Positions 1-64,000 of a DNA stretch of 64,000 bases are shown in pieces. How positions within the stretch are numbered: the stretch's first letter is position 1; every line of letters begins with the position of its first letter. This DNA comes from an uncultured Chloroflexus sp. (GTDB lineage: Bacteria; Chloroflexota; Chloroflexia; Chloroflexales; Chloroflexaceae). The notes under the pieces are model-generated. The model did not search any database and was not told the origin of the DNA. It worked only from the letters and a program-made list of their open reading frames with translations. Where the stretch lies: positions 1 through 64,000 of the forward strand of contig NZ_CAKZNK010000094.1 in the NCBI RefSeq assembly GCF_937129525.1, given 5' to 3'. Made by a program: the position numbers and the translations under genes.

Positions 1-1161
1 ATCCGCATAGTTCAACTGATTCCCGGATTAATTGTCGGCGATTTAGGTGGAGGTCTTGAGCTATATAGCATCCGACTGGCCCAAACACTCGATCCGCAGC
101 TCTTCCACATCACTATTGCCAATCTCTGGCGCTTTGATCGTCCCATTGAACAGTACTGGGAAGCAGAGCTGCGCGCGAGTGGAATTGAGGTTGTGTACGG
201 TGCACCATTTGCACAACACATGGTGCATTCAGTGATAAAGGCGTGGCGTGGTCTGCACCCACAAGTGCAACACTTACACCCGCACATCATCCATGCGCAC
301 GGCGAGTATGCCGGGTTGGTCGGACTCGCGCTTGCTGCTGGGCGGACACCTTTCATTCGCACGTGTCACACAACACTTGAGTTTCCCCGTCATTTGCAGA
401 TCCGCAAGATAGCAAACCTGTTATATCCAGCGCTGGCTACTGTTCAGGTCGGAGTATCTGATGCAGTAGTCGCTCATTTGAGTCGCCACCCGCTAGCCCG
501 TATCTTGCATCGACCAATCTACCGTATTCATAACGGCATAGATCTGCGTCGCGTGCTGAATCAGCGTACCGGCAAAAACTTACGGCAAGAATTAGGCCTG
601 GCGCCAGATACAATCCTGTTTGGGCTGGTTGGACGATTGACCGAACAAAAAGGTATTCCTGATGCATTAGAAGCTTTTGCGCTAGCACGTAAGCGGATAC
701 CGAACGCGATTCTGCTCATCGTCGGAAGCGGTTACGGTAACAAGCCGAAAACATTCATTGAACGGGCAGAACAGCTTCGTATCAGTCAATACGTCTTCTG
801 GTTAGGCGCAAGGCCTGATGCAATCGATATTATTGCTAATTTGGATGTTTTAGTCTCACCATCTTTATGGGAAGGACTCCCCACTGTGATCCTTGAAGCA
901 ATGGCAGTTGGCACTCCAGTGGTAGCTACTGATATTCCAGGCACTCGTGAGTTACTGCAGCATGAACAGACCGGGTTGTTAGTTCCGCCTCGAAAACCTG
1001 AAGCACTTGCCCAGGCAATGGAAAAACTAGCCTTTGACAAAACTCTTGCCCATGGTTTAGCAACCGCAGCGCGTGAACAGGTTAAGCATTTCACTATCGA
1101 ACCGGCTGCTCGTCAGTATGAGCATCTTTATCTTCAGGTATTACGGGCTAATACCCGCTAA
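1..1161 (+). CDS. GT4 family glycosyltransferase, 5' truncated by window edge
   Basis: Frame 1 is open from the first base and ends at TAA 1159-1161, giving 386 residues without the true start. The visible N-terminus carries the GGGLE turn typical of the acceptor-binding Rossmann domain of GT-B enzymes. The C-terminal half has the donor-domain signature: FGLVGRLTEQKG near residue 205, then SLWEGLPTVILEAMAVGTPVVATD near 288-311, including the E-x7-E type motif. Family members transfer sugars from nucleotide donors to lipid or polysaccharide acceptors on the cytoplasmic face. The acceptor cannot be named. A GTG at 193 is only an internal codon, because conserved sequence lies upstream. The codons are AT-richer than in genes after 3.4 kb. 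Confidence 0.9.
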   Translation: MRIVQLIPGLIVGDLGGGLELYSIRLAQTLDPQLFHITIANLWRFDRPIEQYWEAELRASGIEVVYGAPFAQHMVHSVIKAWRGLHPQVQHLHPHIIHAHGEYAGLVGLALAAGRTPFIRTCHTTLEFPRHLQIRKIANLLYPALATVQVGVSDAVVAHLSRHPLARILHRPIYRIHNGIDLRRVLNQRTGKNLRQELGLAPDTILFGLVGRLTEQKGIPDALEAFALARKRIPNAILLIVGSGYGNKPKTFIERAEQLRISQYVFWLGARPDAIDIIANLDVLVSPSLWEGLPTVILEAMAVGTPVVATDIPGTRELLQHEQTGLLVPPRKPEALAQAMEKLAFDKTLAHGLATAAREQVKHFTIEPAARQYEHLYLQVLRANTR

Positions 1162-1171
1162 TCAAAATGTA

Positions 1172-1612
1172 TTACACCCCGATATTAACGGTGAGATCGC
1201 CTGCATCAATCTGCTTTCCTGCCTCAATACTCCAAATTCGGGGAAGACCTGTTGTTGGGTCACGCACTACATCGTTGAGACCAAAGGGATCGCCAACTAC
1301 AATAACATACTCTTTTGGTGGAAGATTGGGCACAACAAAACGACCCTCCAGGTCAGTTTCCGCAAATGGCGATAAACCAGTATCATCGACAAAGATCGCC
1401 GTCTCTTCGTTGCGCAAAACTTCCGCAAACGCCACCCGTACTCGATAGATTGGCTGGCCAGTAATACTGGACAGCACCCGCCCAAATACTACCGCTTCAC
1501 CACTGGTTGGAGTGGGTATGACAACGTTAGGAGTGGTGGAAGTCGGCACAGACTGTGTTGTTGAACAGGCAATTAAGCTAACAAGGGCAAGCAGGAAAGC
1601 AATAGAGCGCAT
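1172..1612 (-). CDS. lipoprotein with carboxypeptidase-regulatory-like beta-sandwich
   Basis: A 146-residue protein starting MRSIAFLLALVSLIACS, a classic lipoprotein signal with a lipobox around LIAC and Cys16 as the lipidation site. A Ser/Thr/Pro-rich spacer follows (residues 17-37). The rest, from about GEAVVFGRVLSSITGQPI to the end, reads like a single carboxypeptidase-regulatory or transthyretin-like domain (GRV..TGQPI..VRV, then D.EGRFVVPNLPP.EY). It is probably tethered outside the cytoplasmic membrane. It converges with the glycosyltransferase (11 bp gap) and diverges from the secreted protein at 1838. Function unknown. Confidence 0.8.
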   Translation of the reverse strand: MRSIAFLLALVSLIACSTTQSVPTSTTPNVVIPTPTSGEAVVFGRVLSSITGQPIYRVRVAFAEVLRNEETAIFVDDTGLSPFAETDLEGRFVVPNLPPKEYVIVVGDPFGLNDVVRDPTTGLPRIWSIEAGKQIDAGDLTVNIGV

Positions 1613-1837
1613 GATTTAACTCCTCAGTGATCGATGTCTTCGCCAGTTACAGTCACTCTGACGCTGACAGTATTCGGCATTATATTCTAATACTACCAAC
1701 AAGCAAATGCTACTGTTTGATCAGTACCTGAACGGATTAGCAAAAATAACCTCTTTGCGTTATGGAAAACCCTTCGCATCACCTTTATCCTTCATAACGT
1801 GGAGGTTCAGTTCTTCTACATTGTAAAGGAGAGTCAT

Positions 1838-3316
1838 ATGCGAGGTCTGCCTAAGCTAGTGGCTGCAATCGTAGCGATGTTAATTGCTTCGAGCAGTCTT
1901 CCCACTTCGGTCAGCGCCCAAAGCAGCGCGTACAACACCAATTTTATAACCTCAATCACTTATCAAAATGTTGGTACAGCAACAGCCAATATCACCTTTA
2001 CCTTTTATCCATCTTCGGGAGGAAGTGGTTCACCTATCACGTTCAGTCGCACTCTGCCTGCCAATGCTGGCGCTTCGTTAAACGTAGGTACTACCAATGA
2101 ATTAAGTGCGTTCTCTGGTCAAGGCTCGGCGGTGATTTCTTCGGATCAGCCAATTGTCGCAACGGTTGTACAGTTGCCGCAGAGTTCAACGGTGCGAAAC
2201 CGTCCATTATCAAACGGTTTTGGCAGCAATGATGGCGGTAACAACGTATTAATTGCTACCGTCTTGAAGAATACCTTTAACCAGACAACCAAGTTTTCTA
2301 TCCAGAACGCTGATACAAATTCGGTAAATGTGACGCTGCAATTCTTTCCAGTTGGATCAGCCACGCCGATCCATAGCGAAACGTTCTCCCTTCAAACTGG
2401 CACGGCTCGTTTCTTTGACGCAGGTACTATCGGTGCACTTGGTTCAAGCTTCAACGGCTCAGCAACCATTCAAGCTACCGGCAAAGTTGTTGCGACCGCT
2501 ATTGAGGCAACAACCGATAGTTCATATAAAGTTAGTGCCTTTGAAGGTGTCACTCAGGGTGCCAATACAATCTATATGCCCAGCGCGCTTTGCAACTTCG
2601 GCGCTAATCAACAACGCACGGCCTACGCTGTACAGAATACGAGCACGACTAATTCTGCCTCAGTCACGGTAACTTACAAAGATCTGAATAATAATACTGT
2701 TGCTACTCAGACCGCCACAATTCCCGCTAATAGCAAGTCCAGCTTCCAGACTTGTAGCGCCAGCGGTATTCCCAATGGATTCAACGGTTCAGCAGTGATT
2801 ACCAGCACCGGTGCCAATATAGTTGCTATTGGCAAAGTTGCCGCTGCTTCTACCGTTGCGCCTGCGTTTGGCACCGCTTTCATTGGTGCAACTTCCGGAT
2901 CTTCCAAGCTGGCTGCACCCTACGTTCGTTGGACGCAATCACGGTTCGATATCAACCCTGGTTTTCGTCAGCGAGCTAATATCGCCATTCAGAATGTCGG
3001 TTCCGGTCCTTCAGGTACAATCACGGTGAGATACTACGATCTTAACGGCGTGTTGGTCGGTACCCATACCTTGTCCTCGATCAATCCCGGACAGAAGGTA
3101 AACAGTAATGCTATCTCGGCAACCCCAGCAAGTGGAAAGACGACTGCAGACTTAGCGGAATTCGGTTATATCGGTGGTTTCGGTGGTAGCGCAACTATCG
3201 AATGTGCAAATTCGGGTTGTCAAATCGTAGCAGTCATCCGCATTTCGTCAGCAAACTCAAGTACGGTTGCAGCGAATGTCGTCGCTGAAGACTATAATGC
3301 CATCCCAATCAACTAA
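1838..3316 (+). CDS. secreted protein with four beta-rich repeats
   Basis: The start is ATG 1838 because an AGGAG-type site lies just upstream and a good signal peptide follows at once ([20 protein letters not shown]...VSAQ); a GTG at 1799 in the same frame lacks these. The 492-residue product is rich in Ser, Thr, Asn and Gly. It shows four divergent repeats of roughly 100-120 residues. Each has an (I/V)QN element followed by a tract like xVxxTxxFxPxG and closes with FxGSA(T/V)I plus a (V/I)VA strand (about residues 95-115, 205-230, 310-330, 445-470). The fold is probably Ig-like or fibronectin-like. No catalytic motif or C-terminal anchor is visible, so it may be released or form a sheath component. 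A strong terminator follows. Confidence 0.82.
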
Positions 3317-3342
3317 TTAACGCTGTTTGTTCACATGCCCAC

Positions 3343-3369
3343 CAGCTCCTTCTCAAAGAGAAGGAGCTG
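3343..3369. terminator. intrinsic terminator, 12-bp stem
   Basis: A perfect 12-bp inverted repeat (3343-3354 with 3358-3369, loop AAA) is followed on the plus strand by a T-rich tract (ATGTTTTGTTG). It ends the secreted-protein gene and sits between convergent genes, so it may also act on the minus strand, although the T-tract is only on the plus side. Confidence 0.85.
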
Positions 3370-3388
3370 ATGTTTTGTTGCAAAATTC

Positions 3389-3793
3389 TCAGTCCTCAGC
3401 CGATCGTAATGTGACCAAATACGCCACCAGCGCTTCGATCTGCGCTGCGCGCAAATCAGTGCCATAGGTGCGCGGCATCAGACCTGCCGGATAACCGGGT
3501 GTGAGCGCGGCGTCGGGATCAACGATCTCGCGCCGCAGCCACTCAGCCGCGCTGAGACCCTCTCCATTGTTGACCGCTCGCGCGCCGATGCCGGCCAGCG
3601 GCGGGCCGAGCGCCGTCGGCCCGGCTGGATCGAGGCTGTGACAGCCCAGGCAGTAGATGCGGTAAACGCGCTCGCCTTCCGCTACCGGATCAGGTGGATC
3701 AGCACGCTGGCAAGCGCTCATGATGCTGATGAGCGCGATCAGCGCGAACCAGCTTCCAATTCGGCAATAAGTTGATCGAGTTCGGCCAGCCAT
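3389..3793 (-). CDS. membrane-anchored c-type cytochrome, single haem
   Basis: A 134-residue protein. Residues 14-28 form a hydrophobic export segment ending in MSAC, a possible lipobox, so it is probably a lipoprotein on the outer face of the membrane. The haem-binding CLGCH motif is near residue 48-52. A Met-containing stretch (AGLMPRTYG near 104-112) could supply the sixth ligand. The C-terminal helix [12 protein letters not shown] is typical of class I cytochromes c. Its start codon lies inside the 3' end of the NAD synthetase gene (55-bp overlap) and no other in-frame ATG/GTG/TTG precedes the export segment, so translational coupling is likely. The redox partner is unknown. Confidence 0.85.
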
Positions 3794-5817
3794 ACCGCAG
3801 CTCCCGCATCGCTCGGCGCGCGCCAGTCACCACGTGGCGAGAGTGAACCGCCTGAACCAACTTTGGGGCCGTTGGGCATCGCCGAGCGCTTAAACTGGCT
3901 GATCTGGAAGAATCGGTAGAGAAAAACCCGTAACCATCGCGCGATCGTGAGTAGATCGTAGGCTCGTCGTTCAGTCTCAGGTATCCCCTCTGGCCATTCA
4001 CCGACCGTTGCATCGCTCCAGGCGTGCATGGCCAGGAAAGCCACTTTGCCCGGTCGAAAGCCGTAACGGGTGATGTAGTAGAGATTGAAGTCTTGTAAGG
4101 CGTATGGCCCGATGATCGCTTCGGTGCGCTGAGCCGGTTTGTCATCGCCGTTGGCCGTCGCCGGAACCAGTTCGGGCGAGATTTCCGTGGCCAGAATCGC
4201 CTCCAGCACTCGATTGGCCGTTGCGCCGAGTTCGCCGGTTCGAATGACGTATCGAATCAAATGCTGGATCAGGGTCTTGGGGACGGAAGCGTTGACGTTG
4301 TAGTGCGCCATCTGGTCGCCAACGCCGTAGGTACACCAACCTAGCGCCAGTTCGCTCAGATCGCCGGTGCCAACAACGATACCGTTGTGATAGTTGGCCA
4401 GCCGGAACAGGTGCGAGGTACGTTCGCCTGCTTGCACGTTCTCGAAGGTAACATCATACACCGGCGCGCCATCACCCGCCGGGTGGCCCAGATCGCGCAG
4501 CATTTGCAGCGCCGAAGGACGAATATCGATCTCATGCGCACTGACGCCGAGCGCCGCCATGAGGGCATGGGCATTGGCGCGGGTCTGGCTGCTGGTCGCA
4601 AAACCGGGCATCGTATAGGCCAGTACGTTCTGGCGCGGCAGGCCGAGCCGATCCATCGCGCGCGCGGCAACGATCAGGGCCTGGGTACTGTCTAACCCGC
4701 CGGAAACTCCGATGATCAGCTTCTCAACCCCCGCACTGCGCATGCGCTGAATGAGACCGTGAACCTGGATATTGTACGCTTCGTAGCAACGTTCATCGCG
4801 CGTGGCCGGGTCGGCGGGAACAAAGGGAAATCGGGGTACCCGGCGGCGCAGATCTGTAATCACCGGCGGCGAAATGGTCAGCCCGATTTTGCGCATGCCT
4901 CGCAGCCGTTCGCGGTAGTCACCAACCGTATCGCTGAAGCTGGTCTGCCGCATGCGATCTTGCAACAGCCGTTCGAGATCGACATCGGCGAAGATGATCT
5001 GTTCATCGTCGCAGAATCGTTGAGACTCGGCCAGCAACTCCCCATTCTCACAAATCAGGGCGTGGCCATCCCAGGCCAGATCGGTGGTGCTTTCACCCAG
5101 TCCAGCCGCCGAGTAGAGATAGGCAGCGAGCGCGCGGGCCGATTGGTTCATGCACAGCGAGCGCCGATAGTCGGCTTTGCCGATGGTGATGTTTGAGGCC
5201 GACAAATTGCAGAGGATGGTCGCTCCAGCTAGCGCCGCAAAGGTGCTGGGTGGCAGCGGCGTCCATAAATCTTCGCAGATCTCTACATGCACGGCAAAAC
5301 CGGGAATGGATGCTGTCGTGTAGATAAGGTCTGTTCCGAATGGCGCCGTCTGGCCGGCCACCTGAATCGTATCGCCGATTGCGTCACGGGCAGCGGCAAA
5401 GTGGCGTTTTTCGTAAAATTCGCGATAATTAGGCAAATAACTCTTTGGTGTTACTCCTGCGATCTGACCGTTGCAGATGGCGATTGCGCAATTAAAGAGC
5501 CGACCTTCGTGGCGTAACGGCGCTCCGACCAGGAGCAGGGCATTGATGGCGGTAGAAGCGGCGGCGATCGCAGCTACCGATCGCTCGACTGCGTCGAGCA
5601 GGGTGGTTTGCTGAAAGAGATCATCATTGCTGTAAGCTGAAATGCCGAGTTCGGGAAACAGCGCCAACACTGCACCCTCAGCAGCGGCGCGCCGGGCCAG
5701 CGCAATCGTTCGTTCGGCATTGAAGGCCGGCTCGGCAATGCGTACCGCCGGAATGGCAACGGCAAGCCGGGCGAACCCATGACGATAGATAGACGAGAAA
5801 GGATGGATCTGGTTCAT
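3739..5817 (-). CDS. nadE: glutamine-dependent NAD+ synthetase
   Basis: About 692 residues, the usual size of the two-domain bacterial enzyme. The N-terminal nitrilase-type glutaminase domain (about 15-290) shows the catalytic triad context: Glu in [10 protein letters not shown], Lys in [18 protein letters not shown], and Cys in HVEICEDLW. The C-terminal ATP-pyrophosphatase domain has the P-loop [13 protein letters not shown] near 370-382 and [16 protein letters not shown]. It converts nicotinate adenine dinucleotide to NAD+ using glutamine and ATP in the cytoplasm. ATG 5817 is chosen because family similarity begins just after it; longer upstream extensions look non-coding. The cytochrome gene overlaps its 3' end. 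Confidence 0.95.
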
Positions 5818-5886
5818 AGTGGAAAGGGCGATGTCACCATCGTCCGTAGTGCTGGTAGAAAAGCAGTTACTCGATAACCCCTTCAC

Positions 5887-5916
5887 AGTATACCGCGCCG
5901 GGCAGACGCTGTACAA
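5887..5916 (-). promoter_or_regulatory. putative sigma-70-type promoter for nadE
   Basis: On the minus strand, TTGTAC (5916-5911) is separated by 18 bp from TATACT (5892-5887). This predicts transcription starting near 5880 and a leader of roughly 60 nt before ATG 5817. The site lies in the 236-bp divergent gap between nadE and the dehydrogenase gene. No equally good plus-strand promoter was found there. Confidence 0.5.
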
Positions 5917-6053
5917 TAGAGGTATGGTGAAGTTGACGCTACGCTGCAATGACGCAACATTTTCGTTTGAGGAGCGATCAATTTGATCGTTCTGGATGAA
6001 ACGATCTTTTTTACGTTGTTGCGCAGCAGCGGTTTGAATGAAAGGAGCGCGCG

Positions 6054-7514
6054 ATGACGGTAGTGGCTGAAGAGCCGCTGGCAACGCTGCCTTTACGCCT
6101 GCTGATCAACGGCGAGTGGCGTGAGGCGGTGAGTGGGGCAACGTTTGCCGTCATTAATCCGGCGAATGGCACTGTACTGGGCTACGTGCCCGATGCCGGA
6201 GTCGCAGAGACACGCGCCGCGATTGCGGCAGCGGTAGCGGCGCAACCGGGATGGGCAACGACTCCTGCCGGTGAGCGAGCAGCGTTGCTGCGGCGCGTAG
6301 CGACGATGATGCTCGAACGACAGCAAGAGCTGGCTACCATTATGACGCTTGAACAGGGCAAGCCACTGGCTGAAGCGCGTGGTGAAATTGCTTATGCGGC
6401 CAGCTTTCTCAGTTGGTTTGCCGGCGAAGCCGAACGGATCTACGGGATGACGATTCCGGCTTCAACCAGTGCCAAGCGCATTCTGGTACTGCGCCAGCCG
6501 GTCGGTGTTGTCGCAATGATTACGCCATGGAACTTTCCTAGCGCGATGATTACCCGCAAGATTGGGCCGGCCCTCGCTGCCGGTTGCGCGGTGATCTGTA
6601 AACCAGCCGAGCAGACACCGCTCTCGGCGCTGGCGTTGGGCCAGCTCTTTACCGAAGCCGGAGCGCCACCCGGTGTGGTTAATATTATTACCTGCCAGGA
6701 TCCACGACCCTTTGCCGATACCATCTTTTCCGATACCCGCGTGCGTAAGATTAGCTTTACCGGTAGCACCGAAGTCGGCAAAGAACTGATGCGCCGCTCA
6801 GCCGATACGCTCAAACGAGTTTCGCTAGAATTGGGCGGGAACGCGCCGTTTATCGTCTTTGCCGACGCCGATCTGGAAGCAGCGGTGCGCGGCGCTATTG
6901 CCTCCAAGTTCCGCAACGCCGGCCAGACATGCGTCTGCGCGAACCGCATTTTTGTTCAGCGACCGATCTATGCTGACTTTGCCGAACGTTTCGCTGCTGA
7001 GGTTGCTCGCCTGACCGTCGGCGATGGCTTGCAGCCCGGAGTGAATATCGGCCCGTTGATTGATGAACAGGCGCGGCGCAAGGTCGAGCGCCACGTGCAA
7101 GATGCCCTTACCGCTGGCGCCAAAGTGCTGGTCGGCGGCGGGCCGTCGCCACTTGGCGGCAACTTCTGGCTACCGACCGTTTTGTTCGATGCGCGCAGCG
7201 ATATGCTGGTGGCCCGTGAAGAGACGTTTGGGCCGGTTGCGCCGCTCATTCCCTTCGACGATGAGGCCGAGGTGATCCGGATGGCCAATGACACGCCTTA
7301 CGGTCTGGCTGCCTATGCCTTTACCCGCGATGTGGGGCGGGTCTGGCGCCTGGCCGAGGGACTGGAATACGGCATTATCGGGATCAACGATCCCATTCCT
7401 TCCACGGCCCAGGCTCCGTTTGGTGGGGTCAAACAGAGTGGGATTGGACGCGAAGGCGGCCCAACCGGGATTGATGAGTATCTGGATATCAAGTATGTCT
7501 CAATCGGGATCTGA
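6054..7514 (+). CDS. gabD: NAD(P)-dependent aldehyde dehydrogenase, succinate-semialdehyde type
   Basis: 486 residues with the full ALDH superfamily layout. [13 protein letters not shown] (near 157-169) is the coenzyme-binding stretch. [12 protein letters not shown] (near 232-243) and [12 protein letters not shown] contain the catalytic Glu. [13 protein letters not shown] (near 285-297) has the nucleophilic Cys followed by a second Cys two residues on, as in GabD proteins. The sequence most resembles succinate-semialdehyde dehydrogenases, which oxidise succinate semialdehyde to succinate. A strong AAAGGAG site precedes ATG 6054. Its stop overlaps the amine oxidase start by 20 bp, so the two are co-translated. 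The specificity assignment is inference. Confidence 0.88.
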
Positions 7515-8778
7515 CCGGCTTGACGTAGTGGTGATCGGCGCAGGGGCGGCAGGGCTGGCAGCGGCGCGCGCTCTGCGCGATGCCGGCGCGCGGGTAGCAG
7601 TCATCGAGGCGCGACCACGCATCGGTGGCCGGATCTGGACTGAGCGCAGTTGCGGGTTCTACCCGATTGAACTTGGCGCTGAGTTGATTCACGGCGCACA
7701 TACGAGTACCGTGGAGCTGGCCCAGCAGGCTGGATTGACGCTCGACGAAGTGGATCGATACAACGGCTTGCGCTGGGGCACGCCAGCTCGACCAATTCAC
7801 GAGCTGCCGCCAGACGATCCTGCCCGGCAAGCGATTGCGCGCGCGCGCGCGATATGGAATAGTCTGGCAGAGCGCTACACCGACGAGAGCGTCGATTGTT
7901 CGCTGGCCACGGAACTATGCCGTCATGGGTTCGATCCAGCGGCTCTGGCGGTGGCCGATGTGGCGCTGGCGCAAACCTGTTGCGCAGAGCTGGAAACGCT
8001 CAGTTGTGTCGATCTGGCTCGCGAGCAACGGGTCGATCAGGCCGGGCCGCGCGAGTTTCGCCTGCGCGAACGCTATGATACCTTGTTAAACTGGCTGGCC
8101 CGCAATCTCGACATCCGTCCTGGCATGCCGGTGCGGGCAATCACCGATCATGGGGATGCGGTGACCATAGAGGCGGGCGCTACCACCTTACGCGCGCGTC
8201 GCTGTGTCGTCACTGTGCCGGTCGCAGTCCTGGCTGCCGGCGCGATCCGCTTCAATCCACCTCTCTCAGCCACCAAACGCGCTGCCATTGCCGCCTTCAA
8301 TACACGACCGGCGACCAAACACTTTTTCTGGTTTGACACACCGCTATGGGATGAAGACTTTGCTTATGCCGCGCACAATGGTCTCTTTGCGCGCTGGTGG
8401 ACGCCAGCTCACCCCGATCCGGCTGCGCCGTTGCTGTGCAGTTATGTAACGGCTGAACGAGCCGCTGCGCTCGATCGTTTGCCTGACGCGACGGTACGCG
8501 AATTGGGTCTGGCCGAACTGAGTTGGCTTTTAGGCCGCAGTGATGTGGCCGAACGATGCGTTGGCTTCCGCCGCTACCGCTGGGCTGCCGATCAGTACGC
8601 GCGCGGCGGCTATGCCCATCTGCCGCCAGGAATGGCCTGGGCGCGACCGGCACTGGCGACGGTGGAAGGGAATATCCACTTCGCTGGTGAAGCAACGGCC
8701 TTCACCAGCAATCCACAAACAGTGCATGGCGCCATTGATAGCGGCTGGCGAGCGGCCCGTGAATGTCTGGAAGCGTAA
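7495..8778 (+). CDS. flavin-containing amine oxidase
   Basis: 427 residues from ATG 7495, which overlaps the end of the dehydrogenase gene by 20 bp. The N-terminal FAD-binding motif is DVVVIGAGAAGLAAARAL, followed by EARPRIGGRIWTE, the second GG motif of monoamine/polyamine oxidases. The C-terminus has HFAGEATAFTSNPQTVHGAIDSGWRAA, where the flavin is closed in, a pattern strongly diagnostic of this family. It oxidises a primary or secondary amine to an aldehyde or imine with release of hydrogen peroxide; the substrate is not known. Placed directly after a semialdehyde dehydrogenase and before an amidase, it may feed polyamine- or GABA-type aldehydes into central metabolism. No signal peptide, so cytoplasmic. 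Confidence 0.88.
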   Translation: MSQSGSDRLDVVVIGAGAAGLAAARALRDAGARVAVIEARPRIGGRIWTERSCGFYPIELGAELIHGAHTSTVELAQQAGLTLDEVDRYNGLRWGTPARPIHELPPDDPARQAIARARAIWNSLAERYTDESVDCSLATELCRHGFDPAALAVADVALAQTCCAELETLSCVDLAREQRVDQAGPREFRLRERYDTLLNWLARNLDIRPGMPVRAITDHGDAVTIEAGATTLRARRCVVTVPVAVLAAGAIRFNPPLSATKRAAIAAFNTRPATKHFFWFDTPLWDEDFAYAAHNGLFARWWTPAHPDPAAPLLCSYVTAERAAALDRLPDATVRELGLAELSWLLGRSDVAERCVGFRRYRWAADQYARGGYAHLPPGMAWARPALATVEGNIHFAGEATAFTSNPQTVHGAIDSGWRAARECLEA

Positions 8779-8810
8779 CCATCGACTTGCAACAACGACA
8801 AGGAGCATCC

Positions 8811-10391
8811 ATGGATCATCTGATTGACCGGCTACGCGCTGCGCTACGCGCTGCCGGCATTCCGGCAACCGAAGCCGACTTTGCCGGCATCATCGAGAAG
8901 GGCTTTCTGAGTCGTTTTCCTGATATTGAGCGGCTGCTCGATGCTGTCGATCACGAGCAGTTACCCGACATGCTCGATGCAGTCAATCTGCCGCCGGCAG
9001 CCAGTCCGCCTAACGGTGACCTGCCGACAAGCGATGATCCAACCAGCATTTTCGGTATTGCCACCCAGTTGCAACGGAAAACGATCTCGCCGGTAGAACT
9101 GGTCGAGCAGGCGCTGGAGCGCATTGCCGACTATGACGCCGAACTCAATGTCTTTCAGATAGTGATGGCCGAGAGTGCTCTGGCCGATGCCCGCACTGCT
9201 GCCGCTGAACTGGCAGCGGGCAAGATACGTAGTCCGTTGCACGGTGTTCCTGTTGCGGTCAAGGATCTGTTCGACGTAGCTGGCTATCCGACCGCAGCAG
9301 GATCGCGCATCCGCGCCGGAGTGATGGCGGCAACTGATGCAACGGTCGTCGAGCGCCTGCGCGCCGCCGGCGCAATCGTGATCGGCAAGACCCGCATGTC
9401 GGAATTCGCTTACTCACCCGGCTCAAACAACGCCCACTACGGCCCAACAGCCAATCCTTACGACCGGTCACGCGACAGCGGCGGTAGCAGCAGTGGCAGT
9501 GGCGTTGCGGTTGCTACCGGTATGGCCTTTGCCGCCATCGGCACTGACACCGGTGGATCGATCCGCATTCCTGCTGCCCATTGCGGAATTGTTGGTCTCA
9601 AGCCGACTCATGGCCGGGTAAGCCTGGCAGGTGGGTTCCCGCTTTCGTGGTCGCTCGATCATGCCGGGCCGATGACCCGCGCGGTGGCAGATACGGCATT
9701 GCTACTCAGCGTGATCGGCGGGCCAGACCCGCGCGATCCACGCACCCTGCGCCTGGCTCCAGACGTTACCATCGGTGGTATAACTGCCGGCGCGCGTAAT
9801 CTGCGGGTGGGATTGCTGACCGCCGACGGTAGCGGGCAACCCCTGGCGGGTGTCGATGAGCTGACGGCAATGCGACGCGCCGCCGATGCGCTGGACGGAC
9901 AAGGGGCCATCATCATCCCTATCGATGTGCCTGAACTGGAAGAGTTGCGCTTGCTCAATCCGGCTTTGCTGGCGATAGAGGCGGCAGCTTTGCATTTACC
10001 GTGGTTACGAACACGGCTCGACGATTATGGCGAATTTATGCGCCACCGCATACTGGCCGCCTTCATCTATTCGCCGGTCGATGCTGCGCGCATCCAACAG
10101 GCGCGAGCGATGTTAAGGCGACGGGTAGCAGAACGGCTGGCCGAGATTGATCTGCTGATTACGCCGGTCGTTCCTGCATCGGCGCCGGCGCTCGGCATAC
10201 CAACACCAACCTCATTCACCGGGCCATGGAACTTCCTCGGCTGGCCAGCGCTCAGCCTGCCAACCGGTTATGGTAGCGATGGAGTGCCACGCGCCGCACA
10301 ACTCATCGCCCGTCCGTGGAACGAACCGCTGCTGTTGCGTGCTGCTTACGCCGCCGAGCAAGTGCTGGGACGCCTCGCGCCATCTCTGTAA
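8811..10391 (+). CDS. amidase signature family hydrolase with N-terminal helical extension
   Basis: 526 residues from ATG 8811, with AAGGAG 7 bp upstream. The amidase signature catalytic triad is visible: Lys in [14 protein letters not shown] (near 149), cis-Ser in [14 protein letters not shown] (near 225), nucleophile Ser in [13 protein letters not shown] (near 250). An N-terminal region of about 75 residues precedes the catalytic fold and carries short helices ([26 protein letters not shown]). This resembles the extension on some amidases and could be a substrate or oligomerisation domain. Annotation as a glutamyl-tRNA amidotransferase A subunit is less likely because no gatB or gatC lies nearby. 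It follows the amine oxidase by 32 bp, probably in one transcript. Confidence 0.88.
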
Positions 10392-10470
10392 CACGGCGCG
10401 CTATGCTACAATTGGCGCTTAGGCCGCACAAAGTTGAAGCGGCGCAGAGCAGCATTGAGGAGCGGCTGCA

Positions 10471-12258
10471 ATGTTTCGTACAGTATTGGTTGCGAATCGG
10501 GGCGAAATTGCCCTGCGGGTGATGCGGGCCTGTCGCGAATTGGGCTTGCGGTGCGTAGCTGTGTACTCTGAAGCCGACCGCGATGCGCCGCACGTAGCCT
10601 ATGCAGACGATGCTTATCTGATTGGTCCACCATCACCCGCCGAAAGCTATCTCAATATCGAGGCGATCCTGCGCGCTGCCAAAGCCACCGGAGCCGAGGC
10701 TATCCACCCCGGTTATGGCTTTCTGGCTGAAAATCCCAGTTTTGTGCGCGCAGTAACGGCTGCCGGACTGGTCTTTATCGGGCCGCCAGCCGAAGCAATG
10801 GAGCGGATGGGAGGCAAGACAGCAGCCCGACGCGAGGCAACGGCAGCCGGGGTACCGGTAGTGCCCGGTGTGCTCGAACCGGTCAGTGATGCAGCCGAAG
10901 TGCGTCGATTGGGCAAAGAGTTTGGCTACCCGATTGCGATTAAGGCTGTCGGTGGTGGCGGAGGACGCGGGCTGCGCGTGGTGCGCTCGCCGGAAGAGGT
11001 CGATGAAGCGTTTGCTTCAGCTCGACGAGAAGCCGAAGTTGCGTTTAAGAATGGCGAATTGTACGTTGAAAAGTACCTTGACGATCCGCGCCATATCGAG
11101 ATTCAGGTGCTGGCCGATGGTTACGGCAATGCCGTATCCCTCGGCGAACGCGATTGCTCGGTTCAGCGTCGCCATCAGAAGCTGATCGAAGAATGTCCAT
11201 CACCGGCTCTCACTCCCGAATTGCGCGCCGAGATGGGCGCTGCCGCCGTTCGACTGGCAAAAGCAGTTGGCTACGTTAGCGCCGGTACGCTCGAATTCCT
11301 CTTTCAGGATGGGCGCTATTATTTCCTCGAAATGAATACACGCATTCAGGTCGAACATACCGTAACCGAGATGGTTTACGGCGTCGATCTGGTGGCAGCG
11401 CAGATCCGGATTGCGCAAGGCGAGAAGTTATGGCTCAGGCAAGAAGACCTGGCGCCGCGCGGTCACGCCATCGAGTGCCGGATCAATGCCGAAGATCCGC
11501 TGCACAACTTCCGTCCCGCTCTCGGCGCAATTGGTGAATACCGCGAGCCGGTTGGGTTAGGTGTGCGCGTTGATAGCGGTGTGCGGGCCAACTACACGGT
11601 GCCATCGCACTACGATTCGCTGCTGGCCAAGTTGATCACCTGGGGCGCCGACCGCAAAGAGGCGATTGCCCGCATGCGACGAGCGCTGGCCGAGTTCCGG
11701 ATCGAAGGGGTGACAACCATCATTCCCTTCCACCAGGCCGCGCTCGAACATCCGGTGTTCCTGGCCGGCGCAGCGACGGTGAATTTCATTCCACGCCATC
11801 CCGAGTTACTTGCGCGCACTGCCGAACTGATGCCACCAGCCTCGCCACTGCCAACCGAACCGGCTCAAGAACCCCGTCGGTTTACGGTAGAAGTAAATGG
11901 TCGTCGGTTTGGGGTGGCCGTCTTTGGCGATGGACTGAGTCTGACCTCTGCTCAGCCGACGAATCCGGCACGCAATTCTGCCCCGCGCCGCGTCTCCCCA
12001 CGCAAGACGACACTCAACGCGCCAATTGATGGTGTCATCAGTCCGATCCAGGGCCGCGTTGTGGCAGTGCGGGTGGCCCACGGCCAGCAGGTTGAAGCCG
12101 GTCAGGTGCTCTTCATCGTCGAAGCGATGAAGATGGAGAATGAGATTACCGCTCCCCATAGCGGTACGATTGGCGAAGTGCGCGTTGAAGTGGGTATGAC
12201 GGTCGAAGCCGGAGCGGTGCTGGCAACCTTCAAGCCGGCATCCAACACGGCAGAGTAG
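10471..12258 (+). CDS. acyl-CoA carboxylase alpha chain: biotin carboxylase fused to BCCP
   Basis: 595 residues. Residues 1-450 are a complete biotin carboxylase: VLVANRGEIALRV at the N-terminus, the glycine-rich ATP loop KAVGGGGGRGLR near 160, ERDCSVQRRHQKLIEE, and EMNTRIQVEHTVTE near 288-301. After a proline-rich linker (about 455-520) comes a biotinyl domain with the biotinylation motif EAMKMEN near residue 552. Such fusions form the alpha chain of acetyl-/propionyl-CoA carboxylases. In Chloroflexus those reactions are central to the 3-hydroxypropionate bicycle, although this copy cannot be assigned to it from sequence alone. No carboxyltransferase gene lies nearby. A GAGGAG site supports the start. 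Confidence 0.92.
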   Translation: MFRTVLVANRGEIALRVMRACRELGLRCVAVYSEADRDAPHVAYADDAYLIGPPSPAESYLNIEAILRAAKATGAEAIHPGYGFLAENPSFVRAVTAAGLVFIGPPAEAMERMGGKTAARREATAAGVPVVPGVLEPVSDAAEVRRLGKEFGYPIAIKAVGGGGGRGLRVVRSPEEVDEAFASARREAEVAFKNGELYVEKYLDDPRHIEIQVLADGYGNAVSLGERDCSVQRRHQKLIEECPSPALTPELRAEMGAAAVRLAKAVGYVSAGTLEFLFQDGRYYFLEMNTRIQVEHTVTEMVYGVDLVAAQIRIAQGEKLWLRQEDLAPRGHAIECRINAEDPLHNFRPALGAIGEYREPVGLGVRVDSGVRANYTVPSHYDSLLAKLITWGADRKEAIARMRRALAEFRIEGVTTIIPFHQAALEHPVFLAGAATVNFIPRHPELLARTAELMPPASPLPTEPAQEPRRFTVEVNGRRFGVAVFGDGLSLTSAQPTNPARNSAPRRVSPRKTTLNAPIDGVISPIQGRVVAVRVAHGQQVEAGQVLFIVEAMKMENEITAPHSGTIGEVRVEVGMTVEAGAVLATFKPASNTAE

Positions 12259-12294
12259 CAGTTGCGATGACTGGCAGAGAGTTGCGTTAAGAAG

Positions 12295-12328
12295 TTGGTA
12301 GCGATGCTCTACAACGCATCGCTACCAA
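12295..12328 (+). terminator. intrinsic terminator-like hairpin after the carboxylase
   Basis: A perfect 13-bp stem (12295-12307 with 12316-12328, 8-nt loop) lies 36 bp downstream of the carboxylase stop. A modest T-rich stretch (TTGTGTATT) follows. It would separate the upstream plus-strand run from the cupin gene, whose start is 37 bp further on. Confidence 0.65.
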
Positions 12329-12365
12329 TTGTGTATTCTGTTAGTACTAGAAGGAAGATTGCTCT

Positions 12366-12689
12366 ATGTGGGAACGGCCCTGGATCGAGCTTTTTCCCGG
12401 CGTGAGACGACGGCGGATCGCGCTGACTGAGCGAATGTATCAGATGGAAGTGAGTCTGGCAGAGGGCAGCCACGTGCCGTTGCACAGCCATCCTGAAGAT
12501 CAGGTGGCCTACATCGTTCATGGCCGCCTCCGCTTCCAACTGGGTGATACGTTTATCGAAGCCACTGCCGGCAGCTCGGTAGCGATTCCCGGTGGCACTC
12601 CTGCAGTCTGGACACTTGAAGAGACTCTGGCAATCGACACATTTAGCCCACCGCGCGCCGACTATCTGGCCGTTGATGGCGATACCTGA
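12366..12689 (+). CDS. small single-domain cupin protein
   Basis: 107 residues, a single cupin_2 barrel. The first metal motif is visible as PLHSHPEDQVAYIVHGRLRF (near 38-57) and the second as GSSVAIPGGTPAVWTLEE (near 75-92), where the usual His is replaced, so metal binding may be incomplete. Small cupins include sugar-binding, dioxygenase-like and sensory proteins, and nothing here selects among them. A good AAGGAAG site precedes ATG 12366. A terminator-like hairpin separates it from the carboxylase upstream, and a 471-bp gap follows. Confidence 0.8.
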   Translation: MWERPWIELFPGVRRRRIALTERMYQMEVSLAEGSHVPLHSHPEDQVAYIVHGRLRFQLGDTFIEATAGSSVAIPGGTPAVWTLEETLAIDTFSPPRADYLAVDGDT

Positions 12690-13160
12690 TAAATCGGCGA
12701 GTGTGCAATCCGGCAGATACGTTGCGCATACCGTCTGACCGTTGCGCCTGGCGCGATGTCGGCGCCGATCGACACCGCGATACCGGTTCAGAGCAGAAGG
12801 GTTGCAGCAGTCTGGTATCGCAGGCAAACTGGTTCACAATGGAAACATCGCGGGATCGAGGTCAGCGTAGTCTGTCGGCCTGGACCCGACAAGCAATCGA
12901 TTTGCCCTTCGCTGCCCCGAGTGAAGACCGAACAGCGCGACAGGTTGCGCATTTCGGGATTGCCAAAGGCAAATGCCGCTGAGAGCTGGCGAACTTCCAG
13001 GGCGCGATGACAATGTTGCCCGAAGGTATACCATGCGTTATCGTTTAGCTTGATCAACCGGCAATGCCTCAACCGAAACAAATCCTGCGTTCACTCCTGG
13101 TTGAACGTAGCTGGTTGGCTTCTATGAGAGCGACCGGGCATTAAACCGACAGCCGGCGAC
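12690..13160. other. intergenic stretch without recognised gene
   Basis: 471 bp between the cupin and GT2 genes. Several short overlapping frames are open in both directions, but none has a recognisable domain, a good ribosome-binding site or a hydrophobic signal. I see no strong hairpin or riboswitch-like core. It may carry the promoter of the glycosyltransferase gene. Confidence 0.6.
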
Positions 13161-14186
13161 ATGCAGCTTGCGCTTCTTCGTACTCGTATGCAACCACTTG
13201 CCGCCGAATATCCCGCGTGGGCTGGATACGCCCATCTCACTGCCAGTCTACCGCCGCCGGTGATACGCGATCCGGCGCAGCCACTGGTCAGCATCGTAGT
13301 GCCCTCGCTCAATCAGGGGCGTTACATTGGCGCAACGTTGCAGAGTATTCTTAGCCAGAATTATCCCAACCTCGAAGTGTGGGTTATTGATGGCGGTAGC
13401 AGCGATGAAACGCTCGCCGTGCTCGACACGTTCGCCGGCGACGACCGCATTCAGATTGTCACCGGCAAGGATGCCGGTCAGGCCGATGCAATCAACCGGG
13501 GTTGGGCGCGAGCGCGGGGATCTGTGCTGGCGTGGCTCAATAGTGACGACACCTACCTGCCGGGCGCCATTGCTGCACAGGTTTCAGCCTTACAGTCTCA
13601 CCCAGGAGCGGTTGCTGTTTATGCCAGCGCTCGCTATATCGACGAGCAGGGACAGGCGTTGCGAACTGTTGCCGCGCGACCCTACCACCCATTGTCGTTG
13701 TTGCGCTTACTCATCCCGATCCAACCGACTGTCTTTGCGCGCCGGGCAGCGGCTGGACTCACCGGCCCGCTCGACCTGACGATGCGCTATGCGCTCGATA
13801 CTGCCTACTGGGTACGGCTGATTCGACATGGCCCGATGCTACAGGCCCCCGGCATTGTTGCCACTTACCGGCTCCATGCCGCTTCCAAAACCGTCGCGCA
13901 GTTTAGCGGTTTCTACCGCGAATGGCTCCAGATTGCCGAACAGTTTTTTGCTGCGCATCCAGGCTTACGACCGGCGCGACCGGCTGTGCTGGCCGATATT
14001 TATGCGGCAATGGCCAATCTCGAGGCGCGCAACGGCGCCCTCGGCGCGGCTGTGCGCTATGCCGTCTACGCGCTCACACTGGCCGGATGGCGACCGAGGC
14101 TGGCCAAAACGCCGCTGGCGCTCCTCGATCGCGTGCTTGGGAGCGATGTTGCCGATCGGATCGGTAGCTGGTGGGGACAACGCTAG
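13161..14186 (+). CDS. GT2 family glycosyltransferase
   Basis: 341 residues. From about residue 40 the GT-A fold is clear: PLVSIVVPSLNQGRYIGATLQSILSQNYPNLEVWVIDGGSSDET, then GKDAGQADAINRGWARARGSVLAWLNSDDTYLPGA. SDD near 128-130 is the metal-binding DxD-like motif. A downstream helix-rich region (about 255-341) has no membrane segment. The enzyme transfers a sugar from a nucleotide-sugar donor; the acceptor is unknown. The start at 13161 has no strong Shine-Dalgarno site, and ATG 13188 is an alternative. It converges with the CrtI-like gene, 83 bp apart. Confidence 0.88.
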   Translation: MQLALLRTRMQPLAAEYPAWAGYAHLTASLPPPVIRDPAQPLVSIVVPSLNQGRYIGATLQSILSQNYPNLEVWVIDGGSSDETLAVLDTFAGDDRIQIVTGKDAGQADAINRGWARARGSVLAWLNSDDTYLPGAIAAQVSALQSHPGAVAVYASARYIDEQGQALRTVAARPYHPLSLLRLLIPIQPTVFARRAAAGLTGPLDLTMRYALDTAYWVRLIRHGPMLQAPGIVATYRLHAASKTVAQFSGFYREWLQIAEQFFAAHPGLRPARPAVLADIYAAMANLEARNGALGAAVRYAVYALTLAGWRPRLAKTPLALLDRVLGSDVADRIGSWWGQR

Positions 14187-14269
14187 CGATCGATCAGACG
14201 GGGGATCGACGAGAGCGGTTGCCGAACTCTTGCCGATCCCCGCGATTGTGCCATGCGCCGGTTACGCTC

Positions 14270-15940
14270 CTATTGATCTAGCAGACGGAGCAACCGCCGT
14301 CCGGCAACCACTGCTCCCGCCGCCAGCGCCCCGGCTCCCAGAGCCAGCGGCCCCCAACGACGCGCGCGGGTGTCGGCCAGGACAACCCGGGCCGTGTTGT
14401 ATCCGCTCGCGCCAAACACACCACCACCGGGATGGGTACTGGCGCCGGTCAGATACAGACCGCGAATCGGGGTGCGATAACCGGCCAATTCCGGTAGAGG
14501 CCGGAAGAAGAACATCTGATCAAAGCTCATCTCGACGTGCATGACGTTACCGCGTAGCAACCCGATCCGTCGTTCCAGATCAAGCGGACTCTGGATGAAG
14601 CGGTCGATAATCTTGCCACGCATATTGGGCGCGTACCGGTAGAGTACTTCCAGAATCGAGTCGGCAACCGACTCGCGGATGTCGTCCCAATGGCGGCCAT
14701 TACTGAGCTGGTAGGGAAAATACTGCGACCAGAGAAAGACGGTGTGCTTGCCGGGAGGAGCAACATCGGGATCGATCGCCGAGAAGGTCATGGCAATTAC
14801 GGCTGGCTCGCGACTCGGCTCACCGCGCAAATAGTCTTCGTAGGCCCGGCGCACATAGTTCATGCTAGGGCTGAGCAGTTGCAGACCGTGATGGCTTTCG
14901 TGGGGACGACCATAACTGCGGGCGGCAATGTAGTCGGGCAGCTCTTCCGCCGCGCAGCGCACCGTCATACCGAAGCCGTTACCGATGCGAATATGATTGA
15001 GCCGGCGCACCAGCTCGGCGCTGAGGTGTTCGGGGCCGACCAGTTGCAGGAAGGTTGTCAACACGTGCGCATTCGAGACAACAATTGGCGCCGAATAGCG
15101 TTGACCATCCGCGGTCTCAACCCCCTGCACGCGCCCATTCTGCACGATAATCCGGCGCACTGGCGCATCAAGCACCACCTCACCACCCATGGCTTTGAGC
15201 GAACGAGCCATCGCCTGAGTTAACATCCCTGAACCGCCGCGTGGATGTTTTGCGCCACTGTAGTGCAGCATCGCGTGCCAGCCGAAAAAGTCACCTGCCC
15301 CGATCTCATCCGGCGGTGGGCCACTCTGCGCCGCCAGCCAGGTCATCGCTGCGCGCATAGCCTCGCTCTCGAAAGTCTCTTCAATCAACTGGGCATAGCT
15401 GGTGAAGAGGCGTCGAGTGACTTCAAGCACCTTCTGTTCAGGTTTGGGCAAACGCGGAATGCTGGAAGCAACTTTGCCAAACAAGCGCGTCACTGACGGC
15501 GGATTCAAAAAGACATCGAATACCGCCTCGTTTAGCGGTGTCCAGAAATCGAGGAAGCGCCGGTAAGCTTCGGCATCGCGCGGACTGACGGTAGCGATAC
15601 TCTGGCAGGTGCGCTCGACATCGCGGTAGAAGTAGATAGCGCCACTCCCGTCGGGCAACGGGTAGAAGGCATAGGGATCCATGTCGATATACTCAAGCCC
15701 GTATCGCTCGAGTTCGAGGTCACGCACAATTGGGGTGAGATGGATCATGATGTGGGCCGAAGAGCCGACATCAATCTTGTAGCCGGGGATCACCTCTTCG
15801 GTGCAGACAGCGCCGCCGACAATTGGCCGCCGTTCGAGTACCAGCACACGCTTGCCGGCTTTGGCAAGATAGCCGGCGCAGGTCAGGCCATTATGGCCGC
15901 CGCCGACGACTATCACATCGTAATCGGTTGATGATGGCAT
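14270..15940 (-). CDS. CrtI/PYROXD2-like FAD-dependent oxidoreductase with C-terminal membrane tail
   Basis: 556 residues. The N-terminus has the dinucleotide fold YDVIVVGGGHNGLTCAGYLAKAG, then LERRPIVGGAVCTEE, as in phytoene-desaturase-like enzymes. The C-terminal flavin-closing motif is GLYLTGASTHPGGGVFGASGYNTARVVL near 495-522. The overall pattern (HNGL, GGAVCTEE) fits the phytoene dehydrogenase-related or PYROXD2 group better than true carotenoid desaturases. The last 30 residues (about 530-552, PLALGAGALAAGAVVAGRRLLRLL) form a hydrophobic helix followed by basic residues, suggesting tail anchoring in the membrane. The substrate is unknown. An AGAGGATAACC-type site precedes ATG 15940. The gene stands alone. 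Confidence 0.85.
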   Translation of the reverse strand: MPSSTDYDVIVVGGGHNGLTCAGYLAKAGKRVLVLERRPIVGGAVCTEEVIPGYKIDVGSSAHIMIHLTPIVRDLELERYGLEYIDMDPYAFYPLPDGSGAIYFYRDVERTCQSIATVSPRDAEAYRRFLDFWTPLNEAVFDVFLNPPSVTRLFGKVASSIPRLPKPEQKVLEVTRRLFTSYAQLIEETFESEAMRAAMTWLAAQSGPPPDEIGAGDFFGWHAMLHYSGAKHPRGGSGMLTQAMARSLKAMGGEVVLDAPVRRIIVQNGRVQGVETADGQRYSAPIVVSNAHVLTTFLQLVGPEHLSAELVRRLNHIRIGNGFGMTVRCAAEELPDYIAARSYGRPHESHHGLQLLSPSMNYVRRAYEDYLRGEPSREPAVIAMTFSAIDPDVAPPGKHTVFLWSQYFPYQLSNGRHWDDIRESVADSILEVLYRYAPNMRGKIIDRFIQSPLDLERRIGLLRGNVMHVEMSFDQMFFFRPLPELAGYRTPIRGLYLTGASTHPGGGVFGASGYNTARVVLADTRARRWGPLALGAGALAAGAVVAGRRLLRLLDQ

Positions 15941-16102
15941 GGTTATCCTCTGTCAGTAATACCGGTCACATTTGTAGTATACCCTCAGATCGGGATCCAG
16001 CAGTACTGACATGGGGAGAGAACGCGCGCGAAGCGAACCCGGTCGATTGCGCAGCCAGGCGACCGTTCCGAGATGACAGCGCCGATTGAGCAATCTTCGC
16101 GC

Positions 16103-18610
16103 TTACCGCCGCGCGCGATAGATCACCACTTCATCCTGCGCGAAGACCACCTCACCAACCTGGGCCAGCGCGGCCAGACTGGTCGCGGGATACATTTCAC
16201 GCTCAAGCGCGCCGATGTAGATGTAGTCGATGCGGTATCGGGCAAGCAGCGATCGAATCTGATCAAGATCGCCGCTACGGTAGATGGTATCAACTGCCAG
16301 ACAGCGCGGGCCAAGTTCGGCAAGGGCTACCGGATCGCCGCTACGCCATTGTATTTCGTGGCCTGTCCAGCCCAACACGGTGGCAAACCCGCTGGCAGCC
16401 GCGACACCACCGAAGCCCTGCCAGTTGTACGAACCGCCACAACGCGGCGATTCACTGCCCGCTGCAACCGCGGCGGCATTCTCGACCGCCGCCGCCTCGA
16501 GCACCACGCTGCCAGCGGGTATATTGCGGCGCAGCCAGGCAATGGATGCCGCTCCAGCGGCAGTTTGCTCACGCGGTGTGTACCCATTGAGGCCATAGAG
16601 CGGCGCGCGACCAAGATCACGTATGACGAGATATGGATAGACCAGCGCTCCCACCAGGAGCAGACCAAAACCAACACTGCCCAGACCAGATAGCCACCGT
16701 CGCCAGCCCGTCGCTGTCGCCCACATCCACCACAACCCAACCGGCGCCAACAGGCCCCAGAGCAGCCAGACCTGATAGTAGAATTTGAAAACCGTGTTCA
16801 CCCGGTTTTCGAACAAATCCCGAATGTAGACGAATTCTACCCCGCAGAGCACGACGCTGCCGACGGCGATGATGAGCATCCCGAAGCGGAAGCCGATTTC
16901 CCGCTCATGCAACATGCGCCACACCGCAACGCGCGCCAATCCGAATAACCCTAGCAAGGGAAACCCTATGAGCAAGCCGAAGGCCAGCAGGAAAAGCGGC
17001 AACCACCATAGCCAGCGTGGAATTGATGAGCCGGCTAAGGAATGTTCATCCGATGGCCGGTAGAGGCAACCGCCAATGATGATCGGCACTGCCATCAGTC
17101 CAAAGATGATGACAAACTCGTGCCAGCCACTCCGTTCGCCCAGGTAAATGCCGATCACACTGGTGAGCCGGCTAATGATTGGTATATCAAGCCAAGGGGT
17201 TGATCCACCTACCGGTGAGCGAAACGTCAGATGAAACGGCAAGTAGAGCACAAAGGCGAGCACGGTGATGATAACCGTTGGGCGCAACCACATTCGCCAC
17301 GGAAACGGAGCATGGCAACGTTGCAAGGCGAGCGCAATCCCTCCCCAGTAGAGTAGCAGGTAGCTCGGGAGATCCCAACTGTTGATGACGTACAGACTTC
17401 CGAGAATGACTCCGTGCAGGAGGCGCACCAGCCAGCCGGCCCGCCCTTCAGGGAAGAGGATCGGCGGCTTAACCGATTGCAGCGCATCCGGTGACGATGG
17501 CTCATTGGCGCGCGCTGCCACCTTCGCCTGACCAACTGCCGCAACCGCCAGCGCCAATCCGATTGCCAGCGTCGTGAAGGGTAATGCCATCACATGCGGA
17601 TGCATGTCGCCGAGACGAAAACTGAAGAAGGGAAATTCGGTAATAGTGTACTTCTGCTCGTAGCGCGGCGGATCGCCAGCAATCCGGTACCCATCCCACA
17701 GCGAGCGCGACGGCCACCACCAGTTGAAGTCTTGCCATTTGTCAGCCCGCGGCCAGCCCTCCACCGTGCCGAAATCGTAGGCGGCAGTCTGGAGGGGGTA
17801 CGGCAATGTGATAAATGTTTCACCGCGCCAGGCCTGGCTCAAGACAGCCACTAACTGGCGGTCATCAAGGGCAACGGCCCGTTCGTCACCGGTGATAACC
17901 TGAATGGCGCCTGATTGATTGCCGGCGAGCAGGACGATAATCACGCCGAGCGCGCCAAGGGCATTCCGCACCAGCGCCGGGGGATGATGATGAAGCAGTC
18001 GAAGGATGGTGTTGATCACCCCGTAACCGCCTTGCGCCGTCATGCCGGCGAGCAAGGCCAGGGATAGATTGTAAGCCGTCGCCGGTGGCAAACCACTCAA
18101 CATCGCCGGAACGGCCATGAGCAGGTAGCCGAAATAGTAGTAGTTGATGCTGTATCCCGCCAGCCATGGATCGTGTGGTGGGAAGAAGCCACTATGCTGA
18201 ATGGCGTTGAAGAAGGCGAAATCCATTGGGCGTTCGGTGCCCCACGGAATGGGTTCGCGCGCCCGCAACCAGACCACGCCGAGCAGAGTGATGAGAAAGA
18301 TCGCTTCCCCGACCAGCGCATCACCGAGCGGGGGTAGTCGGCGATGCCCGCTGCGCCAGAGCCAGATCCAACCGCTACCGGCAACGATCAGCAGACAGAT
18401 GATAATGAGCGGTAGATCGAAGCGACTAAGGCCGAGCATGGCCAGCAACCACGCCAGAAAACCGGTCACCAGTAAGCCGAGCGGACGGGCAAAGACAAAC
18501 CCGCTCCCTGGTAGATGGACGAAGATACGGTAAGCGATCGGCCAGCCGATCCAGGCGAAGAGCTGGGCGATCAACCACCAGATCAGGACATCACCAGCCA
18601 ACGTTCTCAT
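16103..18610 (-). CDS. DUF2298 (YYY) polytopic membrane protein, single copy
   Basis: 835 residues from ATG 18610, chosen because an AGGAG site lies 6 nt upstream; ATG 18643 would add 11 residues. It has about a dozen hydrophobic helices. Hallmarks of the Chloroflexi/archaeal YYY family are all present: ERPMDFAFFNAI, a GYSINYYYFGY motif near 150, ITEFPFFSFRLGDMHPHV, MNTVFKFYYQVWLLWG near 610, and a C-terminal soluble part with AASIAWLRRNIP and YRIDYIYIGALEREMYP. These families are thought to be GT-C-like membrane glycosyltransferases or lipid-sugar handling proteins, but the activity is undemonstrated. It lies 72 bp downstream of the giant YYY gene and is probably co-transcribed with it. Confidence 0.88.
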   Translation of the reverse strand: MRTLAGDVLIWWLIAQLFAWIGWPIAYRIFVHLPGSGFVFARPLGLLVTGFLAWLLAMLGLSRFDLPLIIICLLIVAGSGWIWLWRSGHRRLPPLGDALVGEAIFLITLLGVVWLRAREPIPWGTERPMDFAFFNAIQHSGFFPPHDPWLAGYSINYYYFGYLLMAVPAMLSGLPPATAYNLSLALLAGMTAQGGYGVINTILRLLHHHPPALVRNALGALGVIIVLLAGNQSGAIQVITGDERAVALDDRQLVAVLSQAWRGETFITLPYPLQTAAYDFGTVEGWPRADKWQDFNWWWPSRSLWDGYRIAGDPPRYEQKYTITEFPFFSFRLGDMHPHVMALPFTTLAIGLALAVAAVGQAKVAARANEPSSPDALQSVKPPILFPEGRAGWLVRLLHGVILGSLYVINSWDLPSYLLLYWGGIALALQRCHAPFPWRMWLRPTVIITVLAFVLYLPFHLTFRSPVGGSTPWLDIPIISRLTSVIGIYLGERSGWHEFVIIFGLMAVPIIIGGCLYRPSDEHSLAGSSIPRWLWWLPLFLLAFGLLIGFPLLGLFGLARVAVWRMLHEREIGFRFGMLIIAVGSVVLCGVEFVYIRDLFENRVNTVFKFYYQVWLLWGLLAPVGLWWMWATATGWRRWLSGLGSVGFGLLLVGALVYPYLVIRDLGRAPLYGLNGYTPREQTAAGAASIAWLRRNIPAGSVVLEAAAVENAAAVAAGSESPRCGGSYNWQGFGGVAAASGFATVLGWTGHEIQWRSGDPVALAELGPRCLAVDTIYRSGDLDQIRSLLARYRIDYIYIGALEREMYPATSLAALAQVGEVVFAQDEVVIYRARR

Positions 18611-18682
18611 AGCCTGCTCCTGTGCTGCCTGCATCTGCGCCATCCCCGCTTACTCTGCGCAGACCCTCGCGTAACGAGACGA

Positions 18683-21600
18683 TCACGGCTGTCCTCCGCC
18701 AAGCCTGTTTATCATTCGCTGCGCTTCATCAGCCCACGGCCCATCGGGCGCCAGTTGCAGATACCGTTGCAAGGCGTCTCTGGCCAGAGTGGTTTGATTA
18801 CGCAGCATAAAGAGACGGGCCAGTTGAAAGTAGGGGTCAGGCAAAGCTGGATCGGTGCTCATCGCCTGCCCCAATGCAAGCTCGGCTTTATCGAGCCAAC
18901 CCCAATCGATCAATGCAGTCGCCAGTTTGTTGTAATTACCTGCGGTTGGACTGGCCTGAATTGCGCCCAGATAAGCCTGTTCGGCTTCATCATACCTGCC
19001 CGCTTCAGCCAAAATATCGCCCCAGAGATGATGCAAGCCAACGTCGCCGGGATTGGCAGCAGCGGCAGGAGCTAACACCTGCGCCGCTTCATAAAGCCGT
19101 CCCTGACGGCGGTAACCTTCCGCCAGAGCAAAGGCAAATTGAGCATTGGTCGGTTGTGCCGCAACGGCAGCTTCCAGCTCAGAGAGATCAATGGTCGGTT
19201 CGTTGGGTGGCGGTGGAAGAGGCGGCTGCGCAACCGGTAACGGATCGGCGCGCAACAGACGATAGCTGTCCGGCAGATTGGCAACCGCGTAGATTGCTAC
19301 GCCGTCTTGTTCATAAACCGGACGCAAATAACGGTCGCGCAAGACCATCAATTTCTCAAGGCCCTGTGGGTAAAAAGCGCGCTCGACACCGCCAACATAG
19401 ACATAATCAACATCATAGCGGGCCAGAATGCGTAATGCCGTTTCCGGGTCGGTGGTGGTGTAAAAGGCTTCGACATCACGCACTCGCCGCCCCGTCACTA
19501 TCGGATCACGCTGTTCATCGGCATGCAACGCGCTGATCACTGTCGGCAAACCGGTTGCCGCAGCGATGCGAATGCCGTAGGCCCGATAGAACCACAGGCT
19601 CGACTGAAGTACAATCGGCGTGCCGTCGATCTGCTGATTGAGCCAGCGGATCGCCGCTGCGTCACCGCTCAAATCTACCTGTACCATCGTGGTATTCGGC
19701 TCACAGCCACCAAAGGCAGCGCAGTCATAAGTAAAGCTGGCCTGTTCCATGAAAGCCATTCCATCGAGGGTTGGGCCAATATCAACCGGGAAGCGCGTGA
19801 CCAGCCGCGATGGAATGGCTACCGGCGCATAGCTGGCTGCTATCAGCGCCGGCATAGCGATTGCGACCAGGGCTACTCTGACCGCTGCTTGCCCGCCCCA
19901 CTGGCGCGCCTGATGGAACAATCGCGGCAAAAGACCGGCAGCGGCCAGGCCGAGTAATGTCCAAACGTGCATGCCAAATTTAAAGACGGTGTTCATGCGA
20001 TACCAGTCGCTACCGTCGAGATGGTCGCGAATGTAGACCACTTCCACGCCGAGCGAAATAGCCCACGCCAGCCAGCTTAGCAATAGCGCATACCATGCCG
20101 GCGCGCCGGTGGCTCGTCGCACCAATAAGGTGGTGGTGAGGATTAACAAGATCAGCAAACCCAGTCGCAACGCCCAGGCCGGCAACGCCGCGCCAATAAT
20201 GATCGTTATTCCGATCACGCTTAACATCAGTGTCCCTAAACGTACCGGCACGAGGCGCTGCCAGCGCCGCGCTGCCGCGCCGATGATAACCGGGACAACG
20301 ATAACGAGCGGCAAACCGTACACCAGCAGATAATCGAACGGTAAAGTGACGTGACTGGTCACCAACCCAATCCCACCTACCATCGGCCAGTAGCGGTCGA
20401 AGAAGGGGGCAAAGAGCAAGAGCGAGCCTATTCCCAATCCAATCGCTTTGACCGCCGCCAGCGCAATTGCCTGCCAGCGCCAGCCATCACGCCGCGCGGC
20501 GCCGGCGACAATTGACAAACCGGCAAGCAAACCGTAGGTGGGGAAATCCCACGAATTGGTGACTGCCAGCGTCCCCAGAGTCAACGCCATGAGCGCCCAG
20601 GTTGGCGCAACGCGGAGCAGAGAAGACTCCGCTGAGGAGTTCCCAACCGGGGTTGTTAGCCGACCGGCTTGCTGTCGATTGAGCAGAATCAATTGCCATG
20701 CGCAGGCAATTGCCAGCAGCGAGAGCGGGAGCGCAATCAGGTGTGGATGCAGGTCAGCGTAAAGGAAACTGAACAGCGGAAACTCATTAATCGTGTAGGG
20801 GATCACCCGACTCGGCCCGACAAACCAGTCGCCGAGCAGCGCGGCATTGCCACTCAACAGCAAGCGCAACCCGTTGGCGCCTTGCGACCAACCCGCTGCG
20901 ATCAGGCTGGTCAGATTGCCAACCAGTCCGATCAGCGCAGCAGCCAGTATCCCGTAGCGTCGTCGGCCAGCCAGTCGCGCGCCCAGCTCATACGCGCCGG
21001 CCAACAACATACCGAAGAGTGTCGCCAGGGCCAGATTGAAACCGATCGCCGAATCAAGACCGAGAAGCTTGATCGGCAGCGACATGAGATAGAGACCGTA
21101 GTAGTAATAGTTGATGTAGCCGTTACTGTAGAAAGGATCATAGGGCGGCATCACCGGACTGCGCAAAATGGCGTTGAGGAAGCCCTGCTCCATCGGCTTT
21201 TCGCCACCCCATACCGGGTGCCACAGATCGGGGTTGAGCGCGCGGATGCAAACCATCGCGGCAAAGCCGGCCAGGAAGACAACTTCACCTGGGATAACAG
21301 TGCGCCACGCAGCGCGATCGGGCCGCGCACCGATCAGCCATAACGCCAGCGCAATGACCGCCATCACCACCAGACCAACTGTCACCCCTACCTGATCGTA
21401 GCGCCAGAGACCGAGACTGACAGGCAACCAGATTGCGTAACCGAGCATGATCAGGCCAACCGGTCGCGCCCATGCCAGCCCCCATCGCCCCAACGCAGCA
21501 TAAGCCGGCAGCGCACCCAGCCCGGCAATCAGATACCAGACCAGCAGCCACACGATGACCGCCAGCCACTGCTGTTCGCCAAGCAGAGTATTCCAGCCTA

Positions 21601-24600
21601 ACCGACCAACTGCCGGCAGTTCGTTCACCGGCTGCATCAATTCCAGTGCCGGAATAGTACGCGCGCTCGGTGGTCGAATCGGCAGATCGCTGGTGAGCAT
21701 ACGGGGCTGACCCGGCTCGCGCACACGGTAGAGAACACTCTCACCCTGCCGGAAAACAAGGTCAAGATCCCCGCGACCGACAAGCGTCGCGAATTTGGCT
21801 AATCCTTCCGCGCTGTAAAGCTGTCGCTCCACGCCGCCGACATACACATATTCCACACCGTAACGGCGCAGAGCTGACAGCGCGGTATCGGGATCGGGCG
21901 TATTGTAGATGGTGGCGATGATCTGCTGCCGATAACCGATCACCGGCCCGGCCTGCACTGCGCTGCGCTGCTGGATCTGATGCCACTCCCAACCGAGCAA
22001 GGTGGGCATGCCGGTAAAGGTGGCAATCCGTCCGGCCCACTGGTACGAAGGCTGGTGCGCTTCGAGAATGATCGGGGTGCCACGCGCATTGCGGCGCAAC
22101 CAGTCAATTGCCGCCGCGTCTTCATCGAGCGAATAGGCCGCGCCGTTACGCGCTGCGGTGATGTTGGTGAAGAACGCCATGCCGTCAAGCGAGCGGGGCG
22201 CAGTCGGATCCCAGCGGTCGGCAATCCGGGCCGGCGTGGCAGTGATGGGGTAGACCAATCCGGCAGCCAGCAGCCCGCCGACAACCAGGCGAACAATCCA
22301 GCGGCCCTGGACAGCCAATCGTTGCGTCGCCATCCATAACCACGGCAAAACGACTGCCGTTGCCAGCGCCAGCAGCATCCAGGCATGCAGGCCGAATTTG
22401 AAGACGGTATTCATCCGCCCGACATCGCCACGCACCACCACCACTTCAACCAGAACCCACAAGCCCAACCCGCCGAAGGCAAACAGAGAAGTGATGAGAG
22501 TGGTTGCTGCATGATGCCGAATCTGCCAGATGATCCACGCCGCCACTGCGATCAGGGCCAGCAACGGGATAAGAGCCGGCAGATCGAGGGCCCATCCGAC
22601 CAGCAGGATTGCAACCGGCCCGATCACGAGCAACAGATTATATCCGCGCCGCCACAGCCAAACCCCGATCACGGCCAGCCAAACTGCCAGCCAGTGACCG
22701 CCGATTTGCAGCAGTTGACCGGTTGAGGTACGTTCAGCCGTGATAACGGTCTCAAGCAAGGTCAAACCCTGCCCACTCCAGAGTTCGATCCCACTTGACT
22801 CGGTCACAAAACTGGCAATGAAGGGAGCAAAGAGCAGATTACCCAGCAGCGCCGGCGCGGCTCCGACAGATGCAGCAACCAGCGCCGTCGCCGGCCAACC
22901 ATGCCCCGCTCGCCGCCAGCGCCGCCCCGTCGCCAGGGCCAGCATCAACCCGGCCAGACCCACAAACACCGGGTAATCCCAGGTGTTCGTAGCCCTGATC
23001 GCGCCCGCAACCACTCCCAATCCAGCCACGATCCACCACTGTCCTGATGCTCCCTGACGCCACCAGGCCAGCGCCAGACCCAGCGCAGCCAGACTGAGCG
23101 GCATGACTATCATGTGCGCATGCAAATCGGCAAACAGGAAGGTAAAGAAGGGGAATTCATTGATTGTGCCGGGAGCGATACGAGTTGCATCCCAGAAAGC
23201 CCACTCGTAGCGCCCTTTGGCTACCTGTTCAGCGGCATAGCCGCTGACGAACCAGCCGGCTTGGGCGAGATTGCCGATCAGCAGCATTAAGACCGGCGCC
23301 AGTATACCGGAGAGCAGCGCTACCCGTTCGCGCCGACGGAGCGCCGAGTGCGCAGCTAACAGGTTGTAGACGACTCCGAATGCCCCTAGCGCTGTGAGAG
23401 CGAAGATCGTGGCAACGCCAAGATTGTAACCAACCGCCGGCGCGACCCCGCTAAGATGGATCAGCGTTCCTACCAGCACAAACCCGAAATAGTAGTAGTT
23501 GATGTAACCACCGGCATGCCAGGGATCGAGCGGCGGGAAGGCCGCGCTACGCAGAACTGCATTGAGGTACGCGAAATCCATCGGCTTCTCGCCACCGCGC
23601 GCCGGATGCCAGAGATCAGGGTTGAACCAGCGGAGAGTCAGACCGAAGAGCAAAAACCCGATAAAGAGGATTTCAGCGACGAGTAACGCCGTTTGTCGCT
23701 CTTGCCAGAGTTGGCGCAATGCATCGCGATTGCGCCAGCCAGCCACTACTCCTATCCCCAGCACGATGAACCCAATCGTCCAGAGAGTGACCGGGGCAAA
23801 TGGCGCAAGCCGCAGGCTTCCGGCCAGCCAGGCCAGATACGCCACCAGCAGCAACGCCAGAATCCTGGTCAGCGAGAAGCCGTAGTCAGGCAAACGGCGC
23901 AGGCGCGGCCCGATGACGGCAAAGACGGCCAGCCCCAGCGCTTCAATCCAGAGCACCCACAACAGCGGCGAAAAAGGATTCGTTCCTAACCACGCCCACC
24001 ACTCTCCACCCGCAGCGTACTGCGGCCAGACACTCTCGGTCAAGCGGAGCGCAGTCGGATTACGGTCAGCAATTCGCACCGGCGACTTGTAGACTTCACC
24101 CCACTCAACATCGCCGGTGATGAGTTGTTCCGCCCGTTCCCGGCTGTACAACGGCGTCTTGCGAAAGATTAACACTCGTGGATGGTCGTAGACGCTAAAT
24201 GCCTCTTCAGCCATCCAGTCAGGAATGCGGATGCCGAGGATGGTAGGGTATGAGGTAATCTCTGCCGCTAGCTCGAAGCCCAATTCGCCGGTAAACAGGC
24301 TGTGGTAGTAACGCATCAATGCCGGATAGCGCATGCGCAGACGCGATGTGCTATCGTAGACGCGGTTGCTGGTCAGAGTGATATAATCCGCTCGATCGAG
24401 CTGGTCGAGCAGACCAGATTCACCGTTACTACCAAAATACTTAGCCGGCTCATCTTCGGCGTAGGGCGATGAATCGATCCCAAAGAAGGTGACATTCCAG
24501 GCTGCCGTTGACGTTGCCTGCAACGGCAGCGGATCATCCCAGCGTTCGGAAATGATATAGCTACCCGGCGGCGCATGCTCGGCCAGCCATTGCGCTGCCT

Positions 24601-26263
24601 GCACCCGCGAGTGGGGCACGGTGTAGATGCGCGAGAAGGCGTATGCCCAGAGCGCGGTCGCAATCAGCGTCACCGGCAGCGCCAGGCGAACAATCCACGA
24701 CAGCGTTTTGAGTACGCTTGTCCGATACCTTGATTGTCGTGCCGGCGCTGTCTCGTCTGACCATAGTTGACTGCGGCGCATACTGTTGTGGACGTACCAT
24801 CGGCGTCCCCACCGGGCCGATACCATCAACCCCCACGCTGCCAGAACGATCAGCGCGCCGTAGATCGGCAGCAGATAACGCATCGTAATGGCAAATTGAT
24901 TGCCCTGCCATGCAAAATAGAAGGCGATCCAGATCCAAAGCACCCAGGCCGGATGCCATGGCCTTCCTGCCAGCGGTGATGGGCGCAGCGCCCACTGCCA
25001 GCCGCGCCGCACATAGCGGGCCGCAAAGAGCAGCCAGCTCCCCCAGGCAGCCAGACCAAGCAGCGGCCCCATTCCCCACAGCACCATATTCATCCAGGGA
25101 AAGAGATAGGCTGGCCGGCCCACCCATTGTTGGCTGGGGGGAAAGTCGTACTCACCCGTCACCAATGCCTGCACAGTGATCAGGTTTTCGCGAAAGCGAG
25201 GATCGAGACGGACATCGAAGAAACCGGCTCCGTGCAGTGACGATGGGCCATCAATGAAGGGAGAGTCGGCGCCTGAGCCGATGAACGAGTCGGGCGCAAT
25301 GGCGCGGAAAGTCAGCAGCGTGACAATGCCGGCCATCACTAACAGCCAGATCTCACGCCGCATCAGGCGGTCGAACACAGCCAACCACGATTGGCCACGC
25401 AACGCCCGCTGCGCCGCAATGAGAGCAGCAGCAATCGCCAAACCGCCGATGGTCGCCATCGTGATCCGGTTAGCCATTGCCAGGCCGATGCTCACCCCCA
25501 GCGCCAGGTACACACCCACGCTGCCACCCTGCGCGGCCCGCACCGTCCAGTAGAGCGCCAGCAAACAGAAGAAGGTAGAGAAGGCCGGATCAACAAAGAA
25601 ATGGCTCTGCTGGATGTGCATGACGGTGAGAGCGGCCAGCAACGCGGCGAGCAACCCCACTCGACGACCAAACAGGCGTCGCCCGATCAGATAGACGAGG
25701 GCGACACTGCCGAGATCGAAGATCACCGCCAGGCTCCGACCGACGTTCACGATTTCGCCATAACTGGTCAGATTGACGCGGTCGGGATTCAACCACTGTA
25801 TCAGCGGATCGAACCGTGGCCAGTTTCGTTCGGGATTAGCCGTCGGCGCGCCATAATCGGTTCGTCGTTCGGCAGGCGCTGACGGATCGGCGCCAATGCG
25901 CGGCGGCCCGGCAATGGTCGGCACTTGCGCCGGCAAAGCTTCGGCTGGAGTGAGCATGACCGCTACCGCGCGCGTCATCATGATCGGCAGTGGCCCGTAG
26001 ACATAGAGGGGGAACTGCTCGTAATTACGTGGATTGAGCGGCGAGCGACTCGAGTCATAAAACTCGCTCAGGCTCTGCGGCATGCGAACAGTTGAAGCGA
26101 CATACGTAAAGAAGCGTTCGTCGGGATGCTGGCCGGTGCCTGAGTCCCAATCAAAGAGGTTCAGCGCGCGGAAGTAGAGCGCAAGCAGTAAAATAGCTGC
26201 CAGCCCTAGGCGGGCAACCCATGCGCGGTATCGGATGAAAGCCTGTCGCACGGCGATTTCCAC
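18683..26263 (-). CDS. giant fusion: GT-C (GT39-like) + two DUF2298/YYY domains + TPR tail
   Basis: 2526 residues in one uninterrupted frame. Residues 1 to about 760 look like a PMT/GT39-type GT-C glycosyltransferase: a first transmembrane helix, then the acidic loop DWDSGTGQHPDERFF near 38-52, many further helices, and a soluble part with VQAAQWLAEHAPPGSYI. YYY copy 1 (about 770-1520) has GYINYYYFGF near 917, INEFPFFTFLFADLHAHM, MNTVFKFGLHAWMLL near 1283 and YVYVGGVERQLY near 1474. YYY copy 2 (about 1550-2340) repeats these at about 1714, 2089 and 2288. Residues 2357-2526 are TPR repeats. The start is GTG 26263 with no clear ribosome site, so it is uncertain by a few codons. Probably envelope glycan or lipid-sugar assembly (inference). 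Confidence 0.88.
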   Translation of the reverse strand: MEIAVRQAFIRYRAWVARLGLAAILLLALYFRALNLFDWDSGTGQHPDERFFTYVASTVRMPQSLSEFYDSSRSPLNPRNYEQFPLYVYGPLPIMMTRAVAVMLTPAEALPAQVPTIAGPPRIGADPSAPAERRTDYGAPTANPERNWPRFDPLIQWLNPDRVNLTSYGEIVNVGRSLAVIFDLGSVALVYLIGRRLFGRRVGLLAALLAALTVMHIQQSHFFVDPAFSTFFCLLALYWTVRAAQGGSVGVYLALGVSIGLAMANRITMATIGGLAIAAALIAAQRALRGQSWLAVFDRLMRREIWLLVMAGIVTLLTFRAIAPDSFIGSGADSPFIDGPSSLHGAGFFDVRLDPRFRENLITVQALVTGEYDFPPSQQWVGRPAYLFPWMNMVLWGMGPLLGLAAWGSWLLFAARYVRRGWQWALRPSPLAGRPWHPAWVLWIWIAFYFAWQGNQFAITMRYLLPIYGALIVLAAWGLMVSARWGRRWYVHNSMRRSQLWSDETAPARQSRYRTSVLKTLSWIVRLALPVTLIATALWAYAFSRIYTVPHSRVQAAQWLAEHAPPGSYIISERWDDPLPLQATSTAAWNVTFFGIDSSPYAEDEPAKYFGSNGESGLLDQLDRADYITLTSNRVYDSTSRLRMRYPALMRYYHSLFTGELGFELAAEITSYPTILGIRIPDWMAEEAFSVYDHPRVLIFRKTPLYSRERAEQLITGDVEWGEVYKSPVRIADRNPTALRLTESVWPQYAAGGEWWAWLGTNPFSPLLWVLWIEALGLAVFAVIGPRLRRLPDYGFSLTRILALLLVAYLAWLAGSLRLAPFAPVTLWTIGFIVLGIGVVAGWRNRDALRQLWQERQTALLVAEILFIGFLLFGLTLRWFNPDLWHPARGGEKPMDFAYLNAVLRSAAFPPLDPWHAGGYINYYYFGFVLVGTLIHLSGVAPAVGYNLGVATIFALTALGAFGVVYNLLAAHSALRRRERVALLSGILAPVLMLLIGNLAQAGWFVSGYAAEQVAKGRYEWAFWDATRIAPGTINEFPFFTFLFADLHAHMIVMPLSLAALGLALAWWRQGASGQWWIVAGLGVVAGAIRATNTWDYPVFVGLAGLMLALATGRRWRRAGHGWPATALVAASVGAAPALLGNLLFAPFIASFVTESSGIELWSGQGLTLLETVITAERTSTGQLLQIGGHWLAVWLAVIGVWLWRRGYNLLLVIGPVAILLVGWALDLPALIPLLALIAVAAWIIWQIRHHAATTLITSLFAFGGLGLWVLVEVVVVRGDVGRMNTVFKFGLHAWMLLALATAVVLPWLWMATQRLAVQGRWIVRLVVGGLLAAGLVYPITATPARIADRWDPTAPRSLDGMAFFTNITAARNGAAYSLDEDAAAIDWLRRNARGTPIILEAHQPSYQWAGRIATFTGMPTLLGWEWHQIQQRSAVQAGPVIGYRQQIIATIYNTPDPDTALSALRRYGVEYVYVGGVERQLYSAEGLAKFATLVGRGDLDLVFRQGESVLYRVREPGQPRMLTSDLPIRPPSARTIPALELMQPVNELPAVGRLGWNTLLGEQQWLAVIVWLLVWYLIAGLGALPAYAALGRWGLAWARPVGLIMLGYAIWLPVSLGLWRYDQVGVTVGLVVMAVIALALWLIGARPDRAAWRTVIPGEVVFLAGFAAMVCIRALNPDLWHPVWGGEKPMEQGFLNAILRSPVMPPYDPFYSNGYINYYYYGLYLMSLPIKLLGLDSAIGFNLALATLFGMLLAGAYELGARLAGRRRYGILAAALIGLVGNLTSLIAAGWSQGANGLRLLLSGNAALLGDWFVGPSRVIPYTINEFPLFSFLYADLHPHLIALPLSLLAIACAWQLILLNRQQAGRLTTPVGNSSAESSLLRVAPTWALMALTLGTLAVTNSWDFPTYGLLAGLSIVAGAARRDGWRWQAIALAAVKAIGLGIGSLLLFAPFFDRYWPMVGGIGLVTSHVTLPFDYLLVYGLPLVIVVPVIIGAAARRWQRLVPVRLGTLMLSVIGITIIIGAALPAWALRLGLLILLILTTTLLVRRATGAPAWYALLLSWLAWAISLGVEVVYIRDHLDGSDWYRMNTVFKFGMHVWTLLGLAAAGLLPRLFHQARQWGGQAAVRVALVAIAMPALIAASYAPVAIPSRLVTRFPVDIGPTLDGMAFMEQASFTYDCAAFGGCEPNTTMVQVDLSGDAAAIRWLNQQIDGTPIVLQSSLWFYRAYGIRIAAATGLPTVISALHADEQRDPIVTGRRVRDVEAFYTTTDPETALRILARYDVDYVYVGGVERAFYPQGLEKLMVLRDRYLRPVYEQDGVAIYAVANLPDSYRLLRADPLPVAQPPLPPPPNEPTIDLSELEAAVAAQPTNAQFAFALAEGYRRQGRLYEAAQVLAPAAAANPGDVGLHHLWGDILAEAGRYDEAEQAYLGAIQASPTAGNYNKLATALIDWGWLDKAELALGQAMSTDPALPDPYFQLARLFMLRNQTTLARDALQRYLQLAPDGPWADEAQRMINRLGGGQP

Positions 26264-26359
26264 AGATGTGTTGCTAACACGTTGTTGCTATGCCGGTTGA
26301 CGCCGACAGATTCAGGCGCAAAGCATGGTTGCATCACGGCAACGAAAACAGTGCAGTGT

Positions 26360-26380
26360 GCTGCATCAGAGTGATGCAGC
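26360..26380 (-). terminator. hairpin after the [2Fe-2S] protein gene
   Basis: A 9-bp perfect stem (26360-26368 with 26372-26380, loop of 3) lies 14 bp beyond the stop of the minus-strand [2Fe-2S] gene. A weak T-run (TGTTTTCG) follows about 10 nt later in that direction. It plausibly ends the oxidoreductase transcript before the giant membrane-protein gene. Confidence 0.45.
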
Positions 26381-26393
26381 GCATACGCTGGCA

Positions 26394-26645
26394 TTATACA
26401 TCAGTATCCTTGAGGAAAGCTAACAGCTCGCGCAGGTGTTGCGGCGTCAGGCCGTGCCAGCGGCGTCCACCTGGTTGTACAAGCAGGTTTGGCCCCAATG
26501 CGCAGCGATCCTGACAACCGCTGGCAATACATTCCACCCGCCCCAACAGGCCGGCCTGCCAGAGCGCATGTTCGAGCGTCGCGCGCGCATCGGTGGCGCC
26601 ACGACTACGACAATGAGGTCCCATACAGAGGTAGATACGTGGCAT
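26394..26645 (-). CDS. thioredoxin-like [2Fe-2S] ferredoxin-domain protein
   Basis: 83 residues matching the short (2Fe-2S) ferredoxin domain seen as the NuoE/HoxE/HydB N-terminus and as stand-alone proteins. Cluster ligands are visible as CMGPHC (Cys7, Cys12) and GCQDRC (Cys44, Cys48), with an extra Cys39. The remainder, WHGLTPQHLRELLAFL, is the typical C-terminal helix. It probably carries electrons in the cytoplasm. It lies downstream of the 2-oxoacid:ferredoxin oxidoreductase genes (85-bp gap, same strand) and could serve as their electron partner, although that is only an inference from position. Confidence 0.82.
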   Translation of the reverse strand: MPRIYLCMGPHCRSRGATDARATLEHALWQAGLLGRVECIASGCQDRCALGPNLLVQPGGRRWHGLTPQHLRELLAFLKDTDV

Positions 26646-26730
26646 CGTGGTGAAATGAATGGAGCGACGCGCAGGCGCTTCATCATTACTATCAGGTCTT
26701 ACGCCTGCGCGTCAGAGTTAATGAGCACGA

Positions 26731-27579
26731 TCAGGCCCGGAACCGATTCAAATAGGCCTGGGTATCAAACGGCTTCGGCGTCGGTCGCGGCAGCGGTTCG
26801 AGAGGTGGGCGACGGTAGAAAATGCCGAGCGGTAGCCGCTCACTCTCTACGGCATAGTGCATGGCAGCATCGAGATCAGATGGATCATGCGTCGCCGGCA
26901 GATCGTAGACCAGCTCCTTGTACAGTTTATAGGTATCGTAGAACGTTACGCACGGACTGAGCACGTGAATGAAGGCAAAACCGCGATGTTCGAGACCAGC
27001 CCTGATCAACTCGGCCAACTGTTTCGGCTGACTGGAAAATCCGCGGGCAACGAATGACGCGCCGCTCGCCAGCACTATCGCCAGTGGATGCAGCGGCTGG
27101 GCTGACTGCCCGTAGGGAGTGCTCTTGGTGACGTGACCGCGCGGTGAAGTTGGCGAAGTTTGTCCTTTGGTCAAACCGTAAATTGCATTATCCATCACCA
27201 CCACGGTCAAATCGAGATCGCGCCGCGCCGCGTGGGGCAGATGGCCCAGACCAATACTGAAAAAATCGCCATCGCCACCGACAGCCATAACCGTCAAATC
27301 GGGACGGGCAATCTTTAGCCCTATCGCCGCCGGTAATGCCCGGCCATGGACCGTATGCAAACCATAGGTCTGCAAAAAGCCGGGCAAGCGCGAACTACAG
27401 CCAATACCGGAGACAACGGCCAAATCCTTGGGATTGACCTGAATTGCTGCCAGTGCCTGCTGGATAGCAGCCAACACCCCAAAATCGCCACAACCCGGAC
27501 ACCAGATCGGCTTGAGATCGCTCCGATAATCGGATGGTTTGTAGACAACGGGCGATGAAGTAATCGGAACGGCAGTCAT
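26731..27579 (-). CDS. korB: 2-oxoacid:ferredoxin oxidoreductase, beta (TPP-binding) subunit
   Basis: 282 residues. CPGCGDFG near 27-34 supplies cysteines of the [4Fe-4S] cluster, with SGIGCSSR near 57-64 giving a further Cys. The thiamine-pyrophosphate motif GGDGDFFSIGLGHLPHAARRDLDLTVVVMDNAIYGLTKGQ runs from about 100 to 139. This matches the short beta subunit of the 2-oxoglutarate/2-oxoacid class, which works with a fused gamma-alpha subunit. The complex decarboxylates a 2-oxoacid to acyl-CoA while reducing ferredoxin, and can run in reverse. AAGGT upstream of ATG 27579 supports the start. It follows the alpha gene by 70 bp. Confidence 0.92.
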   Translation of the reverse strand: MTAVPITSSPVVYKPSDYRSDLKPIWCPGCGDFGVLAAIQQALAAIQVNPKDLAVVSGIGCSSRLPGFLQTYGLHTVHGRALPAAIGLKIARPDLTVMAVGGDGDFFSIGLGHLPHAARRDLDLTVVVMDNAIYGLTKGQTSPTSPRGHVTKSTPYGQSAQPLHPLAIVLASGASFVARGFSSQPKQLAELIRAGLEHRGFAFIHVLSPCVTFYDTYKLYKELVYDLPATHDPSDLDAAMHYAVESERLPLGIFYRRPPLEPLPRPTPKPFDTQAYLNRFRA

Positions 27580-27649
27580 AGAACATACCTTACGCTAAAC
27601 CGCAAACTACCACTCTTCGCGCCCTGGCCCTCGTCGCCCCCTTAAACCT

Positions 27650-29386
27650 CTACGCCAGCACCGGCTCGGCCAACCCGTGCAGTGCGTGAATCTGGCGCAG
27701 AATTTCCAGCCGCGAGAAGGGCATACCCGTATACTTAGTCATCGATTGAACCTTAATACCGAGTTCGGCCTGCAAAAGCCGGGCAAACTGACCCTGGAAA
27801 TTGACCTCCGGCACCAGCACAATCTCGACCTGCTCGAGAAACTCGCTGATCGCATCAACAGGCAACGGCGACAGCATCTGCACCTGAAGCATCGCTACCG
27901 GCAGATCCTCCTGGCTGGCCAGATACACCGCGCCGCGACATGGGCCGGCAGTCGTGCCCCAGCAAATAATCCCCACCTTAGCCCGCTCGGCGCCGAAGCG
28001 ACGCACATAGGCGCGGGAATGCTGCAATGGCGCCAGCTTACCCCAGCGCTTTTCGGTCATCAGCGCGTGATTGTGCGGCGTATAGTCGGGATTGCCAAAC
28101 TCGTTGTGCTCAAGGCCGGTTGCGGTGTATTGCGCATACGCCACCCCGGGCGCGACCATCGGCGAGATTAGATTCGCGGTCAACTCATAGCGACGGTACT
28201 GTTTGGGCGCTAATTCCCCGGTGGGACGCAGCCGGTCAACCCGCGGATACTGGCTCAGATCGAATGGCTCAACTGTCTCAGTGCGGAATGAAAGCGAATA
28301 ATCGCTAAGAATAATCACCGGTGTTTGATACTGTTCGGCCAGATTGAATGCCCACACCGTCAGGTGGAAACACTCGGCCACACTCGCCGGCGCAAGCACA
28401 ATGCGCGGGCTATCGCCGTGACCGCCGTGAAGAGCAATATTGAGGTCTGACTGCTCCATTTTGGTGGGCAGGCCGGTGCTTGGACCGCCACGCTGCGCGT
28501 CCACAATCACAACCGGAATCTCGGTCATACTGGCATAGCCGATCCCCTCACTCATCAGTGACAGGCCCGGCCCAGAGGTGGCGGTCATCGCGCGTTTTCC
28601 GCCATACGATGCGCCAATACAGGCCATAATCGCAGCAATCTCATCTTCGGCCTGCAGATAACCGCCGCCAATCTGCGGCAAGATCGTCGCCATACCTTCC
28701 ATAATATCGGAAGCGGGGGTAATTGGATAGCCGGCAAAAAATTCTACACCAGCGTGAAGAGCGCCGGCGATAATCGCCTGATTGCCAGTCATCACGTAAC
28801 GATCATGCTCACCGCTCGACTCCATCCAGAATGGGTCGCGCTTAGCAAGCTGTTGCCCATAAGCGATCCCGGCGCGCAGCGCCGCCAGATTCGACTCAAG
28901 CAGCTCAGCCTTCTTGCCGAGCTTGGCCCGCACAATCTCTTCCAGCTTGTTCAAACCCAAACCAAACAGCGCCGCCACTACTCCCAGCGCCACCACATTT
29001 TTGCCGCGACGATTACCCGCTTCCTGAGCCAGCCGGCCAATCGGTACCTGGTAAGCGATGCCGGCAAATTCAACCGGTAGTTCAAACTCATCGGGATCGT
29101 AGAGCAAGACAGCATTGGGAGCCAGATCAGCTTGGTGCAGGTCCCAGGCTTCACGGTTGAACGCAAACAGCACATCAACCGCATCACCCATCGAACGAAC
29201 CGGACTGTTGGAAGCGCGCACCTGAAACATCACCGGTCCGCCTTTTATTTCGGCGGGAGTGGTGCGAAAGGTGAAGACGTGGAGACCAGAACGCGCAGCA
29301 GCCTGCGCTAGCATCTCGCCAGTGGCGCTGCTGCCATCACCACTTTCGCCAGCGACACGGATGACGACATCTTCTTTTTGAATCAT
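27650..29386 (-). CDS. korA: 2-oxoacid:ferredoxin oxidoreductase, fused gamma-alpha subunit
   Basis: 578 residues. The first 185 or so form the gamma domain (RVAGESGDGSSATGEMLAQAAARSGLHVFTFRTTPAEIKGGP). A linker leads to the alpha pyrimidine-binding domain from about 200: GNQAIIAGALHAGVEFFAGYPITPASDIMEG, then ATSGPGLSLMSEGIGYASMTEIPVVIVDAQRGGPSTGLPTK. A C-terminal transketolase-C-like domain follows. The gamma-alpha fusion with a separate beta subunit is the layout of 2-oxoglutarate or generic 2-oxoacid:ferredoxin oxidoreductases. Substrate preference between pyruvate and 2-oxoglutarate cannot be read reliably. GAGG precedes ATG 29386. It is first in an apparent three-gene operon with korB and the [2Fe-2S] protein. 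Confidence 0.92.
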   Translation of the reverse strand: MIQKEDVVIRVAGESGDGSSATGEMLAQAAARSGLHVFTFRTTPAEIKGGPVMFQVRASNSPVRSMGDAVDVLFAFNREAWDLHQADLAPNAVLLYDPDEFELPVEFAGIAYQVPIGRLAQEAGNRRGKNVVALGVVAALFGLGLNKLEEIVRAKLGKKAELLESNLAALRAGIAYGQQLAKRDPFWMESSGEHDRYVMTGNQAIIAGALHAGVEFFAGYPITPASDIMEGMATILPQIGGGYLQAEDEIAAIMACIGASYGGKRAMTATSGPGLSLMSEGIGYASMTEIPVVIVDAQRGGPSTGLPTKMEQSDLNIALHGGHGDSPRIVLAPASVAECFHLTVWAFNLAEQYQTPVIILSDYSLSFRTETVEPFDLSQYPRVDRLRPTGELAPKQYRRYELTANLISPMVAPGVAYAQYTATGLEHNEFGNPDYTPHNHALMTEKRWGKLAPLQHSRAYVRRFGAERAKVGIICWGTTAGPCRGAVYLASQEDLPVAMLQVQMLSPLPVDAISEFLEQVEIVLVPEVNFQGQFARLLQAELGIKVQSMTKYTGMPFSRLEILRQIHALHGLAEPVLA

Positions 29387-29455
29387 GGCTACCTCGCCGT
29401 AGCTGCGTTGCTATGCGCCAACACTGGCACAGCAGACATAAGAGTGTTGTGAACT

Positions 29456-29484
29456 ATCATATCACCGCCGATCCACTCCTGCAA
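29456..29484 (-). promoter_or_regulatory. putative promoter of the korA-korB operon
   Basis: On the minus strand, TTGCAG (29484-29479), a 17-bp spacer and TATGAT (29461-29456) form a sigma-70-like promoter about 70 bp upstream of ATG 29386. The -10 element is good (5 of 6) and the -35 weak. The rest of the 428-bp gap (29387-29814) shows only the terminator hairpin at 29719-29740. Confidence 0.45.
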
Positions 29485-29718
29485 TGCCCCGTTTCTTGTG
29501 ATAAGCAGTGCGATGTTTGTGCAAAAATACTGCGCAGATGACTTGCGGCAACCGGTCAGACCTGCGCCACGACTGGGCCAACATCCCGCCCAATTCTGAC
29601 GGTCTCGATCAGAGGGAAGCAGTACCATCGACAATAGACGGGTCGAAATGGAGTGGATGCGAGGGATGATACGAAATCGTTCATTCCGCTGTGTTATCGC
29701 TCCAACCGCTGAAGATGA

Positions 29719-29740
29719 AGACGGGGGATCTCCCCCGTCT
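29719..29740 (-). terminator. GC-rich hairpin after the nuclease-helicase gene
   Basis: A 9-bp perfect stem (29719-29727 with 29732-29740, loop ATCT) of mostly G:C pairs lies 75 bp downstream of the minus-strand helicase stop. No strong T-tract follows on either side, so this is terminator-like rather than canonical. Confidence 0.5.
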
Positions 29741-29814
29741 CCGCTCCTACCCGATGAGAGCTTGATGCAGTTGGTCAGCGAAAGGTGGCAGACGCTTCGC
29801 GCTATCAGCCCGGA

Positions 29815-32800
29815 TTAATCGACCGTTTCGTTGCCCCACACCTCAACCGTAACATTGCCGCGCTTACCACTCCACAACGGCACACGACAGGTGTCGCGCA
29901 AAAGCTGTTTCCAGAGTTGGGCGTGCTGAAACACCTCTTCATCGCTGGCGAAGAGCTGAAAGACAGAGCGGGCAGCGATCAGGATCAGCTTGTGACGGGC
30001 GCGACTGAGGGCAACGTTCAAGCGACGCGGATCAAGCAGGAAGCTGCTGGCGGCGCGGAGATAGTCAGGATCGCTCTCGGTCGCCGAGAAGATGATCACA
30101 TCACGCTCACCACCCTGAAAGCGCTCGATAGTGTCCACCGTCGCGCCTTCATGTTCGATCAGGAGCTGCTTTATGAGATCAGGCAACTGTTCGCGCAATA
30201 TCAACCGCTGTGCGCGGTGTGGCACGACAACCCCGACACCGCTGCTAGCATCGAGACCAAGCTGACTGACCAGCGCCTCAATCAGCGGCTTGATCAGGCC
30301 AATCTCAAAGTGATTGACATCCTGACTCTGGGCTTCGTCATGCGTGATCACAACCAACGGATGGTTTGGGTTGAGCGCAGCGGCAACCAGTGGATCGTTT
30401 AATTGAGCGGCTGCCAGCGTCGTTATGCGGCGCGAGAAGTATGGGATCCCATCATGTTCGTAGATCGCGCGACGCAAAAAGGCAGCCAGGTCGCGATGCA
30501 CCCGGAAACTCTCAACCAGTCGGACAATTGGCGGCGGCGGGTCGAGGGCAAGCAGCGTCTCAAACAGCGATGCGTAGACACGATAGGCGTGAAAAGTGCG
30601 CCGCCGCTCGCCTCGCCATTCATACTGCACAATCGGCGGCATCTGACGGTGATCGCCAACCACGATCAGGCGTCCGTCAGGGCGCAGCGCAATCGCTGCC
30701 ATACAGGCTTCAGCCAGGTTCATCTGGGACGCTTCGTCAAGTACCAGCAAGTCGGCGAAGGGATCAGTATGGTATTGCTGATCGCGCTTGAGGAGTGACG
30801 CTACCGCGAACGGTGTGGCAGCCACAAAGCAGGCTGTCGCTCCCTGGATCGGATTGATACGATCGATCACGTTCGCGGTTGGCGGCAGATCGGCGCCTTC
30901 TTTAGGCCGTACACGAAAGAGAGGAACTGTTAGCAATCGCTCATCGAAATATTCAGCAAACAGCGCCGGTTGCTTAGCCTGGATCTCGGCCAGCTTCTGC
31001 TGTACCTCAGCAACCTTGCGCAACAGCACATCAGTTGCGGCATGCGTTTTGCAACTGAGCAGCACGCGACAGCTTTGGCCAGCAGCCAGTAAACCTTGCA
31101 TGCGGGCCAGCAAGGCAAAGGCCGAAGTATAACTCTTGCCGGTGCCGGGTGGCCCTTGCACTAACAGCGTGGGCGCGTCGCCGTGGCCGATAATGTAAGC
31201 ACTCTGATGCTCATCAAAAGAATGCAACAATTCCGCTTCAGCCAGCTTGCGCAGCCCCTGACCAAATCGCTCATGCCCGGCCATCGCCGCATCTGCTACC
31301 TGCGCCTTTACGCTTTGTGGATCGACCAGACGGGCATAGAGTGCATTCGCTGCTCCTTGCTGCAACTCATTGACGATCTCCAGACAGCGCTGACCGTAAA
31401 TATCGTTCGGATCGGCCTCAATCGTATACAGTTCACCATCTTGCGGCCACTTCCACTGCGATGGGAAGGTAAAACGCCGGTCGCCATTGCTGTAACGCAG
31501 ATCTGGCTTAAGCGCAATCATCCCGTCCGGTTCGATCTGCAACAGTGTTGCCCGCGGCTGAAAGAGGATCTGGCGGGCAGTGGTAGTAAACCGCTCGCGC
31601 TGATCGGGAGGTAGCCGTTCATCGACACTCCAGCGCGGCGCAAGGATCACCTTATCGCCAGGGGAGAGATCCGTCAGCCGCAACACCGTCTCTCTATCGC
31701 AATCTAACCCACTCAGGTCGAGCCGAAAGCGCAACGGCACATCAGGCAACGGCAGCGGGTCGGTCTCTCGTTTTTGCTCGGGTTTCAGCCGCGCTCGTTT
31801 ACGCCCACCGGTCAACTCAGCCCGCAACGCCTGACGACGCTCATTTTCTGCCAGTGTCTCCAGCAATTTCGGATCCTGGTCTGCGTGATGATAGCGCGCG
31901 ATCAGACTTACTCCGGCCAGCACGCGCTGTTCAGGAGGCGGCAGATGCTGTTGCCCCCAAGTGATCAGCGCCACGTAGCGCTCGATGAGCAAAAACTCGG
32001 CCAGCGCAGCGGCCAGAGTACGCGCCTGACGGGTATAGGCAGCAATGCGCGAGAGATCGAAAGCAGGCTTCGTGGTGCGATCATTGCGCGGCAACCCTTC
32101 AGCTAACAGCGCCAGCGCCTCCAACCGCTTTCGCGCGAATCCGATCACCTCCGACAACTTCACCTGCCGGTAATCGATCAGAGGATCGTCGCCGCGATCG
32201 GGTGGCGGTGGCAAAGCGTTCCACGCCGCGTAGAGATATTCGAGCGGAATCTGGTTGTTGAAACGAATGCGACGGGTATACCAGCCAATCGTCCTATCGT
32301 TGCTGAGATCGTCGAAGACACGACGGTAGAAACGGCGACGATATTCACCCCAATCAAAACCGTAGGTGCGCGCCAGCCGAGCCAGCGAGTCGTAGGCCAG
32401 CGGGTCGTTGCGGAAGCGTCGCCGTTCGTTTACCAGCACTGTCACCATTGGCGCCTCAAACCCGGCGCTCTGCGCGGCCAAATCGTACAGTGGCGTCGCG
32501 CCACAGACCACAGGATGGCGGGCCAATCCATCGAGCAGCGTGTGCAAAGCAAACGAATCGGGCACAACCAGATGGATCGGCGCTTCCAGTTTGCCATCGG
32601 CAGCAGGGCTAGCCTGCTCGAGAATGGCCTTGAACAACTCATTAAGCCACGCTTCCAGCAACGCCCCCTCATCAGCCAGCGATTGCGGCGGCTGATCAAG
32701 CGATCTGATCACAAACTGCGGCTGTTGTGGTTGACCATCACGATACCCCATTACCATCGCGCCGAGCAGCACTAACATCCCCTGAGTATGGTCGTAGAGC

Positions 32801-34029
32801 GGATCGAGATAGACCACGATCAGGTTGGGATGCAAATCGGCGCTCACGGCAGGGAAGGAGCTATGCCCCTTGTAAGGCAAATAATTCAGCGCAGCGATCC
32901 GGTCGCCGCGCCAGCGCCGGAAAGCGCGGGCGCGATGGATCAGTTCATCGAGACGCGCAGCCAGCACCGGATGAGCGAGAAGTTCACCTATCTTCTGACG
33001 ATGATCTGCGGGTGTAATCAAACTCTCGCCGCTTAATTCCTTGAGCAGCGCCAGTTGTTGGGTAGTCACAATACCGCTGGCGCGCAACACCGACTTTTCT
33101 GGCTCGGTCAGCGATGGAATCAGCGAGAGATCGTCGTGTTCAGCCGCCCACCGCATACAGATCTCGTTGTACATGCAACCATCGCATTTCGCGGTAAGGT
33201 GAAACGGCAAGTCGGCAAACTGCGCCGCAGCGATAGCAGCCAGGATCGATTTGTCCCCATTCAGCCAGGTCTCAACTTCGGCCAGATACGGTTTCGGATC
33301 GGCGATCAGGGCAAGCTGAGCCGTTGTGACGCCGAGTAGCGTAACCGCCTGCTGCCGCTCAGTTTCAAGCCGTTGCCGCTCAGCCGGGGTTTGCAGCGAC
33401 GACAGCCATTCACCGCGGTAGAGCACACCAAGCTGGATCGAAGCCAGTTCAATATGATGATCCTCGGTGATGAGCTTGAGCAAACCATAGTAGCAAGCCA
33501 GTTGCAGGCAATGCTCGATCTTCGCCGTCGCCGAGCTTTTGGTATCGACGACAAGCGCATGACAGGCGCCAGTTTGATCGCGTTGCAACAGCAGCAGGTC
33601 AACATCACCGCTCATCGTCCAACCGTACAGCGGAGCGGAGAGGCGCGGCTGAAACAGAACCTGTGCCGCACCCGGTGTTAATCGCTGGAACTCCTCCACC
33701 ACGATATGATTGTGATCGTCGGTCGTAAACTTCGGATCACCTTGCTGCCGGCGTTGCGCGCAATGGATCGCCTGTGGAAAACGATTGCGCACCTGTTGTT
33801 CGACTGCCTGTTCAAACTGTCGCCCGGCTACCGTCAACATTGGCGAAAGCGACTGGAGCGACAGCCCGTATCGCGGCAACCAGTTTAGCTCGCGGCGGCG
33901 CTCGTGCAGACGCAACCGCAAATAGCGCCGACACTGATCGAATCGTAAGAACTGGGCCAGATCGGTGGGAGAGATTGCCTGTGACTGCGTCGGATCAAGC
34001 GATATGGGCGGGAGATAGTCGTCGATCAT
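29815..34029 (-). CDS. Dna2-like fusion: RecB-type Fe-S nuclease plus SF1 helicase
   Basis: 1404 residues. The N-terminal part (about 1-300) is a PD-(D/E)XK nuclease of the TM0106/Cas4/RecB kind, with the active-site Asp in GDVDLLLL (near 137) and D-x-K in VVDTKSS (near 160). Cys33 (FDQCRRYL) and CDGCMYNEIC near 281-290 are placed to hold a [4Fe-4S] cluster. The middle (about 300-900) is unassigned; about 380-470 might be RNase H-like. The C-terminal helicase has Walker A QGPPGTGKSYTSA near 958, Walker B VLDEASQMNLAEA near 1097, GDHRQMPPIVQ, and a final SRARHKLILI motif. It probably acts in DNA repair or replication-end processing; a defence role cannot be excluded. Confidence 0.88.
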   Translation of the reverse strand: MIDDYLPPISLDPTQSQAISPTDLAQFLRFDQCRRYLRLRLHERRRELNWLPRYGLSLQSLSPMLTVAGRQFEQAVEQQVRNRFPQAIHCAQRRQQGDPKFTTDDHNHIVVEEFQRLTPGAAQVLFQPRLSAPLYGWTMSGDVDLLLLQRDQTGACHALVVDTKSSATAKIEHCLQLACYYGLLKLITEDHHIELASIQLGVLYRGEWLSSLQTPAERQRLETERQQAVTLLGVTTAQLALIADPKPYLAEVETWLNGDKSILAAIAAAQFADLPFHLTAKCDGCMYNEICMRWAAEHDDLSLIPSLTEPEKSVLRASGIVTTQQLALLKELSGESLITPADHRQKIGELLAHPVLAARLDELIHRARAFRRWRGDRIAALNYLPYKGHSSFPAVSADLHPNLIVVYLDPLYDHTQGMLVLLGAMVMGYRDGQPQQPQFVIRSLDQPPQSLADEGALLEAWLNELFKAILEQASPAADGKLEAPIHLVVPDSFALHTLLDGLARHPVVCGATPLYDLAAQSAGFEAPMVTVLVNERRRFRNDPLAYDSLARLARTYGFDWGEYRRRFYRRVFDDLSNDRTIGWYTRRIRFNNQIPLEYLYAAWNALPPPPDRGDDPLIDYRQVKLSEVIGFARKRLEALALLAEGLPRNDRTTKPAFDLSRIAAYTRQARTLAAALAEFLLIERYVALITWGQQHLPPPEQRVLAGVSLIARYHHADQDPKLLETLAENERRQALRAELTGGRKRARLKPEQKRETDPLPLPDVPLRFRLDLSGLDCDRETVLRLTDLSPGDKVILAPRWSVDERLPPDQRERFTTTARQILFQPRATLLQIEPDGMIALKPDLRYSNGDRRFTFPSQWKWPQDGELYTIEADPNDIYGQRCLEIVNELQQGAANALYARLVDPQSVKAQVADAAMAGHERFGQGLRKLAEAELLHSFDEHQSAYIIGHGDAPTLLVQGPPGTGKSYTSAFALLARMQGLLAAGQSCRVLLSCKTHAATDVLLRKVAEVQQKLAEIQAKQPALFAEYFDERLLTVPLFRVRPKEGADLPPTANVIDRINPIQGATACFVAATPFAVASLLKRDQQYHTDPFADLLVLDEASQMNLAEACMAAIALRPDGRLIVVGDHRQMPPIVQYEWRGERRRTFHAYRVYASLFETLLALDPPPPIVRLVESFRVHRDLAAFLRRAIYEHDGIPYFSRRITTLAAAQLNDPLVAAALNPNHPLVVITHDEAQSQDVNHFEIGLIKPLIEALVSQLGLDASSGVGVVVPHRAQRLILREQLPDLIKQLLIEHEGATVDTIERFQGGERDVIIFSATESDPDYLRAASSFLLDPRRLNVALSRARHKLILIAARSVFQLFASDEEVFQHAQLWKQLLRDTCRVPLWSGKRGNVTVEVWGNETVD

Positions 34030-34052
34030 CGCTTACTTCACATACTATTTGT

Positions 34053-34556
34053 TCAAGCTACCGGCTCATCAAACACACCCGGCTCAGGCTTGGGATCAAT
34101 TCGATTCCGCAACATCCGCTCAAAGACTCCTACCTGACGCGGTCCGATTGCGCGGGCCGAAATCAGCAAAACCTGACCGTTGATCAGTTGCAGCTCGTAG
34201 ATACCACCCATCTTACGCCAGGCGCGCACGTTCGACCAGGGAATCTCACTGCGCCCACTGCGCGCACTGACGATCAAGGTATCGCGACCCAGCTCATAAC
34301 GGGTTGGCTGGTAAATCGGCAAATCCTGGTTGCGGCTTTGACGATGAATGATAATCCATCCGGTCAGGGCATAGAGGAGAAATGGAATCCAGCCGCCAAG
34401 CAGCGCCGGCGCTTGAGGCGTGGTTGGATCGTAGATAACGAACGCCGTCAAGACTGCGGCCACAAAGGCGAAGACGTAGAAGATCGGACGGCGGAAGTAA
34501 CGGCTCAAAGCATGACGGATAAATTCTTTCCGGCTGATGGTGCTCTCGATAATCAT
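34053..34556 (-). CDS. YcxB-like membrane protein
   Basis: 167 residues. Two hydrophobic helices (about 22-42 and 51-70) are followed by a cytoplasmic beta-rich part with YELGRDTLIVSARSGRSEIPWSNVRAWRKMGGIYEL, which matches the PH-like YcxB domain. The basic N-terminus (RKEFIRHALSRYFRRP) supports an N-in topology. Function is unknown for the family. It lies 23 bp upstream of the nuclease-helicase gene on the same strand and may share its transcript, but no functional link is evident. Confidence 0.75.
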   Translation of the reverse strand: MIIESTISRKEFIRHALSRYFRRPIFYVFAFVAAVLTAFVIYDPTTPQAPALLGGWIPFLLYALTGWIIIHRQSRNQDLPIYQPTRYELGRDTLIVSARSGRSEIPWSNVRAWRKMGGIYELQLINGQVLLISARAIGPRQVGVFERMLRNRIDPKPEPGVFDEPVA

Positions 34557-34655
34557 AGCTGATCGCTACCAAATAAATCAGGCTTCCATCCAGATGGCGT
34601 CAGGTATAAGCGTGTGGCGATACTCTGATACCACTCTCTCATCGCTAACGACACC

Positions 34656-34676
34656 GCCAGGGAACTGATCCCTGGC
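34656..34676 (-). terminator. hairpin after the RsbW-like gene
   Basis: An 8-bp perfect stem (34656-34663 with 34669-34676, 5-nt loop) lies 27 bp beyond the stop of the minus-strand RsbW-like gene. No T-tract follows, so it is only terminator-like. Confidence 0.4.
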
Positions 34677-34703
34677 ACAGGGGGCAAATCAACCCCACCC
34701 CGT

Positions 34704-35117
34704 TCAAAAAGCATCCCATTTGATCAAAATCAATTCATTACCCCCATCAGGCAATTCCCGATATTGTAAATCATCGAGGAGATGACGGGAGAGAAACAAT
34801 CCTAATCCACCGACTCGTTGCCTGCCCCGCCCGATCAGGTTGCGCGGCAACGGTACATTGAGCGGGTTGAAAGCCGGCGCAGCGTCACAAATGCGCACAT
34901 AGAGCGTGGAATCGTCTCGCCAGATATCAACCCAGATCGGACCGACATTGCCGCCGTAGCCATACGTGATCGCATTAGAAATCAGTTCGTTCGCAGCATA
35001 CACGATGTCGTCGATAATTTCGTTACGAGCGCCAATCGAAACAGCCGCATCAGTAATGGAACGCCGAATCTGTTTCAAATTGCGCAGGTCGGCGTTGAAG
35101 ACAAACGATGCGGGCAT
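34704..35117 (-). CDS. RsbW-like GHKL ATP-binding protein (anti-sigma / serine kinase type)
   Basis: 137 residues from ATG 35117, which has a GGAG site 7 nt upstream; a longer frame back to 35222 lacks this and is discarded. The HATPase_c fold of RsbW/SpoIIAB proteins is visible: an N box DIVYAANELISNAITYGY, a G1-like DAAPAFNP where the usual DxGxGF is altered, and GGLGLFLSRHLLDDLQY as the G2 box. Such proteins phosphorylate anti-anti-sigma partners or bind sigma factors; many solo copies pair with PP2C phosphatases encoded elsewhere. No partner gene is adjacent. Confidence 0.82.
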   Translation of the reverse strand: MPASFVFNADLRNLKQIRRSITDAAVSIGARNEIIDDIVYAANELISNAITYGYGGNVGPIWVDIWRDDSTLYVRICDAAPAFNPLNVPLPRNLIGRGRQRVGGLGLFLSRHLLDDLQYRELPDGGNELILIKWDAF

Positions 35118-35340
35118 ATCTTCTCCAGTAACTGTGGATGTCGGGCAAATACAACGCTTATGATACCATAGGGAAAGCAGTTTGGCATGAGTGGATTGCG
35201 CAGGGTCGATCAGGATAGCCATCCCGTACTTAACCTGACAACGATATTATTGGCGATTTCGCCGCAATGAATCATCATCAACATCGGCCAGAGTGTATCG
35301 AATCACACAATTCATTTCAAGCATACGGGAGTTTTCATTA

Positions 35341-36387
35341 ATGAACGATGCGCTTCATTTTCTCATTCACCTGCTACGCACCCCTTCGCTGTCAGGACAA
35401 GAGGAAGCAGCGGCGCGGGTCATGGTCGATCAGATGGCATCCTTTGGCTGGGAGGCGTTTATTGACGAGTCAGGCAGCGCGGTCGGTCATGCAGGCACGG
35501 AAGGCCCCCTTGTTGTCTTGCTCGGCCATATCGATACCGTACCCGGCGATATTCCGGTGCGGATCGAGGATGGCAAACTGTATGGTCGGGGCGCAGTTGA
35601 TGCCAAAGGGCCACTGGCTACCTTTGTCTGGGCAGCGCGCCAGGCCGAACTGGCCGGCACATTGCGTTGCCGGCTGGTGATTATCGGCGCAACTGAGGAA
35701 GAAGCGGCCAGTTCGCGCGGCGCACATGCGGCCCGCGACCGTTATCGGCCTGACTTTTGCGTCATCGGCGAGCCGAGTGGTTGGGATCGTATTACGCTTG
35801 GCTACAAAGGACGGTTGCTTGTCCATTATCGCTATCAGCAGTCGGCTGCCCACAGCGCCGGCGAGCAGCGCGCAGCGCCAGAGCAGATGGTCGATTTCTG
35901 GCAGACCGTCGTTCAACACTGTCAAACCGTTAATGCCGGTCGCGAGCGTTTGTTCGATCAGCTCATACCCTCGTTGCGCCGGGTGCATAGTGAGAGCGAC
36001 GGAATGAATGAATGGGTGGAAGCGACCATTGGTCTGCGCCTGCCACCCGGTATCGACCCGCATATCCTGGCTGAAACGCTGCGCGCGCTGGCCGGCCCGG
36101 CAGAAGTGACGTTTGAGGGAGCATGTCCGGCCTTTCAAAGTTCGCGCGCGACACCACTGGCGAGCGCCTTCCTGCGCGCTATTCGCCGACACGGCGGCCA
36201 ACCGGCTTTTCTGCACAAAACCGGCACTGCCGACATGAACGTGGTCGGACCGGTATGGCAATGCCCAATTGTGGCCTACGGGCCTGGCGACTCGCGCCTC
36301 GATCACACCCCTACCGAACACGTCGAGGTGGCCGAATATGAGCGAGCGATTGCGGTACTGGCCGATGTACTGGCCCAATTGCGCTAG
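35341..36387 (+). CDS. lysK: LysW-type amino-group carrier protein lysine/ornithine hydrolase (M20)
   Basis: 348 residues from ATG 35341 (GGGAG about 11 nt upstream). M20 metallopeptidase features are clear: [32 protein letters not shown] holds the first metal His/Asp and the bridging Asp, and [13 protein letters not shown] holds the catalytic Glu pair. The C-terminal metal His is in [19 protein letters not shown]. The sequence matches LysK/ArgE-type enzymes that release lysine or ornithine from the carrier protein LysW. The lysW, lysX and lysJ genes are not in this window. It is a single plus-strand gene ahead of the cobalamin riboswitch, probably independent of it. Confidence 0.88.
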
Positions 36388-36507
36388 TTGAATGCCGCCA
36401 CCGGTTCATACCGCAAGAGCGCCAGACTCAATTGAGGCGGATGATCTGCGCGCAACCTCCGTATTAGCCGACAACTGCCGATATACCCAGGGATTCAGGC
36501 CAGGCGA

Positions 36508-36536
36508 TTGACGGGCAACAACAGTTGTGGTACTAT
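36508..36536 (+). promoter_or_regulatory. sigma-70-type promoter of the cobalamin operon
   Basis: TTGACG (36508-36513), a 17-bp spacer and TACTAT (36531-36536) form a near-consensus promoter. It predicts transcription from about 36543, directly ahead of the cobalamin riboswitch, so the leader RNA would contain the whole aptamer. Confidence 0.7.
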
Positions 36537-36580
36537 CGCCCCAATTGAATATATGCAACTGCGGGGTTGTTACCCCGCCG

Positions 36581-36694
36581 GTAGGGAGCCCGGAGGAAGC
36601 GAAGGGCTTAATTGGGGGAAGTCCGGTCAAAGGCCGGCGCAGTCCACGCTACTGTAGGTCGCTTGCAGCGACGAGCCAGAATGCCCGTCCCTAC
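36581..36694 (+). promoter_or_regulatory. cobalamin riboswitch aptamer
   Basis: The conserved B12 aptamer core is readable in order. TTAATTGGGGGAAGTCCGGT (36609-36628) matches the GGGAA...CCGGTG box, and GGCCGG...GCAGTCCACGCTACTGTAGG (from about 36632) matches the GCnGnCCCGCnACUGU box. A GTCGC/GCGAC stem follows, then GACGAGCCAGAATGCCCG (about 36670-36687), matching the GAAGCCAGnAgACCnGCC box. The terminal helix pairs 36581-36587 with 36688-36694. A GC hairpin (36561-36578) precedes it. Such aptamers bind adenosyl- or other cobalamins and shut off uptake and synthesis genes. The genes downstream (CobS, alpha-ribazole phosphatase, EcfT) are classic targets. Confidence 0.93.
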
Positions 36695-36722
36695 ATGTTC
36701 GCTGTCACACCCGCGTTGGTAA

Positions 36723-36800
36723 GGGGGTGAGGCGCGCGCAAGATTGGCTTGCATGCCTGCCTTATTCGATTCACCCTCCACCCGTGGTGGAGGGATTTTT
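36723..36800 (+). terminator. riboswitch expression platform: intrinsic terminator with possible antiterminator
   Basis: A 9-bp stem (36774-36782 with 36786-36794, loop of 3) followed by ATTTTTG is a canonical intrinsic terminator, 65 bp before the first gene's ATG. The upstream segment 36723-36730 can pair with 36771-36778 (7 of 8), overlapping the terminator's 5' arm, so it could be the antiterminator. In turn 36708-36712 can pair with 36725-36729 and release the terminator. The terminator is seen directly; the switching scheme is inferred. Confidence 0.75.
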
Positions 36801-36864
36801 GTTGCCTGTCGTGGATAAACGTCAATGCCGATCAGTCGGTTGGTTGAACGAAAGGTGTGAAATC

Positions 36865-37923
36865 ATGCGTCGGATTCTGGCCCTATTCCTTGCCGTGACC
36901 CTGAGTATCGTCGTCTGGCAACCGGCACTCGCGCAGAGTAGCCTGGTTGAATCGGCACTGAAGTGGGTTGCCGGCCAGCAGCAGGCCGATGGGAGTTTTG
37001 CCGGTTTTGGCCCTGGCGATACCGCGGACGCTATTGTTGCCTTTGTCGCCGGTGGGCAGCAACCGCCGGCCAGCGCTGTGGCTTATCTGGCCGGACAGGC
37101 CCCTACCTACGGCACTTCATCGGCTGGCGCTACGGCCAAACTCATTCTTGCCGCCGTGGCCGCCGGACGCGACCCGCTCAACTTTGGCGGCGTCAATCTC
37201 GCCCAACAGCTCGGCTCAACCTATACTCCGACTACCGGCCAGTATGGCGCTGATGTCTACGGCCACGCGCTGGCGCTGCTGGCGATCAAGGCGATGGGCG
37301 CGCAACCGCCGGCAGCGGCGATTGATCGCCTGATTGCGCTGCAATTGCGCGACGGCGGGTGGAGTTTTGACGGCGCAGCCGCAACGGGTAGCGATACCAA
37401 TACCACGGCTCTGGCTGTGATGGCGCTCCGTGGCTATGCCCGCGCCGGTGATGCGTTAACTGCGGCGCGCGCCTACTTGCGTGGTCAGCAAAACCCTGAC
37501 GGCGGCTTCCCATACTCGCAAACGTCGGCTTTTGGCAACGCCAGCGATGCCAATTCAACCGCAGCCGTGACGCAGGCAATCATCGCGTTAGGTGAAGACC
37601 CGAATAGCGCAGCGTGGAAGCAGGGGGACGCAACACCCCTGAGCGCCCTGGCAGCCTTTCAGAATAGCAGTGGCGCGTTCCGCTATCAGAATGCGATGCC
37701 CGATGACAATGCCCTGGCCACGTATCAGGCGATTCCGGCCCTGGCCGGTCGCGCATTACCGGTAGCAACAACCTCTATCCCAGCGGCGCAGACCCTGATT
37801 GCGCCGGCAACCAGCCTGCCGCGCACTGCTGGCGAAACACTGCTCTATCTGCCGGTGATGGCATTCATCGGGTTCCTGTTGATCGGGTTGGGCCTGACTC
37901 TGCGCCGCGCGCGTCTAGTGTAA
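36865..37923 (+). CDS. exported alpha/alpha-barrel protein, transcobalamin/intrinsic-factor N-domain-like
   Basis: 352 residues from ATG 36865 (AAAGG upstream). Signal peptide at 1-24 (MRRILALFLAVTLSIVVWQPALAQ). Residues 30-305 are squalene-cyclase/prenyltransferase-type helical repeats: LKWVAGQQQADGSF, DGGWSFDGAAATGSDTNTTA, LRGQQNPDGGFPYSQ, ANSTAAVTQAIIALGEDP, and DNALATYQAIPALAGRALP. This last resembles the closing segment of the barrel in intrinsic factor and transcobalamin. No cyclase DxDD catalytic motif is visible. The C-terminus has LPRTAGE, a hydrophobic helix and RRARLV, an LPxTG-like surface-sorting layout. It is the first gene after the riboswitch and lies 25 bp before a DUF4430 protein. 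I infer cobalamin or corrinoid capture at the cell surface. Confidence 0.82.
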   Translation: MRRILALFLAVTLSIVVWQPALAQSSLVESALKWVAGQQQADGSFAGFGPGDTADAIVAFVAGGQQPPASAVAYLAGQAPTYGTSSAGATAKLILAAVAAGRDPLNFGGVNLAQQLGSTYTPTTGQYGADVYGHALALLAIKAMGAQPPAAAIDRLIALQLRDGGWSFDGAAATGSDTNTTALAVMALRGYARAGDALTAARAYLRGQQNPDGGFPYSQTSAFGNASDANSTAAVTQAIIALGEDPNSAAWKQGDATPLSALAAFQNSSGAFRYQNAMPDDNALATYQAIPALAGRALPVATTSIPAAQTLIAPATSLPRTAGETLLYLPVMAFIGFLLIGLGLTLRRARLV

Positions 37924-37948
37924 TTGCAATCGCGTTAGCAGAGCAACG

Positions 37949-38809
37949 ATGAAACTGATTCGTCAGCTCATCATCTTGAGCGCTATTGTCCTGCTCTCCG
38001 GCGTGGCGATCGCCCAACCGGCGGTCAACCGCGCCGGGGTCGTCGCGCGCTTCGGCAACGGTGACGTTGTTACCGCTTGCGTTGAGTTTAGCGAACCATC
38101 GATCAGCGGATTGGAACTGCTCGAACGCAGTGGGCTGCCGGTTATCAGTCAGCGGAGTAGCATCGGCGCGGCAGTGTGTAAAATCGGCAACGAGGGCTGC
38201 GACTATCCTGCTACCAGTTGCTTCTGTGCCCGCGAGCAGGGTCGGGTCGTGTATTGGGCATTCTATGTACGTGAAGGCGGAACATGGCGCTATTCCAATC
38301 TCGGCGCGAGTAACGTGTCGGTCAGCGATGGCGATCTGCACGGCTGGGCATGGGGGCCGGGTGATGCCAGCGGCGGCGCCATGCCACCAGAAGTAGAATT
38401 GGCCGATGTTTGCCGGCAAGCGGCGGTTATCCCACCAGCGGCGGCGACGACCGCTCCGGCAACGAACGCCGCACCCACGGCCACCATTCCACCCGCGGCG
38501 ACCATCGCTCACACGGCAACCGCCATACCAACAGCCACCAACACGCCTCCAATGACTGCCGCGCCGTCACTGATTGCCTCTCTTGAGCCGTCTGCTACCC
38601 TGGCGTCGGCAACCGCAACATTATCGCCTGTCGCAACTGCTTCCGCTACGGCAGCAGTGACTTTTAGCCCAACCTTCACACCCACTGCGACGATCACATC
38701 GGTTACACCGGTAACAGCCGACGGCAACGCCGGACAGTGGCTTGGGTTTGTGGCGCTGGCGGCATTGCTCATCGGCGGCATTGCAGTGACTCTCAGGCGG
38801 CGGCAATGA
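37949..38809 (+). CDS. exported DUF4430-like protein, transcobalamin C-domain-like, membrane anchored
   Basis: 286 residues. Signal peptide at 1-22 (ending SGVAIAQ). Residues 25 to about 155 form a beta-rich domain resembling DUF4430, the transcobalamin-like C-terminal domain: VTACVEFSEPSISGLELLERSGL, a Cys-rich stretch (CKIGNEGCDYPATSCFC), then VYWAFYVREGGTWRYSNLGASNVSVSDGDLHGWAWG. A long Thr/Ala/Pro-rich linker (about 160-258) and a C-terminal helix with RRRQ anchor it to the membrane. In animal B12 carriers the alpha/alpha barrel and this beta domain sandwich cobalamin. Here they are separate adjacent genes, so a complex of the two products is expected (inference). The Cys cluster may form disulfides outside the cell. 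Confidence 0.82.
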   Translation: MKLIRQLIILSAIVLLSGVAIAQPAVNRAGVVARFGNGDVVTACVEFSEPSISGLELLERSGLPVISQRSSIGAAVCKIGNEGCDYPATSCFCAREQGRVVYWAFYVREGGTWRYSNLGASNVSVSDGDLHGWAWGPGDASGGAMPPEVELADVCRQAAVIPPAAATTAPATNAAPTATIPPAATIAHTATAIPTATNTPPMTAAPSLIASLEPSATLASATATLSPVATASATAAVTFSPTFTPTATITSVTPVTADGNAGQWLGFVALAALLIGGIAVTLRRRQ

Positions 38810-38884
38810 AGATGACGTGACATGAACGGCTGCCCTGGGCAATGTTCCCGCAGCCATCGCCGGCACCGGCAGGAGAACAATCCT

Positions 38885-39490
38885 ATGCGCACCAGCATCT
38901 GGCTCGTCCGTCACGGTCAGACCGCAGCTAATCGCAGCCGCCGTTACCTGGGCCGCGGCGATAGCCCCTTGACCGACTACGGTCAGCGCCAGCACGCTGC
39001 CGTCGCCCAACGTCTCCGTTCGTTGCCCTTTACCCACGCCATTGTCAGCCCAACCCGACGCACCCGCGCGCTGGCCAACCTGCTGGTAGAACAACGCAAC
39101 TTTCAGCTTACAGAAGATCCGCGCTGGCTGGAAATCGATCATGGCCGATGGGAAGGATTGACCTATCGCGAAGTCGTGCAGCGCTTTCCAGACGATGCCA
39201 GAGCGCGCTGGGCAAACGGCGTCGATGGTCGCGCTACCGACGGTGAAAGCCTGGCAGAAGCGGCGGCGCGCGTCTATGCAGCATGGGCAGAGCTGTTGAC
39301 CAACAACCGCGGCGGGAGAGTGCTGATTGTCACCCATGCTACCCCGATCCAACTGGCACTCTGCTTTTGCTGCAACATGCCGATTGCCGAACACTGGCGC
39401 TGGCGGATCGATCTGGGTAGTATCACTGCGCTTGATGTCTATGGCTCGTCGATCATCATCCGTATGGTTAACCATGTCCCCCGCCTGTGA
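38885..39490 (+). CDS. cobC: alpha-ribazole-5'-phosphate phosphatase (histidine phosphatase family)
   Basis: 201 residues from ATG 38885 (AGGAG upstream; an in-frame ATG at 38822 is rejected because homology starts later). Histidine phosphatase signature LVRHGQTAANRSRRYLGRGDSPLTDYGQRQ at 8-37, with catalytic His in RHG. ISPTRRTRALANLLV supplies the second Arg, EIDHGRWEGLTYREV the acid, and VTHATPIQLALC the last His. The general fold is shared with phosphoglycerate mutases. CobC is chosen because it sits 89 bp before cobS in a cobalamin-riboswitch operon, where it would dephosphorylate alpha-ribazole phosphate. Confidence 0.88.
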   Translation: MRTSIWLVRHGQTAANRSRRYLGRGDSPLTDYGQRQHAAVAQRLRSLPFTHAIVSPTRRTRALANLLVEQRNFQLTEDPRWLEIDHGRWEGLTYREVVQRFPDDARARWANGVDGRATDGESLAEAAARVYAAWAELLTNNRGGRVLIVTHATPIQLALCFCCNMPIAEHWRWRIDLGSITALDVYGSSIIIRMVNHVPRL

Positions 39491-39579
39491 AGGAGTGCTG
39501 CCCGGACATAACCAGGCGCCAGTCACAGCCTGCCACATGCAACCTGCCATCGGCACGCCATACCGAAGAAAGGAACGAT

Positions 39580-40335
39580 ATGAGTGATTCATCGACGCGC
39601 CCCATCAATGGTTTGATCGAGGCGATCCGCTTTCTCACCATTCTCCCGCTGCCCGGCCTGCCGGCTATGAGTGAACAGAGTGTGGCGCGAGCCATTCCCT
39701 GGTTTCCAGCCGCCGGCCTGGTCATCGGCGGCGCGCTAGTAATGGTTGATACGCTGAGTCGACCGTTGTGGGGAGATCTGACGGCGGCAGTGCTAGTGGT
39801 GGCAACGTGGGGCATCATCACCGGTGGTCTCCACCTTGATGGCCTCAGCGATACATTTGATGCCGTCATGAGCTGGCGCTCACGCGAACGCAAACTTGAG
39901 ATTATGAAAGACAGTCGGATTGGCGCTATGGGAGCTATCGCCTTGATCGTTCTGATCTTGCTCAAAGTAGCGCTCATTGCCGGGGCGACGGTTGCATGGC
40001 CGGCGCTGTTATTAGCGCCGATGCTGGGGCGCTGGGCCGATTGCTATGGCATTTACCGCTTCCCACCTGCCCGTGAGGGCGGCCTGGGCCGCACCTTTAA
40101 TGCACAGGTTCGCCAGCGCGACCTGTTGATGGCTTCACTGTTGATGATCGGTAGCGCCTGGTTCATCGCCGGCTTCACCGGAATCATCGCCAGTGCGCTG
40201 GTACTGGTCGTTGCCCACCTGCTCGCGCGCTGGTGGGTGCGCGATCTCGGCGGCCTGACCGGCGATACCTACGGTGCGCTGTGCGAAATCGGCGAAGTCG
40301 TTGCGCTGGCTGCGCTGACGATCCGGCTGGCGTAG
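39580..40335 (+). CDS. cobS: adenosylcobinamide-GDP ribazoletransferase (cobalamin synthase)
   Basis: 251 residues from ATG 39580, with AAAGGA 6 nt upstream. Typical CobS sequence: EAIRFLTILPLPG near the N-terminus, then GGLHLDGLSDTFDAVMSWRSRERKLEIMKDSRIGAMGAIAL, which holds the metal- and substrate-binding acidic residues, and LGRWADCYGIYRFPPAREGGLG. It has several membrane helices, as in the family. It joins adenosylcobinamide-GDP to alpha-ribazole, the last step of nucleotide-loop assembly, at the cytoplasmic membrane. CobU/CobY and CobT are not in this window. Confidence 0.95.
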   Translation: MSDSSTRPINGLIEAIRFLTILPLPGLPAMSEQSVARAIPWFPAAGLVIGGALVMVDTLSRPLWGDLTAAVLVVATWGIITGGLHLDGLSDTFDAVMSWRSRERKLEIMKDSRIGAMGAIALIVLILLKVALIAGATVAWPALLLAPMLGRWADCYGIYRFPPAREGGLGRTFNAQVRQRDLLMASLLMIGSAWFIAGFTGIIASALVLVVAHLLARWWVRDLGGLTGDTYGALCEIGEVVALAALTIRLA

Positions 40336-40500
40336 CGCGATGGTTGCGACTGGCGATTGAAGTTGCTTCCACGTCATAGGAGTGGGTAGAATGACCCCCT
40401 TAGCCTGACAGTCATCCACCTGGATACCGATCATTCCCGGTCAAACGCGAGCGTTACCGGTATCGTTTCAGATTTATCTCGACCATCTCGAGGCACATCA

Positions 40501-41625
40501 ATGCACACGCGCACATGGCTCTACTGGCTGGTCGCGGCCACAACAATGACAATACTCGCTCCCCACCCGCTCTACCACGTGTTGACCATGCTGGTGGTGA
40601 CATACGTCTTCGTTGCTCACCGCGATGATCGACCGTTAGCGCGCAGCTTCTCGCTCTTTGCCCGCGCAGGCGCAATCATCTGGGTGGGTTACATCATCTT
40701 CGCGATAGTGACCGTTGGCGGGCCACGCGGCGCAACGGCCTTGATCACATTACCGGCCTTTCAGTTGCCGGTCTGGCTGGGGGGAATTGTATTGGGCGGA
40801 CCGATCACTGTCGAGGCGCTGGCATGGGGAGCGACCCGTGGGTTAGGACTATGGACACTCCTCTTGATCTTTGGCGCATTTAATGCCCTCGTCGATCACC
40901 ACCGGCTCTTGCGCCTGACTCCCCGCTCGCTCTTTCACGCCGGCCTGGCCGTAACCATTGCCATCGCCTTTGCGCCGGGTCTGGTGCGAACAATCCAGGA
41001 CATTACTGCCACCCAACGCGCCCGCGGCCACCGATTCGGCGGCATCCGCAGTTGGTGGGCGCTGCTGGGGCCATTGCTGGCAGGGAGCCTTGAACGCGCG
41101 CTGCAACTGGCGGAAGCCCTCGAAGCGCGAGGCTATGGTCACACCCTTGTCTCACCATCCCCTGGCCGTACTCTGGCATTGATCATGGGTCTCAGCAGTC
41201 TCGCCGCTGCACTGATCGGCTGGCTATGGGCCGGCCCATCTACGTTGCCGGTTATGGGTGTCCTGGGCACATTCGGTCTCCTCCTCACCAGTTGGGCAGC
41301 CCGTCAGTTGAGTCAGAGCGTGCCTCGCACCACGTATCGGCGCGAACGCTGGCATCGCCACGATACCATTGTCTGCATCGTTCTCAGTGGCGCTCTGGCA
41401 ATAATCGCCCTCGCGCGTCTGCTTGAGCCAGCCAGTCTCGTCTACTATCCCTTCCCGGTTATCAGCGCACCCACATTTGATCTCCACATCGGCGCGGCAA
41501 TTGCTGCGCTGGCAATACCCGCCCTGCCGTTCCGCAAACCACTACCGCGTCGCGCCCGACGCATCATCGCTGACCGCCGCGCCGAACGTCGCCGAACAGA
41601 GCAGCAGGGTGCGTTTGCTGATTAG
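40501..41625 (+). CDS. ecfT: ECF transporter transmembrane (T) component
   Basis: 374 residues, with about six hydrophobic helices between residues 1 and 260. The two coupling-helix motifs of EcfT appear as TQRARGHRFGG (near 172-182) and ALEARGYGHT (near 207-216), each with the Ala-Arg-Gly signature that contacts the ATPases. The C-terminus is longer and basic (RRARRIIADRRAERRRTEQQ). EcfT links a vitamin- or metal-specific S component to EcfA ATPases. No ecfA or S-component gene is adjacent, so they must be elsewhere. Being last in the riboswitch-led gene run suggests it serves cobalamin or a precursor (or cobalt). The 165-bp gap before it leaves room for a separate promoter. Confidence 0.85.
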   Translation: MHTRTWLYWLVAATTMTILAPHPLYHVLTMLVVTYVFVAHRDDRPLARSFSLFARAGAIIWVGYIIFAIVTVGGPRGATALITLPAFQLPVWLGGIVLGGPITVEALAWGATRGLGLWTLLLIFGAFNALVDHHRLLRLTPRSLFHAGLAVTIAIAFAPGLVRTIQDITATQRARGHRFGGIRSWWALLGPLLAGSLERALQLAEALEARGYGHTLVSPSPGRTLALIMGLSSLAAALIGWLWAGPSTLPVMGVLGTFGLLLTSWAARQLSQSVPRTTYRRERWHRHDTIVCIVLSGALAIIALARLLEPASLVYYPFPVISAPTFDLHIGAAIAALAIPALPFRKPLPRRARRIIADRRAERRRTEQQGAFAD

Positions 41626-41836
41626 ATTTGTAAACCGGTCATCAGCGCAATCGCGTCAGGTGGCGCGTCTGCGCTCACAATGAGCTTCAGCGCATCTGTA
41701 GACGATCTTCCCTGCTCTATTCACAGCACCCTTCGGCTTGCCAGGTCATGCGCTGGTTTGCTACGCAAGCTCGGAAACCATCGCTGTCCTATAAGCTTGC
41801 CTCCGAAACAGTTGCTAAACCGATCCTTACCTCGCA

Positions 41837-41865
41837 TTGTTTTGCATCTATCGGCATGCTACACT
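41837..41865 (+). promoter_or_regulatory. putative promoter of the cation ATPase
   Basis: TTGTTT (41837-41842), a 17-bp spacer and TACACT (41860-41865) lie about 50 bp upstream of ATG 41918. Both elements are imperfect, but the spacing is right. Nothing else was recognised in the gap 41626-41917. Confidence 0.4.
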
Positions 41866-41917
41866 CAAAGTAAACTGTCGCTCTCGCCCTGCAATCTCTA
41901 ACCAGGGAGTCTGTATT

Positions 41918-44620
41918 ATGGCCATTTCAACCCCCATGCGCACCGAACCACGATCGCGCTGGCATACTTATGAACTCGCTGAAGTCTACACCAGACTGAA
42001 CAGCTCTCCCGATGGCTTAACCTCGACCGAAGCAGCAAACCGCCTTGCTCAATATGGACCAAACGAGCTGCAAGCGGCGGCCCGCATCTCACCGTGGGCA
42101 ATCCTCCTCGCTCAGTTCCAGAACGTATTGATCATCATCCTGCTCATCGCTACCGGCCTCTCCCTCTTCCTCGGTCACGGCATCGAGTCGATTGCCATCA
42201 TCGTCATCGTACTCTTCGCCGTTCTGCTCGGGTTTGTGCAGGAATACCGCGCCGAACGAGCAATCGAAGCGCTGCGCCGGCTAGCCGCGCCCAACGCCAC
42301 CGTCCTGCGCGATAACAGTGAGCAAGCCGTGCCGGCCCGCGAGCTGGTTCCCGGTGATATTGTGCTACTACGCGCCGGTGATCGAATTCCAGCCGACCTG
42401 CGTTTGATCGAGGCAGTCAACCTGCAAATCGAAGAGGCTGCCCTTACCGGTGAGTCGCTGCCGGTTGAAAAGTCAGCCGACGCGATCATTCCACCTGAAG
42501 CTCCGGTCGCCGAACGCAAGAACATGGTCTATGCCGGCACCTCAGTCAGCTACGGTCGCGGACGCGGGATTGTGGTTGCCACCGGCATGCAGACCGAATT
42601 CGGCGCCATTGCCAGTATGTTGCAAACGATTGAGACCGGTCGCACGCCGCTGCAAGACAACCTCGACCGGGTTGGTCATACGCTGGCGCGCGCGGCGCTG
42701 ATTATTGTCGCCGTAATCACCTTACTCGGTTTCTGGCGTGGCCAGCCGCTGGTCGAGATGATCATCTTTGGCATCGCACTCGCTGTGGCCGTAGTGCCGG
42801 AAGCCTTGCCCGCCGTCGTCACCATCTCGCTGGCTATCGGCGTGCAGCGCATGGTCAAACGCAATGCGCTGATGCGACGCCTGCCGGCAGTCGAAACGCT
42901 TGGCAGCACGTCGGTCATCTGCACTGACAAGACCGGTACCCTGACGAAAGATGAGATGACTGCGCGCCGCTTATTCGTTGCCGATGAATGGTGGGAAATT
43001 ACTGGTTCGGGCTACGCGCCCGTCGGCGAGTTTCGCCGCAACGATCAACCAGAGCAACCTGATGCTGCCGTCCAACACCTCTTGCGCGGCGCGGCGCTGG
43101 CCAGCGATGCCCGCGTCACCTTCCGCGACGAGCGCTGGCAGGCGCAGGGAGATCCAACTGAAGCGGCATTGGTAGTAGCGGCAGCCAAAGCCGGCCTCAT
43201 GGTTGATGAACTGGTGGCCCAGACCCCGCGGGTGGCTGAAATCCCTTTCTCGTCCGAAACGAAACGCATGATCACGCTTCACAACGAACGCGGCGTCACC
43301 GTTGCATATGCCAAAGGGGCGCCGGAGGTGATCGTGCCGGCGTGCAGTCACTGGTTGACGCCGACCGGCCCCGCCCCGTTCACCCCATCAGACCAGGCCA
43401 GAGTGCTTAACGCCGCGCAAACCATGGCCGGCGCTGCCCTGCGGGTTCTGGCAATCGCCACCAAAGCCCCGGCTACGTTGAATGACGCCGAACACGATCT
43501 CACGCTACTTGGCCTGGTGGGCATGATCGACCCACCTCGCCCTGAAGCCAAAACGGCCATCCAGACCTGCCAGCAAGCCGGTATTCGGGTCGTCATGATT
43601 ACGGGCGATCACCCATTGACTGCAACTGCAATTGCCCGTGAATTGGGCTTGCTCACCCATGGCCGGGTCATGACCGGCGTCGAACTCGATGCGCTCAACG
43701 ATGACGACTTTGCCCGCATCGTGGAAACGGTCGATGTCTATGCCCGCGTTGCGCCGGCCCATAAGCTGCGGGTGGTGACGGCGTTGCAACAGAAGGGCTA
43801 TGTGGTGGCGATGACCGGCGACGGCGTTAACGATGCGCCGGCACTCAAGAAGGCCGACATCGGCATTGCCATGGGCATCACCGGCACCGATGTGACCAAA
43901 GAGGCGGCGGCGATGACTATCACCGATGACAACTTCGCTTCAATCGTCGCCGCCGTCGAAGAGGGACGACGCATTTTCGGCAACATCAAGAAGTACCTGA
44001 TGTACCTGCTCTCATCGAATATCGGTGAGATCACCCTGATGGCTGGCGCAACCCTGGCCGGTCTGCCACTGCCGCTCACTGCCGTCCAGATCCTGTACGT
44101 CAATCTGGCCACAGACGGCTTACCGGCGCTGGCGCTGGCCGTCGATCCACCCGATGATGACCTGATGCGCCAGCCACCCCGCGATCCGCGACGCGGCATC
44201 TTTACCCGTCCGGTGGTCGGCCTTATGCTGATCGGCGGATTGTGGTCGGCCCTTGTCAACCTCTCGCTCTTTGTTTGGGCATTGCAGAGTGGACGCGGCA
44301 TGATCGAGGCGATGACCATGACCTTTGTTTCACTGGTACTGATCCAGTTTTTCAAAGCCTACAATTTCCGCTCCGACCACCTATCAGTTTTCCATCGACC
44401 GTTTGCCAACCGCTGGCTCAATCTCGCCATCGTCTGGGAACTGCTCTTGCTCGCCGGAGTGGTCTACTTACCCTTCCTGCATGAACCGTTCGGCACCTTC
44501 CCGCTCACGATCAACGACTGGCTGATCGTGGCGCTGGTTGCGTTAACGATTGTGCCGGTACTGGAAATTGCCAAGTGGATCTTGCGTCAGGAACGACAGG
44601 CAAGCGTCAGAACAGCGTGA
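41918..44620 (+). CDS. P2-type cation-transporting ATPase (Ca2+ type likely)
   Basis: 900 residues from ATG 41918 (AGGGAG upstream). An N-terminal cation-ATPase segment (WHTYELAEVYTRLNSSPDGLTSTEAANRLAQYGPNEL) leads to the actuator TGES near 176. PEALPAVVTISLAIGVQRM in M4 has the PEALP form of P2-type pumps. The phosphorylated Asp is in CTDKTGTLTKDEMTARR near 336. KGAPEV and ITGDHPLTA mark the nucleotide and hinge regions, and MTGDGVNDAPALKKADIGIAMG near 630 is the P-domain signature. Six C-terminal helices follow. The sequence fits SERCA/PMR1-like Ca2+ or Ca2+/Mn2+ export, but the ion is inferred. It is monocistronic and bounded by a strong terminator. Confidence 0.92.
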   Translation: MAISTPMRTEPRSRWHTYELAEVYTRLNSSPDGLTSTEAANRLAQYGPNELQAAARISPWAILLAQFQNVLIIILLIATGLSLFLGHGIESIAIIVIVLFAVLLGFVQEYRAERAIEALRRLAAPNATVLRDNSEQAVPARELVPGDIVLLRAGDRIPADLRLIEAVNLQIEEAALTGESLPVEKSADAIIPPEAPVAERKNMVYAGTSVSYGRGRGIVVATGMQTEFGAIASMLQTIETGRTPLQDNLDRVGHTLARAALIIVAVITLLGFWRGQPLVEMIIFGIALAVAVVPEALPAVVTISLAIGVQRMVKRNALMRRLPAVETLGSTSVICTDKTGTLTKDEMTARRLFVADEWWEITGSGYAPVGEFRRNDQPEQPDAAVQHLLRGAALASDARVTFRDERWQAQGDPTEAALVVAAAKAGLMVDELVAQTPRVAEIPFSSETKRMITLHNERGVTVAYAKGAPEVIVPACSHWLTPTGPAPFTPSDQARVLNAAQTMAGAALRVLAIATKAPATLNDAEHDLTLLGLVGMIDPPRPEAKTAIQTCQQAGIRVVMITGDHPLTATAIARELGLLTHGRVMTGVELDALNDDDFARIVETVDVYARVAPAHKLRVVTALQQKGYVVAMTGDGVNDAPALKKADIGIAMGITGTDVTKEAAAMTITDDNFASIVAAVEEGRRIFGNIKKYLMYLLSSNIGEITLMAGATLAGLPLPLTAVQILYVNLATDGLPALALAVDPPDDDLMRQPPRDPRRGIFTRPVVGLMLIGGLWSALVNLSLFVWALQSGRGMIEAMTMTFVSLVLIQFFKAYNFRSDHLSVFHRPFANRWLNLAIVWELLLLAGVVYLPFLHEPFGTFPLTINDWLIVALVALTIVPVLEIAKWILRQERQASVRTA

Positions 44621-44660
44621 CCGGTGGTTGCCAGAGCGAGAGAGCGCCATGCCGGTAGCG

Positions 44661-44705
44661 AAAAACGATCCCCCCTCTCTCCGTCGGTGGAGAGAGGGGG
44701 GATCG
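44661..44705 (-). terminator. strong intrinsic terminator between ATPase and hpf
   Basis: A perfect 17-bp stem (44666-44682 with 44689-44705, 6-nt loop) ends, on the minus strand, in TTTTTCGC, the canonical form for the hpf transcript. As an inverted repeat between convergent genes it probably also stops the plus-strand ATPase transcript. Confidence 0.9.
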
Positions 44706-44725
44706 GCGCTCGTCAGCGATCACGA

Positions 44726-45319
44726 CTAACCGACTTCGGGCACGATCACGCCATAATTGCCATCACGTCGGCGATAGAGCACGCTAATCTGCATCGTCTC
44801 AGCATTCTGGAAGATAAAGAAATTGTGACCCAGCAACTCCATCTGCTCAATCGCATCATCAACAAACATCGGGCGGAGACGGAAGGTCTTGGTGCGAATG
44901 ACCTTCGCGACAGGCTCCGACTCAACCGGCGCAGCAATCGCTTCTGCTTCCGCTTCGGCAATTGCCACTTCCTCAGCCGGAGTCAAGCCGTTGGCTGCGC
45001 GCCGCTGCTCGCGGCTTCGCCGCCAATATTTCTCTTTATAGCGCGAGATCTGGCGCTGCAACACCTCCTGAACTGAGTCAATCGCGGCGTAGAGGTCGGG
45101 CGCGCGCTCTTCCGCCCGCAAGATGACGCCATGTTCGGCAACCAGGGTCGTCTGCACGCGGTAGACTTCACCGGCATTCCGTTGTTGTTCGTGTTGTACT
45201 TCGACAGCGATACTGGTAATGCCATTGAGATAACGCCCCAATTTGGCGAGTTTCTCTTCAATATGCTCGCGTTGACGATCCGAGATCTTGCCGTTTCGGC
45301 TCTTGATGGTGAGTTCCAT
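44726..45319 (-). CDS. hpf: long-form ribosome hibernation-promoting factor
   Basis: 197 residues with a GGAGG site. The N-terminal domain (1-100, MELTIKSRNGKISDRQREHIEEKLAKLGRYL...) is the HPF/YfiA fold that occupies the 30S decoding site. An acidic linker rich in Ala and Glu (about 115-140) leads to the C-terminal dimerisation domain (about 142-197, VIRTKTFRLRPMFVDDAIEQMELLGHNFFIFQNAETMQISVLYRRRDGNYGVI). Long forms dimerise 70S ribosomes into inactive 100S particles in starvation or stationary phase. The gene has its own promoter, a leader ORF and a terminator hairpin upstream, suggesting attenuation control. Confidence 0.95.
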   Translation of the reverse strand: MELTIKSRNGKISDRQREHIEEKLAKLGRYLNGITSIAVEVQHEQQRNAGEVYRVQTTLVAEHGVILRAEERAPDLYAAIDSVQEVLQRQISRYKEKYWRRSREQRRAANGLTPAEEVAIAEAEAEAIAAPVESEPVAKVIRTKTFRLRPMFVDDAIEQMELLGHNFFIFQNAETMQISVLYRRRDGNYGVIVPEVG

Positions 45320-45370
45320 CGCATTCCTCCATCCGCTGCTGCCAACCCATCATCGGGTGGCCGGGGCGAT

Positions 45371-45410
45371 AAAAAACAACCCGGCCCTCGCCATCAGCAC
45401 GGCGAGGACC
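45371..45410 (-). terminator. terminator hairpin in the hpf leader
   Basis: On the minus strand, a 10-bp stem with one G-U pair (45410-45401 with 45392-45383, 8-nt loop) is followed by GGGTTGTTTTTTA. It stands 51 bp before the hpf start and downstream of the only good promoter, so it lies inside the hpf leader rather than after a finished gene. Confidence 0.78.
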
Positions 45411-45420
45411 GAGCTATTTC

Positions 45421-45468
45421 TCAAATAAACCTGAATTGCAGTGAGTTACGGCTGCCCACAAGGGTCAT
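45421..45468 (-). CDS. putative 15-residue leader peptide upstream of hpf
   Basis: ATG 45468 opens a frame encoding MTLVGSRNSLQFRFI and ends at TGA 45421-45423. It is preceded by a strong AGGAGAG site at 9-nt spacing. Its stop lies 10 nt before the leader terminator's 5' arm, so a ribosome stopping there would cover that arm. There is no run of one amino acid to point to a specific tRNA sensor. Possible role: coupling hpf expression to translation rate. Confidence 0.5.
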   Translation of the reverse strand: MTLVGSRNSLQFRFI

Positions 45469-45529
45469 AAAGATTCTCTCCTACCTGAAAGCTACAACGC
45501 TGTAGCATTCGCTGAAGAGCTTTGCTCGT

Positions 45530-45558
45530 ATTCTACTACGCCGGGGGAAGTCTCGCAA
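45530..45558 (-). promoter_or_regulatory. putative hpf promoter
   Basis: On the minus strand, TTGCGA (45558-45553), a 17-bp spacer and TAGAAT (45535-45530) predict transcription from about 45523, about 200 nt upstream of the hpf start. This leader contains the small ORF and the terminator hairpin. No promoter was seen between that terminator and hpf. Confidence 0.55.
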
Positions 45559-45749
45559 GATGCGTAGAGTGAGAAACTGTTCACTGTGCATCATAATTGA
45601 TCCGGCGAGCATACCGCTTACTGTGGAGATCTTCCGCGACGGGAAAACGGCGATCTCGGCGTCACGCCGGTTGTAACGGTGGCCCGATCACTCCAGACCG
45701 CTGTGAATACAAGGCGCTTGCAGTCAACCACCAACTACACCGCAAGCGC

Positions 45750-46592
45750 CTAGACCCTCAATTCCATCCCTTCGGCTGCGGCAATCAAGCGCAATGAGCT
45801 GTTCTGAGCAGCCAGCCAGGCCCGGAAATGCGCCACAATTGCATCGAGTTCGTCGTCGGTGCGTGTAGGAGCGTGGTGAAAAATCAACAACTGTTCAACC
45901 CCGGCCAGGAGCGCCACTTCAATCGCATCTTCGATCCGGCTTTGGCCATAATCTTCGACCTGCTCGTCACGCAGATACGGCGCGCTGTGAATAAGGACGT
46001 TAGCCTGTTGCGCAAACGCAATCGCCTCATCACGAATACCTTCTTCACCGTAGCGCGCATCGGTGATGTAGACCAATGCCCGACCATCTTCTTCAAGTCG
46101 GTACGCCCAGATCGGCGAATGCTGACGACGTGAAAGCGGCAACGCGCGCGCGGTCAATCGCCCAATGGTAAATGGCTCTGTCGAGATGGTGGTAAAGCGG
46201 TGGGTAGCGCCAATGTGCGCCAGGCCATACACCGGTGAATAGACCGGCGAGAGCATGCCGTCGTAAACCATCTGCAACGAGCCGCGTGTGCTTTCCGGGC
46301 CATAGATATCGAGCCGGTTACCGGGGATATGCACCACGCCGGGAAACGGCAACCCGAGAATGTGATCCCAGTAGGTATGGCTGATCAACAAGGTCAACGA
46401 ACCACGACCACGACCAAATTCACCCTGCATCAATTCGTCACCCAACAGGCAAAAACCGGTGCCGGTATCAAGTATCACTAACTCGCCATGATCGCCGGTG
46501 ACTGCGGTGCAACAGGTATTACCGCCATAACGCAGCATTGCTGCGTTGGGCGTGGGCACATACCCGCGTACCCCCCAGAAACGAACCTTCAT
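45750..46592 (-). CDS. metallo-beta-lactamase-fold protein with degenerate metal site
   Basis: 280 residues, paralogous to the upstream neighbour over its whole length (WGVRGYVPTPNAAMLRYGGNTCC; LDTGTG; FHHAPTRTDDELDAIVA). The core motif HxHxDH is SHTYWDH here, so one zinc-ligand His is replaced by Tyr. The second-site segment that reads YDAQ...WGHSS in the paralogue is HSAP...YGQSR, losing another His. Asp in YITDARYG and the His pair IFHHAP remain. It is probably catalytically weakened or inactive, or binds one metal. Its start overlaps the upstream gene's stop by 4 bp. No export signal, so cytoplasmic. Confidence 0.85.
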   Translation of the reverse strand: MKVRFWGVRGYVPTPNAAMLRYGGNTCCTAVTGDHGELVILDTGTGFCLLGDELMQGEFGRGRGSLTLLISHTYWDHILGLPFPGVVHIPGNRLDIYGPESTRGSLQMVYDGMLSPVYSPVYGLAHIGATHRFTTISTEPFTIGRLTARALPLSRRQHSPIWAYRLEEDGRALVYITDARYGEEGIRDEAIAFAQQANVLIHSAPYLRDEQVEDYGQSRIEDAIEVALLAGVEQLLIFHHAPTRTDDELDAIVAHFRAWLAAQNSSLRLIAAAEGMELRV

Positions 46593-47497
46593 AGCTTTCT
46601 CCGCAGTTCCATGCCTTCAAATGCGGCTGTCACCAGCAAACCCGGCGCAGCCAATGCCTGTTGTTCGGCGACAATCCGGTCTAGCTCTTCATCGGTGCGG
46701 TGTGGATCATGGTGGAACAGGATCAATTGACGCACCTGTGCCTCTTCGGCAATCTCGCGCGCTTGTGAGGCGCTACTATGACCCCAGTGCGGAAAACGGG
46801 CGTACTGGGCATCGGTAAACTGGGCATCGTAAATCAGCCAGTCAGAGCCGTGGGCCAGTTCGAGGATAGCCGCTTTCATCGCCGCCAGCTCGCGCAAATC
46901 GCTCTGACTGCGCGCCGTCGGCTGACCAGTCCATTCAATCCGTTCATCGCCAAACAGCACTGTATGGAATGGACCGGTATCGGGAATAAAGGTCAGAATG
47001 CCATCAGGCGTTTCGAGCCGATAAGCCAACGCCCGATAGGGATGATTGGCCAGCGCTGTCCGCACCTGTACCGGCCCCAATTCAAAGCTATGGCCGGCGC
47101 CAATTTCGAAAAAGTTAATCTGAGCGCGTAGATCATCCATTGTCAGCGGCAACAGCGGATCACTCAGCGCGCCAGCCAGTGTGGTGCGTAAACTAGACTG
47201 AGTGCGAGCCAGACCATAAATATCAAGTCTCAACATGGGATCAAACAGTGGCGCAAAAAAGGGGAAACCCATGATATGATCCCAATGGGTGTGTGTAATC
47301 AAGAGATCGAGATGTTGCAAAGAGGCCTGGTTTTGTTTACATGCATCGCCTAATACGCGCAGACCTGTGCCAGCATCAAGAATGATATGGCGCTCCCCCG
47401 CTATCACCTCTACACAGGTCGTATTGCCACCATACCGCAACATGTTAGCCTGAGCAACCGGATATGATCCGCGCGTGCCCCAAATTCGCACTCTCAT
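46589..47497 (-). CDS. metallo-beta-lactamase-fold hydrolase
   Basis: 302 residues. The first strand RVRIWGTRGSYPVAQANMLRYGGNTTCVEV and LDAGTG are typical of a phosphodiesterase-like MBL subgroup. The intact metal motif is LITHTHWDHIMGFPFF. YDAQFTDAQYARFPHWGHSS and LFHHDPHRTDEELDRIVAEQ supply the remaining ligands. The substrate is unknown; cyclic nucleotides or phosphonate-like cyclic phosphates are possibilities in the family. A GGAAG-type site precedes ATG 47497. The second copy overlaps by 4 bp, giving a co-translated pair. Confidence 0.88.
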   Translation of the reverse strand: MRVRIWGTRGSYPVAQANMLRYGGNTTCVEVIAGERHIILDAGTGLRVLGDACKQNQASLQHLDLLITHTHWDHIMGFPFFAPLFDPMLRLDIYGLARTQSSLRTTLAGALSDPLLPLTMDDLRAQINFFEIGAGHSFELGPVQVRTALANHPYRALAYRLETPDGILTFIPDTGPFHTVLFGDERIEWTGQPTARSQSDLRELAAMKAAILELAHGSDWLIYDAQFTDAQYARFPHWGHSSASQAREIAEEAQVRQLILFHHDPHRTDEELDRIVAEQQALAAPGLLVTAAFEGMELRRKL

Positions 47498-47644
47498 GGG
47501 TTCTTCCGTACAGTATTATCGTCCTGAGAGAAGCGTTGAAACAACTTGATCATCGCATACCACAGTTTACAGCATAAACGATATTTGTGAATGGTTTTTA
47601 GGGTATGATTTTAATAACCGGCATTCAAACAGAAAGGTAAAACC

Positions 47645-48400
47645 ATGGTTCGTTTTCGCATCGGTGTCCAGCTCCACCCTCAGCATACCACCTGGGAATC
47701 GTACCGCAATGCTGTGCAGTATGCCGAGTCGATTGGCTGTGACACGATCTGGAATTGGGATCACTTTTTCCCGCTTTATGGCCCCGCAGATGGCCCCCAC
47801 TTTGAGGGATGGACGTTGCTGACAGCGATGGCTACCATCACCCAACGCGCCGAGATTGGTTGTCTGGTAACCTGCAACAGTTACCGCAACCCGGCGTTGC
47901 TATCAAATATGGCCAAGACGGTTGATCATATCAGCGGCGGACGGTTAATCCTCGGTCTCGGCGCCGGCTGGTTTGAACGTGATTATAAAGAGTTCGGCTA
48001 CGAGTTCGGCACTGCAGCCGACCGCCTCCGCGCTTTGCGCGCGGCGCTCCCCATTATTAAACAGCGTTGGGCAATCGATCAGCCACCGCCGCTGCGCCGC
48101 ATTCCGATCTTGATCGGTGGCGGTGGCGAGAAGGTGACGCTCCGTATTACTGCCGAACATGCCGACATCTGGCATGGTTTCGGGCCGGTAGAGAATTTTA
48201 AGCGCAAGAATGAGATTCTCGATCAGTGGTGTGCGCAGGTGGGGCGTGATCCGGCAACGATCGAGCGCAGTGTGTCACCGCGAGCCGGTGAACCGATTGA
48301 ACCATATCTCGAAGCTGGAGCAACCCATATCATCATTGGTCTGGGTGAACCGTGGAACTTTGGCTCGGTTGAGGCCTTGCTCAAGCTGCGCGGAGATTGA
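47645..48400 (+). CDS. LLM-class F420-dependent oxidoreductase
   Basis: 251 residues from ATG 47645 (AAAGG upstream). The luciferase-like TIM barrel is visible: FRIGVQLHPQHTTWESYRNAVQYAESIGCDTIWNWDHFFPLYG, then MATITQRAEIGCLVTCNSYRNPALLSNMAKTVDHISGGRLILGLGAGWFERDYKEFGYEFG. This pattern (SGGRLILGLGAGW..E) is typical of LLM flavin/F420 enzymes. The substrate is unknown. It is somewhat shorter than many family members. A 14-bp hairpin follows. Confidence 0.85.
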   Translation: MVRFRIGVQLHPQHTTWESYRNAVQYAESIGCDTIWNWDHFFPLYGPADGPHFEGWTLLTAMATITQRAEIGCLVTCNSYRNPALLSNMAKTVDHISGGRLILGLGAGWFERDYKEFGYEFGTAADRLRALRAALPIIKQRWAIDQPPPLRRIPILIGGGGEKVTLRITAEHADIWHGFGPVENFKRKNEILDQWCAQVGRDPATIERSVSPRAGEPIEPYLEAGATHIIIGLGEPWNFGSVEALLKLRGD

Positions 48401-48415
48401 CTGCGGCGATGGCGC

Positions 48416-48459
48416 CGGGTGGAAAGGAACCGTTAACACAACGATTTCCTTTCCACCCG
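48416..48459. terminator. 14-bp hairpin between convergent genes
   Basis: A perfect 14-bp stem (48416-48429 with 48446-48459, 16-nt loop) sits between the converging LLM oxidoreductase and peptidase genes. No T-tract flanks it, so it may rely on stem strength in both directions. Confidence 0.6.
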
Positions 48460-48472
48460 ACGCATACCCTAC

Positions 48473-49438
48473 CTATCGCAACGTAGCATACCACTCGGTG
48501 TAGAGTTCTTGAAAACTCTTGCCATAGATGCCGCGATAGTTCGCCGAACCAGGAGCGCGCCCACGACCATTAGCATACAGCTCGTTAAACTTATCCCACC
48601 CGTAAGTGCGGGCCAGATATTCAACGAAACCGGCCCACATTTCGTAGGCAGCCATCGAATTCGCGCTGCTGGCCAATGCCGCCAGATTGCCACGGTAACC
48701 GGCCTGGTATAATTCCCGCGCGCGCGCCTGGAACGACGGCGAGTCGGTCAGGCTTAGCCAGTATTCACCTGAAATCCAGGTTGCCAGACCCTCAAGTAAC
48801 ACCAGATCGGCGCGCGCCTGCGCTTCGCGCCCATAGGCTTCGGCTTGCAAGGCATGGGCCAGCTCGTGGGTTAAGATAACGAGCGCCTGGTAAGTGTCTT
48901 CCTTTGGCCCATAAAAGATACGAATATTGGTGCGGTCGTAGGTGTAAGCAATCCCGCGCGTATCACCAGTAGGAGCAAGTGCCGGATTGTAAAAACCAAT
49001 CGAGACCCGTTCAGTCAGCTCAACATCGAATCGACGTTGCAGATACCCCAGCGCATATTCAGCTTTGACGGCCAGATCGCGCACCTGATCGGCACTAAAG
49101 GTAGCGCGTCCAACGTAAAAATCGAGCCGACGGCCAGCGTAGACAAACTCGCCTGGCAAGACCGGGCCGCGACCGGGCAGGAAACTGGTTGGCGCAACTT
49201 TGACCTCATACGTCTCGAAAAACTCACGGCGGGCAAGTGTTGGGGTCGGCGTTGGCGATGGTAGCGGCGATGGCGTGGCAGTAGCGGTAGGTTCCGCCGT
49301 CGGGGTTTCAGGGGGAGACAGATCAATCGCTTTTGCTGCCGGTGTCGGCGCTGGCGGTGTAGCGGCCATAAGGCCGATGAGTAGCATCATTGCCAGCACG
49401 GGCAGGAGCGCAAGCAGAGCGCGATTTGATCGTTTCAC
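48473..49438 (-). CDS. membrane-anchored zinc metallopeptidase (peptidase MA-like)
   Basis: 321 residues from GTG 49438, which has AAGGAG 5 nt upstream. An N-terminal hydrophobic helix (9-25) anchors it. A Pro/Thr-rich linker (28-68, PTAEPTATATPSPLPSPTPTPTL) leads outward to the catalytic domain, with HELAH in VILTHELAHALQAEAYG near 195-211 and the third ligand Glu in LLEGLATWISGEYW. That is a gluzincin arrangement, as in the peptidase MA family. It probably cleaves proteins or peptides outside the cytoplasmic membrane; the substrate is unknown. A 341-bp gap lies upstream. Confidence 0.85.
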   Translation of the reverse strand: MKRSNRALLALLPVLAMMLLIGLMAATPPAPTPAAKAIDLSPPETPTAEPTATATPSPLPSPTPTPTLARREFFETYEVKVAPTSFLPGRGPVLPGEFVYAGRRLDFYVGRATFSADQVRDLAVKAEYALGYLQRRFDVELTERVSIGFYNPALAPTGDTRGIAYTYDRTNIRIFYGPKEDTYQALVILTHELAHALQAEAYGREAQARADLVLLEGLATWISGEYWLSLTDSPSFQARARELYQAGYRGNLAALASSANSMAAYEMWAGFVEYLARTYGWDKFNELYANGRGRAPGSANYRGIYGKSFQELYTEWYATLR

Positions 49439-49779
49439 TCGCTCCTTCTCCTGGGCGGCGCGACGTGGCGCCCGATCTGGCCAATAGCAATCATGGCTAT
49501 GCTTATACCACTACATGCGCGCAATTGTCAAACCAGCCGGCAGTCTGGCATTGCAGCCCAATCATACGCTTTTACTGCCAGATTGCAATGAACGCCAATC
49601 GCCTGCCGCCAAGAAACCCATCCTGTATCATCGTCTGCTCACCGGCAAAATGCCCTGCGCGGTGGCAGACGCATCAATCACCGCCAGCCTGCAATATCGG
49701 CAGACAACTGTGACAGGGCAATGGTCATTGGTCGCATCGATAGCGCCCGGCTCGTTTCAGATAACTAACCCGGACGCTT
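49439..49779. other. intergenic stretch without recognised gene
   Basis: 341 bp between two minus-strand genes. Plus-strand frames are open across it but show no recognisable domain and no convincing ribosome site. It probably holds the promoter for the peptidase gene; no clear -35/-10 pair was found. Confidence 0.5.
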
Positions 49780-50169
49780 TCACTCTGCCGGTGAAATCTC
49801 GATCCATGCCCGCTCGACGCCGCGCACATTCATAAAGAAGTCGAACATCGCCTTCATCAGACCGTACTTGTCATCGAGCGCTTCACGAGCCACCTGCGTC
49901 TCTTCAGGCGGCAGAATCCGCGCCTGCGCCGGCACGGTCGGGCCTAGCGGCTTGCCAGCCCGATCCGAAGGCCCAATCTCTACACGCGGATTATTTCGAA
50001 TGCGTTTCACTTTGCCCGCGTTAGCGGTCGTCATTACATAGATCTTGCCATTTCGCTCGGCAAACCAGACCGGCGTCACCACTGGCTGACCATTCTTGCG
50101 AAAGGTGATCAGGTTCGCATATTGTTGTCGGTGAAGACCGGCAAAATACGGTGTCGTCTGCTCAGGCAC
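49780..50169 (-). CDS. PPOX-class F420-dependent flavin/split-barrel oxidoreductase
   Basis: 129 residues from GTG 50169, where a GGAGG site lies 5 nt upstream; ATG 50205 would add 12 residues but lacks this site. The pyridoxamine-5'-phosphate-oxidase-like split barrel is visible: LHRQQYANLITFRKNGQPVVTPVWFAERNGKIYVMTTANAGKVKRIRNNPRVEIGPSDRAG. The pattern TPVWF..NGKIYV.T...GKVKRIRNNPRV is typical of F420-binding members such as deazaflavin-dependent reductases. Substrate unknown. A second possible F420 enzyme is at 47645. Confidence 0.82.
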   Translation of the reverse strand: MPEQTTPYFAGLHRQQYANLITFRKNGQPVVTPVWFAERNGKIYVMTTANAGKVKRIRNNPRVEIGPSDRAGKPLGPTVPAQARILPPEETQVAREALDDKYGLMKAMFDFFMNVRGVERAWIEISPAE

Positions 50170-50221
50170 AACTTCCTCCAGAGGTATAGAATCCGAACCG
50201 TGCAAACAGGTTCTCTTTGTA

Positions 50222-51094
50222 CTATACCCCCGATTCGGCTAAAACGGCGAGTAGATTTGCCCATTCCACCAGCGTGACCGTCTCGGCGCGACGTTGTGGA
50301 TCAATACCGGCAGACCGCAGCGCCATGATCACCCGTTCACGAGGAATGGCTACGCCGAGCGCCGCCAAACCACCTGGCAGAGCATTGCCCAGTTGCTTGC
50401 GCGCGTGCAGGAAACCGGCCTTGATCAGGCGAAAGAGGGCATTGACATCGACAACCTTCACTGCCGGCTGCGGGCGACGACGCAAGCGCAAGATGGCCGA
50501 ATCGACGGCAGGAGCAGGAAAGAAGCTGCTGGCCGGCACCCGCGCGACGATGGCCGGTTCGGCATAGAATTGAATGGCGTGGGCCAGCACGCTATAATCG
50601 CCGGGACCGGCACAGATACGCTGAGCCACTTCCCACTGCACCAGCACCACGCTCAGCTCAGGTGGTATTGTCGCTTCTAGAAAGTGGCGCAGCAACGGCG
50701 CGGTGATGGCATAGGGAATATTGGCAACCAATTTGTAGGGTAGTGTTGCGGCGGCCTGCGTCAGCAGATCGGCAGGCGCGAAACGAAGGATGTCACCCTG
50801 CACTAAAAAGAGATTGGCGCGATTGCGAAACTCGTCGGTCAGTCGTTCGGCCAACCGACGATCAAGCTCGACACAGATGACCCGGCCAGCACGCTCTAGC
50901 AATTCCCAGGTTAACACCCCCAACCCCGGCCCGACCTCAATCACAGTGTCAGTTGGCCTCAATCCAGCTTCGGCAACAATCGTTTGTAACGCGCCAGGAT
51001 CGAGCAGAAAATTCTGACCCATCCCGCGGGTTGGGCGCAGGTTTAACGCGCGCAGCGCGGCGCGGATACGTTGCGGATCGAGATAGGGATTCAC
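50222..51094 (-). CDS. rsmA: 16S rRNA dimethyladenosine transferase
   Basis: 290 residues. SAM motif I is VIEVGPGLGVLTWELL, with RGMGQNFLLDPGAL before it as in KsgA. Motif IV NIPYAITAPLL carries the catalytic NxPY. FFPAPAVDSAILRL is the conserved C-terminal segment. It dimethylates two adenines in helix 45 of 16S rRNA. The start overlaps the histidine kinase stop by 4 bp, so the two genes are translationally coupled, which is unusual. Confidence 0.95.
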   Translation of the reverse strand: MNPYLDPQRIRAALRALNLRPTRGMGQNFLLDPGALQTIVAEAGLRPTDTVIEVGPGLGVLTWELLERAGRVICVELDRRLAERLTDEFRNRANLFLVQGDILRFAPADLLTQAAATLPYKLVANIPYAITAPLLRHFLEATIPPELSVVLVQWEVAQRICAGPGDYSVLAHAIQFYAEPAIVARVPASSFFPAPAVDSAILRLRRRPQPAVKVVDVNALFRLIKAGFLHARKQLGNALPGGLAALGVAIPRERVIMALRSAGIDPQRRAETVTLVEWANLLAVLAESGV

Positions 51095-52872
51095 TGTTCA
51101 ACCGGGACAAAGATGGTAATGCGAGTGCCTTTGCCAGGGGTCGATTCGATTTCTGCCCGTCCACCCACCAGGCGGGCGCGCTCGTCGATATTCAGCAGGC
51201 CGAAGCTCCCGCGCTTCTCATAAGATTTCAGCACCGCCATCTTATCGAAACCAACGCCATCATCTTCGATCACCACTTCAAGCATCTGATCATTCAATCG
51301 GCGCAATCGCACCCAGATATGAGCAGCTTTCGCATGCTTGATCGCGTTGGTTACCGATTCCTGAATCATATTGAAGAGAGCGCCTTCGACTTTCGTGCCG
51401 AGGCGAATCTTGTCAATATCACTTCCTTCGAGCACAATAGCGGTATCGCCAGCCTTTGCGCGCAACCGTTCGAGATACTGATCGAGCGTAACCTTCAAAC
51501 CCTGGGTTTCCAGCATCAACGGGCGCAACTCAAAGAGCATTGTGCGCACCTCAAAATTGGTGCGCTTCGCGATCGCGCTTAATTCATCGAGTTCGGCCAG
51601 CGCTTGCGCCGGATCGCGTTCGAGGAGTCGCTTGATAAATTCGGCCTTCATAGTGATCACTGCCATAGCCTGAGCCGGGCCATCGTGCAGATCACGGGCC
51701 AGTTGGTGGCGCACTTCCTCTTCACGTGACAGCAACTTTTCGCGCTCTTCTTTCAAATCGGCGATCAACTGGGCATTGTGCAGAGCCACAATCGCATAAT
51801 TAGCCAGCGCCATGAGCATCTCAACCTGATCGGGCGTGAGCGCGTGATCGGTCATCACGACAAACAATCCATAGACCCGCATACCTGCCTGCAACGGAAT
51901 CAGCACTGCCGCAGCGCAATCACGCAGCGCACCGATCTGCTGCAAGGCCGGAAATTGGGCAAAAGAGGTGATAGTCTGAGCTGTCTGAGCGCGGAGCGCC
52001 GCCGCCAGGCCTGTGTCCATTTGCAACGTTCGATTGAGATCGCCGGGTGCCAGATTCGAGCCGAATGCCACATACAGTTCATTAGGCCGACCCGACGAGA
52101 AGAGCACCACTCCGGCGCGATACGGCACAATCTTGCGACTTTCCCGCAATAGGACATCAAGTACCTGACGATAATCGGCAGTTGCTCCCAAGGCCAGAGC
52201 AACCTGATACAACGAGCGCATCTGATCGCGATAGGCATTGGCGTCACGCAACGCTTGCTCGGCTTCACGTTGCGCCTGCGCCACGCGCTGCCGATTCGTT
52301 TCACTCTGACGCTCAACCAGATTACCCGTTATCCAGGGCATAATCGTTAGCGTCAAACCGCGCAACCCCAACGCCACGTAGTCAAGCATTGTCATGAGCG
52401 CTTCGGGCGCGATCAGCCGTCGCCAGCCAATAAAAGCGGCAATATATGCGACTGCTGCCAGCGCTCCAGAGAGCAAGCCAACCAGGATCGGCTGCCGGAT
52501 CGCAGCATACGTCAGTGGCACCAGGTAAAGCGGAAAGAAGATCACAATTCGCTCACCGCCGAAAAAGGCCATGAGCGAAATAAAGACAATATCGAACAGG
52601 TATGAAAGGCTACTCAGACCGGCAGCAGCCGGTAGAAATGCCAGCAATGAGAAGACAAAGGCAAAACCGGCATAGACCAGGAAGATCAGCTCTAGCGTTT
52701 CTAACTCGCCAGTGAAGAGACCACCGTTAGTGAGAAAATGGGTGACGAGACCCAACAAGATGAGCATCACCCAGCGCATCATTGCGTAGAAACGCTCACC
52801 TCCCAGTGGACTCCATGCTGACGCAGTGCGTTGTGATGGTAGTGGCGTTGATTGTTGCGCCGAACCGGCCAT
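51091..52872 (-). CDS. membrane histidine kinase with GAF domain (NarL-type)
   Basis: 593 residues. Five or six membrane helices (about 28-190) are followed by a coiled-coil segment (RQSETNRQRVAQAQREAEQALRDANAY), a GAF domain (about 220-370), and a HisKA_3 dimerisation domain with phosphoacceptor His in HQLARDLHDGPAQAM near 394. The HATPase_c domain has NMIQESVTNAIKHAKA, DDGVGFD and GSFGLLNIDERARLVGG. DHp domains of this type phosphorylate NarL/LuxR-family regulators. No response regulator is encoded nearby. It is co-transcribed with rsmA. The signal is unknown; a membrane sensor or a GAF ligand are both possible. Confidence 0.9.
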   Translation of the reverse strand: MAGSAQQSTPLPSQRTASAWSPLGGERFYAMMRWVMLILLGLVTHFLTNGGLFTGELETLELIFLVYAGFAFVFSLLAFLPAAAGLSSLSYLFDIVFISLMAFFGGERIVIFFPLYLVPLTYAAIRQPILVGLLSGALAAVAYIAAFIGWRRLIAPEALMTMLDYVALGLRGLTLTIMPWITGNLVERQSETNRQRVAQAQREAEQALRDANAYRDQMRSLYQVALALGATADYRQVLDVLLRESRKIVPYRAGVVLFSSGRPNELYVAFGSNLAPGDLNRTLQMDTGLAAALRAQTAQTITSFAQFPALQQIGALRDCAAAVLIPLQAGMRVYGLFVVMTDHALTPDQVEMLMALANYAIVALHNAQLIADLKEEREKLLSREEEVRHQLARDLHDGPAQAMAVITMKAEFIKRLLERDPAQALAELDELSAIAKRTNFEVRTMLFELRPLMLETQGLKVTLDQYLERLRAKAGDTAIVLEGSDIDKIRLGTKVEGALFNMIQESVTNAIKHAKAAHIWVRLRRLNDQMLEVVIEDDGVGFDKMAVLKSYEKRGSFGLLNIDERARLVGGRAEIESTPGKGTRITIFVPVEQ

Positions 52873-52931
52873 ATATAGCGCCTGTGAAGTAAGCGAGGCG
52901 ACGCGCCTGCGCGCGCCGCCTTAGAGCAGCT

Positions 52932-53891
<960 letters not shown>

Positions 53892-53950
53892 TTATGGAAT
53901 GCGACGGAGTGCGCCGTTGCCTTCCCTGCGCATTGTAGCATATTGCCGCA

Positions 53951-54901
53951 TCAATGATACGATGTAATTCGTCGCAGATGGTTGAGAACTGACGATAGAT
54001 CGGGCGGCAAAGGAGCGGTATATTCGCGCCATTGACCATCGCGCGGGTGAAAGAGTCCCAGATGTCCGGCATGTAAAAACTGGCGTTCCAGATGGAGATG
54101 AGCGCGGCGCGGCCCATACACCGGATCACCGACAATCGGGTAGCCGAGATAGCGTAAATGCACCCGGATCTGATGGGTACGCCCGGTTTCGAGCTGTACC
54201 TCTAGCAAGCTGTAGTCGCCAAACGTCTCCAGCACTCGATAATGCGTTCGGGCCGGACGGCCATCGTTGACTACGGCCATCCGCAACCGATCACGCGGAT
54301 CGCGGCCAATGGGTGCATCAATGGTTCCGGTATCAGGAGGATGACCGATCACCAGCGCCTGATAGATTTTACGCATACGACGAGCCTGTTGCTGTTCAAC
54401 TAAAGCGCGCAGCGCAGCATCGTGACGGGCTATGACCAGCAAGCCTGAAGTGTCGCGATCAAGGCGATGAACAATCCCTGGTCGCACTTCACCACCAACT
54501 GCCAGATCAGGATAGCGAGCTAACAGCGCATTGACCAATGTGCCACGCGGATGCCCTGGCGCCGGATGTACCACCATCCCAGCCGGCTTGTTGATCACAG
54601 CAATATCGACATCTTCGTACACCACTGCCAGCGGGATTGGCTCGGCAACGAGTTCGGTGGGAACGGGTGACGGCACGGTGACCTGGATAACTACGCCGGG
54701 ACGCAATGGTTGACTGGCGCGAGCAGGGCGACCGGCATAGAGCACCAGTCCCTGCTCGATAAGGCGCTGCACTTGCGCGCGCGATAGATCGGGTAACGTT
54801 GCTGCCAGAAAACGGTCAATTCGCTCGCCGGTTGCGGTTGGCGGCACAACCACCATCCGCTCGTCGGCTTCGAGCCATTCGAGTTCGCCAGACTCACTCA
54901 T
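53951..54901 (-). CDS. rluD: RluD-type 23S rRNA pseudouridine synthase
   Basis: 316 residues. An S4 RNA-binding domain (about 20-75, ERIDRFLAATLPDLSRAQVQRLIEQGLVLYAGRPARAS) precedes the catalytic domain. The conserved motif with catalytic Asp is VHRLDRDTSGLLVIARHDAALRAL near 142-165. GRTHQIRVHLRYLGYPIVGDPVYG is the RluA/RluD C-terminal signature. RluD modifies helix 69 of 23S rRNA; RluC-type specificity is an alternative. The start overlaps the stop of the second lspA by 4 bp, so it belongs to an lspA-lspA-rluD operon. Confidence 0.92.
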   Translation of the reverse strand: MSESGELEWLEADERMVVVPPTATGERIDRFLAATLPDLSRAQVQRLIEQGLVLYAGRPARASQPLRPGVVIQVTVPSPVPTELVAEPIPLAVVYEDVDIAVINKPAGMVVHPAPGHPRGTLVNALLARYPDLAVGGEVRPGIVHRLDRDTSGLLVIARHDAALRALVEQQQARRMRKIYQALVIGHPPDTGTIDAPIGRDPRDRLRMAVVNDGRPARTHYRVLETFGDYSLLEVQLETGRTHQIRVHLRYLGYPIVGDPVYGPRRAHLHLERQFLHAGHLGLFHPRDGQWREYTAPLPPDLSSVLNHLRRITSYH

Positions 54902-55482
54902 GATGGCGACTCCGAATTATAATTTCGCTGCTCTTGGGGCAGCGATACTTCAGGATCCCGGCTGAGCAATTCGCTGAGCAGCCCCTCATCGAACGGTTCA
55001 GGCTCAGCCGGCAACGGTTCATCACCGATGAAGATGATGTGAAAAGCTAACGCAGCCACGCCGATAGAGATGGCGCTATCGGCAATATTGAACACCGGCC
55101 ACCAGCCAAACTGAATAAAATCGACCACGTATCCCTGCCACAATCGATCAAGCAGGTTCGAAATGCCGCCACCGAAGATCATGCCAACTGCAATGGTCAC
55201 CAACCGCGATTCGGCAGGAAGCAAATGCTGATAGGTATAGGCCAGCAAGATCAGCACCAAACCGGCCCCGATTGATAGAATACCACCCTGATCGGGAAAG
55301 AGGCCAAAAGCGACTCCGGTATTTTCGTGATAGGCAAGCTGAATCCAATCAAACAAGATGGGGATCGGCTGTTCAGCGCGCAAGAGCAGATCGGTCAACC
55401 AGACCTTGCTGAGCTGGTCGATGAGCAGGATCGGTGTTGCCACCAGAATGAGGAGCAACCAGCGTGAACGCATAGCCATCAC
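54898..55482 (-). CDS. lspA: lipoprotein signal peptidase II, second copy
   Basis: 194 residues with four membrane helices. The catalytic Asp pair is conserved: GGGISNLLDRLWQGYVVDFI and FNIADSAISIG, and YHENTGVAFGLF is the family signature. It cleaves prolipoproteins after Cys lipidation. An Asp/Glu-rich C-terminal tail of about 40 residues (DEPLPAEPEPFDEGLLSELL) is not in the other copy. The start overlaps the first copy's stop by 4 bp. Confidence 0.93.
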   Translation of the reverse strand: MMAMRSRWLLLILVATPILLIDQLSKVWLTDLLLRAEQPIPILFDWIQLAYHENTGVAFGLFPDQGGILSIGAGLVLILLAYTYQHLLPAESRLVTIAVGMIFGGGISNLLDRLWQGYVVDFIQFGWWPVFNIADSAISIGVAALAFHIIFIGDEPLPAEPEPFDEGLLSELLSRDPEVSLPQEQRNYNSESPS

Positions 55483-55988
55483 TGAGACATCATTGCTTGC
55501 CTGACACGGCGCAGCGCCAGCTCGTCAAGCGCATACTGTAACATCAACAGCGCCGCCCCGACGGTAATCGCGCTATCGGCCAGATTGAAGATAGGAAACC
55601 AGCCGACCTGAATGAAATCGACCACGTACCCAAGCCGAACCCGATCGATGACATTGCCGAGCGCGCCACCGAGGATCAACCCCATTGCGATCTGAACCAA
55701 TCGGCGGCGATTGGGCAACTGGGTTACGTAAAGATAGATTGCGCCGGCGATGATCACCAACGCAACGATAGTGAGCAGGTCTGATTGACCCTGAAAAAGG
55801 CTAAAGGCAATACCGGTGTTATGTGAGTAGGCCAGCCGCACATTGTCACCGATCAGTGGAATGAAGCGAGTCATCGTTTCAGGCCCTAGAGTGGCAACAA
55901 TCCAGCGCTTCGAGACCTGATCGAGCATAACCGCCAACACGGCGACAACGAGCGGCATTATCCAGCGAGACTGCACCATACGTTTCAC
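55479..55988 (-). CDS. lspA: lipoprotein signal peptidase II, first copy
   Basis: About 169 residues from GTG 55988, with GGAAGGA 8 nt upstream; ATG 56009 would add 7 residues. Four membrane helices. The signature YSHNTGIAFSLF and the catalytic Asp residues in GGALGNVIDRVRLGYVVDFI and FNLADSAITVG are intact. Both copies in the pair therefore look active. It heads the lspA-lspA-rluD operon. Confidence 0.93.
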   Translation of the reverse strand: MKRMVQSRWIMPLVVAVLAVMLDQVSKRWIVATLGPETMTRFIPLIGDNVRLAYSHNTGIAFSLFQGQSDLLTIVALVIIAGAIYLYVTQLPNRRRLVQIAMGLILGGALGNVIDRVRLGYVVDFIQVGWFPIFNLADSAITVGAALLMLQYALDELALRRVRQAMMSQ

Positions 55989-56133
55989 TACTACATTCCT
56001 TCCGCGCAAGTATGCTCATTTTTCTCATTATAACGCAGGACACTGGAAACGAATGGGTAATATCTTTCTGGTACCTTTCTACAAACCGGGTAGTACTCGC
56101 ATACCTCGTTGAAAAGCATAGGGAGTTTTCGTC

Positions 56134-57216
56134 ATGGCCCGACATTCTCGCTCACATCGCAGTGATCCCGGCGAGCTTGATCTATTGAGTTCATTGCTGG
56201 TATTTATCGTTATCTTTGGTGGCATTGTGCTTGATCTAACGATCTGGTGGAAGATAAGCCTGATCGGAGCCGGTCTTACCATTGCATTTCTGATCAATCG
56301 CTGGCTGCGCGAGCAACGACTCCGCTGGCTACGGCGCCAACAATTACTCGATCTCTCGCCGGATGAATTTGAACAGCGGGTCGGGATCTTGCTGGAAGAT
56401 CTCGGCTGGCGTCAGGTAACAGTGCGGGGCGGCAGCGGCGACCGCGGTGTCGATATTACCGCCGAACGCGATGGTTTGCGCTACATCATTCAATGCAAAC
56501 GCTATACCAAACCGGTTGGCCCCAACTACGTGCGCGATCTAGTTGGCGCGCTTCAGATTCAGCGCGCCGACCGCGCAATTCTGGTCACGACCAGCGCGTT
56601 TACCAGCCAATCGCGCCTTGAAGCGAAAGGGCAGGCAGTTGAGCTATGGGACGGTAAAATTCTCATACAGCGTATTGAGGAAGCCGCACAACTGCACGCC
56701 ACCCACCAACCACACCATCGCAAGCGCGATGCACTCTTACTTGTCGGTGCCATGGGTTTTAATCTGATACTGGCAGGAGTCGCCTTGTTGCTCAGCGGCC
56801 CGCCAACAGTTGCCGGCAGCGCGCAGGCCGGTCAGGCGCAGTTCGTCGGCATCGCCAGCAACGCTGCATCAAATAACAACGCGGCAATTCCGGCTACCGC
56901 TACCCCAAAACCAACTGCTACGCCTCGACCAACCCGCACACCCCAACCCACGGCAACACCGGCGCCAACCGCCACACCCGTGCTGCCCACAGCGACAGTA
57001 TTTAATGGTGGCAATGTGCGCGCCGCGCCAAACCTGCAAGGCACAGTGCTCGATCAGATTCACGCCTATGAAACAGTAATCCTGCTGGGACGCAGCGCCG
57101 ACGGATCGTGGCGCCGGATTATCAATCCGCGTCAGCAAGAGGGCTGGGTGCATCGCAGTCTGCTCACAATCGACCCGGCGGTAGACGAAAGCCTGCCGAT
57201 TATTGCCTCAAATTAA
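56134..57216 (+). CDS. membrane-anchored Mrr-type nuclease with SH3b domain
   Basis: 360 residues from ATG 56134 (GGGAG upstream). Two N-terminal helices (about 18-56) are followed by a Mrr/restriction-endonuclease-like domain (about 75-185). The PD-(D/E)XK core is GDRGVDITAERDGLRYIIQCKRY, giving Asp near 104 and Gln-x-Lys near 117-119. A third helix (about 202-222) leads to a Thr/Pro-rich spacer (about 245-290) and a C-terminal SH3b-like domain (NVRAAPNLQGTVLDQI...GWVHRSLL) that would lie outside the cell. The nuclease should face the cytoplasm. No methyltransferase or other defence gene is adjacent. Similar membrane-bound Mrr proteins are of unknown function. Confidence 0.85.
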   Translation: MARHSRSHRSDPGELDLLSSLLVFIVIFGGIVLDLTIWWKISLIGAGLTIAFLINRWLREQRLRWLRRQQLLDLSPDEFEQRVGILLEDLGWRQVTVRGGSGDRGVDITAERDGLRYIIQCKRYTKPVGPNYVRDLVGALQIQRADRAILVTTSAFTSQSRLEAKGQAVELWDGKILIQRIEEAAQLHATHQPHHRKRDALLLVGAMGFNLILAGVALLLSGPPTVAGSAQAGQAQFVGIASNAASNNNAAIPATATPKPTATPRPTRTPQPTATPAPTATPVLPTATVFNGGNVRAAPNLQGTVLDQIHAYETVILLGRSADGSWRRIINPRQQEGWVHRSLLTIDPAVDESLPIIASN

Positions 57217-57251
57217 GCGAACGCGACAGCATTTCTCACCGGTAGAAGGGT

Positions 57252-57287
57252 GGAGTTAGTCGCAGAAGTGTTGCGGCTTACAACTCC
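57252..57287 (+). terminator. imperfect hairpin after the Mrr-SH3b gene
   Basis: GGAGTT (57252-57257) pairs with AACTCC (57282-57287), with an inner imperfect stem of GTCGCA and TGCGGC. It lies 35 bp after the gene's stop and has no clear T-tract. Weak evidence. Confidence 0.3.
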
Positions 57288-57477
57288 GCCATAATTCTTT
57301 CCAGACCAGTTAGTGATCCTGAGTCAAACTGGCATAAACTACCAATGGTGGGTCATGACAAGGCCATGCCCATTGCTACCGCTCTGAAGCCTGCTAACGT
57401 CACCTGCTAACCCGCACCATGTCAAAAGCCCCATCACTGTCACCTGCACCCAGTCATTGCCGCTCTGCCCCCCTCTC

Positions 57478-58160
57478 CGTCACCGGTTTCCCGTCATTGC
57501 CGCTCTATCCTCCTCTGCTGCAACCCCATCATCTGCATCGGTTCCCTGTCATCGCCGCTCTGCTCTGCCGCAAAACCGCATCACCATCACCGGGTTCCCG
57601 GCACCGCCACCCTACCCCAAAACCCCTCACCGTCACCGGGTTCCCGTCATCGCCGCCCTGCCGCAAAACCGCATCACCATCACCGGGTTCCCGTCATTGC
57701 CGTTCTGCTCTAAAGCCCCTCACCATCACCGGCTCCCCGTCATCGCCGCCCTGCCGCAAAACCGCATCACCATCACCGGGTTCCCGTCATTGCCGCTCTG
57801 CTCTGCCGCAAAACCGCATCACCATCACCGGGTTCCCGGCACCGCCACCCTACCCCAAAACCCCTCACCGTCACCGGGTTCCCGTCATCGCCGCCCTGCC
57901 CTACTCTATCCACCCCCCTCACCATCACCGGCTCCCCGTCATCGCCGCCCTGCCCTACTCTATCCACCCCCCTCACCATCACCGGCTCCCCGTCATCGCC
58001 GCCCTGCCGCAAAACCGCATCACCATCACCGGGTTCCCGTCATTGCCGTTCTGCCCTGCTCTGCCGCAAAACCGCATCACCGTTACCGCGTCCCCGTCAT
58101 CGCCACTCTGCCCTGCTCTACCCCAAAACTTCATCACTGTAACCGCTTCCTCGTCGTCAC
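57478..58160. repeat. GC-rich tandem-repeat array, about 13 imperfect units of 46-57 bp
   Basis: Units share the core CACCGGGTTCCCGTCATCGC with variants. Successive cores fall at about 57492, 57547, 57598, 57645, 57692, 57738, 57785, 57836, 57883, 57937, 57991, 58038 and 58095; the spacing alternates between 46-47 and 51-57. Three flank types can be told apart by a CCGCAAAACCGCATCACC, CCCCAAAACCCC or CTACTCTATCCACC segment. A 109-bp block (57554-57662) recurs exactly at 57792-57900. Two plus-strand frames stay open across it, but the period is not a fixed multiple of three and the composition is repeat-driven, so no gene is called. It fills most of the 1187-bp gap 57217-58403. Confidence 0.88.
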
Positions 58161-58403
58161 CGCCCCAGAACCCCATCACCACCACCTGCGCTTCGTTCTG
58201 CCCGCCTTCCGCCCCTCGCTCCAAGGTCCGACACCATCGGCATTCGGATTGCAACGCTTCCGACCGGCGAATAAAGCAACTACGCCTCAATGCCCGACGC
58301 CTGGCATGGAATTCGGCCTGCAAGATCAGCAGCCAGGTAGTTCAGGCTTGAGGCGAGTCTTCTGCTCATCCAGTGACTCAAAAGTCAAATCGCCTGACCA
58401 GTC

Positions 58404-59156
58404 TCACCACAGCGCAAACACCTCGCTACCAACGACCATCACGAAGAGCAGATTGAACAAAATCCCTACCACCAGACTGATCGCCGCCAGCAAGAGCAGG
58501 TAGACGGTACGTCGGCGAATGAGACGCCGAAACTCTCCATGCAACAATGCCTCGAGGGTCTGTTGCTGCGCAGCCAATACCATCTCAACCGGTGTGCCTT
58601 CCGCTTCAGCCTGAGCCAGCGCAGCAGTTGCGTCGATCAGTTCGCGGCATCGGTAGCGGCGGGCAACTTCGGCCAGCGCAGCAAAGGGTCGCATACGCTG
58701 CTCGTCACCTAAAGCCAGCGCAGCGGCAACTACTTCGCGCATTGGAGCCTGGCGCGGCGCTGCCTGCGCACAGTAGCGGCGCAAGAGGATACTCGGCGCC
58801 TCAAAGCTGCCGAGGGCGACGCGAATAAAGCTAATCAAGCCGGGGGTGAGTCGGCGCAATTCCTGTTCCATCTGCTCGCGCGCCCGCTGCGGTTGGCGCG
58901 GCCAGACCATACCTGCGGCCAGATACGCGGCCAGAGCCAGTCCTAACCAGATCGGGCCACCGCTAAGTGAGGCGCCAGCACACAGTAACGCTAATGCGAT
59001 ACCGCCAGACTGACCGATCAGCAGACGTTGCCGTTCATTCAATGAAGGCATGGCAGTTGGTTGATTGCGGATTGCCACTCCCAGCGCGGCTAACAACGCT
59101 CCACAGATAACGGTTAGCAGCGCCGGCGCTGCGGGATTTGACAGAAGATGTGGCAT
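58404..59156 (-). CDS. tadC: Tad-type secretion inner-membrane protein (T2SSF, TadC-like)
   Basis: 250 residues from ATG 59156 with AAGGAG upstream. Helices at about 10-28, 48-85 and 218-245 flank a T2SSF-type helical domain (LRRLTPGLISFIRVALGSFEAPSILLRRYC...LAEVARRYRCRELIDATAALAQAEAEGTPVEMVLAAQQQTLEA). It probably forms the platform of a type IV/Flp pilus-like machine with TadB. It is last in the minus-strand cluster. A gap of 293 bp separates it from tadB, in which no gene is seen. Confidence 0.85.
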   Translation of the reverse strand: MPHLLSNPAAPALLTVICGALLAALGVAIRNQPTAMPSLNERQRLLIGQSGGIALALLCAGASLSGGPIWLGLALAAYLAAGMVWPRQPQRAREQMEQELRRLTPGLISFIRVALGSFEAPSILLRRYCAQAAPRQAPMREVVAAALALGDEQRMRPFAALAEVARRYRCRELIDATAALAQAEAEGTPVEMVLAAQQQTLEALLHGEFRRLIRRRTVYLLLLAAISLVVGILFNLLFVMVVGSEVFALW

Positions 59157-59449
59157 ATCAGACTCCTTAGAAAGTTATGCAAATTCACCCCATCGTTCAG
59201 TTGAGAGATATTTTCTCTGATGCGCATGTTCATTCGACCCGACAGGATTGAAGAAGCCTCGCTATGTCATACTCTGCGTCGAATGCCTCCCCACCCGGTT
59301 TAGCTGGAAGAGAGTTTGGTCGGCAGGCGCTGGTGGTCGGCTACCAGCGCTTATTTCAGACCAGAGCAATAACTGACTCAGAAAGACCCCCTTGGCTCGA
59401 CCACAGCTTGATCCAAACCGACTGCGCGTACCAGAGCCTGGTTTGACAG

Positions 59450-60238
59450 CTAGTATTCGACATCCTCGACTCGTGAGAACCAGATTCCGCCAACAATCGG
59501 CGCCAACAGGGCTAATACTACGATCACGGCAAAAGCGATTCCGATTGGTGTGCTATAGGCGATGAGCACCCGTTCCCATTGGGTCGCAATCAGGTACACT
59601 GCCATCAGCACACCGGCGCCTCCAACAGCCAATCCGCTGTAGCGCATCTGGGCCAGCTCGGTCAAGGCCTCTTCTCGCCGCCGTTCAGACGCCTGCAACG
59701 CGGCATAGGCAGCGGCGCAACGACGAGCCTGCAAATCCTGTGGTTGATCGGCAGCAACTGCGAGGTGATTGAGCAAGGTTGCGTGACGAGCAGTCGAGGT
59801 TTGCGTAGCCAGCGCTGCAATAACCTGACGCATAGTGGCAATGCTGCCATCGGCGAGTGGCGCTCCCTGCTGACGCAGCAGCCATGACCACTCATCGTGA
59901 AGAGGACCGCCAGTCATGTCGCTTAACAGCCGTTCCAACGCGCTCCGCAAACCCAGACCACCACCGAGCAGGGCGCTGAGTCGCCCAACCGCCGGCGTCA
60001 AGTCACGTTCCAGTCGGCGATTGTAGCGGCGTTTAGCCAGAGCAAACCCAACGCGCACTGCCAGAGCCGCAGCCGCCGGAGCTGCGGCCAGCGCCAGCCA
60101 GAGCGATCCGATCAGGCCAAGCATAGCGCTAACGGCTGTCGCAGCAATGACCGCAATCACGAGTGCCATGCAGCGTTGGCCGCCAGACCAGCGCCGGATC
60201 GAGTGCAGAATGAGCGCGCCTGTAGGTGAGCCGGGCAA
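59450..60238 (-). CDS. tadB: T2SSF family protein, TadB-like (3' part; frame break suspected)
   Basis: 262 residues in this frame if TTG 60238 is used. Two membrane helices (about 24-63, MALVIAVIAATAVSAMLGLIGSLWLALAAAPAAAAL) lead to the cytoplasmic T2SSF domain (YNRRLERDLTPAVGRLSALLGGGLGLRSALERLLSD), and further helices follow near the C-terminus. No ribosome site precedes TTG 60238 or ATG 60169. The frame immediately upstream (60129-60365) has a good ribosome site and a plausible N-terminal membrane helix. The two frames overlap by 110 bp, so this is either a +1 frameshifted single gene or an overlapping pair. Confidence 0.75.
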   Translation of the reverse strand: MPGSPTGALILHSIRRWSGGQRCMALVIAVIAATAVSAMLGLIGSLWLALAAAPAAAALAVRVGFALAKRRYNRRLERDLTPAVGRLSALLGGGLGLRSALERLLSDMTGGPLHDEWSWLLRQQGAPLADGSIATMRQVIAALATQTSTARHATLLNHLAVAADQPQDLQARRCAAAYAALQASERRREEALTELAQMRYSGLAVGGAGVLMAVYLIATQWERVLIAYSTPIGIAFAVIVVLALLAPIVGGIWFSRVEDVEY

Positions 60239-60365
60239 GAAGTTGAACTAACGGTTGGCGTAGCGCGAAAGTAGCGGTCATCGTGATCAATGCGGCCAGC
60301 AGCGCCGGCGCCGCGCGCAAGAGCCAGGCCGTCTCCGGGTGAGTAACCGCCTCGATGGTTTGCAT
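60129..60365 (-). CDS. small ORF, probable N-terminal part of TadB
   Basis: 78 residues from ATG 60365 with AAAGGA upstream, 37 bp after the CpaF stop. MQTIEAVTHPETAWLLRAAPALLAALITMTATFAL contains one membrane helix, then RQPLVQLLARLTYRRAHSALDPALVWRP, and the frame ends about 110 bp into the tadB frame. Joining it to the next frame gives a TadB-like protein of about 305 residues. The join would need skipping one base (or a one-base insertion in the sequence). No long homopolymer lies in the overlap. Confidence 0.5.
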   Translation of the reverse strand: MQTIEAVTHPETAWLLRAAPALLAALITMTATFALRQPLVQLLARLTYRRAHSALDPALVWRPTLHGTRDCGHCCDSR

Positions 60366-60402
60366 ATCGCGTTCCTTTCTCTCAGGTCTCGGCGCTTTGA
60401 TG

Positions 60403-62400
60403 TCACATTTGCGCAGCGTTGCGCGCCAAAATCGCCGCTTCACGCATGCGCAACGCTGCCGCCACCGGCATTAACGCTGCTGCGCCAATTTCACCGTTTG
60501 CGACCAGAACGTTGAGCGCAGCATGGCGAATGCGTAGCAACGCCAGCGCAGTTTCGTCACTGAGCCGGCCCGGTTCTCCATGTGCCAGCAGATCGAGAGC
60601 GTCACGCGCGCGACCCTGAGACAATGCCTGCTCGGCGCGACCGATCGCGGCCACCGTCTCGCGATCGATACGCTGACCTTCGGCAATCGCATCGGCCAGC
60701 GCCGGCCATCCCCCGGCAGGGGCAAAGGCCGCGTAGCGTTCGAGATCGGCGCTCAGCTCAGCGTAGGCAGTAGCCGCAACTGCCCAGCGCCGCGCCGCCA
60801 GCGCCGCAGTGATCTGATCATAAGCTCTGCGCGCAGCTTCAGCGGCCTGTTGCGCTCGCTCCGGATCGGCCACTAATGCCTGGCGAGCCGCTTGCGCCAA
60901 CCGTTCATCATTGCGCTCGGCCCAGGCCCGGCGCAAGATTGCCAGTGACCGTTCAGGAGCGCCAGCCTGTCGGGCCAGTGCCGCCTGGGTCAGCGCCTCG
61001 TCAACGACTGCTCGACTACTGGCCACGGCCCGTGGTCGCTCGGTGAGTTTGAGCAGATCAAACCGTTGCGCCAGTGCAGGCGGCGTCTGATCGTCGCCAT
61101 GCCAGACCAGTCGATCACCGCGCACTTGCGCCGCGCAATGCCAGCGCAAACCATCAGAGGTTGGCTCCACCCAGGCCAATCGGATCAGCCGAGGTCGCAG
61201 ACCGGTTGCTGTCTCCTCGCAGCCATCGAGCAAGGCAACTTCATCGATATACCGTCGCCCGGCAGTGCGGCTGAGGTGGATGACGACGTTGAAGTTATCG
61301 CAAATGTCTTCCAGCGCGTTGGTCCGCCGACCTTCGTAGAGGTATGCTCCCGGCATTGCAGCGCAATCGGCCAGGCGGCTGACTGCGCGCAAGGCGTTGC
61401 GGGCATGAATGGTGGTCACGACGGCATGACCGCTCACGGCAACAGCCAGAATTGCGCCCGCTTCGGCGGCGCGGGTCTCACCCGGCGCTACCAGCGATGG
61501 AGTTTGGCGCAACACTTCGCGCGCTGCTCGTCCGAAAGCTAATGGATCGAGACTCGACTGCACCAGTTCGCGCGTCCAGGCTGCATGACGCACGTTGATT
61601 TCAAGCGTGTTGTCTTCGATGGTGATCACGTGTGGTTCACCCGGCCACGAATTGACAATCGCTTCGAGAAGCGCCGTTTTGCCACAACCGGTCTCGCCGG
61701 CAATCAAAAACGAGCAACGAGCCTTCACTAGCAGGCGCAACACAGCAAACAACGTCTCATCACAGGCGCCTCGTCGCGCGATGTCATCAAGCGTCCAGGC
61801 TACGCGACGACCGCGACGGATGCAGATCAGGGCCGTGTCGTCAGGAGTGCAGGGCGGAATGGTAACGTGCATCCGGGTGCCGTGCGCCAGTGGCAGCGTG
61901 TCTTGCGGTCGGCTGCGGTCGAGTGGCACGGACAGGCGCGAGGCCAGGACGAGCGCCCGGTCAAGCGCCTGGCGTGGCGAACTGAAACGTTCAGGCGCCA
62001 GGGTAAAATCGGCTCCCTCCTCCTGTACCATAATGCGATCACCGATGATCTTGACCTCTTGAATCCGCTCGTCATCGAGATAAGGTTGGGCCGGGCCCCA
62101 GCCGATGGTGTCATGAAACAGTCGCAACAGGCTCGCATCGTCAGTCGGCAAGCCGGCCAGGGGACCACCGCGTTCGGTATGTGTGCCGATGGCAATGCGC
62201 AATGCGCGTAACACTGCCGGATCGCGTTCAGCAGCGGGAGTGACCGGATCGAGCAGGTGTGAAGGTAGCTCGGCCAGCAAAATATCGCGCGCCGCCTGGA
62301 GAACGGATGCCGCCGGATCAGTTGCTGGCTGCTTTTGCGCCATCAGATCGGCCAGGCCACCCTCTTCAATCACGGTTAGTGGCCGGTAAGCAGGATGCAT
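60403..62400 (-). CDS. cpaF: CpaF/TadA-type secretion ATPase with C-terminal helical extension
   Basis: 665 residues with GGAGG upstream of ATG 62400. The ATPase core has Walker A GETGCGKTALLEAI near 231, followed by ITIEDNTLEINVRHAAWTRELVQS (Asp-box region) and GETRAAEAGAILAVAVSGHAVVTTIHARNALRAVSRLAD (Walker B/His box). It powers Flp pilus or type II-like secretion at the membrane. Residues from about 470 to 665 are an extra Ala/Arg-rich helical region with TPR-like character (ALARQAGAPERSLAILRRAWAERNDERLAQAARQ), beyond the usual CpaF length. Confidence 0.9.
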   Translation of the reverse strand: MHPAYRPLTVIEEGGLADLMAQKQPATDPAASVLQAARDILLAELPSHLLDPVTPAAERDPAVLRALRIAIGTHTERGGPLAGLPTDDASLLRLFHDTIGWGPAQPYLDDERIQEVKIIGDRIMVQEEGADFTLAPERFSSPRQALDRALVLASRLSVPLDRSRPQDTLPLAHGTRMHVTIPPCTPDDTALICIRRGRRVAWTLDDIARRGACDETLFAVLRLLVKARCSFLIAGETGCGKTALLEAIVNSWPGEPHVITIEDNTLEINVRHAAWTRELVQSSLDPLAFGRAAREVLRQTPSLVAPGETRAAEAGAILAVAVSGHAVVTTIHARNALRAVSRLADCAAMPGAYLYEGRRTNALEDICDNFNVVIHLSRTAGRRYIDEVALLDGCEETATGLRPRLIRLAWVEPTSDGLRWHCAAQVRGDRLVWHGDDQTPPALAQRFDLLKLTERPRAVASSRAVVDEALTQAALARQAGAPERSLAILRRAWAERNDERLAQAARQALVADPERAQQAAEAARRAYDQITAALAARRWAVAATAYAELSADLERYAAFAPAGGWPALADAIAEGQRIDRETVAAIGRAEQALSQGRARDALDLLAHGEPGRLSDETALALLRIRHAALNVLVANGEIGAAALMPVAAALRMREAAILARNAAQM

Positions 62401-62508
62401 GCATTCCTCCGTTCCGGTATCTTCAAAGTGCAGGTACTACCTTCCCGTTTACAAACGGAAAAACTACACCTTCAGCAGGTCTGTTCTACCGCCGGGTTCT
62501 TACGTTCA

Positions 62509-62708
62509 CTCAAGGTCGCCACGGTAACGACGTTGCCGGTATCTGCGCGCGCGCCGTTCCCCCCGTTCTGCCAAGCTGCCGCATCTGCGCTCAACCGCCA
62601 GATTCTTGAGACCGCTCAAGGTCGCCACGATGACGACGTTACCGGCATCTGCGCTCAACCGCCAGATTCTTGAGACCGCTCAAGGTCGCCACGATTATGA
62701 TGTTGCCG
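62509..62708. repeat. 64-bp direct repeat with a third partial copy
   Basis: Unit 62581-62644 recurs at 62645-62708 with four or five changes near its end; both begin GCATCTGCGCTCAACCGCCA. A diverged partial copy of the CTCAAGGTCGCCACGGTAACG element starts at 62509. The last unit contains the 3' end of the cpaE gene (stop at 62695), so the repeat meets the coding end. Lies in the 294-bp cpaE-cpaF gap. Confidence 0.85.
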
Positions 62709-63954
62709 GCATGAGCGCGCGCTGCCCCCACAGTTGCTCACGCAGTCGCGCCCACCAGCCGACCTGCGGCACCGGCAAGCGAGGTTGAAGACCAGTGTGC
62801 GCGCAAAGTGACTCAACGACTTGATGGGTAGCGCGGGCGAACCGACTCTGCGGACCGAGATCGAGCATCGAGATGTAACCATCGTGTTCATCGGCAAGAC
62901 TGGCCAGCCGTGGTTCACGCGGCAAGACGCCGACACTGCCCACTCGCGGATAGCGACGACTGAAGAGATCGGCGACCATGCTGACTGTAACTGTGACTCC
63001 GCGCTCAGGCTCCATGAAGAGGAGCTTGCAGCGTTCAAGTCGCTCTGGGATGAGTTCAGTGAAGTGTTCCAGCATATGACCAACCCCCATACGCTCACGA
63101 GTGCCAGGTGGCGTGGGGAGCACGACGCTGCCACCTGCCTGCAAAACATGGGTAGCGTAAGGTCGCCGTAAATAATCGGGCGGCGTATCGATCAACACTA
63201 CATCGTATCCTTCTAGACCGCTAATTCCCTGATAGAGACCCTGCCAGTCGGGCAACCGCAAATCGTTCTCGGCTCGAGCGACGGCGTGCGAGCCGATGAG
63301 CAAGTCGATTCGCCCCCAACCCTGCTGATTGGCGCGAGTATGTTCGGGCTGAAAGATGAATGGCTGAATGCCAGCCGGGTTCCAATGTGACGGACCTCGC
63401 TGCACAAGATGCAAGTACGAGGGAGCGCTGGCCGGAATGCGAAAGGCCGGCACCAGGCCAGGATTCGAGATGTCACTATCCCACACCAGTACATCGAGAC
63501 CGCGTCGGCGGAGACCTTCGGCCAGGATACAGGTAACGAAGGTTTTGCCGATACCACCCTTGGCAGCGCCGATGGCAATCATCGGCAAGCGTTGCGCGCC
63601 GCTACCGCGACGACGGCCAATCTGCGCGCCAATCCAGTCGGCTAACAGCGCAGGATTGCGCTCTGCCGTCGCCGGCAGACCGGCGGCCAGCGCATCTGGC
63701 AGCGCCGCCCGCGCCGGACCGGCCAAACCTAACAAGACTCGCGCTCCAACCTGTTGCGCGCGGGCCGTTAGATCCCACAGATCGGCCAGTGGCGTCCCTC
63801 GACTATCGTCGAGATAGACCACATCTGGCGGACGCGAGCCGGTTAGCAACCGCTGCACCTGATCGATGCGCGATGGCGCTAACACGGCAACATCGCGCAA
63901 CTGCTCAACCTCGGTTTGCAGTCCTTCGATTGCGCTAAAGATGATGAGTTCCAT
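62695..63954 (-). CDS. cpaE: CpaE/MinD-like ATPase of the Tad locus
   Basis: 419 residues with GGAGT upstream of ATG 63954. The N-terminal part (about 1-115, DVVYLDDSRGTPLADLWDLTARAQQVGARVLLGLAG) resembles an inactive receiver domain, as in CpaE proteins. The deviant Walker A GAAKGGIGKTFVTCILAEGL near 128-147 marks a ParA/MinD-type ATPase, with DSDISNPGL and VVLIDTPPDY downstream. It probably positions the secretion machine at the membrane. It is the first gene of the visible cluster and ends inside the repeat at 62509-62708. Alternatives are a generic septum-site ATPase. Confidence 0.88.
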   Translation of the reverse strand: MELIIFSAIEGLQTEVEQLRDVAVLAPSRIDQVQRLLTGSRPPDVVYLDDSRGTPLADLWDLTARAQQVGARVLLGLAGPARAALPDALAAGLPATAERNPALLADWIGAQIGRRRGSGAQRLPMIAIGAAKGGIGKTFVTCILAEGLRRRGLDVLVWDSDISNPGLVPAFRIPASAPSYLHLVQRGPSHWNPAGIQPFIFQPEHTRANQQGWGRIDLLIGSHAVARAENDLRLPDWQGLYQGISGLEGYDVVLIDTPPDYLRRPYATHVLQAGGSVVLPTPPGTRERMGVGHMLEHFTELIPERLERCKLLFMEPERGVTVTVSMVADLFSRRYPRVGSVGVLPREPRLASLADEHDGYISMLDLGPQSRFARATHQVVESLCAHTGLQPRLPVPQVGWWARLREQLWGQRALMPATS

Positions 63955-64000
63955 CTGGTTACTCCATGTGATTGAGACGAAATAATGTGTGTATCACGAA

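Follow-up and report, generated by a model that had tools for sequence, protein, structure and literature searches.

The window, the whole stretch of 64,000 nucleotides that was analysed, comes from a filamentous photosynthetic bacterium of the genus Chloroflexus and carries an open frame of 2526 codons with a GTG start on the minus strand. The original prediction gave this single frame exactly, leaving out the strand, and divided its product (the megaprotein) into a PMT/GT39-like glycosyltransferase, two complete DUF2298 (YYY) modules, and a TPR tail. Profile searches bear out the two modules and the tail. TIGR03662 (Chlor_Arch_YYY) matches the megaprotein twice, with 1398.6 bits in all (E 0) and 731.1 and 686.9 bits per module, above the curated cut-off of 300.25. 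Pfam DUF2298 (PF10060) also matches twice (E 1.3e-256), with 443.6 and 436.6 bits per module, above the curated cut-off of 27.8. The motifs YINYYY, INEFP..DLHxH, RMNTVFKF, and YVYVGGVER are found in the predicted order in both modules, YYY1 and YYY2, and TPR models match residues 2357-2519. The TIGR03662 entry presumably already describes the N-terminal region, the two YYY copies, and the TPR repeats; to our knowledge, it gives no function.

The original prediction considered that the frame might be an assembly artefact joining separate genes. This is rejected, since the whole frame recurs in six other genomes of the genus, with stop-to-stop lengths of 2501-2525 aa. A seventh genome of the genus, 82% complete, has only a fragment of the frame. 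YYY1 is 83% identical in a C. islandicus contig.

The gene directly downstream, missed by the original prediction, encodes a third complete YYY module (YYY3; 675 bits with TIGR03662 and 385 bits with DUF2298). A profile search of the genome finds exactly three DUF2298 matches, all of them at the megaprotein and YYY3. We compared the positions of N-fused YYY genes and nearby same-strand genes for a single YYY protein in 58 pairs: in 38, the two genes overlap or are at most 50 bases apart, and nine have an exact four-base overlap; this set counts several genomes twice and includes a few pairs with other genes between. Given this spacing, the megaprotein and YYY3 are probably made together. The genes around the pair in the window are not glycan genes, except for one GT2 glycosyltransferase gene on the opposite strand near the YYY3 gene (13161-14186, plus strand). 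The window also encodes a 1404-aa protein with PD-(D/E)XK nuclease and AAA helicase domains according to Pfam (29815-34029, minus strand).

Table 1 Features of the megaprotein locus and of two related loci. Unprefixed positions refer to the window.
Feature	Position	Strand	Basis
Megaprotein gene (N-terminal GT-C, YYY1, YYY2, TPR tail)	18683..26263	-	Open reading frame and profile matches
N-terminal PMT/ArnT-like GT-C module (residues 1-740)	24044..26263	-	PMT_2, predicted model, structural matches
D48-E49, acidic pair in first external loop of N-terminal module	26117..26122	-	66/66 rows with a letter, 1 gap
YYY1 module (residues 757-1521), DUF2298/TIGR03662, class M1	21701..23995	-	Profiles, tree, predicted model
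Three predicted extra TM helices before YYY1 core (residues 765-844), topological adapter	23732..23971	-	Model helices, charge profile
E892, start of first-external-loop helix, YYY1	23588..23590	-	148/148 modules; 54/55 in a smaller alignment
NYYY (residues 922-925), family-naming motif	23489..23500	-	N, Y923, and Y924 in 53/55 modules; Y925 in 55/55
DxHxH (D1046, H1048, H1050), end of external loop 2, YYY1	23114..23128	-	148/148 each
RMNTVFK (R1283-K1289), short last external loop before core TM12	22397..22417	-	R1283 and N1285 in 148/148
YYY2 module (residues 1560-2333), class M2	19265..21586	-	Profiles, tree
TPR tail (residues 2334-2526), putatively extracytoplasmic	18686..19264	-	TPR models, hydrophobicity
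Third, stand-alone YYY protein (YYY3), 846 aa, class S	16103..18643	-	TIGR03662, clade S; 39 bases downstream of megaprotein
Decayed first YYY modules, motifs lost, ends kept	L051:8929-10935, L052:8363-10426		

A Pfam scan of the whole protein lists nothing over the N-terminal part at E 0.01. When the N-terminal ~760 aa are scanned alone, they match PMT_2 (E 1.1e-12, 48.8 bits, cut-off 26.1). The AlphaFold model of this part, built from a 67-row alignment, has a pLDDT of 91.7. Its closest structural match is Pmt2 (6p25_B; Z 26.7, 426 residues, 4.4 Å), followed by Pmt4 and ArnT (5ezm, Z 24.5); for this model and for that of YYY1, matches below Z 8 are ignored. The PMT_2 match and the predicted PMT fold thus argue for the PMT/GT39-like character originally assigned to this part, and we take its putative topology from the PMT fold by analogy. 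Besides the acidic pair in the first external loop, an RY pair is invariant (67/67 rows). Compared with the sequences of solved chains, the N-terminal profile gives weak matches to Pmt1 (4.9e-5) and STT3A (0.026) and four poorer ones. Against the Agl23 family (TIGR03663), the module has no match at 0.001; its score is 16.2 bits (E 0.007), below the cut-off of 126.25 bits.

The AlphaFold model of YYY1, built from an alignment of 148 modules, has a mean pLDDT of 95 and a pTM of 0.95. The best structural match is yeast STT3 (8agb_A; Z 18.4, 477 residues, 7.0 Å), and further matches include ALG12 (Z 15.9), ArnT (Z 14.7), and AftA (Z 13.9). The best 43 of the 50 structural matches listed are to GT-C enzymes, the C-terminal domain of AglB, or a GPI-transamidase chain, which is GT-C-like. 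Foldseek alone matches the model to AftA (6e-6) and DPY19 (1e-5). The YYY profile gives six chance matches to the sequences of solved structures, the best at E 0.34. Alignment of YYY with the N-terminal part by hhalign gives E 3e-4 with a probability of 40% over the C-terminal half, and pairs RMNTVFKF of YYY with MRY-LPIY of the N-terminal part. The predicted models therefore place both the YYY module and the N-terminal part in the GT-C fold, with the Z scores speaking to fold and not to function. The original prediction hinged on modules having this fold and acidic residues, and both are found. Public predicted structures may already imply the fold of YYY.

Sixteen TM helices can be placed in each YYY module from the secondary structure of the model. 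Over the 148 modules, the K+R fraction is 0.195 in the eight inside loops and 0.065 in the nine outside loops (0.134-0.260 and 0.000-0.137 per residue by loop, respectively). Model helices and charge bias together suggest that the module has its N- and C-termini outside and consists of a three-TM adapter followed by a 13-TM GT-C core. The core would start inside and end outside, within the GT-C range of 11-13 TM; passages of PMC6801728 describe the same 13-TM core, N inside and C outside, for STT3, DPY19, and ALG10. The adapter of YYY1 is barely matched in the structural comparison with GT-C enzymes. Because the preceding module also ends outside, we infer that the adapter allows head-to-tail fusion.

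The TPR tail contains no hydrophobic segment (highest 19-residue mean, 0.82), and no TM segment separates it from the outer C-terminal domain. Since no hydrophobic stretch follows the last helix of YYY2, the tail should lie outside the cell membrane rather than in the cytoplasm, the side being assigned from the charge bias. In TMTC proteins, as described in parts of PMC7801869, a GT-C module is likewise followed by TPR repeats on the lumenal side.

The 148-row alignment derives from the 160 modules that remain of 188 after redundancy filtering; of the 12 modules left out, nine are near-copies from the genus, two are M1 modules that have decayed, and one is partial; partial modules with fewer than 640 profile positions are not among the 188. 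In all 148 rows, R878, E892, P910, Y923, Y924, R1028, E1036, P1038, D1046, H1048, H1050, R1283, N1285, F1288, W1295, and Y1407 (YYY1 numbering) are invariant. Position 896 is mostly D or E. According to the predicted topology, E892 is positioned in external loop 1, E1036 and D1046-H1050 in external loop 2, and R1283-N1285 in the short last external loop. The acidic residues that the original prediction expected in the first external loops are thus present and invariant, as E892 in YYY1 and D48-E49 in the N-terminal part. According to passages of PMC6801728, various GT-C enzymes require an acidic motif in their first lumenal loop, and a conserved arginine is located in short loop 6 of STT3 and DPY19.

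A search of plasmids for YYY finds one distant relative only, in Pseudobutyrivibrio (Lachnospiraceae). It keeps E892, D896, NYYY, E1036, DxHxH, D1096, R1283, N1285, and K1289, and it lacks R878, R1028, F1037, and W1295. The gene (L146:11917-14172) belongs to a polysaccharide gene cluster that also includes wecB, GT2 genes, and a gene for an O-antigen ligase.

YYY is present in 130 of 131 sampled genomes of the host's class. Across Chloroflexota, 278 of 399 sampled genomes have it; two archaeal control genomes carry it too, and the family is present in Haloferax volcanii. The survey of split and fused versions proposed in the original prediction reveals a clear pattern of single-fused, double-fused, and stand-alone forms. 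Outside the host's order, most genomes pair a GT-C-YYY protein of about 1400-1800 aa with a single YYY protein; inside it, GT-C-YYY-YYY-TPR takes the place of the former. Of the two-module proteins, 37 distinct ones have a readable end: 33 have a tail of more than 100 aa, of which TPR models match 32 and the remaining one is out of frame (L047); four have no tail of that length (L075, L096, L099, and L103). In L047, an Oscillochloris assembly, an apparent frameshift puts the TPR end out of frame, and the next YYY overlaps (2407-4326 and 2891-11482). Three MAGs labelled Singulisphaera (L080), Gracilibacteria (L083), and Acidobacteria (L128) carry YYY genes of the Chloroflexota type; the first two look misbinned or mislabelled, and the third is more divergent.

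In a tree of 160 modules, the labels for the first fused module (M1), the second fused module (M2), and the stand-alone module (S) change 3, 2, and 3 times, respectively, compared with means of 29.5, 30.3, and 40.1 after shuffling. Judged from this tree, the three classes separated long ago and form a clade each, and they keep a fixed order across the host's order. The classes differ at 12 positions where each is at least 80% conserved, several of them beside motifs: G/G/T by E892, W/F/W by D913-P914, and G/G/Y after VFKF (in the order M1/M2/S). We considered that L103, L096, and L099 might contain a fused stand-alone YYY and dropped this idea, as their second module groups with M2 and not with S.

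In one family of the host's order, NYYY, NEFP, DLHxH, and MNTVFK have been lost from the first YYY module of both aligned members, and only pieces of this module score in all six genomes, one of which has a fragment. In two loci of this family, YYY2 is intact and a separate gene of the PMT_2 cluster adjoins the fused gene; one of these loci has an intact YYY3 and the other a split one. The decayed first module indicates that activity can be lost while the place in the chain is kept.

Agl23 (TIGR03663) is present in 20 of 20 YYY-positive and in none of 20 YYY-negative Chloroflexota genomes. The positives are the first 20 YYY genomes outside the host's class with strong matches, with the weak-match genomes G136, G142, G146, G154, and G161 passed over, and the negatives are 20 listed of 121 YYY-negative genomes. 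The negatives fall in eight families, and relatedness therefore contributes to the co-occurrence. In at least six of the 20 positive genomes, Agl23 and YYY share a contig and are about 8 kb apart or less. Two adjacent Agl23 genes, one of them encoding an NHL propeller as well, are present in the own genome; they are on another contig than the megaprotein, which counts against the reading that we prefer below. L062 (2831-6199, plus strand) encodes a 1122-aa Agl23-like protein with a C-terminal NHL-repeat propeller, and a second Agl23-like gene adjoins it.

Near the YYY genes of 101 loci we find Agl23 (20), a PMT_2 protein (21), GT4 (22), and a methyltransferase (25), each family identified from one representative; these counts are neither independent nor complete, because several genomes appear twice (for example, L053/L141, L048/L087, L047/L074, L057/L082, and L061/L107) and many loci end early. 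A search of the own genome with STT3 PF02516 finds no clear oligosaccharyltransferase: there are two weak matches elsewhere, one at 25.1 bits with neighbours against 24.5, and none in the megaprotein. This, like the near absence of glycan genes around the pair in the window, speaks against the reading that we prefer below.

We propose, with a probability of roughly 0.6, that the two genes together code for four membrane glycosyltransferases of the GT-C type, which work at the outer face of the membrane with polyprenyl-phosphate sugars; together, the megaprotein and YYY3 probably make a cell-surface sugar chain. One chain would combine a PMT/ArnT-type GT-C module, two YYY-type GT-C modules, and an external TPR tail, and the next gene would supply the third YYY-type GT-C. 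Each active module would take a sugar from a polyprenyl-phosphate-sugar, which PMT-like Agl23 may help bring across the membrane, and pass it to a growing surface glycan or glycoconjugate. In such a module, the acidic residues of external loop 1 could serve as a base or metal ligand, E..DxHxH of loop 2 could hold a metal or phosphate, and RxN..K of the last loop could bind the lipid phosphate. The three-TM adapter would make the in-frame fusion of complete GT-Cs possible, and the outer TPR tail may hold an acceptor, a partner, or the stand-alone YYY3.

The original prediction went further and suggested that a repeated sugar is built on an assembly line. The three YYY classes form old clades of their own and have class-specific residues by the motifs; most likely, therefore, their transfers differ, and the fusion would then keep successive enzymes together. 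This distinctness, together with the fixed order, agrees better with a series of different steps than with a single sugar added repeatedly. Since each class has stayed in its own position, enzymes working in order are plausible, but no more than that: given the decayed module and the unfused relatives, it should not be taken for granted that every module takes part in a sequence. The full version, in which one polypeptide is a glycan assembly line running from the GT-C module through YYY1 and YYY2 to a TPR-docked YYY3, with different sugars from donors supplied by Agl23 and, as the product, a surface glycan common across Chloroflexota and perhaps shared by archaea, is one that we put forward tentatively and regard as doubtful.

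The alternative that survives best is that fusion only fixes stoichiometry and membrane location, with the modules independent or redundant and in no ordered line. It is compatible with our proposal up to the point of ordered action. The loss of first-module motifs in all six genomes of one family indicates that not every module need be active, and the wide occurrence of stand-alone and single-fused YYY indicates that fusion is not required; both favour such independence. Against it, the three classes stay separate in their fixed order, and all 16 residues tested are retained in 15 of 17 M1 modules, the exceptions being the two decayed modules. We regard independent modules as a real possibility, short of likely.

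It is rather unlikely that the system is a machine for protein glycosylation in the manner of the animal TMTC O-mannosyltransferases, with exported proteins recruited through the external TPR tail and glycosylated directly by the modules. The order of parts is that of TMTC in the portions of PMC7801869 that deal with it, and the N-terminal part is closest in fold to Pmt2. However, TPR tails are matched in 32 of the 37 two-module proteins and single-fused relatives end at YYY, which indicates that the basic function does not depend on the TPR; neighbours such as GT4, a sugar epimerase, and a methyltransferase suggest glycan building.

Agl23 bears on a further alternative. In the parts of PMC11182771 concerned with it, this protein is described as a putative hexose-phosphate-dolichol flippase, and the purified protein translocates M5GN2-PP-Dol in liposomes. 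Since Agl23 has a PMT_2 match and yet moves lipid-linked sugars, similarity to PMT does not by itself imply transferase activity. That the YYY modules handle or translocate lipid-linked sugars as flippase-like proteins, with only the N-terminal module transferring sugar, agrees with the strict co-occurrence in the 40-genome sample and with the suppression of rft1 loss in yeast by Agl23 (same parts of PMC11182771), but it is improbable given invariant acidic residues in loops 1 and 2 and a last-loop arginine at the catalytic positions of GT-C enzymes (as laid out in passages of PMC6801728), and three diverged copies per genome would be hard to explain.

Literature searches for DUF2298, TIGR03662, and YYY return one mention in a gene table and no functional study or member with a known activity; a match to "YYY domain" was discarded as the unrelated Y_Y_Y domain. 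The available portions of the AepG paper do not mention YYY, and searches on the envelope glycan of Chloroflexus gave nothing usable. If the proposal of four outer-face glycosyltransferases is correct, a domain without an assigned function that is present in most of the sampled Chloroflexota genomes becomes a testable enzyme family, through its predicted place in the GT-C superfamily, its invariant outer-face residues, and its strict partner Agl23. The megaprotein would be a natural fusion of complete GT-C enzymes, with the three-TM adapter giving a simple rule for such fusions, and the locus might belong to a pathway for surface glycans that has gone unrecognised in Chloroflexota.

Compared with known systems, the YYY module shares with STT3/PglB/AglB, DPY19, and ALG10 the predicted fold, the 13-TM core with N inside and C outside, the acidic residues of loops 1 and 2, and the arginine of the short last loop. 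It differs from them in the extra three-TM adapter in front and in the DxHxH of loop 2, and it has no convincing sequence match to any solved chain. The N-terminal module resembles GT39/PMT and ArnT in its PMT_2 match, its highest Z scores, and its invariant DE and RY. Unlike these enzymes, it is fused ahead of one or two YYY modules and has a large external domain after its last TM helix. As far as the relevant parts of PMC7801869 describe TMTC1-4, these proteins resemble the megaprotein in having TPR repeats after GT-C, on the lumenal side in TMTC and putatively outside in the megaprotein; they have one GT-C and about ten repeats, whereas the megaprotein has three GT-C modules and a short TPR tail, and we find nothing to suggest that the fusions share an origin. 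Agl23 shares the PMT_2 match and co-occurs strictly with YYY in our sample, but it is a separate protein and not part of the megaprotein. Finally, both fused modules and the product of the next gene are clear members of the TIGR03662/DUF2298 family, to whose description our analysis adds a predicted GT-C fold, a predicted topology, the three clades, and the Agl23 test.

Follow-up and report, generated by a model that had tools for sequence, protein, structure and literature searches.

An operon in the uncultured Chloroflexus sp. contig NZ_CAKZNK010000094.1 probably encodes a B12-repressed surface module for the capture of corrinoids, in which two chains would work in the manner of intrinsic factor. 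Supporting this reading are a riboswitch with its terminator, the two folds, their adjacency, natural fusions of both, the ECF transporter partners and the absence of a cyclase motif. Within the 64,000-nucleotide stretch analyzed as a whole (the window), the genes follow the riboswitch in the order barrel protein, beta protein, CobC-like phosphatase, CobS and EcfT, with the positions, adjacency and order that the preliminary description had assigned to them:

36508..36536, plus strand: sigma-70-like promoter candidate (TTGACG-17-TACTAT, TG ahead of the second hexamer; 9/12 consensus)
36567..36707, plus strand: cobalamin riboswitch aptamer (RF00174 over its gathering score; full model 1-189)
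36774..36803, plus strand: intrinsic terminator, riboswitch expression platform (CCCTCCACC-CGT-GGTGGAGGG, then ATTTTTG)
36865..37923, plus strand: predicted exported alpha6/alpha6-barrel protein, 352 aa (signal peptide, barrel at residues ~25-303, LPxT-type motif, C-terminal TM segment, Arg tail)
37949..38809, plus strand: predicted exported transcobalamin-beta-like (SLBB/beta-grasp) protein, 286 aa (signal peptide, domain at residues ~25-158, Thr/Pro/Ala linker, C-terminal TM segment, Arg tail)
38885 (ATG)..39490, plus strand: CobC-like histidine phosphatase (Pfam His_Phos_1, 1.8e-54; TIGR03162, 154.7 bits, cut-off 162.9)
39580 (ATG)..40335, plus strand: CobS, adenosylcobinamide-GDP ribazoletransferase (Pfam CobS, 1.8e-57; TIGR00317, 151.2 bits, cut-off 110)
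40501..41625, plus strand: EcfT-type transmembrane protein of an ECF transporter (Pfam CbiQ, 1e-7)

Control of the operon by a B12 riboswitch is supported by two lines of evidence. Rfam places one cobalamin riboswitch in the window, ahead of the operon as previously described (RF00174, positions 36567-36707 of the plus strand, 38.9 bits with the gathering score at 31.5, E 2.6e-6), and between this aptamer and the barrel gene lies a strong hairpin (36774-36794) followed by a T run, a terminator that recurs with base changes in each of the seven Chloroflexus loci inspected (the window and six others). Furthermore, a survey of Chloroflexota for the pair under B12 riboswitches, as proposed in the preliminary description, found that in 67 of 82 genomes such a riboswitch precedes the beta gene by at most 5 kb in the same orientation; as the chance expectation, given ~5 Mb genomes with 2-3 riboswitches each, is ~0.1, this arrangement is not due to chance. 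Repression by B12 is the presumed direction of regulation. The promoter candidate is suggestive at most, since shuffled sequence yields about as many such sites.

The fold of the beta protein was determined from an AlphaFold2 model of its domain (pLDDT 92.5), whose DSSP assignment reads E3-10, E16-23, H30-36, E41-46, E49-55, E75-85, E88-91 and E106-115 and includes the hairpin after the helix that is a hallmark of the transcobalamin-like SLBB clade (PMC1796856). The 15 best PDB matches of this model by Z (10.8-12.4) consist of the DUF4430 structure 3u7z and of transcobalamin, intrinsic factor and haptocorrin entries, the next match scoring 5.7, and every entry of these three carriers among the PDB matches listed falls in those top 15. 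The VIA Z values were 12.4 to 3u7z, 12.1 to haptocorrin and 11.7 to both transcobalamin and intrinsic factor, the carrier entries spanning Z 10.8-12.1 at 1.9-2.1 Å. The nearest solved fold, 3u7z (RUMGNA_00854 of Ruminococcus gnavus), superposes at 1.8 Å over 96 residues with 18% identity and is annotated only as putative metal binding. At the sequence level, Pfam DUF4430 (PF14478) matched neither the window protein nor any of 36 homologues or 61 genomes, and profile searches of this family for DUF4430 (Pfam, NCBIfam, PDB) returned nothing useful; the fold is therefore shown by structure. Thus, the earlier DUF4430-like label held for the modelled fold and not for the Pfam assignment. As judged from the model, the beta domain is a transcobalamin-type family outside Pfam DUF4430, in which six cysteines are invariant across 32 homologues.

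For the barrel protein, the fold assignment rests on sequence matches of the window protein to toroid families and on a structure model of a homologue (L161), the barrel of which reaches Z 20.5 to the intrinsic factor alpha chain 2pmv_B. An upstream GTG at 36727 is a possible alternative start; the ATG at 36865 is favoured because the signal peptide arises from it. The LPxT positions are invariant in 21 homologues, as are many other barrel residues across the same set. Similarity to the animal carriers in sequence is marginal at best (haptocorrin, E 0.024), and Pfam PF01122 (Cobalamin_bind) had no match in the window barrel at E <= 1, with values of 0.13 and 0.19 in two relatives. The barrel ends in TYQAIPALAGRALP, a segment that the preliminary description had likened to the last barrel segment of the animal carriers. 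Both proteins appear to be exported, as previously proposed, and membrane-anchored, to judge from their signal peptides and from an LPxT-type C-terminus and/or a terminal TM-RR.

The two carrier folds are adjacent, as had been claimed, and the pairing extends beyond Chloroflexus: in 58 of 80 loci the barrel and the beta domain are neighbours or fused. In the window the domains are encoded by two genes, while three relatives (L059, L161 and L165) carry natural single-chain barrel-barrel-beta proteins and a Streptomyces plasmid encodes the opposite order, beta-barrel-barrel. These natural fusions strengthen the idea of a clamp beyond the evidence first put forward. A barrel-plus-beta model of L161 (pLDDT 91.7, pTM 0.82), itself a natural single chain, was built from an alignment of rows holding both domains in one stretch, some of them by read-through of intergenic stop codons. 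Its 15 best Foldseek matches are transcobalamin, haptocorrin and intrinsic factor (E 7e-12 to 1e-8, covering both domains); it superposes on them domain by domain only, with an overall rmsd of ~21 Å and a linker (residues 279-281) of pLDDT below 50, so that the predicted structure of this fusion does not arrange its two domains as the animal carriers do. A plasmid search with the DNA of the pair gave no match. One match to a Thermomicrobium plasmid (H1) was rejected, as it covered only query residues 331-498, outside the barrel, with no system genes around it.

The domain placement in this model is also consistent with a reading in which the beta protein alone binds the corrinoid and delivers it to the ECF transporter, the barrel being accessory as a wall spacer, a second site or a partner for some corrinoids. 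In 22 of 80 loci, roughly one in four, no barrel adjoins the beta gene, so that the barrel is not always needed; the majority of these loci have riboswitch/ECF surroundings or cob genes as neighbours, and several encode small lipoprotein-like beta proteins directly behind a riboswitch. In nine genomes of one family (f25), no barrel was found anywhere. However, the barrel adjoins or is fused to the beta domain in the remaining loci, fusions occur in both orders, and many barrel residues are invariant across the 21 homologues. We therefore regard this as the less likely reading, albeit the most serious competitor of a two-chain clamp.

The two genes that follow the pair raise a further possibility, namely that the module captures a non-corrinoid B12 building block, such as alpha-ribazole or its phosphate, for use by the CobC and CobS of the operon. 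CobS lies over its NCBIfam cut-off, as expected from its earlier annotation; the alpha-ribazole phosphatase named beside it does prove to be a CobC-like phosphatase, whose precise identity is probable, not certain, because its score falls just under the respective cut-off. Other bacteria are known to import alpha-ribazole through an ECF system (CblT), and the operon-type S component has no sequence match among solved S components. On the other hand, CobC stands beside the pair in just 18 and CobS in 12 of the 80 loci, most loci of other families having neither; these two folds belong to proteins that wrap an entire corrinoid; and organisms that lack CbiC would still depend on a supply of the corrin ring. 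Capture of such a building block is thus improbable.

The preliminary assignment of EcfT is upheld by its Pfam match and by 42% identity with its counterpart in the L043 operon. Operons of relatives hold an S component, EcfT and a double EcfA, and homologues of the missing subunits are found in the window genome outside the operon, the S component (G000:C59) being 46% and a fused EcfAA' (G000:C87) 60% identical to the operonic ones. T, S and two A subunits are hence all encoded in this genome, T in the operon and S and AA' elsewhere, and the dispersed subunits may assemble as one transporter. These data support the linkage of the pair to a dedicated ECF transporter with S and ATPase homologues in the same genome.

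Given that the EcfT family is named CbiQ in Pfam and that cobalamin riboswitches also control cobalt transporters, the module could in principle capture cobalt for B12 synthesis, with EcfT acting as CbiQ. Yet the window genome has a separate cobalt transporter, CbiM/Q/O, together on contig C23 in its de novo cluster; the operon EcfT has no blastp match to this CbiQ; the operon contains no CbiM substrate subunit; and the S components of relatives are PF12822, not CbiM. Moreover, of 40 genomes carrying the system, 30, Herpetosiphon among them, lack CbiC, which was used to recognise de novo corrin synthesis; such genomes have no evident need for cobalt to make the corrin ring. We consider cobalt capture very improbable. 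CbiC is present in Chloroflexus, which may therefore not need imported B12, a point that weighs against corrinoid capture.

That the barrel is an active enzyme of terpene cyclase or glycoside hydrolase type with an unrelated neighbour is the least probable reading of all: its nearest relatives are squalene-hopene cyclases by sequence and, in the L161 homologue model of the barrel alone, by structure (Z 24, against 20.5 for intrinsic factor), but the cyclase DxDD protonation motif, already reported missing in the window protein, is found in none of 77 barrel domains, the D-V-D-D of cyclases aligning with D-T-N-T in the barrel profile, and the barrel has a signal peptide, riboswitch control and, in relatives, a fusion to the beta domain.

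Taken together, these results favour a model of two-chain capture in which low intracellular cobalamin would let transcription pass the terminator, so that both exported proteins would be produced. Each tethered to the outer side of the membrane or wall, the barrel and the beta domain of transcobalamin type would jointly hold a corrinoid, either cobalamin or an incomplete corrinoid such as cobinamide, clamped between the two chains as intrinsic factor and transcobalamin hold their ligand between the same two folds. The corrinoid would then be handed over to an ECF transporter composed of the operon EcfT and the S and fused EcfAA' encoded elsewhere, and CobC and CobS might complete or remodel the nucleotide loop of the incoming molecule.

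Compared with intrinsic factor, transcobalamin and haptocorrin, the system shares two folds in the same order, an alpha/alpha barrel followed by a beta-grasp domain with the post-helix hairpin, and in some relatives both domains lie in one chain of similar length. It differs in having two separate, apparently tethered chains, six conserved cysteines in the beta domain, a barrel nearer to cyclases and unmatched by PF01122, and a fusion model that does not reproduce the carriers' domain placement. Although the preliminary description knew of no demonstration of such a system, the general proposal had been in print for other bacteria since 2007, when Burroughs et al. predicted that bacterial transcobalamin-like SLBB proteins scavenge B12 (PMC1796856). 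Those proteins, secreted or anchored, with or without an alpha/alpha toroid, are encoded in operons with CbiQ-like and CbiO-like genes in low-GC Gram-positives, planctomycetes and euryarchaea, usually hosts without key B12 synthesis genes; the text mentions neither Chloroflexi nor riboswitches. Common to both are the putatively anchored SLBB protein and the transporter genes, with EcfT in the window operon and the ATPase in operons of relatives or elsewhere in the genome. New here are the occurrence in Chloroflexota, the riboswitch link, the split chains, the Cys-rich beta family that Pfam does not see, and the accompanying CobC and CobS.

The closest named families are NCBIfam SCO2321 and SCO2322 of Streptomyces, which match the barrel (1.8e-34) and the beta protein (4e-5), respectively, both under the curated cut-offs, and which carry no function name. 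A plasmid of Streptomyces sp. SAT1 has the same gene order behind a cobalamin riboswitch, barrel/beta followed by EcfT, ATPase and S, its barrel protein being, unlike that of the window, the beta-barrel-barrel fusion. The Bacteroides lipoproteins BtuG and BtuH (PMC6143338), which capture B12 at the surface ahead of a transporter, offer an analogy in role, theirs being an outer-membrane TonB system. Our literature search found no paper on SCO2322 and, among the papers listed, none on a Chloroflexus B12 uptake system.

There is about an even chance that Chloroflexota, like some Actinobacteria, have a surface B12 clamp in which each half of intrinsic factor is a tethered chain of its own and which supplies an ECF transporter. 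Such a clamp would be a riboswitch-controlled bacterial form of the animal carriers and a living example of the split state, either predating or postdating the fusion found in animals. To our knowledge, little is known about extracellular B12 capture in bacteria without an outer-membrane TonB system. Riboswitch control and the conserved ECF partners turn the 2007 prediction into a clear, testable operon. The pair also provides a functional hypothesis for families named by locus tag only (SCO2321, SCO2322) and brings to light a family of transcobalamin-type domains missed by Pfam. Finally, two chains, fusions in either order and one or two barrels form a natural series in which the origin of the animal carriers, and the need for a covalent link in clamping, can be explored.

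All the genes that the preliminary description had assigned to the riboswitch-led operon were recovered, together with the cobalamin riboswitch itself, on the forward strand of the window in the order riboswitch, exported alpha/alpha-barrel protein, second exported protein (the beta protein), CobC-like phosphatase, CobS and EcfT. The genes referred to by position are:

36865-37923 (+), exported alpha/alpha-barrel protein
37949-38809 (+), beta protein
41837-44620 (+), P-type cation ATPase (Pfam E1-E2_ATPase, Cation_ATPase_N/C), immediately 3' of the operon
18683-26263 (-), 2526-codon open reading frame with a multi-TM-like segment at its start

A nine-pair hairpin and a T run separate the aptamer from the first gene and recur, with base changes, in six other Chloroflexus loci examined. 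This hairpin fits a riboswitch halting transcription on B12 binding, a direction of control deduced from how riboswitches of this class usually act.

The beta protein had been described as DUF4430-like, which held for its fold but not for a Pfam assignment. No domain was returned by a Pfam search of the window protein, and by Pfam DUF4430 was absent from 35 homologues and not found for the family in 61 related genomes. Compared with intrinsic factor-type folds by structure prediction, however, the protein is predicted to adopt the DUF4430/transcobalamin fold. Six cysteines are invariant in the trimmed beta domain, and an AlphaFold2 model of the domain (32 homologues) reached a mean pLDDT of 92.5 and a pTM of 0.86. 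Its top Foldseek match in the PDB was 3u7z, a DUF4430 protein of Ruminococcus gnavus, followed to rank 18 exclusively by transcobalamin, intrinsic factor and haptocorrin chains. Using VIA-align, we obtained Z 12.4 for 3u7z and Z 10.8-12.1 for these animal carriers (1.9-2.1 A, 96-99 residues), the best unrelated entry, next after the carriers, scoring Z 5.7. In the model a hairpin immediately follows the helix, the defining feature of the transcobalamin-like clade of SLBB domains (PMC1796856).

By sequence, the window barrel belongs to the toroids and is related to squalene-hopene cyclases. As had been claimed, it lacks the terpene-cyclase DxDD, a motif found in 0/77 barrel domains of the family; in a profile alignment, the cyclase D-V-D-D stands opposite D-T-N-T. 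The C-terminal end of the barrel, TYQAIPALAGRALP, had been likened to the last barrel segment of the animal carriers. An LPxT-type motif ahead of the terminal hydrophobic stretch, invariant in 21 homologues, suggests that the barrel is anchored to wall or membrane.

Two barrels and a beta domain form a single chain in three Chloroflexota genomes (L059, L161, L165). In L161 the second barrel is followed by a short linker and the beta domain; in the 927-aa fusion of L059 (L059:7816-10599) about 130 residues of other sequence separate the two. Modelled together, barrel 2 and the beta domain of L161 (pLDDT 91.7, pTM 0.82) had transcobalamin, haptocorrin and intrinsic factor as their 15 best Foldseek matches (E 6.6e-12 to 1.4e-8, ~420 aligned columns), cyclases ranking after them at 1e-6. 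With the L161 barrel alone, VIA favoured cyclases (24) over intrinsic factor (20.5). From the overall rmsd of ~21 A it is clear that the two domains of this model match those of the carriers singly but are placed differently relative to one another; the model thus does not reproduce a closed clamp.

Of 301 genomes sampled from the phylum Chloroflexota, 72 have the beta domain. A cobalamin riboswitch lies at most 5 kb upstream of the beta gene on the same strand in 67/82 genomes with the domain (relatives and phylum samples pooled), a barrel adjoins or is fused to it at 58/80 loci, and EcfT lies downstream at 54/80. Since at 22/80 loci no barrel adjoins the beta gene, and in one family nine genomes apparently lack a barrel altogether, the beta domain alone may be enough for some hosts. 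Small beta proteins, some lipoprotein-like, are encoded directly 3' of a high-scoring cobalamin riboswitch and 5' of EcfT, with no nearby barrel, at L146:8465-8977, L147:2794-3270, L156, L159, L160, L163, L164 and L167. Two tandem beta genes follow a single barrel gene at L053:8296-10268, L055:7602-9389 and L133:8149-10125. Short beta proteins (173-200 aa) lacking a TM tail, whose genes adjoin CobC and CobS with no riboswitch, barrel or EcfT nearby (L062:5970-6491, L065:8433-9020, L068:9137-9739), may reflect another, independent use of the domain.

Outside the phylum, a plasmid of Streptomyces sp. SAT1 (NZ_CP016083.1, L180:4057-11849) carries a cobalamin riboswitch, a beta-barrel-barrel fusion in one chain, a second beta protein, EcfT, an ATPase and an S component; metE adjoins this operon on the opposite strand. 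Lachnospiraceae bacterium MD329 (L097:7716-13322) has genes for a barrel protein bearing SLH domains, a canonical DUF4430 protein, EcfT and a single chain of two ECF ATPases and an S component (EcfAA'-S); the stretch covered contains no cobalamin riboswitch. This gene order joins the Chloroflexota beta family to DUF4430.

A B12-scavenging role for secreted SLBB proteins of the transcobalamin-like type, frequently fused to a toroid and accompanied by CbiO- and CbiQ-like genes, was put forward by Burroughs et al. (2007) for Gram-positive bacteria, planctomycetes and some archaea (PMC1796856). Chloroflexi and riboswitches are both absent from the text of that paper, whereas the window system is riboswitch-led and from Chloroflexota. 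A literature search of limited reach found no later experimental paper on such scavengers, an absence that is weak evidence. The window system is thus a variant of a general kind already predicted in 2007.

EcfT is the only ECF subunit encoded in the window operon; operons of relatives additionally encode an S component (Pfam PF12822) and a fused double ATPase. Homologues of both lie on other contigs of the window's genome, the S component with 46% identity to that of L055 and 41% to the Streptomyces operonic one, the double ATPase with 60% to that of L043. No cobalamin riboswitch precedes the gene of this S component (L175:234-1121, G000:C59), which stands by itself, although homologues from other genera are part of the riboswitch operon. 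The evidence speaks against the operon serving cobalt uptake instead, since the genome's de novo cob cluster (contig C23) contains a complete CbiM-CbiQ-CbiO cobalt transporter, and the window EcfT showed no blastp similarity to that CbiQ. As for cobalamin uptake, CbiC, our marker for de novo corrin synthesis, was detected in 10 (Chloroflexus included) of the 40 genomes that carry the system, and the 30 without it all have a reported completeness of 90% or more; uptake is thus probably essential in most carriers of the system and supplementary in Chloroflexus.
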